A stretch of DNA of 27,699 nt from a virus. The stretch spans positions 12,196-39,894 of IMG/VR virus record IMGVR_UViG_3300030060_004320; one strand, 5' to 3'. A model generated the notes under the pieces. The model saw only the letters and a list, made by a program, of their open reading frames with translations, was not told the DNA's origin and did not search any database. A program made the position numbers and the translations under genes. Below, in pieces: positions 1 to 27,699 of the stretch; positions within the stretch are counted from its first letter, which is position 1, and each line of letters starts with the position of its first letter.

Positions 1-489
1 AAAGAAAAGTATTTAACAGAAGGTAATCATGATGACTGGTGTAATATGGCAGTTGAAAAGTATCCTTATATACCACAATACAAGTTTGCAAAAGCAGTTA
101 AGCTTAAAGAACGAGGATATAAGTATTATGCATTTGGAAAAAAACTAAAGATAGGTAAGTTATACTTTTATCATGGACATCAATACGGTGGGCAGTATCA
201 TACAGCAAATCATATAAGAAAACTTGGTTGCAATATAATGTATGGACATTGGCATGATTTACAGCAAATGAGCGCAACTCATATGGATGGACCCAAGTCA
301 GCTTGGAGCATCGGATGTTTAAAAGATATGAGCAGTGAAAAAAATTCTTGGCTTGGTAACAGGCCAATCAACTGGGCGCATGGATTTGCGATTGTGGATT
401 TTTACAAAGGTGGATTATTCACAGTACATATAATACAAATAATAAAAGGACGAACCTCATTGTGGGGTGAGTTAATAGAAGGCAAGTAA
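1..489 (+). CDS. Calcineurin-like metallophosphoesterase, 3' part (5' end outside window)
   Basis: The reading frame is open from base 1, so the 162 residues seen are only the C-terminal part; an ATG at 46 is internal. Visible residues 8-11 read GNHD, the metal-binding box of calcineurin-like phosphoesterases. They are followed by a histidine pair in YHGH (residues 57-60) and by GHWH (82-85), matching the late histidine boxes of the fold. Such enzymes use two metal ions to hydrolyse phosphomono- or diesters; phage members act on nucleotides or nucleic acid, but the substrate here cannot be told. The earlier Asp boxes must lie to the left. It sits just ahead of virion genes, so it is transcribed with the late block. 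The next gene starts 9 bases downstream behind its own AAGGAG site. Confidence 0.82.
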   Translation, partial: KEKYLTEGNHDDWCNMAVEKYPYIPQYKFAKAVKLKERGYKYYAFGKKLKIGKLYFYHGHQYGGQYHTANHIRKLGCNIMYGHWHDLQQMSATHMDGPKSAWSIGCLKDMSSEKNSWLGNRPINWAHGFAIVDFYKGGLFTVHIIQIIKGRTSLWGELIEGK

Positions 490-498
490 GGAGAATAA

Positions 499-978
499 GT
501 GGCAAACTTAACAGTTACACACACAGAAGACATTACATTAAATGGTCAACAATTTGGCAATACAAATGTATACTCAATTACAGGTATAAATAATATATAT
601 AAAAGAATAGTAACATGTCCAGCAAATGTAGATACTACTATATTAAGAACTGGAGTAACGGTAGATGTTACAGATTCTTCTATGGATGTTCAAAATGTAA
701 AATACATAAGAGTAACTAATCTTGACGCAAGCAATTCAGTAAATCTTAACTTACAAATAGATACGACTGAAAGTGGAAGTGGAGCTAGTGCGGTAAATGA
801 AACAGCAACAATATTGCTTGCAGCAGGAGAAAGTTTTGTTATGGGAACATCTCACGATTCTGTAGCTGTATATGATACAGATGGCAGTGTTCAAACAACT
901 TTACATGATTTAGAAAGTATATTGATTGACCCAAGTGCTAATGAAGTAAAATTAGAAGTTATAGCAGCCAGTGTTTAA
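499..978 (+). CDS. Putative small virion protein, beta-rich
   Basis: 159 aa, not recognised by name. The start is GTG at 499, preceded by AAGGAG at 488-493. The protein is rich in Thr, Ser, Val and Asn and low in charge, with alternating hydrophobic stretches such as NVKYIRVTN and ILLAAGESFVM. This is the look of an all-beta phage structural or decoration protein. There is no signal peptide or membrane segment. Its order of motifs (a KYIRVTN-like strand, then an AAGESF turn, then a Val-rich C-terminal strand) recalls the 167-aa protein at 1475-1978, and the two may be distant paralogues. It ends in a TAATG junction with the next gene, so translation is probably coupled. Function is inferred only from composition and place. 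Confidence 0.7.
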   Translation: MANLTVTHTEDITLNGQQFGNTNVYSITGINNIYKRIVTCPANVDTTILRTGVTVDVTDSSMDVQNVKYIRVTNLDASNSVNLNLQIDTTESGSGASAVNETATILLAAGESFVMGTSHDSVAVYDTDGSVQTTLHDLESILIDPSANEVKLEVIAASV

Positions 979-1241
979 TGGATGTTTTAAATATATTAGA
1001 AACATTTGGAGTCCCCATTGCAGTTGCAATAAGTTTTGGATTCTTCATTTGGAAGCAAAATAAATACATTCAGGACGATTTAAGTTCTGATATGAAAAAT
1101 AAACATGATAGGCTTGAAGCTATTCTAATAAAGTTAATAGACCAGCAAAAGCTTATCCAGTTAGGACAAAAAGGATTAGAAAAAAGTTATAAGTCATTAG
1201 TAGACATTATAACAAAGTTATATAAAAATGGACAAAAATAG
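978..1241 (+). CDS. Small membrane protein, N-terminal span (BhlA/UviB-like holin candidate)
   Basis: 87 aa. One hydrophobic segment lies near the N terminus (about residues 8-25, containing GVPIAVAISFGFFIW), followed by a charged helical cytoplasmic-type region rich in Lys, Asp and Gln. A single N-terminal span followed by a charged coil is the plan of BhlA/UviB-type small holin-like proteins, which perforate the inner membrane at lysis. That assignment is by architecture only. The ATG overlaps the stop of the previous gene (TAATG). The 3' end overlaps the next membrane-protein gene by 14 bases. Its pairing with a second membrane protein of opposite topology supports a lysis-related role, although no endolysin is in the window. 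Confidence 0.65.
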   Translation: MDVLNILETFGVPIAVAISFGFFIWKQNKYIQDDLSSDMKNKHDRLEAILIKLIDQQKLIQLGQKGLEKSYKSLVDIITKLYKNGQK

Positions 1242-1461
1242 TACCGAAGAATATAGAAATAATATAACATTACATTTAACTAAGATGTGTTCTGATATTG
1301 GCCATATAAAAGAGAAGGTTAATGAAAACAATGAACATCTAATTAGATTGAATGGCAGAGTAAGAGAAAACGAAAAACAAATATCATGGATGAAAGGTAT
1401 AGGAACAACAGTGGTATTTGTTATAAGTATTGTTTTGTCTTGGCTTGGATTTGAAAAGTAA
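1228..1461 (+). CDS. Small coiled-coil protein with C-terminal membrane span (XhlA-like)
   Basis: 77 aa. The N-terminal 50 or so residues form a charged heptad-like helix (IGHIKEKVNENNEHLIRLNG region). They are followed by a WMKGIG turn and a hydrophobic C-terminal span (about residues 56-73, with TTVVFVISIVLSWLGF). This is the layout of the XhlA (haemolysin/holin-associated) family: a cytoplasmic coiled coil anchored by a C-terminal membrane helix. The start overlaps the previous gene by 14 bases and no strong ribosome site is visible, so coupled translation is likely. Together with the preceding protein it may form a two-part holin. The alternative is an unrelated small membrane anchor. Confidence 0.66.
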   Translation: MDKNSTEEYRNNITLHLTKMCSDIGHIKEKVNENNEHLIRLNGRVRENEKQISWMKGIGTTVVFVISIVLSWLGFEK

Positions 1462-1474
1462 TAAGGAGATATAA

Positions 1475-1978
1475 ATGGCTGATGATGCAACGATGACAAT
1501 TAAAGCAGTTTTACTGCCTGATGAAATACAAGCAACGCTTAAAGACTTGTCCTTTATATACACTCCTGCAGATGCTAGCGAAAAATGGTTTTATGGTATT
1601 GTTAATGTACCTCATAACACAGGAAATGCTAATTTAATAGCAGGTAAATTTTTATCAGATAGTGCAGGTATAGCAGCAGGAATAGCTAACGATGATATAT
1701 CTGTATCAGACAAAATAAAGTTTTTATTTATAAAAAATACAGGAACAACTGATGGTAGTACAAGTACAGATGAAAGTGTGATGCTTGTGCAGGATGGTTC
1801 TACTGTAGCACATAGCAGTACAAACGCATTAGAAATAAGTTCAGGGCAATCTTGGTTTGCAAAAATGCCAAATACAACAGTTGAAGATTTGCATGCAAGA
1901 ACTGCAGACCCTGACCAAACATTAGGCGAAGGAGTTGTTCAATGCATAGTCGCAGCAGTAATAGATGATGTTGCATAG
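1475..1978 (+). CDS. Putative small virion protein, beta-rich
   Basis: 167 aa, preceded by AAGGAG seven bases before the ATG. The protein is acidic to neutral, rich in Ala, Thr, Ser, Asp and Val, with no membrane segment. Predicted strands such as KIKFLFIKN, the turn SSGQSW and a final VVQCIVAAVI strand suggest an all-beta virion or decoration protein. It resembles the 159-aa product at 499-978 in the order of these elements, though identity is low. The surrounding genes are late, structural or lysis-type. Precise role unknown. A small helical gene begins just after the stop. Confidence 0.68.
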   Translation: MADDATMTIKAVLLPDEIQATLKDLSFIYTPADASEKWFYGIVNVPHNTGNANLIAGKFLSDSAGIAAGIANDDISVSDKIKFLFIKNTGTTDGSTSTDESVMLVQDGSTVAHSSTNALEISSGQSWFAKMPNTTVEDLHARTADPDQTLGEGVVQCIVAAVIDDVA

Positions 1979-1988
1979 AAAGGTAAGA

Positions 1989-2252
1989 ATGCTACAAGGT
2001 GTCATAGTAAAGAAAGTATTAGATTTGGTCTTAAAACAGCTTTTAAAGAAGTTTAAATTAGATAAGATACAGAAGTATGTAGAAGAGCCAAATGAGCTTG
2101 ATAAACAAGTAAAAACAATGAAAAAAGATTTAAACAAATATGGCAAGTATATTGAAGAAGCAGAAAAAGAATTGGCTATATTAAAAGAAATGGCACACCC
2201 AGAAAGAGAATTAATTTGTAAATGTTGTAAAAATAAAACAGGAGAAAAATAA
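1989..2252 (+). CDS. Small helical protein with Cys-rich C terminus
   Basis: 87 aa from the ATG at 1989, which has an AAAGG(T) site a few bases upstream. An in-frame ATG at 1965 would overlap the previous gene and lacks such a site, so I prefer 1989. The N-terminal third is a basic amphipathic helix (VLDLVLKQLLKKFKL). The middle is a Lys/Glu coiled coil, and the C terminus carries ICKCCKN after a His-Pro. Three cysteines plus a histidine could bind a metal, but there are too few residues to call a known zinc fold. It forms a TAATG junction with the next small gene. No function is recognised; a minor virion or membrane-associated role is possible. Confidence 0.6.
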   Translation: MLQGVIVKKVLDLVLKQLLKKFKLDKIQKYVEEPNELDKQVKTMKKDLNKYGKYIEEAEKELAILKEMAHPERELICKCCKNKTGEK

Positions 2253-2413
2253 TGGGAAAAATATTAGGAACAGTTGCAACAAAATTATTAAGTGAAAAAG
2301 TATTAATTGCTATAGTTTTAAAAGTTGGTGATTGGCTTGTACAAAGAAGTTCTAACAAACTTGATGACAAAATCTGGGCTGAGGTAAGCAAAGCATTAAA
2401 GATAGATGGCTAA
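2252..2413 (+). CDS. Small amphipathic helical protein
   Basis: 53 aa. The ATG overlaps the preceding stop (TAATG) and has GGAG seven bases upstream. The coding frame runs to a TAA at 2411-2413, eight bases into the next gene. A hydrophobic stretch in the first half (KVLIAIVLKVGDWLV) is followed by NKLDDKIWAEV and a basic tail. Short proteins with this plan, a hydrophobic helix then a (N/D)xLDDK-type amphipathic helix, occur next to lysis or tail genes in many phages, usually without a known function. It may associate with the membrane. Placement between overlapping genes makes it very likely real. Confidence 0.66.
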   Translation: MGKILGTVATKLLSEKVLIAIVLKVGDWLVQRSSNKLDDKIWAEVSKALKIDG

Positions 2414-5400
2414 ACAAGTTCTTGAATTAAATAATTTTGCAGGTGGTTTAAATTCGTATTCCGATGCAAGAGATATTGGGGATTTGGAATTTGCACAAAA
2501 CTGGAATGCTGTTGTAAGCAAAGCAGGTATTATTAAAGTTGCAGGCATGGCATTACCTGAAATTGAAACTGAATACATTACAAATGAAAACTTTCAAGAT
2601 GGTCGTGGTCTATTTCAGTTTACATCAGATTATTCTTTGTCTGTTATGGGTAGTAGTTTTGATGTTGGATTAACATCAGGGACTCGTGCAGGAAGTAATA
2701 GCACTACTGCTCATACATTAGAAAACAAAGAATCAATATCAAGTGTTGATAATTTTTATCAAAATATGATAATGTTTATAACTGAAGGAACAGGGGTTGG
2801 AGAAAGTAGAATAATTACTGCTTTTGATAAAGATACGAGAGTTTTAACTACAGAAGCTTTTTCTGTAAGTTTGGACACAACCTCTAAATATATTATATAT
2901 TCTTGGAAGTTAGATGGAGTAAGTTGGTCAGGAAAAGATGCTGATGTTAAAAAGGACTTTATTACAGATGGCTTAAGCTCTTCGATGCTTCAAACTTTAC
3001 CTACTTTTTTTAATCAAGATTTTAATAATAAGTATTTTATATTTTCTAAAGTCGTTAACATTCCAGATGAACAATCAAAAAATTTAGGATATATAGAATA
3101 TGCACCCAATATTACATTAATACCTGGCACTGAGTACACTCTTTATTTTGATTGTGCTGCAAAACAGCAATTTCATAATTTAATTTCTGATGGTGATGTA
3201 GACCCTAGTGATGGAGCAACATCACATGGAGATAAGCTACCATGGGTGCAATTATATTCAACTACTGTTGCAGATACACAAGGTAGTATTAGAGGACTTG
3301 CAAGCACTCAAGTAACAGTTGGAGGTGGAGGAGTGTCAAGTGCATGGACAGATGGTCAAACATATACACATCAATCTCCTAGCTCTACATTGTTTGGAAC
3401 AGGAATAGGTGCGACATTTGTTATTGTAACTAGTGCAGGTGGAGCTACGCTTGATTTTCATATTCAAGACAGAGGCTTTGGATACCAAGACAATGATATA
3501 TTAATTTTTACAAATCCTCTCGATTCAACTAAAACAGCTGCAATTACAGTTGATGAAATAAATATAACTGGCCTTGCTTTATATAATAATGGAGCATGGA
3601 AATCTGGTATTGCAGGTGATAATGCAACATCAAAATATATTAGTTATGTAGATAATAATTATATTGATAATGGAGATTTTAAAGACTTTAGCAATACAGA
3701 TATATCAGGTGCTTCTAATAATGGTTGGGTAATAGGTTCTAATGCAACAGCGGCAAGAGAAGATGAGTTAATGTATGGAGGAGATATAGGAACCCTATCA
3801 TTAAAAAGAAGTGGTGGCTCAATAAATGCACCTCAAAGTGATTCATTTTCAGCATATGCATATCAATCAGTTCAATTAGATGAAAACACATTGTATCATT
3901 TAAATTTTTTATATGATGCTGTACTTGGGCAAGGTTTAAGATTTTTTATATATAATAAAACTAAAGAACAATTTGTGCATTTTCCATCTTTTTTACCTTA
4001 CACAAGAAGTTCTTTAAGTCCATCAAATTATAAATTTCCTAAAGAAAAACAAATAACATTTTATACAGGTAATGCTAGGTTAAGCTCATCTACTCAAAAA
4101 GAAGAATATTTTATTGGATTTGCAGCAGCATCAACAGACACTACTATTGCTAGTCTTAATTTATTTCCTCAAAATTCTTTAGTTGAAAGAACATATATTA
4201 GATTAGCTGGTGTTACTTTATACAAAGCTCATAATGATTTAGTTTCTATGAGCTGTTCTTTAAATACAGATTTAGAATCAAATCCATATAAAGAAGGTAT
4301 AAAAAAGTTTTCAACATATTCAACAACATTTACAGTACCAAAAAATTATACAACAGTTTCAGACTGGAAACTTAGGTTTTATGCAGGTCAGTTTGGATAT
4401 CGTGATGGTAATACTTTTGGATTAACAGAAACACAAGAAGTTTATTTTGATAATTTTATATTATCAGAACAAACAGGTGTCTCAAATGCAAATATTGGGA
4501 ATGTTATTACATCTGATGGACCCGATACTATAACTGCAATAACAAACAATACATTAGATAAAAGTGAAATAGTTTTACATTCTTCTAAATCAAATGTTTT
4601 ACATAACAATATGATACGATGGAATGATGCTAATTGTCAACCAGTTTTTAATTATGTAAATGGATTTTTAAAAATATCAGATGGTAATTTTAATAACTTA
4701 AATTCTAATAAATTATTTTATTATACAGATAAAGAAGGTATTAGAAGAGATGGTATGAAAGGATGGGTTGAGCAAGATAATATATTTGAAAATGTAACAG
4801 TTCCAATTGCAAGTGAGTCTTTTTTAAATAATAATGAAGTAATTTTTACCCCAGATATTAATTGTGTTGATGCCCTTAATGAGTTATATAATGGTCAAGT
4901 TTCAAATGTAACGACTACAAATATTGCACATCAAACTACAGATGACAATAAACATGCAGGCGCACATGCAGCATGGTATGGACAAGACAATGTTCAAGGT
5001 TATGTCCATATGTATTATTTTAATACACATTCAACTCTTACTCCAAACAACATTATGCAGGACAATAGACAGATTATGATTCCAAGGTTTGCTGATGCTA
5101 ATGGTAATAAAAATATTTTTTATGAAAACACATTGACTGATTTTGTAGAAAAAATAAATAATTTACAAATACAAACTGAAGGAATTGGTGGATACGAAAA
5201 TGTAATTCAAAATTTATATACAGGAGATGTTAATAATGAAGCTATTACAGTTGGTTTAGCTGATACCTATTCAATAATTACTGGTGATGGAGACATTGAA
5301 ACAACAAGTGATTCTGTAAACTATCCAAGAGTCAATACATTTGCTGTTAATAGAACAAAATCTGACGGAAGCAGTTATTCAAATTTTGAAGATTTTGCAA

Positions 5401-7859
5401 CGGATGAAGCTCAAAGCCGTACATTTGTTACAAATTTTGTAATACCAGGAGGCTTAGATGGAGTAATTGCAAATAGTCTTAATGCTAATATAAATCCTAC
5501 CAACTTAGAACTAGAATTTGAATACGAAATTTTTGGACAATATGATGAAGATGCACACATTCCAAAATTTAAAGTAGATGTTTATGTAATAGATGAAGAA
5601 GTAAATACAGATTTAATAAATCAAATTAATATTGATAGAACAGGATTTGAAGAAATATTAAGTCATAATTATACTCATGTTGAAAAAACATATGGACATC
5701 ATACTGGTTCAAATTTGAGTTTTAATGCGCAAATGTTTTATGAAATGTCAGGTGGTGTTTTTGCATCTCCAAATTATCCAGATATGGCATTTATAAATCC
5801 TGCTTATGAAACAGGTGAGGTAACGTATCATTCATTTCATCGAATGTCTGATGATTCAAGTGTTTTTTCATGTCAAATTAGAATTAAAGATTTTATAGAT
5901 TTAACTTTAACAAATAACTCTACTATTGCAATTTCAATAACTAATGAGCCTCGTACTCCAGAAGACCATACTGTTGAAACATTTTACCCAGAAGAAGGAT
6001 TAATTATAAATCCATTGAGGCAAAATCCACAAAATCAAGGATTTGAAGGCAATACTTTTATTGGAACAGATGCAGAAGGCAGAGATTCATCTTATGCATT
6101 TTTTAGTAGAATGAAAATATGTAAATTAAATTTAAGAGGCCTTGAAGAAACTGATGTTTCTGCAGAAAATTCTCAATTATTAAACAACTTTAATGTTTCT
6201 GGAGGTAATTTTAATATCGATTTTAACTTCAATACTCCTAGTTTTGGCTCTTCTACTTCATGGGGTGACAGGCAATATAAACTAGCAGTAACAACAATTA
6301 ATAGATTTAACGAGGAGTCTAATTTTGTATTTTTAGAAGATATAATTGGTAGTCCTCTTACAGAATCAGAAGAATCTATAAATGCTATTCAGATAGGAAC
6401 TTGCCCAACTGTAACTATTACCTGTGAAAAAGATATGATAGAAAATAGATACAATAAAAAAATTAATTTTTATATGAAAGATACACAGTCAGACATATAT
6501 TACAAACAATTTTTTATAGATTTAGAAACGAAAAAATTTCATTCAACTACATCAGGAATTACATCTACTGGTATTTTAAATTCAAGCACTGCAAAGTATC
6601 AATTTACACAATCTAGAGAGAATTTATTAGAATTTAATGAGGTTAATAGCTATGAATCTGAGACAATGGTTCCGCAAGAAGATGCAATGTCAGCAGAAAC
6701 TTTAACTGCAAGATATAAATGCTCTGTTGTTGCTAATAATAGACTGTATGTTGGAAATATACAGCAAGGCAGTAGAATATATTCAGATAGAATGTTAAAA
6801 TCACCAATAGGTAAATATAATATTTTACCAGCTTCAAGCTTTATTGATGTTGCAATTAATGATGGTGATGAAATAACTGCATTGGAATATTATAAAGATA
6901 AAATTTTACAATATAAAAAAAGAAAAGTATTTGTAATTAATGTATCAGGTGACTTTGAGTTCTTAGAACAAACATTTGACAATGTTGGTGTCTTACAACA
7001 ATGCAGTGTTACTAAAACACCTTATGGTATAGTGTGGGCAAATAAATCAGGATGTTATTTATATGATGGTGAAACATTGACAAATTTAATTGAAAATAAA
7101 ATTGGAGTATATGCTACCTCTGGATATTCTAAAAATTACTGGAGCATTGAATCCAATATACCAGTCATTGCTTATTCTCAAAAAGATGATATGATATTTA
7201 TTAAAATTTCATCAAAAACTGTATCAGTTACAGCAATTCCTGATTCTTACACTTATCATTTTCCAACCAAATCATGGCTTTTTAATCATAAAGCAATTCA
7301 TGATACATTTGAAGGTAACACTGGGAATATTAGCAATATGATAACTAATGAAGATGGTGATATTATATTTTATAATGGCACGCATAATGGTATAAAGAAA
7401 TTATATTATGAACCAAAAGTTTATCATCAAGGAGCAGAAACAACTACATCAGGAGTATCTATAAAAGTTTTTGCTTTTTCAACAAAAGAATATACGTTTG
7501 GAAATATTGCAAATAAAAAAAAGATATATAAAATATATGTAACATATAAAACAACAAATGGAAACAATTCAAAAGTATTAGTAAAAACAGGAATAAACGG
7601 TGCTGTAGCCTCAGCAGAAGACGGTACATCAATATCTACATCTAGTAAATTTTCAGGTACTAATACAGCATGTTATAGTCATACTAATGGATTACTAGAC
7701 ACAGGAGGTGATTGGAAAACTGCAGAACTTAAGTTTACAAATCCTGGCAATTTTTCTAAAATAAATTCATTGCAACTTCAATTTTATTCTACTACAGTTG
7801 ACCCTGGATTTGAAATAAATGATATATCTATAAGTTTTAGAGTTAAAAGAGTTAGATAA
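2406..7859 (+). CDS. Very large tail nozzle / beta-propeller-type virion protein
   Basis: 1817 aa. The N terminus (NNFAGGLNSYSDARD, about residues 9-23) matches the opening of phage stabilisation/tail-tube-B-like proteins, which start with an xFxGGLN motif and then a strand ending in G-x-x-x-xG. About residues 1430-1650 resemble the propeller-like half of those proteins: RLYVGN, then DVAINDGDEITALEYYKDK (GDE at 1487-1489), then FLEQTFDNVGV and GCYLYDGE. Between the two halves lies a very long insertion (about residues 100-1400). It holds lectin-like or carbohydrate-binding-like stretches, for example the NGDF...NNGW region near residue 420 and EVYFDNFILSE near 690. Known nozzle proteins are usually well under half this length, so the insertion probably forms surface decorations or receptor-binding modules. 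The gene overlaps the previous one by eight bases and joins the fibre gene by TAATG. Confidence 0.72.
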   Translation: MAKQVLELNNFAGGLNSYSDARDIGDLEFAQNWNAVVSKAGIIKVAGMALPEIETEYITNENFQDGRGLFQFTSDYSLSVMGSSFDVGLTSGTRAGSNSTTAHTLENKESISSVDNFYQNMIMFITEGTGVGESRIITAFDKDTRVLTTEAFSVSLDTTSKYIIYSWKLDGVSWSGKDADVKKDFITDGLSSSMLQTLPTFFNQDFNNKYFIFSKVVNIPDEQSKNLGYIEYAPNITLIPGTEYTLYFDCAAKQQFHNLISDGDVDPSDGATSHGDKLPWVQLYSTTVADTQGSIRGLASTQVTVGGGGVSSAWTDGQTYTHQSPSSTLFGTGIGATFVIVTSAGGATLDFHIQDRGFGYQDNDILIFTNPLDSTKTAAITVDEINITGLALYNNGAWKSGIAGDNATSKYISYVDNNYIDNGDFKDFSNTDISGASNNGWVIGSNATAAREDELMYGGDIGTLSLKRSGGSINAPQSDSFSAYAYQSVQLDENTLYHLNFLYDAVLGQGLRFFIYNKTKEQFVHFPSFLPYTRSSLSPSNYKFPKEKQITFYTGNARLSSSTQKEEYFIGFAAASTDTTIASLNLFPQNSLVERTYIRLAGVTLYKAHNDLVSMSCSLNTDLESNPYKEGIKKFSTYSTTFTVPKNYTTVSDWKLRFYAGQFGYRDGNTFGLTETQEVYFDNFILSEQTGVSNANIGNVITSDGPDTITAITNNTLDKSEIVLHSSKSNVLHNNMIRWNDANCQPVFNYVNGFLKISDGNFNNLNSNKLFYYTDKEGIRRDGMKGWVEQDNIFENVTVPIASESFLNNNEVIFTPDINCVDALNELYNGQVSNVTTTNIAHQTTDDNKHAGAHAAWYGQDNVQGYVHMYYFNTHSTLTPNNIMQDNRQIMIPRFADANGNKNIFYENTLTDFVEKINNLQIQTEGIGGYENVIQNLYTGDVNNEAITVGLADTYSIITGDGDIETTSDSVNYPRVNTFAVNRTKSDGSSYSNFEDFATDEAQSRTFVTNFVIPGGLDGVIANSLNANINPTNLELEFEYEIFGQYDEDAHIPKFKVDVYVIDEEVNTDLINQINIDRTGFEEILSHNYTHVEKTYGHHTGSNLSFNAQMFYEMSGGVFASPNYPDMAFINPAYETGEVTYHSFHRMSDDSSVFSCQIRIKDFIDLTLTNNSTIAISITNEPRTPEDHTVETFYPEEGLIINPLRQNPQNQGFEGNTFIGTDAEGRDSSYAFFSRMKICKLNLRGLEETDVSAENSQLLNNFNVSGGNFNIDFNFNTPSFGSSTSWGDRQYKLAVTTINRFNEESNFVFLEDIIGSPLTESEESINAIQIGTCPTVTITCEKDMIENRYNKKINFYMKDTQSDIYYKQFFIDLETKKFHSTTSGITSTGILNSSTAKYQFTQSRENLLEFNEVNSYESETMVPQEDAMSAETLTARYKCSVVANNRLYVGNIQQGSRIYSDRMLKSPIGKYNILPASSFIDVAINDGDEITALEYYKDKILQYKKRKVFVINVSGDFEFLEQTFDNVGVLQQCSVTKTPYGIVWANKSGCYLYDGETLTNLIENKIGVYATSGYSKNYWSIESNIPVIAYSQKDDMIFIKISSKTVSVTAIPDSYTYHFPTKSWLFNHKAIHDTFEGNTGNISNMITNEDGDIIFYNGTHNGIKKLYYEPKVYHQGAETTTSGVSIKVFAFSTKEYTFGNIANKKKIYKIYVTYKTTNGNNSKVLVKTGINGAVASAEDGTSISTSSKFSGTNTACYSHTNGLLDTGGDWKTAELKFTNPGNFSKINSLQLQFYSTTVDPGFEINDISISFRVKRVR

Positions 7860-10516
7860 TGGCTAATTTTCAACATTTAAAAGCTTCAAGAACTCGTGTT
7901 CTAGATACTTTCCCAGCTAAAAATTTTGGCAATGATGGCGATATTGTAATATCAAGAATATCTGGACGTGGTGTATTTATTTGTACAAAAGCTGGTGGTA
8001 TGTGGTATGTTGCAAATCAAATGCAAGAGCTTAGCAGGATTGGAAAAACAACCATAAAAGATTTAACAACAGATAATTTAACTGTAAAAGAAATAGCAAA
8101 TACAGAAGAAAGTCTTGATAATTATCTTGTTAACGATTTAGGAAAAATTAAATTTAAGACAGGAAAACAAGTTGTTAATGATTTAACACTACCTATAAAT
8201 AATATAAGCTATAAACAGGCATATTGCTCGTTAGAACGGTATACAGACCAAGAAACATGTGAAGCTAATGGTGGAACTTGGTATTATTCTACAAATGATA
8301 CACATGACAGCATAAGCAGCACAGCAGAAAATCAACTGCTTACAATTGGTCAAATGCATAACAGTGTGGATGCAGAGCCTACATTATTGTATGATGGCTC
8401 AGTATTAGAAATAAAACGTAATACAGATTTTGATGACAATTGGCAATCTGCGGCAAATATCCATACATTAAAATTATCTTATAATTCTTCATTGAACTCA
8501 ACATTAGGGACAGATTCATTTGGTAATTTAAGAATAACATCAACATCTACTCATACATCAGGAACTTTGTTAATTAGTAATATAGAAGAAATAGGTAGCG
8601 ATACAGATAAGTTCTTAATGTCTGATTCTGGTGTTGTTAAGTTTGTAACAGGCGCTAATCTACGTTCATATATTGGCGCAGGTACAGGTGATGGTGACAT
8701 TACAGGTGTAAGTATTACAACAGATACAGGAGCAGGCAGTAAAGCTGAAGATACAGGAGGTTCTGCAGATTTTTCTATATTAGGTTCTAGTGGTGTAGGT
8801 GTAACAAACAGCGGTACAACTATAACTGCTGTTGCTGTGCCTGCAGAGATAGACCATGATTCGTTAAATAATTTTGTTGCAAATGAACATGTAGACCATA
8901 CATCTATAACATTGACTGCAGGAGATGGACTTACAGGAGGTGGAGACATATCAGCTAACAGAAGTTTCGCTGTAAGTGTTGATGATTCTACAATAGAAAT
9001 AAATTCTGATTCATTAAGAGTAAAAGATGACGGTATCACATATGCTAAATTGCAAAATGTTACTGATGCAAGAATGCTTGGTAATAATGCAGGTTCAGAT
9101 GGTGTTGTTACTGAAATGACAAAAGCAAATGTATTGTCGTTTTTAAATGTTGCTGATGGTGCAGAAGCAAATGTAAGTGGAGATAGTGGTAATGCAGCAA
9201 TATACGATAATAGTGGTACACCTGCATTTAAATCAGGTATAACTAAAGCAGAAGTTTTATCACTCCTTAATGTTGCAGATGGAGCAGGGGTAGCCCCTAC
9301 TAACTTTGTAACTAATGATGCAGACGATACAATGGCAGGCACATTAACTATTGATAAAAACAATACAGCTACTTCTACTGCTAATGTACGTGGTTTGCTT
9401 GTAGATTTTGACCATACAGGTATTTCTGCAAGTGGACAAACAATTAATAATATATCAATAGATGTAGCCTTAAGAAGCGATGGTGTAACCCATGTGGGTG
9501 CAGTAAATAATTATGGCGTTAGAAACACTTTAATTGGAGGAACAAGTGGGACTCAAACTAATTATGGAATTTATAACGCTATATTAGGAGCAGATAATAA
9601 TATAGGCATATATCAAAATATTGTTGATGGTGGCACAGATTTAAAATTTGTTAGTTCTGCTAATGCAGATGATTTTTTTGCTATACAAACATTTGCAGAT
9701 GGAGAAACTATAATTAGCACAACAGAAGATGGTGGTGGTCAAACAGCACATTTAACACTTGATGTAGATGGCGATATAATCTTAGATGCTGATGGTGGTA
9801 ATGTTTATATCAAAGATAATGGTAGTACATTAATACAATTAGCAAATAATGCTGTTGTAGTTGGAGAAGTTACATACGGCAATAATTTAGTACAGTATGA
9901 TGGAGATGACTTATTAGCTTATGCTACTGAAGAATTAACAATAACAAATTATTTAAAAATTGGAGAAACTGCTAATGCAAATTCTGATACAGAAGCCAGA
10001 GGACAAATATGGGTAAAAAATGATACACCTAATTGTTTAGCATTTACAGATGATGCAGGAACAGATATAATTGGTGTAGGCAAGTATCATTATGAAACCA
10101 AGACAATAGGTTTTTTTGCAGGTCAAACCTCACAGTTTTTACCAATAACAGGCTATATTTTTGAAAGAACTACATCGGCAGGACAAAATGAGTTTATAGG
10201 ATTTATACCACCATATAATTGCAGATTAGAAAAGTTTTGCTTTAGGTCAGAAATAGCACAAAATGGTACAATGATTCTTAGAGTTTATGAAGCACAAGAT
10301 GGAACAGAATCACCTGGAACACAAATATATAGAAAAGACCATTCAATAGATATAGCAGATGATACATTTCTAGAATTAGATATGACAAGCCCAGGAATAG
10401 GAAGTGATTATGCCCCTATGACAAAGGGAAGAATATATGGTTTTTTTCTAACCACACCATCAAATGGAAGCGATACAAATGTTAGTTTGGTATTAAGGCA
10501 TGATATAACAAGTTAA
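7859..10516 (+). CDS. Tail fibre / receptor-binding protein
   Basis: 885 aa. The N-terminal ~110 residues look like a virion attachment domain. After them comes a compact motif C123-x10-C134-x4-GGTW141, found as a short disulfide-type turn in many phage and surface proteins. The middle has fibre-type repeats: TAGDGLTGGGDIS, the DGITYAKLQN element typical of phage fibres, and two copies of TKAxVLSxLNVADGA at residues 421-435 and 462-476. Gly- and Asp-rich strands follow, suggesting a trimeric beta-structured shaft. The C terminus (from about residue 740) looks like a globular beta-sandwich (FIPPYNCRLEKFCFRSE; ILRVYEAQDG), likely the receptor-binding head. The start overlaps the nozzle gene stop (TAATG). 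Assigned by sequence style and position; host receptor unknown. Confidence 0.8.
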   Translation: MANFQHLKASRTRVLDTFPAKNFGNDGDIVISRISGRGVFICTKAGGMWYVANQMQELSRIGKTTIKDLTTDNLTVKEIANTEESLDNYLVNDLGKIKFKTGKQVVNDLTLPINNISYKQAYCSLERYTDQETCEANGGTWYYSTNDTHDSISSTAENQLLTIGQMHNSVDAEPTLLYDGSVLEIKRNTDFDDNWQSAANIHTLKLSYNSSLNSTLGTDSFGNLRITSTSTHTSGTLLISNIEEIGSDTDKFLMSDSGVVKFVTGANLRSYIGAGTGDGDITGVSITTDTGAGSKAEDTGGSADFSILGSSGVGVTNSGTTITAVAVPAEIDHDSLNNFVANEHVDHTSITLTAGDGLTGGGDISANRSFAVSVDDSTIEINSDSLRVKDDGITYAKLQNVTDARMLGNNAGSDGVVTEMTKANVLSFLNVADGAEANVSGDSGNAAIYDNSGTPAFKSGITKAEVLSLLNVADGAGVAPTNFVTNDADDTMAGTLTIDKNNTATSTANVRGLLVDFDHTGISASGQTINNISIDVALRSDGVTHVGAVNNYGVRNTLIGGTSGTQTNYGIYNAILGADNNIGIYQNIVDGGTDLKFVSSANADDFFAIQTFADGETIISTTEDGGGQTAHLTLDVDGDIILDADGGNVYIKDNGSTLIQLANNAVVVGEVTYGNNLVQYDGDDLLAYATEELTITNYLKIGETANANSDTEARGQIWVKNDTPNCLAFTDDAGTDIIGVGKYHYETKTIGFFAGQTSQFLPITGYIFERTTSAGQNEFIGFIPPYNCRLEKFCFRSEIAQNGTMILRVYEAQDGTESPGTQIYRKDHSIDIADDTFLELDMTSPGIGSDYAPMTKGRIYGFFLTTPSNGSDTNVSLVLRHDITS
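9119..9286 (+). repeat. Two-copy fibre repeat within tail fibre gene
   Basis: Residues 421-435 (bases 9119-9163) and 462-476 (9242-9286) of the fibre carry the same TKA-x-VLS-x-LNVADGA unit, 123 bases apart. The DNA copies have diverged at third positions, so this is an old protein-level repeat rather than a recent duplication. Such units recur along the shafts of phage fibres. Confidence 0.75.
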
Positions 10517-10522
10517 GACAAT

Positions 10523-10551
10523 TTGTAATTAATGATAATAAGTAATATATT
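10523..10551 (+). promoter_or_regulatory. Possible sigma-70-type promoter ahead of internal virion genes
   Basis: The 69-base gap 10517-10585 contains TTGTAA (10523-10528), a 17-base spacer and TATATT (10546-10551), matching the -35/-10 consensus at 4 of 6 and 5 of 6 positions. This is one of only two gaps in the rightward block of more than a few bases, and it precedes the ejection-protein cassette. In DNA this AT-rich such matches arise by chance, so this is tentative. Confidence 0.28.
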
Positions 10552-10585
10552 TAACAGACGAATAGGAGACCAAAAGGAGTAATTT

Positions 10586-11332
10586 ATGTCAAATGGAATC
10601 AATCCATATATAGGAGCCGCTGCTCAACAAACGATTGCTGATTCTTTAATAGAAGCACAAAGAAATATAAAAACAGGAAGAATAGAACAAGCGGTAGGAC
10701 AACAAGAATTTAAAAAAATATATCAAGATGATTTGCAAAAGGCAGATGAAATTCAAGCAGAACAATTAGCAAAGGAAAAAAATAAAACACTTTTTGGTGA
10801 GATTGTAGACTTTGTTGCTCCAATATTAACTATTTTTAATCCATTAGCAGGCACTATTTTAGGCGGTATAGGGGGAGCTACTGATGTTTATAGGACAGCA
10901 GAACAGCAAAAAGAAAATTTAGACTTTGCTAGAAGTATGGGTTTAGACACTTCTAAATATATGAATACTTTTATAGAAGAAGGAGCTTTAGAGGATGCAT
11001 CAATAAGAGAAGATATGTTAGATGCATACGAAGACTCAATAGTAGATGACCCGTTAAGTATATTTAAAGCTGGAGTAAATAAAGCATTAGAGACAAGAAC
11101 AATAGGACAGGGAGTAAGAGGACTTTATGAAGGTACTGCATCGTTTTTAGGACAAGATGCGGCATTAAAAGGCACAAAAGATTATGTAAAGTTTCTTCCA
11201 TCCGTAGCTAAAGGATTAAAAGATAATGTATATCTATTGGGTGACGATGCACTTGGCACATCTATTAAGGAATTACTTAGCAAAATGACTGATAAACAGA
11301 AAAAAGCACTTTCAAAATTTATTGATTTATGA
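10586..11332 (+). CDS. Putative internal virion (ejection) protein
   Basis: 248 aa, preceded by AAAGGAG (10574-10580) at good spacing. The N-terminal ~75 residues are a Gln/Glu/Lys-rich helix. A hydrophobic segment with VAPILTIFNPLAGTILGGIGGA (about residues 78-100) could insert in a membrane or line a channel. The remainder is acidic and helical. Sequence identity to T7 gp14/gp15 is not evident. The reading rests on position, directly after the tail fibre and before larger internal proteins, and on the helical/hydrophobic composition shared by phage ejection proteins. Such proteins leave the virion with the DNA to build a trans-envelope channel. Confidence 0.6.
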   Translation: MSNGINPYIGAAAQQTIADSLIEAQRNIKTGRIEQAVGQQEFKKIYQDDLQKADEIQAEQLAKEKNKTLFGEIVDFVAPILTIFNPLAGTILGGIGGATDVYRTAEQQKENLDFARSMGLDTSKYMNTFIEEGALEDASIREDMLDAYEDSIVDDPLSIFKAGVNKALETRTIGQGVRGLYEGTASFLGQDAALKGTKDYVKFLPSVAKGLKDNVYLLGDDALGTSIKELLSKMTDKQKKALSKFIDL

Positions 11333-11359
11333 TTTTTAATTAATTTAAGGTAAAATAAT

Positions 11360-11863
11360 ATGATTCAAGATATAATTGCAAATTTACAAAGCCTTGGTGG
11401 CGGTTTAGCTGACTATTCAGGGGGACTAAGTGGGTTATCTCAAATAAGCGGACAAGATTTTGCAGATGCTTTAACACAGATGTATCAAATAGGTTACGAT
11501 GAGGGTGAGCCGCCTCAAGCAGGTGAAGAACTTTTAACCGCTGGAATGTTTCCTGGCATTAGCAAATCACAAATTGAAGCTTTAAGTGGAAGAGCATATT
11601 CACCTTTACTTCAAACATCTGGTCAGTCATTTTTAAATGAATTAACAAGCGCTTATAACAGAGGTGCATCAAGAGCAGCGGGAGGTTTTGCAGGCAGTGG
11701 ACAATTAACATCTTTTCAACAAAACATTAAAGATGTATATGGCAGGCAGATGACAGATGTATTATCTGATGTGGCAGCTTCTAAAACACAGGCTGTAAAA
11801 AGCATTCAAGATACAATTGATTCATACAGAGAAACTGCATTAGCAATGAGATACGGTATATAA
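11360..11863 (+). CDS. Putative small internal virion protein
   Basis: 167 aa, with AAGG ahead of the ATG. The sequence is rich in Gly, Ser, Gln and Ala (GGGLADYSGGLSGLSQISGQ at the start; RGASRAAGGFAGSGQLTSFQ in the middle) with a helical C terminus ending AMRYGI. Low-complexity Gly/Ala/Gln-rich proteins of this size are common among the small internal core or ejection proteins of podoviruses and crAss-like phages. It ends in a TAATG junction with the next gene. No catalytic motif is visible. Assignment is by context and composition. Confidence 0.58.
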   Translation: MIQDIIANLQSLGGGLADYSGGLSGLSQISGQDFADALTQMYQIGYDEGEPPQAGEELLTAGMFPGISKSQIEALSGRAYSPLLQTSGQSFLNELTSAYNRGASRAAGGFAGSGQLTSFQQNIKDVYGRQMTDVLSDVAASKTQAVKSIQDTIDSYRETALAMRYGI

Positions 11864-13695
11864 TGTCTATAAGAGATTTAGAAAAAGCATACAGAAGTCA
11901 ATTTACACCTGAAAAAGACAAGTTTGGATTTGATGATTTAATTAATTTAATAACTCCTTCAGGTACAACAACATCAGCAACAAGCAGTAAAAAGACTAAT
12001 GCTTTAAATGAATTAAATGCTCTTGTTGATTCAAGCACAAATGAACAATCTTTAAATTTATCTAGTAACTATGTACAAGGCTTGGCAGCAACTACTAATA
12101 ATGTATCTGATATAGTTCTTTTATCAGGCACACAAAATAAAATAAATAATAAAAAACAAGATTTAAGCAACTATCAATCTAGCTTAGATGTAGCTGCAGG
12201 AATGGCAAATAAGTTTATTGATTACAGAGTTCAAGATTATAAAGACATGACTCTTGAAGATGTAATGATGGAATTAAGAAATATTACTGATTTTAATTCA
12301 TATGTTTATGAAGGGCCAGATAAATCTAAGTTTAAAAATTATGTAGGATATTCAAATTCTGGAGGAATGAACGATAAGCAGGTAATTAATCGTATTAATG
12401 AATATGAAAGAACTTTAAATACAATGGTAGAAGCATTTCAAAATGACGGTGTAATTACCGACAATGAAATATTTTTTATTCTTACTGGAGATTTAAAAGG
12501 ATTTGAACAAGCTAAAATCGATAACATTAAGAGAATAGAAAACAATCTTACGGGTAAAATAAAATCTATTAATGCAATAAAAAATCATCAAAAAAAATTA
12601 CTTGATGCGGTAACTAGGTCAGGTAAAAAAACTAGTGATGCTGCAGTAGAATTTATTGTATCTGAAAGTGGTGAAATAGTAGAAGCAGAAGAAGAATTAA
12701 AAAAATCTGTTGTTAATGATGCAGTTCAAACACCAGGTTCATTATTTCATGAATTAACCTTTGATGAAGCAGTGGCAAGACTTAATGAGTTGACAAGAGA
12801 TATGAGTTATCAGGAAGTATTACAGTTGTACGCTACCGAAATATCAAACATAGAATCTGCTATTGAAGTAGAAAATAGTGAGTATAAATTATGGAGTGGC
12901 ACAGATTTTACTACTGGAATTGATGCTCCTGCTAAAGAAGAGATAGCCAGAACAAAAATAGGCCAAGCATTAGAAAGTTATACATCAAGGCTATCACCCA
13001 GAGAACAAAAAATTCAAGATGAAATAGATAAAGAATCTCGTCAAAAAGAATTTAGCAAAGAATTAGAAGAGTCAGGTGTTTTAGAAGAAAGATTTGATGC
13101 AGATGTAGTTGAAACAAAATCAGAGCCAAATTCACTAGATGAATTACTTGGTAGATTAGATAGGGAGGCTGGCGAAAAGGCTGCGCAAGATATAGTTGAT
13201 AAAGCACAAATGGAAATAATAGAATCTTTAAAGCCTGACAGAACATCAGTAGAAATAGAAAATGACCCTGAAACTTTTGATGAAAATATAAAAGTAGAAG
13301 AATCTAAAATGACAGATTTAGGTGACGCAACCTTTAAAGATGTTGAAAGTGTACAAGGAATTAATAAGGCTGTGCAAAGAGTTATACCAGAAAAATCACC
13401 AGTAAAAAAATTATTTAAAGAAGATGGTAGCAAACTATCTCCAAGCGACTTAGCTAATATGAGTGTTACTCAGCTAAGAAAAACATTAAGAAAAGCTCAA
13501 GGCGATGTAAAAGTAAAAGGTTTTAAAACACCAGAACAAGCACAATTAATTAAAAAGATAATAAAAGATGCTGCATTTATACAGAAATATAAAAACAATA
13601 AAGATGCAATTAAAGAAATTGAATTTGTTGTTAAAAGAATGCATCAATTGTATGAACAACTTACAGACGATTTTTTAAAAAATATAAAATTATAA
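11863..13695 (+). CDS. Putative internal virion protein with SAP-like C-terminal motif
   Basis: 610 aa, almost entirely helical and highly charged, with several Glu/Lys coiled-coil stretches (for example residues 255-290 and 375-460). There is no membrane span. At about residues 529-565, the stretch ANMSVTQLRKTLRKAQGDVK followed by a Gly-Phe-Lys turn resembles a SAP/Rho-N-like helix-extended loop-helix, a fold that often contacts nucleic acid; this match is weak. The start overlaps the previous stop (TAATG) and the stop lies three bases before the giant gene. Position points to an internal core/ejection protein equivalent to T7 gp15, but no homology to it is visible by eye. Confidence 0.55.
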   Translation: MSIRDLEKAYRSQFTPEKDKFGFDDLINLITPSGTTTSATSSKKTNALNELNALVDSSTNEQSLNLSSNYVQGLAATTNNVSDIVLLSGTQNKINNKKQDLSNYQSSLDVAAGMANKFIDYRVQDYKDMTLEDVMMELRNITDFNSYVYEGPDKSKFKNYVGYSNSGGMNDKQVINRINEYERTLNTMVEAFQNDGVITDNEIFFILTGDLKGFEQAKIDNIKRIENNLTGKIKSINAIKNHQKKLLDAVTRSGKKTSDAAVEFIVSESGEIVEAEEELKKSVVNDAVQTPGSLFHELTFDEAVARLNELTRDMSYQEVLQLYATEISNIESAIEVENSEYKLWSGTDFTTGIDAPAKEEIARTKIGQALESYTSRLSPREQKIQDEIDKESRQKEFSKELEESGVLEERFDADVVETKSEPNSLDELLGRLDREAGEKAAQDIVDKAQMEIIESLKPDRTSVEIENDPETFDENIKVEESKMTDLGDATFKDVESVQGINKAVQRVIPEKSPVKKLFKEDGSKLSPSDLANMSVTQLRKTLRKAQGDVKVKGFKTPEQAQLIKKIIKDAAFIQKYKNNKDAIKEIEFVVKRMHQLYEQLTDDFLKNIKL

Positions 13696-13698
13696 TAA

Positions 13699-16600
13699 AT
13701 GGATTTTAAAAAAGATACAATTCTTTCCGTAATGAAAGAAAACTTTCCACATGTAGGATGGGAAGACTCGCAATATTGGGAACTAGCAAGAACAAAATTT
13801 CCAGAATTTAATTTACCACCTGCTGATAGTATATTTGTTGAAGAAGAACAATATACAAGCAATCCAATGGATATTGAAGTAACCACTGATTCAATTAATA
13901 ATTTTACAGATAGTTTAGATTATATATTTGAAAATCAAGAAAAAGCTCTTAATGATAATCCACCGCAAACCTACAAAGAATATGAAAGTAAATATGGTTT
14001 AACTAATAGAATACCAAATATAGATTCTCCAGAGTGGAAACAAAAAACTTCACAAATACAAAGAGAACAATTTTTAGAAAATCAAAAAAAAGGTTTAGAA
14101 TTATCTGATGTAAATCCTTTATCACCTATAACAAGCATAACCGAAAAACTTTTTAAAGAAAGTAAAGCAAATTATATAAGTGGAGTTGGAGCTTTATTAA
14201 CAGACCCAGAAAGCTGGGGAGGACAGTATGTACCTGAAGCTAGAAGAGAATCAATAAAGTCAGCTTTAAACCAAACTGTTCCTGCATTGCAGTACAGAGA
14301 AATGTATGGGGAAGATTTATATGATGTAGATTATAGTAAAATCAACAATGATGTAAAGGACATTATACTACAAGGCATAGTTGCTATGGCTGACCCAACA
14401 ACTCTAATATCATTTATGGGTGGATATGGAGTTGGTGTAAAAGGAGCGCAAATGACGGTAGGTAAGGCTGGAAGTCGTTTACTACCTCAAGTAATGAAAT
14501 GGGCGCAGAAAAATTATCCAAGATATTTTATAAGAGGAAAAAATTTAAGTCCTTCACTAACTGAAAGAGTAGTCAAAAATTCTGGAGAATTTATTAACAA
14601 AATGGCTACTGGAAGTATAGGGATGGGTTCAGGTAGCGCAGTAATTGGTCAGTTTAATTCAAGGGCAGACCAAAGAAGCAAAAGAGGTAAATATGTTAAT
14701 GGCGATGGTTCTGTAAATTTTGTAGATACAATGATGGATACTTGGGAATATTTCAAAGATGGAGCTGTTGCTGGAGCTATATTACATGGCGTAGCAACAC
14801 CATTAGCTAAAGCGCAGATGTGGACAAATGCTAAATGGAAAATGGGTTCAAGGAATGCAAGTGTCTATGCAGGAAAAGTTTTGACTAATCCTATATCTAG
14901 AAACAGTATAATAGGTGCATCGTTTGCAAGTTCCATGCTATTAGATGAAGAATACTCAAAACAATTTAATGACGCAGATGGTAACTTTAGTTATGCAAGA
15001 TTTGCAGCAGCTTCATTTACGTATGGTGCTACAATGCCTTTATTGTTTGGAATAAGAGACATGGTGTTAAGGCCAAGACTTAAAAAGGGGCTTACTGTAA
15101 GAGATAAAAATGTAGATAGACAATCACGGCAAGACCGTACAAAAACTGAACCAGTAGAAGCTGAATTTGAAGTAGTAGAGAATAATAGAATTGCTAAATA
15201 TGATGTAAATAATTCAAATACTGCTATTGTTCCTCAAAATAAAAGTGTGCCACGTTTATTGAATCGTATACAAAATGATATTATTAAAGACATTAAACAT
15301 GAGTCAAATAAAAGTATTGACATAGAGCATTCATCAAATGAAGTATCAAAAGAATTAAATAGAAGCATTAAGAATATATCAGAAGATATGGGTGTAGAAA
15401 CACCGTTTGAATTTTTTGAAACTGATATTAATAGACAAACACAAGCGTTAGAAACAATAGATGGCCTAAAGCAAATATCTACAATAGTAAGAGATTCATT
15501 TAAGATACTAAACAAAGCAGGAATAAAAAATGAAGAAGGTGATTATGTTAGCGTTGATTTATCCAAACTAACAGACGATGATATTGCATTCTTGACAACC
15601 GTTATGCCTGTTGCATTAGATAGTTATAATGGCTATATAATGAGATATTACAATGAAACTATTGACTTAAATAATCTTACAGATGGGCAAACAGAATATT
15701 TAAATAGATTTAAAGAAGAATACAAAGTTGAAGAATTATCTGATGCTCAAAAAACAAGCATATTGAAAGCATTAGAAACAAAAATAAATAGTTATGATAT
15801 TATTAAAAAGAATATCAATGATACTGTTATTGAGGGTTTAGCAAAAAATGAACAAATACCTAAAAAGAAAAAAGCTGTTTTAGATGAATCCAGAGAAGAG
15901 GTTGTTAATGCTGATGGAGATATTATAAACATAGATAAATTAGAAGCCAATAAATATAAAAATGAGGGCAAAGTATTAACAGTTGCTGATGCTAAAAAAC
16001 AAGGAATTGATATCAATGAACCTGAACAACTTGCTACTGCAATATCAAGACTATCAAGAAGAATTGAAGATTTAGGAAAATTTGTAATTGAAATTAAAGA
16101 CGAAAAATCTAAAAAATATAAAAATACTAGATTAACAGATAAAGAAATTGAAGGATTAACAGAAAATATAAAAGGCGATGAGCTTGAAAAAATAGCAAAA
16201 ACAAAATCTTCTGTTGCTGCAATTAAAGACAAACTTGATATTGCTGCGTTAAGTGAAGTAATGACACCATCTTATATAAATAAATACATGCCATTTGTAA
16301 GTAAGCTTTTAAAAAGTTCTAACAAAAAAAGTCTAATTAATATAACAAAAAAAGATGTTGTTAATTTTTTAGATGGCCTAATAGAACAAAGAAGAGCTAA
16401 GGGAGCATTAGCAGCCATATCTACAGGAGAAACCACTGCTTTAAGAAGAACATTCAAAGAATTAAAAGATGCAGATTTTATTAAAACTCATCCTGCTCCA
16501 GATTCGATATTAGGTGAATATACAAAAAAATTAGGAGAAGAAAAAGCAGCTAAAACTTTAGAAAGACCATCTTTGCCTGCTATGGAGGTTTGGTTTAAAG

Positions 16601-19600
16601 AATCAGGTAAATTAACTAAAAAATTTAAAAATGCATCAGAAGCAGATAAATTAGGATTATTATTAGCCGATAGATATCCAATAAGGATAGAAGAAATAAA
16701 TGCATTAAGAGGTGCGCACATTAAATTTGAAGATGATGTTTATTTTATAGAATTAACTCGTGGGACAAAAACTAAAGACCCTCAAGGTATAAAAGGTGCA
16801 GCAAAAAATAAAGGCGTAAAAACAGGTAGAATAGTTTACCTTCCAAAATCGCTTGCTTTAAAAATACAAAAACTTGGAGCAAAAAATCCTGCAGAACTAT
16901 TGTTTCCAAAATTTTCAACAAAAGTTACAGGAGCCTTAAAGACAATTCCTGAATTTAAAGGAGTAAAGGCAAAAGATTACAAAAGACAAATAATTACGTT
17001 TGCTGGAACAGATGCTGTTGGTCTTACTCCTCAAGAAAGGTCTGCATTTAATTTAATGGCAGGTCATGCAATGGACGCTGCTTCTTTAACTGAGGCAGAT
17101 AAATCAATCATAAAGTTATATGAAAACAAACAAGATAGAAAAACTTTATTAGCAATACAAAAAAGAGCTTTAGAAAAAATTGCTAATGCAAGAGAGCAAA
17201 TTGAACAAGGTCAATTAGGTAAATTTGAAGAAGCATTTATTGAAGGCATTAAAGCTCCTGGACTTACTATTAAAGATGTTAGTGGAAAACCACCAAAAGA
17301 ATCTGCAAAACAAATTTCCAAAGAAGTTGATAAAGGCAAAGATATAAATAAAGAGTTAAAGAAAAAACTTATTGGTGATACAAAATTAATATTTAGAGAA
17401 ATTACAAAAGATATGAATGCTTCTGATGCAATGGAGATGGCAGATTTTTATGCAAAACAAGCAGGCATTGAAGATGCTGACAATTTTATAGGAAAATTAA
17501 ACATGAATACTCCTTCAGAGGAGATAGCATTATTTGTCAATGAAATATCAAGAGCAGAAACAACAAAACTAAAACAAAGAAAACAATCTGCTTTAAGATT
17601 TAAAAACATTATGATTGCAAAAGATAAACTGGTTGATGCAGGTTATGATGAAAATGCTCAAAAACAGTTCATTAAAAAGATTTTTGATGAGTATAGGGAT
17701 TTACCTGATGACCAAGTTAGTCTTTTAAATTTATCTGAGATACAAACTATAAGTTTACTCGATATCATCAATACAAGTCCTGAATTTAAAACAAGAAATA
17801 GATTTTCAAATATACAAGATGCAATAAACATTGAAAATGTACAAAAAATAGTTAGAGATGTTCCTACACGACAACAGATTGCACTAGAAACTTATCTTCT
17901 TGGTGATGCAACGCAAGGATTTGCATGGCTGGATAAACAATTAAAAACTGGAGGAGTATTAACTCAGCTAGGTTTAGATTTAGCAAAACACTCAGCAATC
18001 GAACAAGATGTAGGTGGTCTTTTAAAAGGTTTTGAAGTTGAGGCATATAAAATTTTACACTATGATGCTGTTGAAAAAGGGAAGTTTGTTACTCCTGCAA
18101 TAAGAAAGCAAAAGAAAGTTTATATTAATGGCAAGAAAATATTTGATAAAGAAATTAAAAATAAGCTGTGGACTTTAGAACCAAAAAGATATCCAAACTT
18201 AAAAAAACATGTAGAAAAACATCCAGAAGATAAAGTAGCAGTAAAACGATTAGAAAATGTTGAAAGTTTTTACAACAATATATATACAGACAAAGGGACA
18301 TTAAGAATAGATACTGTTGAGAGTCAGATTGCAAGAGTATATTACAAGTATACAAGAAAAATTATGGACATGATAAAAATTGCTTTGCGAAAATCCATGA
18401 ATGATGCGCAGTATCAAAAGTTTATAAAGCAAAATCCCATACAAGAAATTATAAAACATTTTTACGTGCCGTATACAATTACAAAAGATTTTAAAAACTT
18501 TTACGACCCTAATACTTTAAATCTTATAAGACAAGAACAAAAGGGAGCTTTGTATCATGCGCAAAAATTAGCTGAACAAAAATATGGGACAGCTAAAGTT
18601 ACTCCTGAACAAATCAATGAGTTTTATGAAAAAGGAAGAGCGTTAGCACGTGCAGATTTGCTTACAATGTCTGACTTTGGTGCAAATATGTTTAATCCTA
18701 AGCATATGTTAAAAAGAAAAATGTATTTAGGAGAAAGAGTATTTATATCAAAAGAAAACAAGTGGATAGACGTATATAATACAGAGTATGATGCATATAT
18801 GCCATCTTATGCAGGAGCATCTGCAAAACTTATAGCAAATCTTGAAGCTTTACCTTTTATGGTAGACATGCCAGGATTAAAAATAAATAAAAACATACCA
18901 AAAATTTTAGTTGATTTATCAAGAGAAAAAGGTGTTATACCTCGATATATACATAATATGATATCTTCTAGGTCTGGTTTAATGACACCACAAGACTATG
19001 GTCCACTTGGATATATTGCTAGATTTATAGGCTCAGGTAATAAATATATATCAAGGGTAAATTTATCTGGTATTGGAAGTCCAGTTAAAAATTTTAGAAT
19101 TGCAATGTCTCAAAATGCTTTAAGGTTTGATTTAAATGACATATGTTATAATGCAGCAAGAGCAATGTCTTTTGCAAAAAGAATGGAAGCCTCAAGAACT
19201 GGATACATGGGGCTTAGTTTGTCAGGGTTGACAGAAGCAGATAATACTTTTGTCAATAAACTGTTTGACGATTTATTTAATACTATGAGATTTCCAACAT
19301 CTGAACAAATTGGTCGTTTAAGTAGTATGTTTTTATCACTACAAAGATTACCAAAATTTGTTGATGATTTGAGATTGCCAAACATGCCTGATGGTTCTGT
19401 TCCTAAAAAAAGAAAAACAGCAGAAAATGAAGCTACAAGTTTTTATAAACTAAGTAATGCTGACATTATAATAACAGATACACCTGGAAGAAAGATTATA
19501 ATTAAAGGTGGGCAGATAGAACTATTAAAAAGATTTGGATTAGCTTCAGCAGAAGTTGATTATACAGGAAGAGAGTCTGTAGGTGTAAAAGGAATAGATG

Positions 19601-21066
19601 TAAAAAGATTTAATAAAGCAGGAGAAGTCATAAAATTTGATGGAGAAACATTTAAACTAACACCTAATGAAAGAGCAAAACTGCAAAGTGAATTAGATAT
19701 TGTGCATTTGCAAATACTACAAATGGCTCATATGCAAACACAAGCATCAACTGTAGATATATTTCAACCAGCATTTTTATTATCAGATAAATCAGGATTA
19801 GTAAAAGCAGGTATGTTATATACACAGATAGCTATGAACTCAACAAATATAATTGTTCAAGCCTTTAAAGATTCTCATAAATCTGGTAACTACCATCGTA
19901 TATTAGCCTATTTAGCAACTGCTTATGGATTAAATGAAGCTGCTGAATATTTTCTTTATGACTTAATGAAAATAAAAACAAGACCAGGAGAACTGGATAG
20001 GCATTTAAGAGACAAATTATTTAGAGGTTTACAAAATGCAGAGGTAGGAGGAATTGGTTCATTTATGTTTGGCATTGCAAACGGTGAGGCGCCATTAGGC
20101 AATCCTTTGTTTCCATTTGCATTTGCTTCTCAATCAGTAGATATATTTAATACTTTATTAGATATTGCAGCATATGGTCTTGAAAAAGGAGACGTAGAAT
20201 TTCAAAAAGTAAATTGGTGGAGAAAACATCTTATAAGAGATAAGAGATATTTTCAATCAGTAGAAGATGCCACTGAGAGTATAGGTGCAGCATATCGTGA
20301 TTTTAAAAGCACTTATCTTAATAATAATCATCCATATAGATTGCAACAAAAAAAATTAGATGATTTAGAAAGAAAATTCTACAAAGATACTCCATTTATG
20401 CAGCCAGAGATTATAAAATATAGTGTGATGACAGGACATTACAGAGAAATAAAAGAAGCATTTGAAAAATCTGGTGGGGTGTTTCAAGGATTCTATAAAA
20501 TGCAACCAGAAGATTGGGACCATTTTAACGATGTAATTATTAATGCGTGGTGGGCAAGAAAAAATCTATATATAGAAGGCGGTATGCTTCCAGACGAATC
20601 ATCTAAGGCAGCATCAAAAGCGATAGAAGACAAACTAATGTCTTTGCATCCAATATTAAATGGACAAGGAAACAAAAAAGATTCTAAGAAATATATGACT
20701 ATAAGAAATGAATATAAAGCTTATGTACAAAAACTAGCATTAGACCAAGGTAAAGATAAAAACTTTTATTGGAGCGCAGCACTAGAACAAGAAAAAAAAT
20801 ACTACCTAAAAATGGATAGATTTTTAAAACAATGGTCGAAATGGATATCCAATCACGACAATTATAAACTTGAAGAAAATTTAAAATATTTCAAAAAGCT
20901 TTATCCTACACGTTGGGACCAAACACTTGGAATCATACCATCAGACAAAACTTTAAAGAAATACAAAGGCAAATTTGTCCCAATAAAGCTAGATTCAGCT
21001 AAAGTTATGGATGCAGGAAGAATTGAAAATCTTGCTCGAGAGTTAAATATGCGTGGAATTAAATAA
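13699..21066 (+). CDS. Giant internal virion / polyvalent-type protein with embedded tyrosine-recombinase-like domain
   Basis: 2455 aa. The gene is last in the internal-virion cassette and sits where T7-like phages have gp16, but is nearly twice that length (gp16 is about 1318 aa). The first ~470 residues mix charged helices with hydrophobic helices (ADPTTLISFMGGYGVG near 235; ASFASSMLL near 410; FTYGATMPLLFG near 440), as in proteins that enter the cell envelope. About residues 480-845 are charged coiled coil. Residues ~846-1150 read as an integrase-type core-binding and catalytic domain (separate entry). Residues 1150-2455 are mostly helical, with a second hydrophobic set near 2030-2150, resembling large polyvalent proteins delivered with phage DNA. 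I see no lytic transglycosylase motif. No clear Shine-Dalgarno precedes the ATG; it lies three bases after the previous stop, so re-initiation is likely. The 3' end overlaps the convergent nuclease gene by 24 bases. Confidence 0.72.
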   Translation: MDFKKDTILSVMKENFPHVGWEDSQYWELARTKFPEFNLPPADSIFVEEEQYTSNPMDIEVTTDSINNFTDSLDYIFENQEKALNDNPPQTYKEYESKYGLTNRIPNIDSPEWKQKTSQIQREQFLENQKKGLELSDVNPLSPITSITEKLFKESKANYISGVGALLTDPESWGGQYVPEARRESIKSALNQTVPALQYREMYGEDLYDVDYSKINNDVKDIILQGIVAMADPTTLISFMGGYGVGVKGAQMTVGKAGSRLLPQVMKWAQKNYPRYFIRGKNLSPSLTERVVKNSGEFINKMATGSIGMGSGSAVIGQFNSRADQRSKRGKYVNGDGSVNFVDTMMDTWEYFKDGAVAGAILHGVATPLAKAQMWTNAKWKMGSRNASVYAGKVLTNPISRNSIIGASFASSMLLDEEYSKQFNDADGNFSYARFAAASFTYGATMPLLFGIRDMVLRPRLKKGLTVRDKNVDRQSRQDRTKTEPVEAEFEVVENNRIAKYDVNNSNTAIVPQNKSVPRLLNRIQNDIIKDIKHESNKSIDIEHSSNEVSKELNRSIKNISEDMGVETPFEFFETDINRQTQALETIDGLKQISTIVRDSFKILNKAGIKNEEGDYVSVDLSKLTDDDIAFLTTVMPVALDSYNGYIMRYYNETIDLNNLTDGQTEYLNRFKEEYKVEELSDAQKTSILKALETKINSYDIIKKNINDTVIEGLAKNEQIPKKKKAVLDESREEVVNADGDIINIDKLEANKYKNEGKVLTVADAKKQGIDINEPEQLATAISRLSRRIEDLGKFVIEIKDEKSKKYKNTRLTDKEIEGLTENIKGDELEKIAKTKSSVAAIKDKLDIAALSEVMTPSYINKYMPFVSKLLKSSNKKSLINITKKDVVNFLDGLIEQRRAKGALAAISTGETTALRRTFKELKDADFIKTHPAPDSILGEYTKKLGEEKAAKTLERPSLPAMEVWFKESGKLTKKFKNASEADKLGLLLADRYPIRIEEINALRGAHIKFEDDVYFIELTRGTKTKDPQGIKGAAKNKGVKTGRIVYLPKSLALKIQKLGAKNPAELLFPKFSTKVTGALKTIPEFKGVKAKDYKRQIITFAGTDAVGLTPQERSAFNLMAGHAMDAASLTEADKSIIKLYENKQDRKTLLAIQKRALEKIANAREQIEQGQLGKFEEAFIEGIKAPGLTIKDVSGKPPKESAKQISKEVDKGKDINKELKKKLIGDTKLIFREITKDMNASDAMEMADFYAKQAGIEDADNFIGKLNMNTPSEEIALFVNEISRAETTKLKQRKQSALRFKNIMIAKDKLVDAGYDENAQKQFIKKIFDEYRDLPDDQVSLLNLSEIQTISLLDIINTSPEFKTRNRFSNIQDAINIENVQKIVRDVPTRQQIALETYLLGDATQGFAWLDKQLKTGGVLTQLGLDLAKHSAIEQDVGGLLKGFEVEAYKILHYDAVEKGKFVTPAIRKQKKVYINGKKIFDKEIKNKLWTLEPKRYPNLKKHVEKHPEDKVAVKRLENVESFYNNIYTDKGTLRIDTVESQIARVYYKYTRKIMDMIKIALRKSMNDAQYQKFIKQNPIQEIIKHFYVPYTITKDFKNFYDPNTLNLIRQEQKGALYHAQKLAEQKYGTAKVTPEQINEFYEKGRALARADLLTMSDFGANMFNPKHMLKRKMYLGERVFISKENKWIDVYNTEYDAYMPSYAGASAKLIANLEALPFMVDMPGLKINKNIPKILVDLSREKGVIPRYIHNMISSRSGLMTPQDYGPLGYIARFIGSGNKYISRVNLSGIGSPVKNFRIAMSQNALRFDLNDICYNAARAMSFAKRMEASRTGYMGLSLSGLTEADNTFVNKLFDDLFNTMRFPTSEQIGRLSSMFLSLQRLPKFVDDLRLPNMPDGSVPKKRKTAENEATSFYKLSNADIIITDTPGRKIIIKGGQIELLKRFGLASAEVDYTGRESVGVKGIDVKRFNKAGEVIKFDGETFKLTPNERAKLQSELDIVHLQILQMAHMQTQASTVDIFQPAFLLSDKSGLVKAGMLYTQIAMNSTNIIVQAFKDSHKSGNYHRILAYLATAYGLNEAAEYFLYDLMKIKTRPGELDRHLRDKLFRGLQNAEVGGIGSFMFGIANGEAPLGNPLFPFAFASQSVDIFNTLLDIAAYGLEKGDVEFQKVNWWRKHLIRDKRYFQSVEDATESIGAAYRDFKSTYLNNNHPYRLQQKKLDDLERKFYKDTPFMQPEIIKYSVMTGHYREIKEAFEKSGGVFQGFYKMQPEDWDHFNDVIINAWWARKNLYIEGGMLPDESSKAASKAIEDKLMSLHPILNGQGNKKDSKKYMTIRNEYKAYVQKLALDQGKDKNFYWSAALEQEKKYYLKMDRFLKQWSKWISNHDNYKLEENLKYFKKLYPTRWDQTLGIIPSDKTLKKYKGKFVPIKLDSAKVMDAGRIENLARELNMRGIK
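16234..17148 (+). other. Tyrosine-recombinase-like domain inside the giant virion protein (residues ~846-1150)
   Basis: The N-terminal part matches the SAM-like core-binding domain of tyrosine recombinases: a TPSYINKYMPFVSKLLK helix, then ITKKDVVNFLDGL, then TTALRRTFKELKDADFI and a following HPAPDSIL linker. The catalytic part shows PIRIEEINALRGAHI (candidate Arg at 996, the box I arginine), a strand pair with ELTRGTKTK and KTGRIVYLP (lysines 1024 and 1041), a box II-like AKDYKRQIITFAG (1091-1103), LMAGHA (GH at 1122-1123) and a candidate tyrosine in KLYEN (1141). Box II usually reads HxxR; here the aligned positions are Lys1092 and Lys1095 with Arg at 1096, so the active site may be altered. 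The GH-to-Tyr distance (18) is longer than the usual 9-10. Confidence 0.68.
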
Positions 21067-21441
21067 TTCTTTAATTGGCAGTAATGCCATCTGACTCATA
21101 TTATCGTCTCCACCCATCACCATTTTTAAATTACCATCTTTATGGCGTTTTTTTATAAAAGCCTTAAGTAAGTCTACCTGGAATATAAATCCGCCCTGTA
21201 TGACACCTTTATAGCTCAATAAATGCACCCATGTGCTTGATTCTGTTGTTGATATGCCTGATGGATAGCCTTTATACTTCAATTCAATAGCAATATTGCC
21301 TGTTGTTTTCCATATATCTCTTTCGGTCTTTACCTCTATCTTATTGTTACCATCTTGCATGTCTTTGACAAAGGCTTCACCTAGTTGTCCAAACTTTAAA
21401 TCTAAGTCAAAACCTTTAGCATATTCTTCTGTTACTTTCAC
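21043..21441 (-). CDS. PD-(D/E)XK-like nuclease (resolvase/endonuclease type)
   Basis: 132 aa from a GTG at 21441, which has GGGAGG at 21449-21454, seven bases upstream. The frame could extend to a TTG at 21507, but no ribosome site is seen there. Core motifs: FGQLGEAF (Glu22), KIEVKTE (Glu36-x-Lys38, the E-x-K of the PD-(D/E)XK fold), TGNIAIE (Glu53) and PSGISTTESSTWVH. This last is a pattern shared by a family of small phage nucleases related to Holliday-junction or flap-cutting enzymes. The first acidic residue of the classical motif is not certain. It is the last gene of the leftward block and its 3' end overlaps the giant virion gene on the other strand by 24 bases. Role inferred: processing recombination or replication intermediates. 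Confidence 0.68.
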   Translation of the reverse strand: MKVTEEYAKGFDLDLKFGQLGEAFVKDMQDGNNKIEVKTERDIWKTTGNIAIELKYKGYPSGISTTESSTWVHLLSYKGVIQGGFIFQVDLLKAFIKKRHKDGNLKMVMGGDDNMSQMALLPIKELFNSTHI

Positions 21442-21448
21442 CCATGTA

Positions 21449-21454
21449 CCTCCC
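21449..21454 (-). promoter_or_regulatory. Ribosome binding site that decides the nuclease start
   Basis: Reading the minus strand, AAGGGAGG stands seven bases before GTG at 21441. This is the strongest site in the neighbourhood and argues for the GTG over the TTG at 21507. An out-of-frame ATG lies between the site and the GTG. Confidence 0.65.
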
Positions 21455-21503
21455 TTTTGTCTGTAGCATTCTCCAAATATTCTTATTATATCTTGTAAGT
21501 ATA

Positions 21504-21659
21504 TCAATCGAACGGCAGATATACTTCTGCGGTAGCCTTACAATTTGAACATGAAAAATTACTTACAATGCCTTCTCTTTCCAAACCGTAATCTTCATAA
21601 TCAAAATCACCACCCCATATCATATCTTCACCACAATGCCAACATTTTAGTTTACTCAT
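21504..21659 (-). CDS. Small zinc-ribbon protein
   Basis: 51 aa from the ATG at 21659, which is preceded by AAAGGAG seven bases upstream. The frame stays open to 21689, but that start lies deeper inside the RuvC gene without a site. Two CxxC knuckles (CWHCGEDM near the N terminus; CSNCKATAEVYLP near the C terminus), spaced by about 26 residues including an acidic loop, form a four-cysteine zinc ribbon. Proteins of this size and plan are common in phages and have no single known role. It overlaps the RuvC stop by eight bases and sits between two nuclease genes, so a role in nucleic-acid metabolism is likely. I cannot be more specific. Confidence 0.72.
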   Translation of the reverse strand: MSKLKCWHCGEDMIWGGDFDYEDYGLEREGIVSNFSCSNCKATAEVYLPFD

Positions 21660-22131
21660 TAAAAAACTCCTTTTTTGCGTAGTGTGCAATCAATATTGCA
21701 TCAGCTGTTTTAAGTGTTACTTTCTTTAATTTAGGATACAACTTCTTTGCTTTTGCCTTAAGCCATCTCTTTCTGTCTGCTACTGGCAATGCTTTGGGAC
21801 AGCCTACCCATTTTATCCAATCGTTTGGCAGTGTTGTATACATCTTTATTTCATATGATGCTGCAACACCAAGCCACTGCCCATAGTTAACACCGTATGT
21901 AAATGCAGCTCTTACTGCGTTACCTGGTCTTGCCCATACTCTCTCCATCAATAGTTTTACATTATCTGGAGCAGTATCTCCTATTATTATCTTAAATGTC
22001 ATAGACATATCTAAAACTTTTTCAGGACATTTATATGCCTCTATATTACCCTCTTCATCAATGACAGTGATGCCACCGCTTTTACCTGGGTCAATTCCTA
22101 TGTATTTTAAGTTGTTCTGGCGCTTTGACAT
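21652..22131 (-). CDS. ruvC: RuvC-type Holliday junction resolvase
   Basis: 159 aa. The N terminus has YIGIDPGKSGG (Asp14), the first strand and acidic residue of the RuvC/RNase H fold. LLMERVWARPG supplies Glu63, and KTADAILIAHYAKK supplies Asp144 at the C-terminal helix. The FTYGVNYGQWLG stretch between them matches the phage RuvC pattern. RuvC-type enzymes cut four-way junctions symmetrically using two metal ions; phage versions also debranch DNA before packaging. Bacterial RuvC has two aspartates in the last motif; here only one is evident, as in several phage forms. The start lies 41 bases inside the helicase gene, behind AGGAG. It fits with the annealase, SSB and exonuclease genes upstream in the same transcript. 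Confidence 0.85.
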   Translation of the reverse strand: MSKRQNNLKYIGIDPGKSGGITVIDEEGNIEAYKCPEKVLDMSMTFKIIIGDTAPDNVKLLMERVWARPGNAVRAAFTYGVNYGQWLGVAASYEIKMYTTLPNDWIKWVGCPKALPVADRKRWLKAKAKKLYPKLKKVTLKTADAILIAHYAKKEFFNE

Positions 22132-23446
22132 CTATCATTTCTCCTATATCATTGTGTATTTTACACTTGTTACCATCATATGCTAAATCAACATCACCGC
22201 TGTCTCCGTATCTAACCTTGCCTGCTGATATAGTTAAGATGTTTTTACCTTTACCTTGTTCTCCTCTTACCTTGTAATCATAGTAAGAAAAGAATACGTT
22301 CTCTGCTACTTGTTCTATCGCTCCACTCTCTGCTAGGTCAGATAGTTGTGGCATCAATGCCTTGCCTCTAATACCTGCTCTTTCTATCATTCTATTTAAC
22401 TGTGATGCAAGAACAACTACAGCATCTGTTTCTTTTGCTAGCCACTTATAATCATTGACAAGCTTCTCAATCTGTAATCTTCTTTGGTCTTCTCTGCTAT
22501 CGCATGCAATAAGCTGTATGTAATCATCAAATATAATGTCAGGCTGGAACTTCTTAACCTCGCTTGATGATGCAGCAAAGTCTCTGACGTTATCAAACAT
22601 CAAGAACCTATCACTTGCATACTTCTTTCTTACAAAAGCAAGAGAATCATCAAAATGTTTCAGGGAGTTATTGTCCCATATATTCTTTCTGACCTGCCCA
22701 TAAGATAGCTTTCCTGATTCCAGACATACAATCTTTTTTACAAGCTCAGAGTTTGGCAGCTCCCTGCTAAAGAATATGGCTTTGTAATCATTTTCTAGTA
22801 TATTGGCAAGCATATTAATCATGACAGTTGTCTTACCATGTCCTGGTCTACCACCTATAATTGTTATCTCTCCTCTTGTAAGACCACCAGAGAACGCATC
22901 AATCTTATGATAGCCTGTCTTAATTAGTTTTGATGTTTTGTTCTTTACACTGTCTACTGTCTCTGCTATGATGTCTTCAATGTCTGTAGCCATGCTGGGA
23001 CGCACGTCCATCAATTCAGACAAGACAGAGTGTGTTTCGCTTATAACTTTATATATATCTTTTTCATTGTCTTCAGCATGCATCTTTATCTCTTCTGCTT
23101 TAACAATAATCTTTCTTAATAAATATTTTTCGTACAGTTTGTTGGCATAAAACTCCGTCATGCCTTTGACGCACGAATCTGAAGTACATCCTGTAATGTA
23201 ATGTTTGGTAAGTCCTTTGTTAATGTCGTCCTGTGTTACAGACATACACACAGTTAAAGTATCTATGGTTTGCTTATCACGAACCATTTGCTTTATTCTG
23301 TTCCACAGGAGTCTAGCTCTCTTCTGATAGAACACACTACTATCAGTAAAGTACCTAGCCGCAGCCTCATATTCCCCTGCATTTGTTATCACAGAACCTA
23401 ATACTGCATCTTCTGCTGTCGCATCATATGGTAATGCATTTTCCAT
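22091..23446 (-). CDS. dnaB: Replicative DNA helicase, DnaB family
   Basis: 451 aa, a full-length match to DnaB-type helicases. The N-terminal domain opens PYDATAEDAVLGSVI, as DnaB proteins do. The RecA-like domain has Walker A GGRPGHGKT (residues 198-206), Walker B PDIIFDDY (302-309), the SQLNR motif (348-352), then LSDLAESGAIEQVAENV, the switch around the arginine-finger region, and a late GKVRYGDSG segment. The hexameric ring unwinds the fork 5' to 3' on the lagging strand using ATP. No primase domain is fused and no DNA polymerase is in view. AGGGAG precedes the ATG. The 3' end overlaps RuvC by 41 bases in another frame. Confidence 0.93.
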   Translation of the reverse strand: MENALPYDATAEDAVLGSVITNAGEYEAAARYFTDSSVFYQKRARLLWNRIKQMVRDKQTIDTLTVCMSVTQDDINKGLTKHYITGCTSDSCVKGMTEFYANKLYEKYLLRKIIVKAEEIKMHAEDNEKDIYKVISETHSVLSELMDVRPSMATDIEDIIAETVDSVKNKTSKLIKTGYHKIDAFSGGLTRGEITIIGGRPGHGKTTVMINMLANILENDYKAIFFSRELPNSELVKKIVCLESGKLSYGQVRKNIWDNNSLKHFDDSLAFVRKKYASDRFLMFDNVRDFAASSSEVKKFQPDIIFDDYIQLIACDSREDQRRLQIEKLVNDYKWLAKETDAVVVLASQLNRMIERAGIRGKALMPQLSDLAESGAIEQVAENVFFSYYDYKVRGEQGKGKNILTISAGKVRYGDSGDVDLAYDGNKCKIHNDIGEMIDVKAPEQLKIHRN

Positions 23447-23467
23447 TTTATCTCCCTATTTTTTTGC

Positions 23468-23653
23468 TTAAAGCTTATTAACTAAAACCTGTATTCTTTC
23501 TTTTACTACGTTAATTAACTTTTCATCTATTATTGTTCCAAACTCAGTAGTTTCGCCAATGTTATTTTGATAGTATCTTAAATCGGCTTTTAACCAATCT
23601 ATAACTTGCTCTCTGTCTGACCTTCCTCGGAACTGTCCTTTGCTTCGTGGCAT
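23468..23653 (-). CDS. Small hypothetical protein
   Basis: 61 aa, with GGAG five bases before the ATG. It begins with a basic stretch (PRSKGQFRGRSDRE) followed by helices (VIDWLKADLRYYQNN; LINVVKERIQVLVNKL). Not recognised. The basic head could touch nucleic acid, but that is only a reading of composition. The start lies 55 bases inside the preceding gene and it ends 21 bases before the helicase start, so the two are probably co-translated. Confidence 0.6.
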   Translation of the reverse strand: MPRSKGQFRGRSDREQVIDWLKADLRYYQNNIGETTEFGTIIDEKLINVVKERIQVLVNKL

Positions 23654-23835
23654 TGATTCTCCGTTTGCGTTATCTCTCTCTTAATAGCATCATAGAGCCT
23701 ATCTGATGCAACCTCGTTTACTTTATACATCTTCATGCCATCCTGAGTAGGATATCCTTCAATCGGCTCACCTTTGAAAAATATACCCCATTCATTATCG
23801 GATAACACTTTAGATAATAGTTCATACACTTTCAT
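23599..23835 (-). CDS. Small hypothetical protein
   Basis: 78 aa from the ATG at 23835, behind a GAGGGA site. The frame is open to 24030, but the extra stretch is Lys/Glu low complexity that overlaps the 108-aa gene, and its upstream starts lack a site. The protein has a compact-looking middle (NEWGIFFKGEPIEGYPTQDG, then YKVNEVASDRLYDAIKREI) and a Glu/Ser-rich disordered tail. No family recognised. It overlaps its neighbours at both ends: 14 bases upstream and 55 bases downstream. Confidence 0.6.
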   Translation of the reverse strand: MKVYELLSKVLSDNEWGIFFKGEPIEGYPTQDGMKMYKVNEVASDRLYDAIKREITQTENQCHEAKDSSEEGQTESKL

Positions 23836-24148
23836 TATCTGTTCCCTCTTTTTTTTTACTATTTGACTTTTTTTTTCTACTGTCTCCTGCTCCTTTATTG
23901 CTTCCTGTAGACTTAGAAACCTTTTGTTGTTCGTTGTTACGTGAACTATCGCCATTTCTGTCTTTATTAGACTGCTCAATTTTTTTATTGAGGTATTTAA
24001 TAAAGTCTTCTTTTTCGTTTTTATATTCATGATATGTCTCAGTAATATACTCTAATTTATTTATCTTTGCTATCATCGCCTGTATCTGCTGAATCATCAG
24101 ATTCATCACCTTCTCCATCTCCTTGATTGTCGGCTTCTTCTTTGACAT
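23822..24148 (-). CDS. Small coiled-coil protein with basic disordered tail
   Basis: 108 aa, with GAGGAG a few bases before the ATG. The first ~65 residues form a helical coiled coil (MEKVMNLMIQQIQAMIAKIN). The rest is a Ser/Lys/Asn-rich basic tail with KKKSNSKKK, likely disordered. The first 92 bases overlap the preceding gene, which encodes a strongly acidic tail in another frame. No family recognised; a scaffold or nucleic-acid-associated role can only be guessed. Confidence 0.58.
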   Translation of the reverse strand: MSKKKPTIKEMEKVMNLMIQQIQAMIAKINKLEYITETYHEYKNEKEDFIKYLNKKIEQSNKDRNGDSSRNNEQQKVSKSTGSNKGAGDSRKKKSNSKKKEGTDNESV

Positions 24149-24299
24149 CTTCTGTCTCCTCTATTATTTCTTCTTCTTCAAATACTGCGTTTGTTACCTC
24201 AGATAATTCACTAGCCATACCTCTGACTATATTATCTAATCTTTCTAGCTTTGTTTTTAACATTTCAATATCTTTTTGCATGTCTATTGCTCTACCCAT
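24057..24299 (-). CDS. Small protein with long acidic tail
   Basis: 80 aa, with AAGGAG at ideal spacing before the ATG. The N-terminal 40 residues are a coiled-coil-like helix (MQKDIEMLKTKLERLDNIVR). The second half is almost all Glu, Asp, Ser and Gly (EEEEIIEETEDVKEEAD, then GDGEGDESDDS). Acidic tails of this type occur on DNA mimics and on proteins that bind SSB-like or histone-like partners, but nothing here fixes a role. Its last 92 bases also encode the start of the next, basic-tailed protein. Confidence 0.6.
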   Translation of the reverse strand: MGRAIDMQKDIEMLKTKLERLDNIVRGMASELSEVTNAVFEEEEIIEETEDVKEEADNQGDGEGDESDDSADTGDDSKDK

Positions 24300-24489
24300 T
24301 ATTATCTCCTTTATTTATCGGCCCATTGTTTTGTATTCCAGTAGGAATATTTTCTCTTTCCATTCCGTACGTTGGCATATCTCTGTGTGTTACCACTGTA
24401 CCATCTCTCTTTTGACTCCAAGCTATCTTGTTTTTTGGACAAAACCTCATTCTGGATTTTCCCCAATTTTTTTTGAAAGCGTCTGCCAT
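24292..24489 (-). CDS. Small hypothetical protein, basic
   Basis: 65 aa from the second of two adjacent ATGs (24489), six bases after AAGGAG; the first ATG (24492) is too close to the site. The sequence holds a compact basic core (MRFCPKNKIAWSQKRDGTVV, then HRDMPTYGMERE) and a Gly/Asn tail whose codons double as the ribosome site of the next gene. Not recognised. Most of it (179 bases) overlaps the 3' part of the preceding gene in a different frame, so one of the two readings could be partly spurious. Confidence 0.5.
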   Translation of the reverse strand: MADAFKKNWGKSRMRFCPKNKIAWSQKRDGTVVTHRDMPTYGMERENIPTGIQNNGPINKGDNNG

Positions 24490-24766
24490 CATTATCTCCT
24501 TTATTTTTTTCATTATCTTTTTCTGTATCTTGTTTTATAAATTTAAATTTTTTAATTTTGAAATCAGGATACAATTCTTTAATGTCATCACACATTTTAT
24601 TATAAGTATAAATTGACATACGGTTAATATCTTGTTCATCCATTAAGCGCAGGTCACAATCACCGCAGCTACTATAATAATATATATGATTCATATCACT
24701 GTCAATTCTAATATAATCCATATCATCATAACCCTGCACATAATCTTTTAATCTAATTAATACCAT
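24311..24766 (-). CDS. Hypothetical protein with acidic N-terminal half
   Basis: 151 aa, with AAGGAG before the ATG. The N-terminal ~85 residues look like a folded acidic domain (LKDYVQGYDDMDYIRID, a CGDC pair, and CDDIKELYPDFKIKKFKFI). After about residue 85 the sequence becomes Lys/Asn/Asp/Gln low complexity. It is here that the 65-aa gene begins in another frame, so the genuine protein may once have ended near residue 95 and been extended by read-through of a lost stop. Unknown family. It follows the GC-rich hairpin at 24788-24842, which lies in its leader. Confidence 0.52.
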   Translation of the reverse strand: MVLIRLKDYVQGYDDMDYIRIDSDMNHIYYYSSCGDCDLRLMDEQDINRMSIYTYNKMCDDIKELYPDFKIKKFKFIKQDTEKDNEKNKGDNDGRRFQKKLGKIQNEVLSKKQDSLESKERWYSGNTQRYANVRNGKRKYSYWNTKQWADK

Positions 24767-24787
24767 TGTTTATCTCCTTATTTATCC

Positions 24788-24842
24788 CTTGTAGGGAGTG
24801 GGAGAGCAGAGTGATATGACGTGGGGTCTCCGCCCTCCCAAG
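24788..24842 (-). other. GC-rich imperfect hairpin between HTH gene and 151-aa gene
   Basis: In this AT-rich genome an isolated GC-rich block forms an inverted repeat. CTTG (24788-24791) pairs with CAAG (24839-24842), GGAG (24795-24798) with CTCC (24835-24838), and GGAGA (24801-24805) with TCTCC (24827-24831), around a 21-base loop. No T-run follows on either strand, so it is not a classic intrinsic terminator. It could be an RNA leader structure for the downstream gene, a protein-binding site or a replication-related element. Confidence 0.55.
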
Positions 24843-24846
24843 ATTA

Positions 24847-24990
24847 TTATCTATTAATGTGTCTATATACGGTAGCCCTCGACAATCCCACCACTTTCTT
24901 TATGCGCTTAACAGGCATTCCCATCTTGTACATAAAGTTTATAAACACTTTCTTTGTTTTGCTTATTTTTCTATTAGAACGGTATCGCAT
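24847..24990 (-). CDS. Small helix-turn-helix DNA-binding protein
   Basis: 47 aa. The ATG at 24990 lies inside the end of the SSB-like gene, six bases after GGAG, and the frame stops at TAA (24847-24849). After a basic N-terminal arm comes FMYKMGMPVKRIKKVVGLSR followed by ATVYRHIN. This is a textbook helix-turn-helix like that of resolvase/invertase C-terminal domains: a first helix, then G-x-P/S-v-x-x-I at the turn, then GLSRATVYRHI as the recognition helix. With nothing else attached, it is best read as a small regulator or a DNA-binding accessory protein. The GC-rich hairpin begins five bases after its stop and is a natural candidate binding site. Too short for most gene callers. Confidence 0.72.
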   Translation of the reverse strand: MRYRSNRKISKTKKVFINFMYKMGMPVKRIKKVVGLSRATVYRHINR

Positions 24991-25612
24991 TGTTATCTCC
25001 AGCTATGGTTTTAACTTGACCTTCCGCCCACTTCTTAATAAACTTAGCATCCCAGTATTGTCTTCTCTTACCTTCTTTGTCTGTCCAAGGTCTCCCTAGG
25101 TCAACAAAAGCAATACCTGGTTTACCAAGCATGTCCGCTTCATTAAGATTTGGTAGCAACTGTACTTCTATCTCGTTGCCATCTACAACTCTCTTTTCTA
25201 CAGGGCATTCAATGCCAATAGATTCACAGAATCTCATGTATCCTTGGTTGCCCTCTGGGTATGATTCAAAGCTATCGTTAGCTGTTGGTTCTAAAAACCT
25301 CCAGACCTTACCTCTGAACTTACTGCCCACGTAGCAGTCACCTTTAGTATCCTCCATCTCTCCATTTATGTTCTCATACTGAAAAGTAACTTCTTTGTTT
25401 TCTACGGATGCTTCAAAGACATAGGTATATAACCTAGCTCTATGCTTGCCTCCCTTTACATCTACTTTCTTTGATGTGCATTCTATAATGTGACCAAAGT
25501 AATCACCTTTAGCAAAAGGTTTGTAATCGTTCTTCTTTTCCTTCTTTTTACCAGGAATAAAGAAACTTTGTTCTCCAGTTACACTATCGAATGTTTCATT
25601 GATATCAGCCAT
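24974..25612 (-). CDS. SSB-like single-stranded DNA-binding protein (DUF669-like)
   Basis: 212 aa. The N terminus has an acidic start, a PGKKKEKKN stretch and then KPFAKGDYFGHIIECTSKKV, resembling the first strands of an OB-type fold. The middle has aromatic strands (YVFEASVENKEVTFQYEN; YVGSKFRGKVWRFL) and ends with GRPWTDKEGKRRQYWDAKF. The C terminus is DNNAIPF, like the IPF tip through which SSB proteins bind partners, although with less acidity before it. Similar phage proteins next to a Sak-type annealase are generally SSB-like. The start overlaps the annealase stop (TAATG), supporting a joint role in recombination. The fold assignment is inferred, not proven. Confidence 0.6.
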   Translation of the reverse strand: MADINETFDSVTGEQSFFIPGKKKEKKNDYKPFAKGDYFGHIIECTSKKVDVKGGKHRARLYTYVFEASVENKEVTFQYENINGEMEDTKGDCYVGSKFRGKVWRFLEPTANDSFESYPEGNQGYMRFCESIGIECPVEKRVVDGNEIEVQLLPNLNEADMLGKPGIAFVDLGRPWTDKEGKRRQYWDAKFIKKWAEGQVKTIAGDNNAIPF

Positions 25613-26193
25613 TATTTATCTCCTTTTTTGTTTTGTTTTTTACCGTTTATCATTCCTTCGACTTTTTCAATACATGCGTTGTAGTTATGTGCATGAATTG
25701 CCATCTCTTGTACCTTGACTTTTAAGTTATCAACTATGTCTTTACCAAGAGGTTCAGCTAACTTATACAGCGCTGTTTCCTCATCAGGCGTTATTGCATC
25801 AGGTTCAGGTAAGTCCTCACCCGCAAAGATGTATAATCCTAATCCATGCAATGCAATAGTTTTAGCTAAAGCTCTTTGTATGCTTGTGTTGATATTAAAA
25901 GCATTTGGTTCGTTTATTGGTTGATTTCTATTGTCAAGCACAGGATGTATCTGTGATAGTGATATACCATCAACTTCTACCCATACGTCAACAAAATAAC
26001 CGCACTCTGTTACAAAGAACGGTGAACCATTCTCTGCTTTTGTTACCCCATATCGAGCATCAGGACATTCTTTCTTAAGTAATGCCCATGCATCTGCCCA
26101 AGACAAATAAGTAAACTTTCCCTTTTTCTTCTGATATTTACTTACGTCTGTTTTATAGAGCTTCATGAATGTGCTTTGTGTTGTTTTACTCAT
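25612..26193 (-). CDS. Single-strand annealing recombinase, Sak/DUF1071-type
   Basis: 193 aa from the ATG at 26193, five bases after AAGGAG; a GTG at 26199 sits inside the site and is unlikely. Family signatures are FTYLSWADAW (residues 27-36), then a WVEVDGISLSQIHPVLD strand pair, then INTSIQRALAKTIALHGLGL (101-120) and YIFAGEDLP. These match the Sak-like (DUF1071) group of phage ssDNA-annealing proteins, related to Rad52. They coat ssDNA produced by an exonuclease and anneal homologous strands during recombination-dependent replication. Its neighbours supply the rest of that reaction: the exonuclease gene ends nine bases upstream, and the SSB-like gene starts in its stop codon. A C-terminal Lys-rich tail may be disordered. 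Confidence 0.82.
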   Translation of the reverse strand: MSKTTQSTFMKLYKTDVSKYQKKKGKFTYLSWADAWALLKKECPDARYGVTKAENGSPFFVTECGYFVDVWVEVDGISLSQIHPVLDNRNQPINEPNAFNINTSIQRALAKTIALHGLGLYIFAGEDLPEPDAITPDEETALYKLAEPLGKDIVDNLKVKVQEMAIHAHNYNACIEKVEGMINGKKQNKKGDK

Positions 26194-26202
26194 ATTCACT
26201 CC

Positions 26203-26967
26203 TTATCGTTGTGGATTGCAATGGTCTAGAAACTGACAGTAATTACACTGCCAATCTTGTACAGGTGATACACCTTTTCTAAACGGTGGCAATCCTTGTT
26301 CATGTTCGTCTTTTGTGTTACTCCAGAACAAGTAGGCTCTTGAAACGTATGTTAAAGGTACCGACGTTGCCTTCATCATGGACGTATCCTTATTGTAATA
26401 ATACAAAAACATTCCATCAAGCCTACCGAACTGTTGCTTCACTGCATACCCGTATGTACCAAGTTGCAATTCATAGTGGATAGAAGGATTAAAAGCAGGC
26501 TTTCTACCAAACTTCATCTTCCATGCATAACCACCACAAGTTTTCAAATCATACAGGTAAACCTTTTCTCCCTCTACTACGATATCATAAAAACCTCTGA
26601 CGTTTAACTCTTCGATTCTTATCTCTCCTTCAGTATGGAATTTAATTTCTTTTTCTTTATTTTCTTTTTCTTTTTCACTAGAGATATCTCTATTATTATC
26701 TCTATTATAATAGTGAAGGGCTTTTTCAAAATCATCATGCACAACATTACCAAGCCTCAATAATCTCTTCGTCTTTGCGTCTAATGGATTTGTTGGTTCT
26801 ACTTGCATTACAGATTCAAAGTACAATTTTCTTGAACAACTACCAGCTCCGCTTGCATGGTACCAACTTTCATTGCCAGCATATCGCTTTAAGCGGTTTT
26901 CTTCCTGTTTATTGTTGAGATAATCGTTGTATATACCCTCTATATCAATTGGACTTTTAACCACCAT
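26203..26967 (-). CDS. Cas4/RecB-like PD-(D/E)XK exonuclease with Fe-S cysteines
   Basis: 254 aa. Motifs in order: SGAGSCSRKLYFE with Cys44; LGNVVHDDF with His77; GFYDIV with Asp128; LYDLKTC giving Asp140-Leu-Lys142; YELQLGTYGY with Gln168; and a terminal WQCNYCQFLDHC giving Cys241, Cys244 and Cys250. The order His, Asp, D-x-K, Q-x-x-x-Y is the RecB/Cas4 nuclease core. One cysteine before it and three after it are the 4Fe-4S set of Cas4 and AddB-type nucleases. A Lys/Glu/Asn-rich low-complexity insert lies at about residues 88-108. There is no CRISPR array or cas1 here; beside an annealase the likely role is resecting dsDNA ends. The start overlaps the RHH gene by 11 bases. Confidence 0.85.
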   Translation of the reverse strand: MVVKSPIDIEGIYNDYLNNKQEENRLKRYAGNESWYHASGAGSCSRKLYFESVMQVEPTNPLDAKTKRLLRLGNVVHDDFEKALHYYNRDNNRDISSEKEKENKEKEIKFHTEGEIRIEELNVRGFYDIVVEGEKVYLYDLKTCGGYAWKMKFGRKPAFNPSIHYELQLGTYGYAVKQQFGRLDGMFLYYYNKDTSMMKATSVPLTYVSRAYLFWSNTKDEHEQGLPPFRKGVSPVQDWQCNYCQFLDHCNPQR

Positions 26968-27115
26968 TTTTAGCCCTTTTTACGCAATCATCAATTAAGT
27001 GATTTAAACAATCATTTACCGTATCAAAGCCTAAAATGTAAGAACATCCCTTGAATGTCTTCCACTTTTCCTTGCTTACTTTTACTTGATAGGTTACTAA
27101 TTCATTATCTTTCAT
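26957..27115 (-). CDS. Ribbon-helix-helix protein (Arc/CopG-like)
   Basis: 52 aa from the ATG at 27115, six bases after AAAGGA; upstream in-frame starts to 27148 lack a site. The pattern is YQVKVSKEKWKTFKGC (a strand running into helix 1), then LGFDTVNDCLNHLIDDCVKR (a turn and helix 2), the length and hydrophobic spacing of a ribbon-helix-helix dimer. Such proteins bind DNA as dimers through the strand and usually repress their own operon. It is the first gene after the only ~100-base gap in the leftward block, where a candidate promoter lies, which suits autoregulation. Two or three cysteines are unusual for the family. Confidence 0.6.
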   Translation of the reverse strand: MKDNELVTYQVKVSKEKWKTFKGCSYILGFDTVNDCLNHLIDDCVKRAKNGG

Positions 27116-27179
27116 ATGTTTTCCTTTCATATATACATATCCTAGCATGTATATTATTATTTGTTATTATTTATTCCTA

Positions 27180-27208
27180 ATATTATTTTCATTTATTTTT
27201 ATTCTCAA
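27180..27208 (-). promoter_or_regulatory. Possible sigma-70-type promoter for the recombination genes
   Basis: In the gap 27116-27215, reading leftward, TTGAGA (27203-27208) is followed by a 17-base spacer and TAATAT (27180-27185). This matches the -35/-10 consensus at 5 of 6 and 4 of 6 positions. A second TTGAGA lies at 27214-27219. The gap holds no convincing gene and precedes the RHH gene. The AT-rich background makes chance matches common. Confidence 0.32.
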
Positions 27209-27215
27209 TAGTGTC

Positions 27216-27302
27216 TCAATCACTATATACATCTATTTCTATCTCTTCAAGAAACCTATCAACCTTTTCTGATAGGGTCCTCAAATCTTCATTTGTTATC
27301 AT
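27216..27302 (-). CDS. Possible 28-aa acidic peptide
   Basis: A short frame starts with ATG inside the end of the 87-aa gene (overlap 14 bases) and stops at TGA (27216-27218). The peptide is an acidic amphipathic helix (NEDLRTLSEKVDRFLEEIEI). No separate ribosome site is clear, so it would depend on coupled translation. The heptad-like pattern and the overlapping arrangement used by every neighbour argue for a gene, while the size argues for caution. Confidence 0.35.
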   Translation of the reverse strand: MITNEDLRTLSEKVDRFLEEIEIDVYSD

Positions 27303-27552
27303 CCTTGATAATCTTCTGAGACTTACTTGTGTTTCTTTTATTAGTGTTATCGCTTGCTTTATGTCCTTGATGTGTATCGCCATCTTTTCCCCTTTCTTCT
27401 TTTAATATTTTAGCAATAGATTCAATCATCTCTGCTATTTGTTTTATCTTTTTGCTATTATCATGTACTTGTAAGTACAAGTTATGAAATTGCATATCCT
27501 TTAGTTTTATAAGTTCTATGACTTCCGTATTTGTCATTCTTTTTTCTTCCAT
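27289..27552 (-). CDS. Small coiled-coil protein
   Basis: 87 aa, with AAGGAG at good spacing before the ATG. The first ~55 residues form a continuous helix with coiled-coil spacing (VIELIKLKDMQFHNLYLQVH, then IKQIAEMIESIAKILKEE). The tail is Asn/Lys/Asp/Ser-rich and probably disordered. No family recognised. It sits early in the leftward block among small accessory genes. Confidence 0.6.
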   Translation of the reverse strand: MEEKRMTNTEVIELIKLKDMQFHNLYLQVHDNSKKIKQIAEMIESIAKILKEERGKDGDTHQGHKASDNTNKRNTSKSQKIIKDDNK

Positions 27553-27562
27553 TTTTTCTCCT

Positions 27563-27637
27563 TTATCTTAATATTGATTTAATTATTGTGTACAATGTGT
27601 ACAATACTAGTATTAATCCTAATGTTCCTTCTATCAT
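27563..27637 (-). CDS. 24-aa single-span membrane peptide
   Basis: The ATG at 27637 overlaps the stop of the upstream gene (TAATG) and has GGAGGG just upstream. The peptide is almost one hydrophobic helix (GTLGLILVLYTLYTII) with a basic end (KSILR), giving a clear membrane-span pattern with positive charge inside. Tiny membrane peptides like this are frequent in phage early regions, with no known function for most. The good ribosome site and the junction support translation. Confidence 0.48.
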   Translation of the reverse strand: MIEGTLGLILVLYTLYTIIKSILR

Positions 27638-27699
27638 TATCCCTCCATTCCATAATATTCTTTTTCTGTTTTTCCAAAATACTCCCAAACTACTATTTG
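27637..27699 (-). CDS. 3' end of an unknown gene running off the right edge
   Basis: Twenty codons are open from the right edge to TAA at 27637-27639, ending WEYFGKTEKEYYGMEG. The stop overlaps the ATG of the 24-aa peptide, and the last codons double as that gene's ribosome site, the arrangement used throughout this block. Too little is visible to name it. Confidence 0.45.
   Translation of the reverse strand, partial: QIVVWEYFGKTEKEYYGMEG

Follow-up and report, generated by a model that had tools for sequence, protein, structure and literature searches.

The window, i.e. the whole stretch of 27,699 nucleotides analysed here, covers positions 12196-39894 of a 39,894-base virus record; the part of the record to its left encodes the terminase large subunit, the portal and the major head protein. 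A block of leftward genes in the window encodes a PD-(D/E)XK nuclease, a Sak annealing protein, an SSB-like protein, a DnaB helicase and a Holliday-junction resolvase. The plus strand carries two very long ORFs, 13699-21066 (2455 aa) and 2406-7859 (1817 aa); a PHROG scan up to E 0.01 gave no match for the latter. Behind the SSB-like gene lies a GC-rich inverted repeat (24788-24842), which the earlier note had placed in the longest gap of the middle of the leftward block. This gap is partly filled by a 47-aa helix-turn-helix (HTH) ORF, which is shorter than the 50-aa minimum of the ORF list, so that only 80 nt (24767-24846) are left around the repeat. The match of this ORF to Pfam HTH_7 (resolvase-type helix-turn-helix) is barely above the cut-off. 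The 212-aa protein upstream is labelled SSB-like because of its ..IPF tail and its neighbours only; Pfam, PHROG and NCBIfam give no match for it. The following features, all on the minus strand, surround the repeat:

24311-24766, minus: 151-aa downstream gene, with other genes in its place in relatives
24774-24778, minus: AGGAG, resembling a Shine-Dalgarno sequence and belonging to the next gene; the 3' arm is predicted to pair with it as an alternative
24785-24797, minus: small second hairpin UCCCU-ACA-AGGGA, predicted; identical letters in L001-L003
24794-24798, minus: CUCCC tail directly 3' of the stem, not part of the 13-bp helix
24799-24811, minus: 3' arm of the stem, CUCUGCUCUCCCA, pyrimidine-rich (by folding)
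24812-24827, minus: 16-nt loop, ACCCCACGUCAUAUCA; several relatives also have CCCAC-like loops
24828-24840, minus: 5' arm of the stem, UGGGAGGGCGGAG, purine-rich, kept in relatives via wobble or compensating changes
24847-24990, minus: 47-aa ORF encoding a helix-turn-helix (Pfam HTH_7, 24.9 bits; cut-off 23.8); the end of the SSB-like gene overlaps with it
24974-25612, minus: 212-aa SSB-like protein, C-terminus AIPF, the syntenic anchor of the slot described below
25612-26196, minus: Sak single-strand annealing protein (Pfam SSAP_Sak, 140 bits), the next gene upstream of the SSB-like gene

The three paired blocks and the 21-base loop of the repeat are present as first described, and so is the contrast in base composition: with 60% GC the repeat is the GC peak of the window, ranking fifth among 27,645 55-nt positions, and the four higher ones overlap it. 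The pairing scheme drawn from these blocks held only in part, as the plus-strand pairing is weaker than a continuous stem on the minus strand, which is the sense strand of the genes around the hairpin. There, the best pairing (24840-24799) is an unbroken 13-bp stem UGGGAGGGCGGAG/CUCUGCUCUCCCA with a 16-nt loop, containing eight G-C pairs and two G-U pairs. The stem starts 6 nt after the stop codon of the HTH ORF, and the next AUG follows it at 32 nt. When the window was scanned in 55-nt pieces (step 5 nt, each strand), the repeat had the lowest sampled folding energy on both strands, namely -25.2 kcal/mol on the minus strand (-19.5 kcal/mol for the next separate site) and -20.5 kcal/mol on the plus strand (-20.2 kcal/mol for the next plus-strand site). 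Folded as minus-strand RNA, an 80-nt piece has a z-score of -3.62, and 1 of 200 shuffles folds equally well; for plus-strand RNA the values are -0.93 and 36 of 200. The hairpin also folds as single-stranded DNA (-12.8 kcal/mol, z -3.43, 0 of 200 shuffles). Extra copies of either 20-nt half were absent from the window with up to three mismatches allowed. On the minus strand, in the sense of the genes, the repeat forms a genuine RNA hairpin, which related uncultured phages have conserved.

A fixed slot with several folds

Relatives were gathered by scanning IMG/VR contigs with the SSB-like, HTH and Sak proteins. This gave 62 loci in which the slot behind the SSB-like gene was read, and 52 of them are distinct (several of these are near-identical); truncated loci (L249, L252, L253), a locus on the contig kept as L004 (L208) and 10 identical slots were dropped before the count of 52. 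Because many of the 52 slots are close kin, the slot counts given here are not independent. Of 42 loci found by the HTH scan, 15 were examined; L303 and L307 were rejected as slot members, carrying unlike HTH genes without the slot. Named phages yielded no relatives: blastn of window positions 21000-27699 against named phage records and tblastn of the SSB-like protein against 50,697 such records gave no match, and no relative was found in genome-contig scans with SSB-like alignments.

The position of the hairpin is syntenic, close behind the stop codon of the HTH ORF or, in class B (see below), of the SSB-like gene. The HTH stop codon and the stem are 4-30 nt apart in 18 of 20 A-type stems, these being the 18 that were measured. 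The next gene, however, turns over: the 151-aa gene is found in the window and L004, a 73-aa family in L001-L003, an MGRAI-type gene in L172, L232 and L233, and an MEDKLQLID-type gene in L144 and L147. As the hairpin keeps to the SSB-like/HTH end while the next gene changes, it is not one downstream gene's private leader. The HTH protein is 32-77% identical in 14 aligned relatives (up to 100% in closer ones); its segment S-ATxYRH is nearly constant, whereas the arm sequences of the hairpin vary widely. In L004 (~5990-6075), the SSB-like match ends at residue 181 and the HTH match begins at residue 28 a few bases on, as if the intervening stretch had been deleted (or misassembled); the hairpin after it is unchanged.

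Three architectures were seen in the slot. Class A (the window, L001-L007, L143-L147, L172, L227, L231-L233 and L238-L240, among others) has the HTH ORF and, after it, a stem whose 5' arm is rich in purines (fraction of 0.70-0.92 in 20 stems) and whose loop is often CCCAC-like. A CUCC/CCCC-type tail lies at most 3 nt from the stem in 13 of these 20 stems and is lacking in the other 7. The window's own loop is conserved among near relatives only. Class B (15 of the 52 distinct slots, without the HTH ORF) has a 15- to 20-bp stem located 10-20 nt past the SSB-like stop codon and a loop GUAAUGUCA...UUUAGAAA, in which GUAAUGUCA is invariant in 13 of 13 sequences and UUUAGAAA nearly invariant, while the stem covaries. 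A covarying 15-bp stem of this class is found in L158, L219, L180, L221, L223, L155, L226, L173, L229, L230, L237, L241 and L243. Directly 3' of the class B hairpin, L170, L173 and L184 share a conserved stretch, AUUGyGAGAUGUrCAAU...ACAUCGGCGGCAGGUAGG; the class B loop could pair with ACAUC in this stretch, and a pseudoknot is therefore possible. Class C (L285-L292), located within ~180 nt past the HTH ORF, is a three-way junction with an outer stem UGGGAGA/UCUCCCA and a GNRA-type loop; its second domain, a second hairpin and UCGUCGAAAAGAGAA, is present in all members except L288. The folds of classes B and C are without the purine/pyrimidine design of class A. The HTH ORF occurs in class A, in class C and in some B-like slots. 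An A-type and a B-like hairpin stand in tandem in L169, L216, L217 and L231, and the HTH ORF is combined with a B-like hairpin in L148, L244, L246 and L293-L295. A few slots (L263, L264) are without a clear hairpin of these kinds. The hairpin of the window thus belongs to an RNA slot of fixed position and diverse structure in a group of uncultured phages.

The Rfam 15 models gave no match at gathering scores for the window and 14 relative loci and none at E up to 2 for 11 further loci. The 25 relative loci stand for 25 contigs, of which L146, L172 and L169 carry class A hairpins; neither the class B loci scanned nor the seven class C loci scanned (L290 left out) had a match. The element was not recognised in the titles and the beginnings of the abstracts of open-licence PMC papers either. 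A DNA pattern GGGAGGGC...GCTCTGC, run across viral contigs, was rejected as too loose (at least 120 stretches); among the matches listed with surroundings below 48% GC, element-like ones occurred on already known contigs only. Searching with the class B loop pattern yielded 19 stretches. Of these, 7 are neighbours of Sak and SSB-like genes on known contigs and show the class B fold; the remaining 12 lack both a Sak or SSB-like match and a hairpin of this kind.

Pairing, wobble and covariation

In 36 of the 52 distinct slots the best stem scores above the 95th percentile of 307 control stretches, and in 16 it does not; no slot stem exceeds the highest control score (20.2). Internal wobble pairs in the slot stems, which were found without preference for either wobble type, comprise 113 G-U and 14 A-C, versus 462 G-U and 319 A-C in the control stretches (Fisher p 5e-12, with rows that are not independent). 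As the wobble pairs are mostly of the sense-RNA type, RNA is favoured over duplex DNA.

Covariation was strongest in class B. In an alignment of 13 sequences with 15 pairs, 191 of 191 cells are paired, compared with only 24-66% if the helix is slid out of register. Both sides changed in 8 of the 15 pairs (1 of 500 shuffles was as high), and the covariation score was matched by none of 500 shuffles, which ignore relatedness; the count of further pair types was not unusual (52 of 500 shuffles). For class C, RNAalifold showed both-side change in 13 of 36 pairs, the alignment used being imperfect at the outer stem. For class A, two sets of four sequences were aligned. The set A8 (window, L003, L006, L227) has 96.2% of cells paired and two pairs changed on both sides, and its covariation score is reached by 27 of 500 shuffles; the corresponding values for A7 (L143, L144, L145, L147) are 96.0%, two pairs and 63 of 500. 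L005 was left out of A8 since MAFFT misaligned its 3' arm, and a further alignment, A11, was not used for counts, as it included antisense matches. Judged from these alignments, covariation in class A, the window's own class, is thin, and the case for a new structured RNA is better supported by the class B hairpin than by that of the window. Class A 5' arms formed helices of 7.0 bp on average with the 3' arms of other loci and of 12.1 bp with their own (at least 10 bp in 36 of 306 swapped and 17 of 18 own combinations), which is not counted as evidence because the own arms had been selected for pairing.

The covariance model R2, built from A8, was run over 37 sources, and its first 10 places are all slot hairpins (three of them training sequences). 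L005 (E 3.9e-5) and L146 (0.0026) are the only two below 0.01 from outside the training set; L172 (0.024), L147 (0.089), L144 (0.14), L143 (0.6) and L233 (0.6) follow, ahead of any other place in these sources. On the record's other 12,195 bases (L265), R2 had no match up to E 5. The class B model, R1, had no match up to E 5 in the window, and its best match outside class B was L148 (E 0.02).

The suggestion that the repeat was selected as an RNA structure is thus supported for the slot, with its fixed position, kept pairing and sense-type wobble, and more thinly for the window's own class. Loss of pairing in relatives had been named as what would speak against it; the inner stem is kept, but the outer CTTG/CAAG block is lost in L005 and L006. 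The further suggestion of a binding site or replication element is disfavoured as far as duplex DNA is concerned, since the arms differ in sequence between relatives and the wobble pairs point to one of the two strands; a role as single-stranded DNA on the minus strand is possible.

Possible roles of the slot hairpin

The cluster is arranged in the order nuclease, Sak, SSB-like, tiny HTH gene and then variable genes, and these genes presumably share one mRNA. The hairpin probably helps to control this shared messenger. Among the readings considered, a cis-acting, intercistronic function is the likeliest: we tentatively propose (at a probability of about 0.42) a structured RNA element between genes of the leftward recombination/replication cluster that serves as an insulator or translational attenuator. 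In the window's subgroup, the purine 5' arm would hold the pyrimidine 3' arm and so leave the Shine-Dalgarno sequence of the next gene more open; if the 5' arm were occupied, e.g. by a ribosome ending the HTH ORF just upstream, the freed 3' arm could pair with the Shine-Dalgarno sequence. The class A 3' arm is complementary to a generic Shine-Dalgarno sequence and, as the downstream genes have GGAG-like sites, such an element could work with any gene placed there. The hairpin may also mark a boundary of mRNA stability.

Blocking the 5' arm in the predictions raised Shine-Dalgarno pairing in 13 of 13 loci (median, from 0.41 to 0.84), compared with a change from 0.29 to 0.27 at 147 mechanically chosen control starts (Mann-Whitney p 7e-8 for the blocked values and 5e-7 for the rise). 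With the 3' arm and the tail blocked in addition, median pairing was 0.15, and with only the tail added it was 0.82, which indicates that the 3' arm does the work; the conserved tail is thereby left unaccounted for by the attenuator model. The rise was only 0.02-0.14 in 4 of the 13 loci (L209, L210, L232, L233), and in these and in L213 even the fold without any block has the Shine-Dalgarno sequence paired to more than half. Part of the effect arises because a pyrimidine tract precedes a purine-rich site and would pair with any such site. These predictions speak for a candidate insulator or attenuator geometry, which a ribosome finishing the HTH ORF might trigger.

The slot could also encode a phage RNA that acts in trans, by itself or in a module with the tiny HTH protein; this RNA would be cut from the transcript and function through its loop or junction. 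The loop of class B, with GUAAUGUCA and UUUAGAAA held while the stem covaries, the three-way junction of class C with its GNRA-type loop and, in most members, a second domain, and the independence of the hairpin from the downstream gene all point in this direction. We nevertheless consider it somewhat unlikely. The window's loop is kept among near relatives only, a sigma-70-type scan gave no minus-strand promoter in 24706-26391, i.e. just upstream of the stem, and the RNA is a candidate for which no processing site is known; moreover, class B occurs without the HTH gene. A bolder version builds on the presence of at least three unlike RNA architectures (a purine/pyrimidine hairpin, a long stem with a conserved internal loop and a three-way junction) in one fixed slot. 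According to it, the slot, which in most cases neighbours a tiny HTH protein, would be a rapidly diversifying RNA locus of phages; its trans-acting module would be under arms-race selection and act with the HTH protein or against a host factor. We regard this as unlikely.

Alternatively, the hairpin might be an intrinsic terminator that has become degenerate or leaky, or else serve in processing or stability, and so lower expression past the recombination genes; the position directly after a stop codon would suit this. The earlier note's remark that a T-run is missing is true of the window, where the stem is followed by CUCCCUACAAGG (2 T in 12 nt). The tails of L224 and L231, however, are rich in U, and in L251, L254 and L261 a U-run occurs at the stem of this slot or behind it, which keeps terminator ancestry in play. 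The site is absent from the terminator scan, which admits loops of 3-8 nt only (here 16 nt), and the 32 nt to the next AUG in the window leave little room for a new promoter. On balance, we take this explanation to be quite improbable.

Less probable still is a DNA element, either an operator of the HTH protein or a replication/primase site acting as single-stranded DNA. Its location in a replication/recombination cluster beside an HTH gene and its ability to fold as single-stranded DNA would fit, but the arms vary widely next to the near-constant S-ATxYRH segment, and the excess of G-U over A-C wobbles speaks against the duplex form. A chance hairpin in a GC-rich intergenic patch, which the similar stem scores of some control stretches and the thin class A covariation might suggest, is hardly credible in view of the recurrence in the same slot, the wobble bias, the class B covariation and the recovery of L005 and L146 by R2.

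Comparison with known systems

The arrangement proposed for the cis-acting element resembles translational attenuators of the ermC type, in which a small ORF lies ahead of a stem and the two arms of this stem compete for a tract masking the Shine-Dalgarno sequence. Here, too, a small ORF precedes a stem, and in the predicted folds its arms would compete for a tract that could mask a Shine-Dalgarno sequence. However, the upstream ORF of ermC is a drug-sensing leader peptide, whereas here it is a conserved HTH protein with no known inducer; and, unlike in ermC, the downstream site is predicted to be closed rather than opened by a ribosome on the 5' arm. With intrinsic (Rho-independent) terminators the hairpin shares a GC-rich stem after a stop codon and differs from them in the window by its 16-nt loop and the missing U-tract.

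The slot adds an Rfam-unmatched structured RNA element to a phage group with an SSB-like gene that is likewise unmatched in the 50,697 named phage records. Furthermore, it provides a natural series, with the same upstream neighbours and different folds, for asking what an RNA does inside a recombination cluster. Should the module act in trans, it would represent a regulatory or counter-defence RNA of phages of a new kind.

A list of orphan structured RNA motifs, some of them from phages, has been compiled by comparative genomics (PMC2864571). The comparison with these motifs was made through the Rfam 15 scans only, which gave no match. The orphan motifs are, like the slot hairpin, recognised by conserved position and pairing and have no known function; unlike them, the slot holds several unlike folds at one conserved position.
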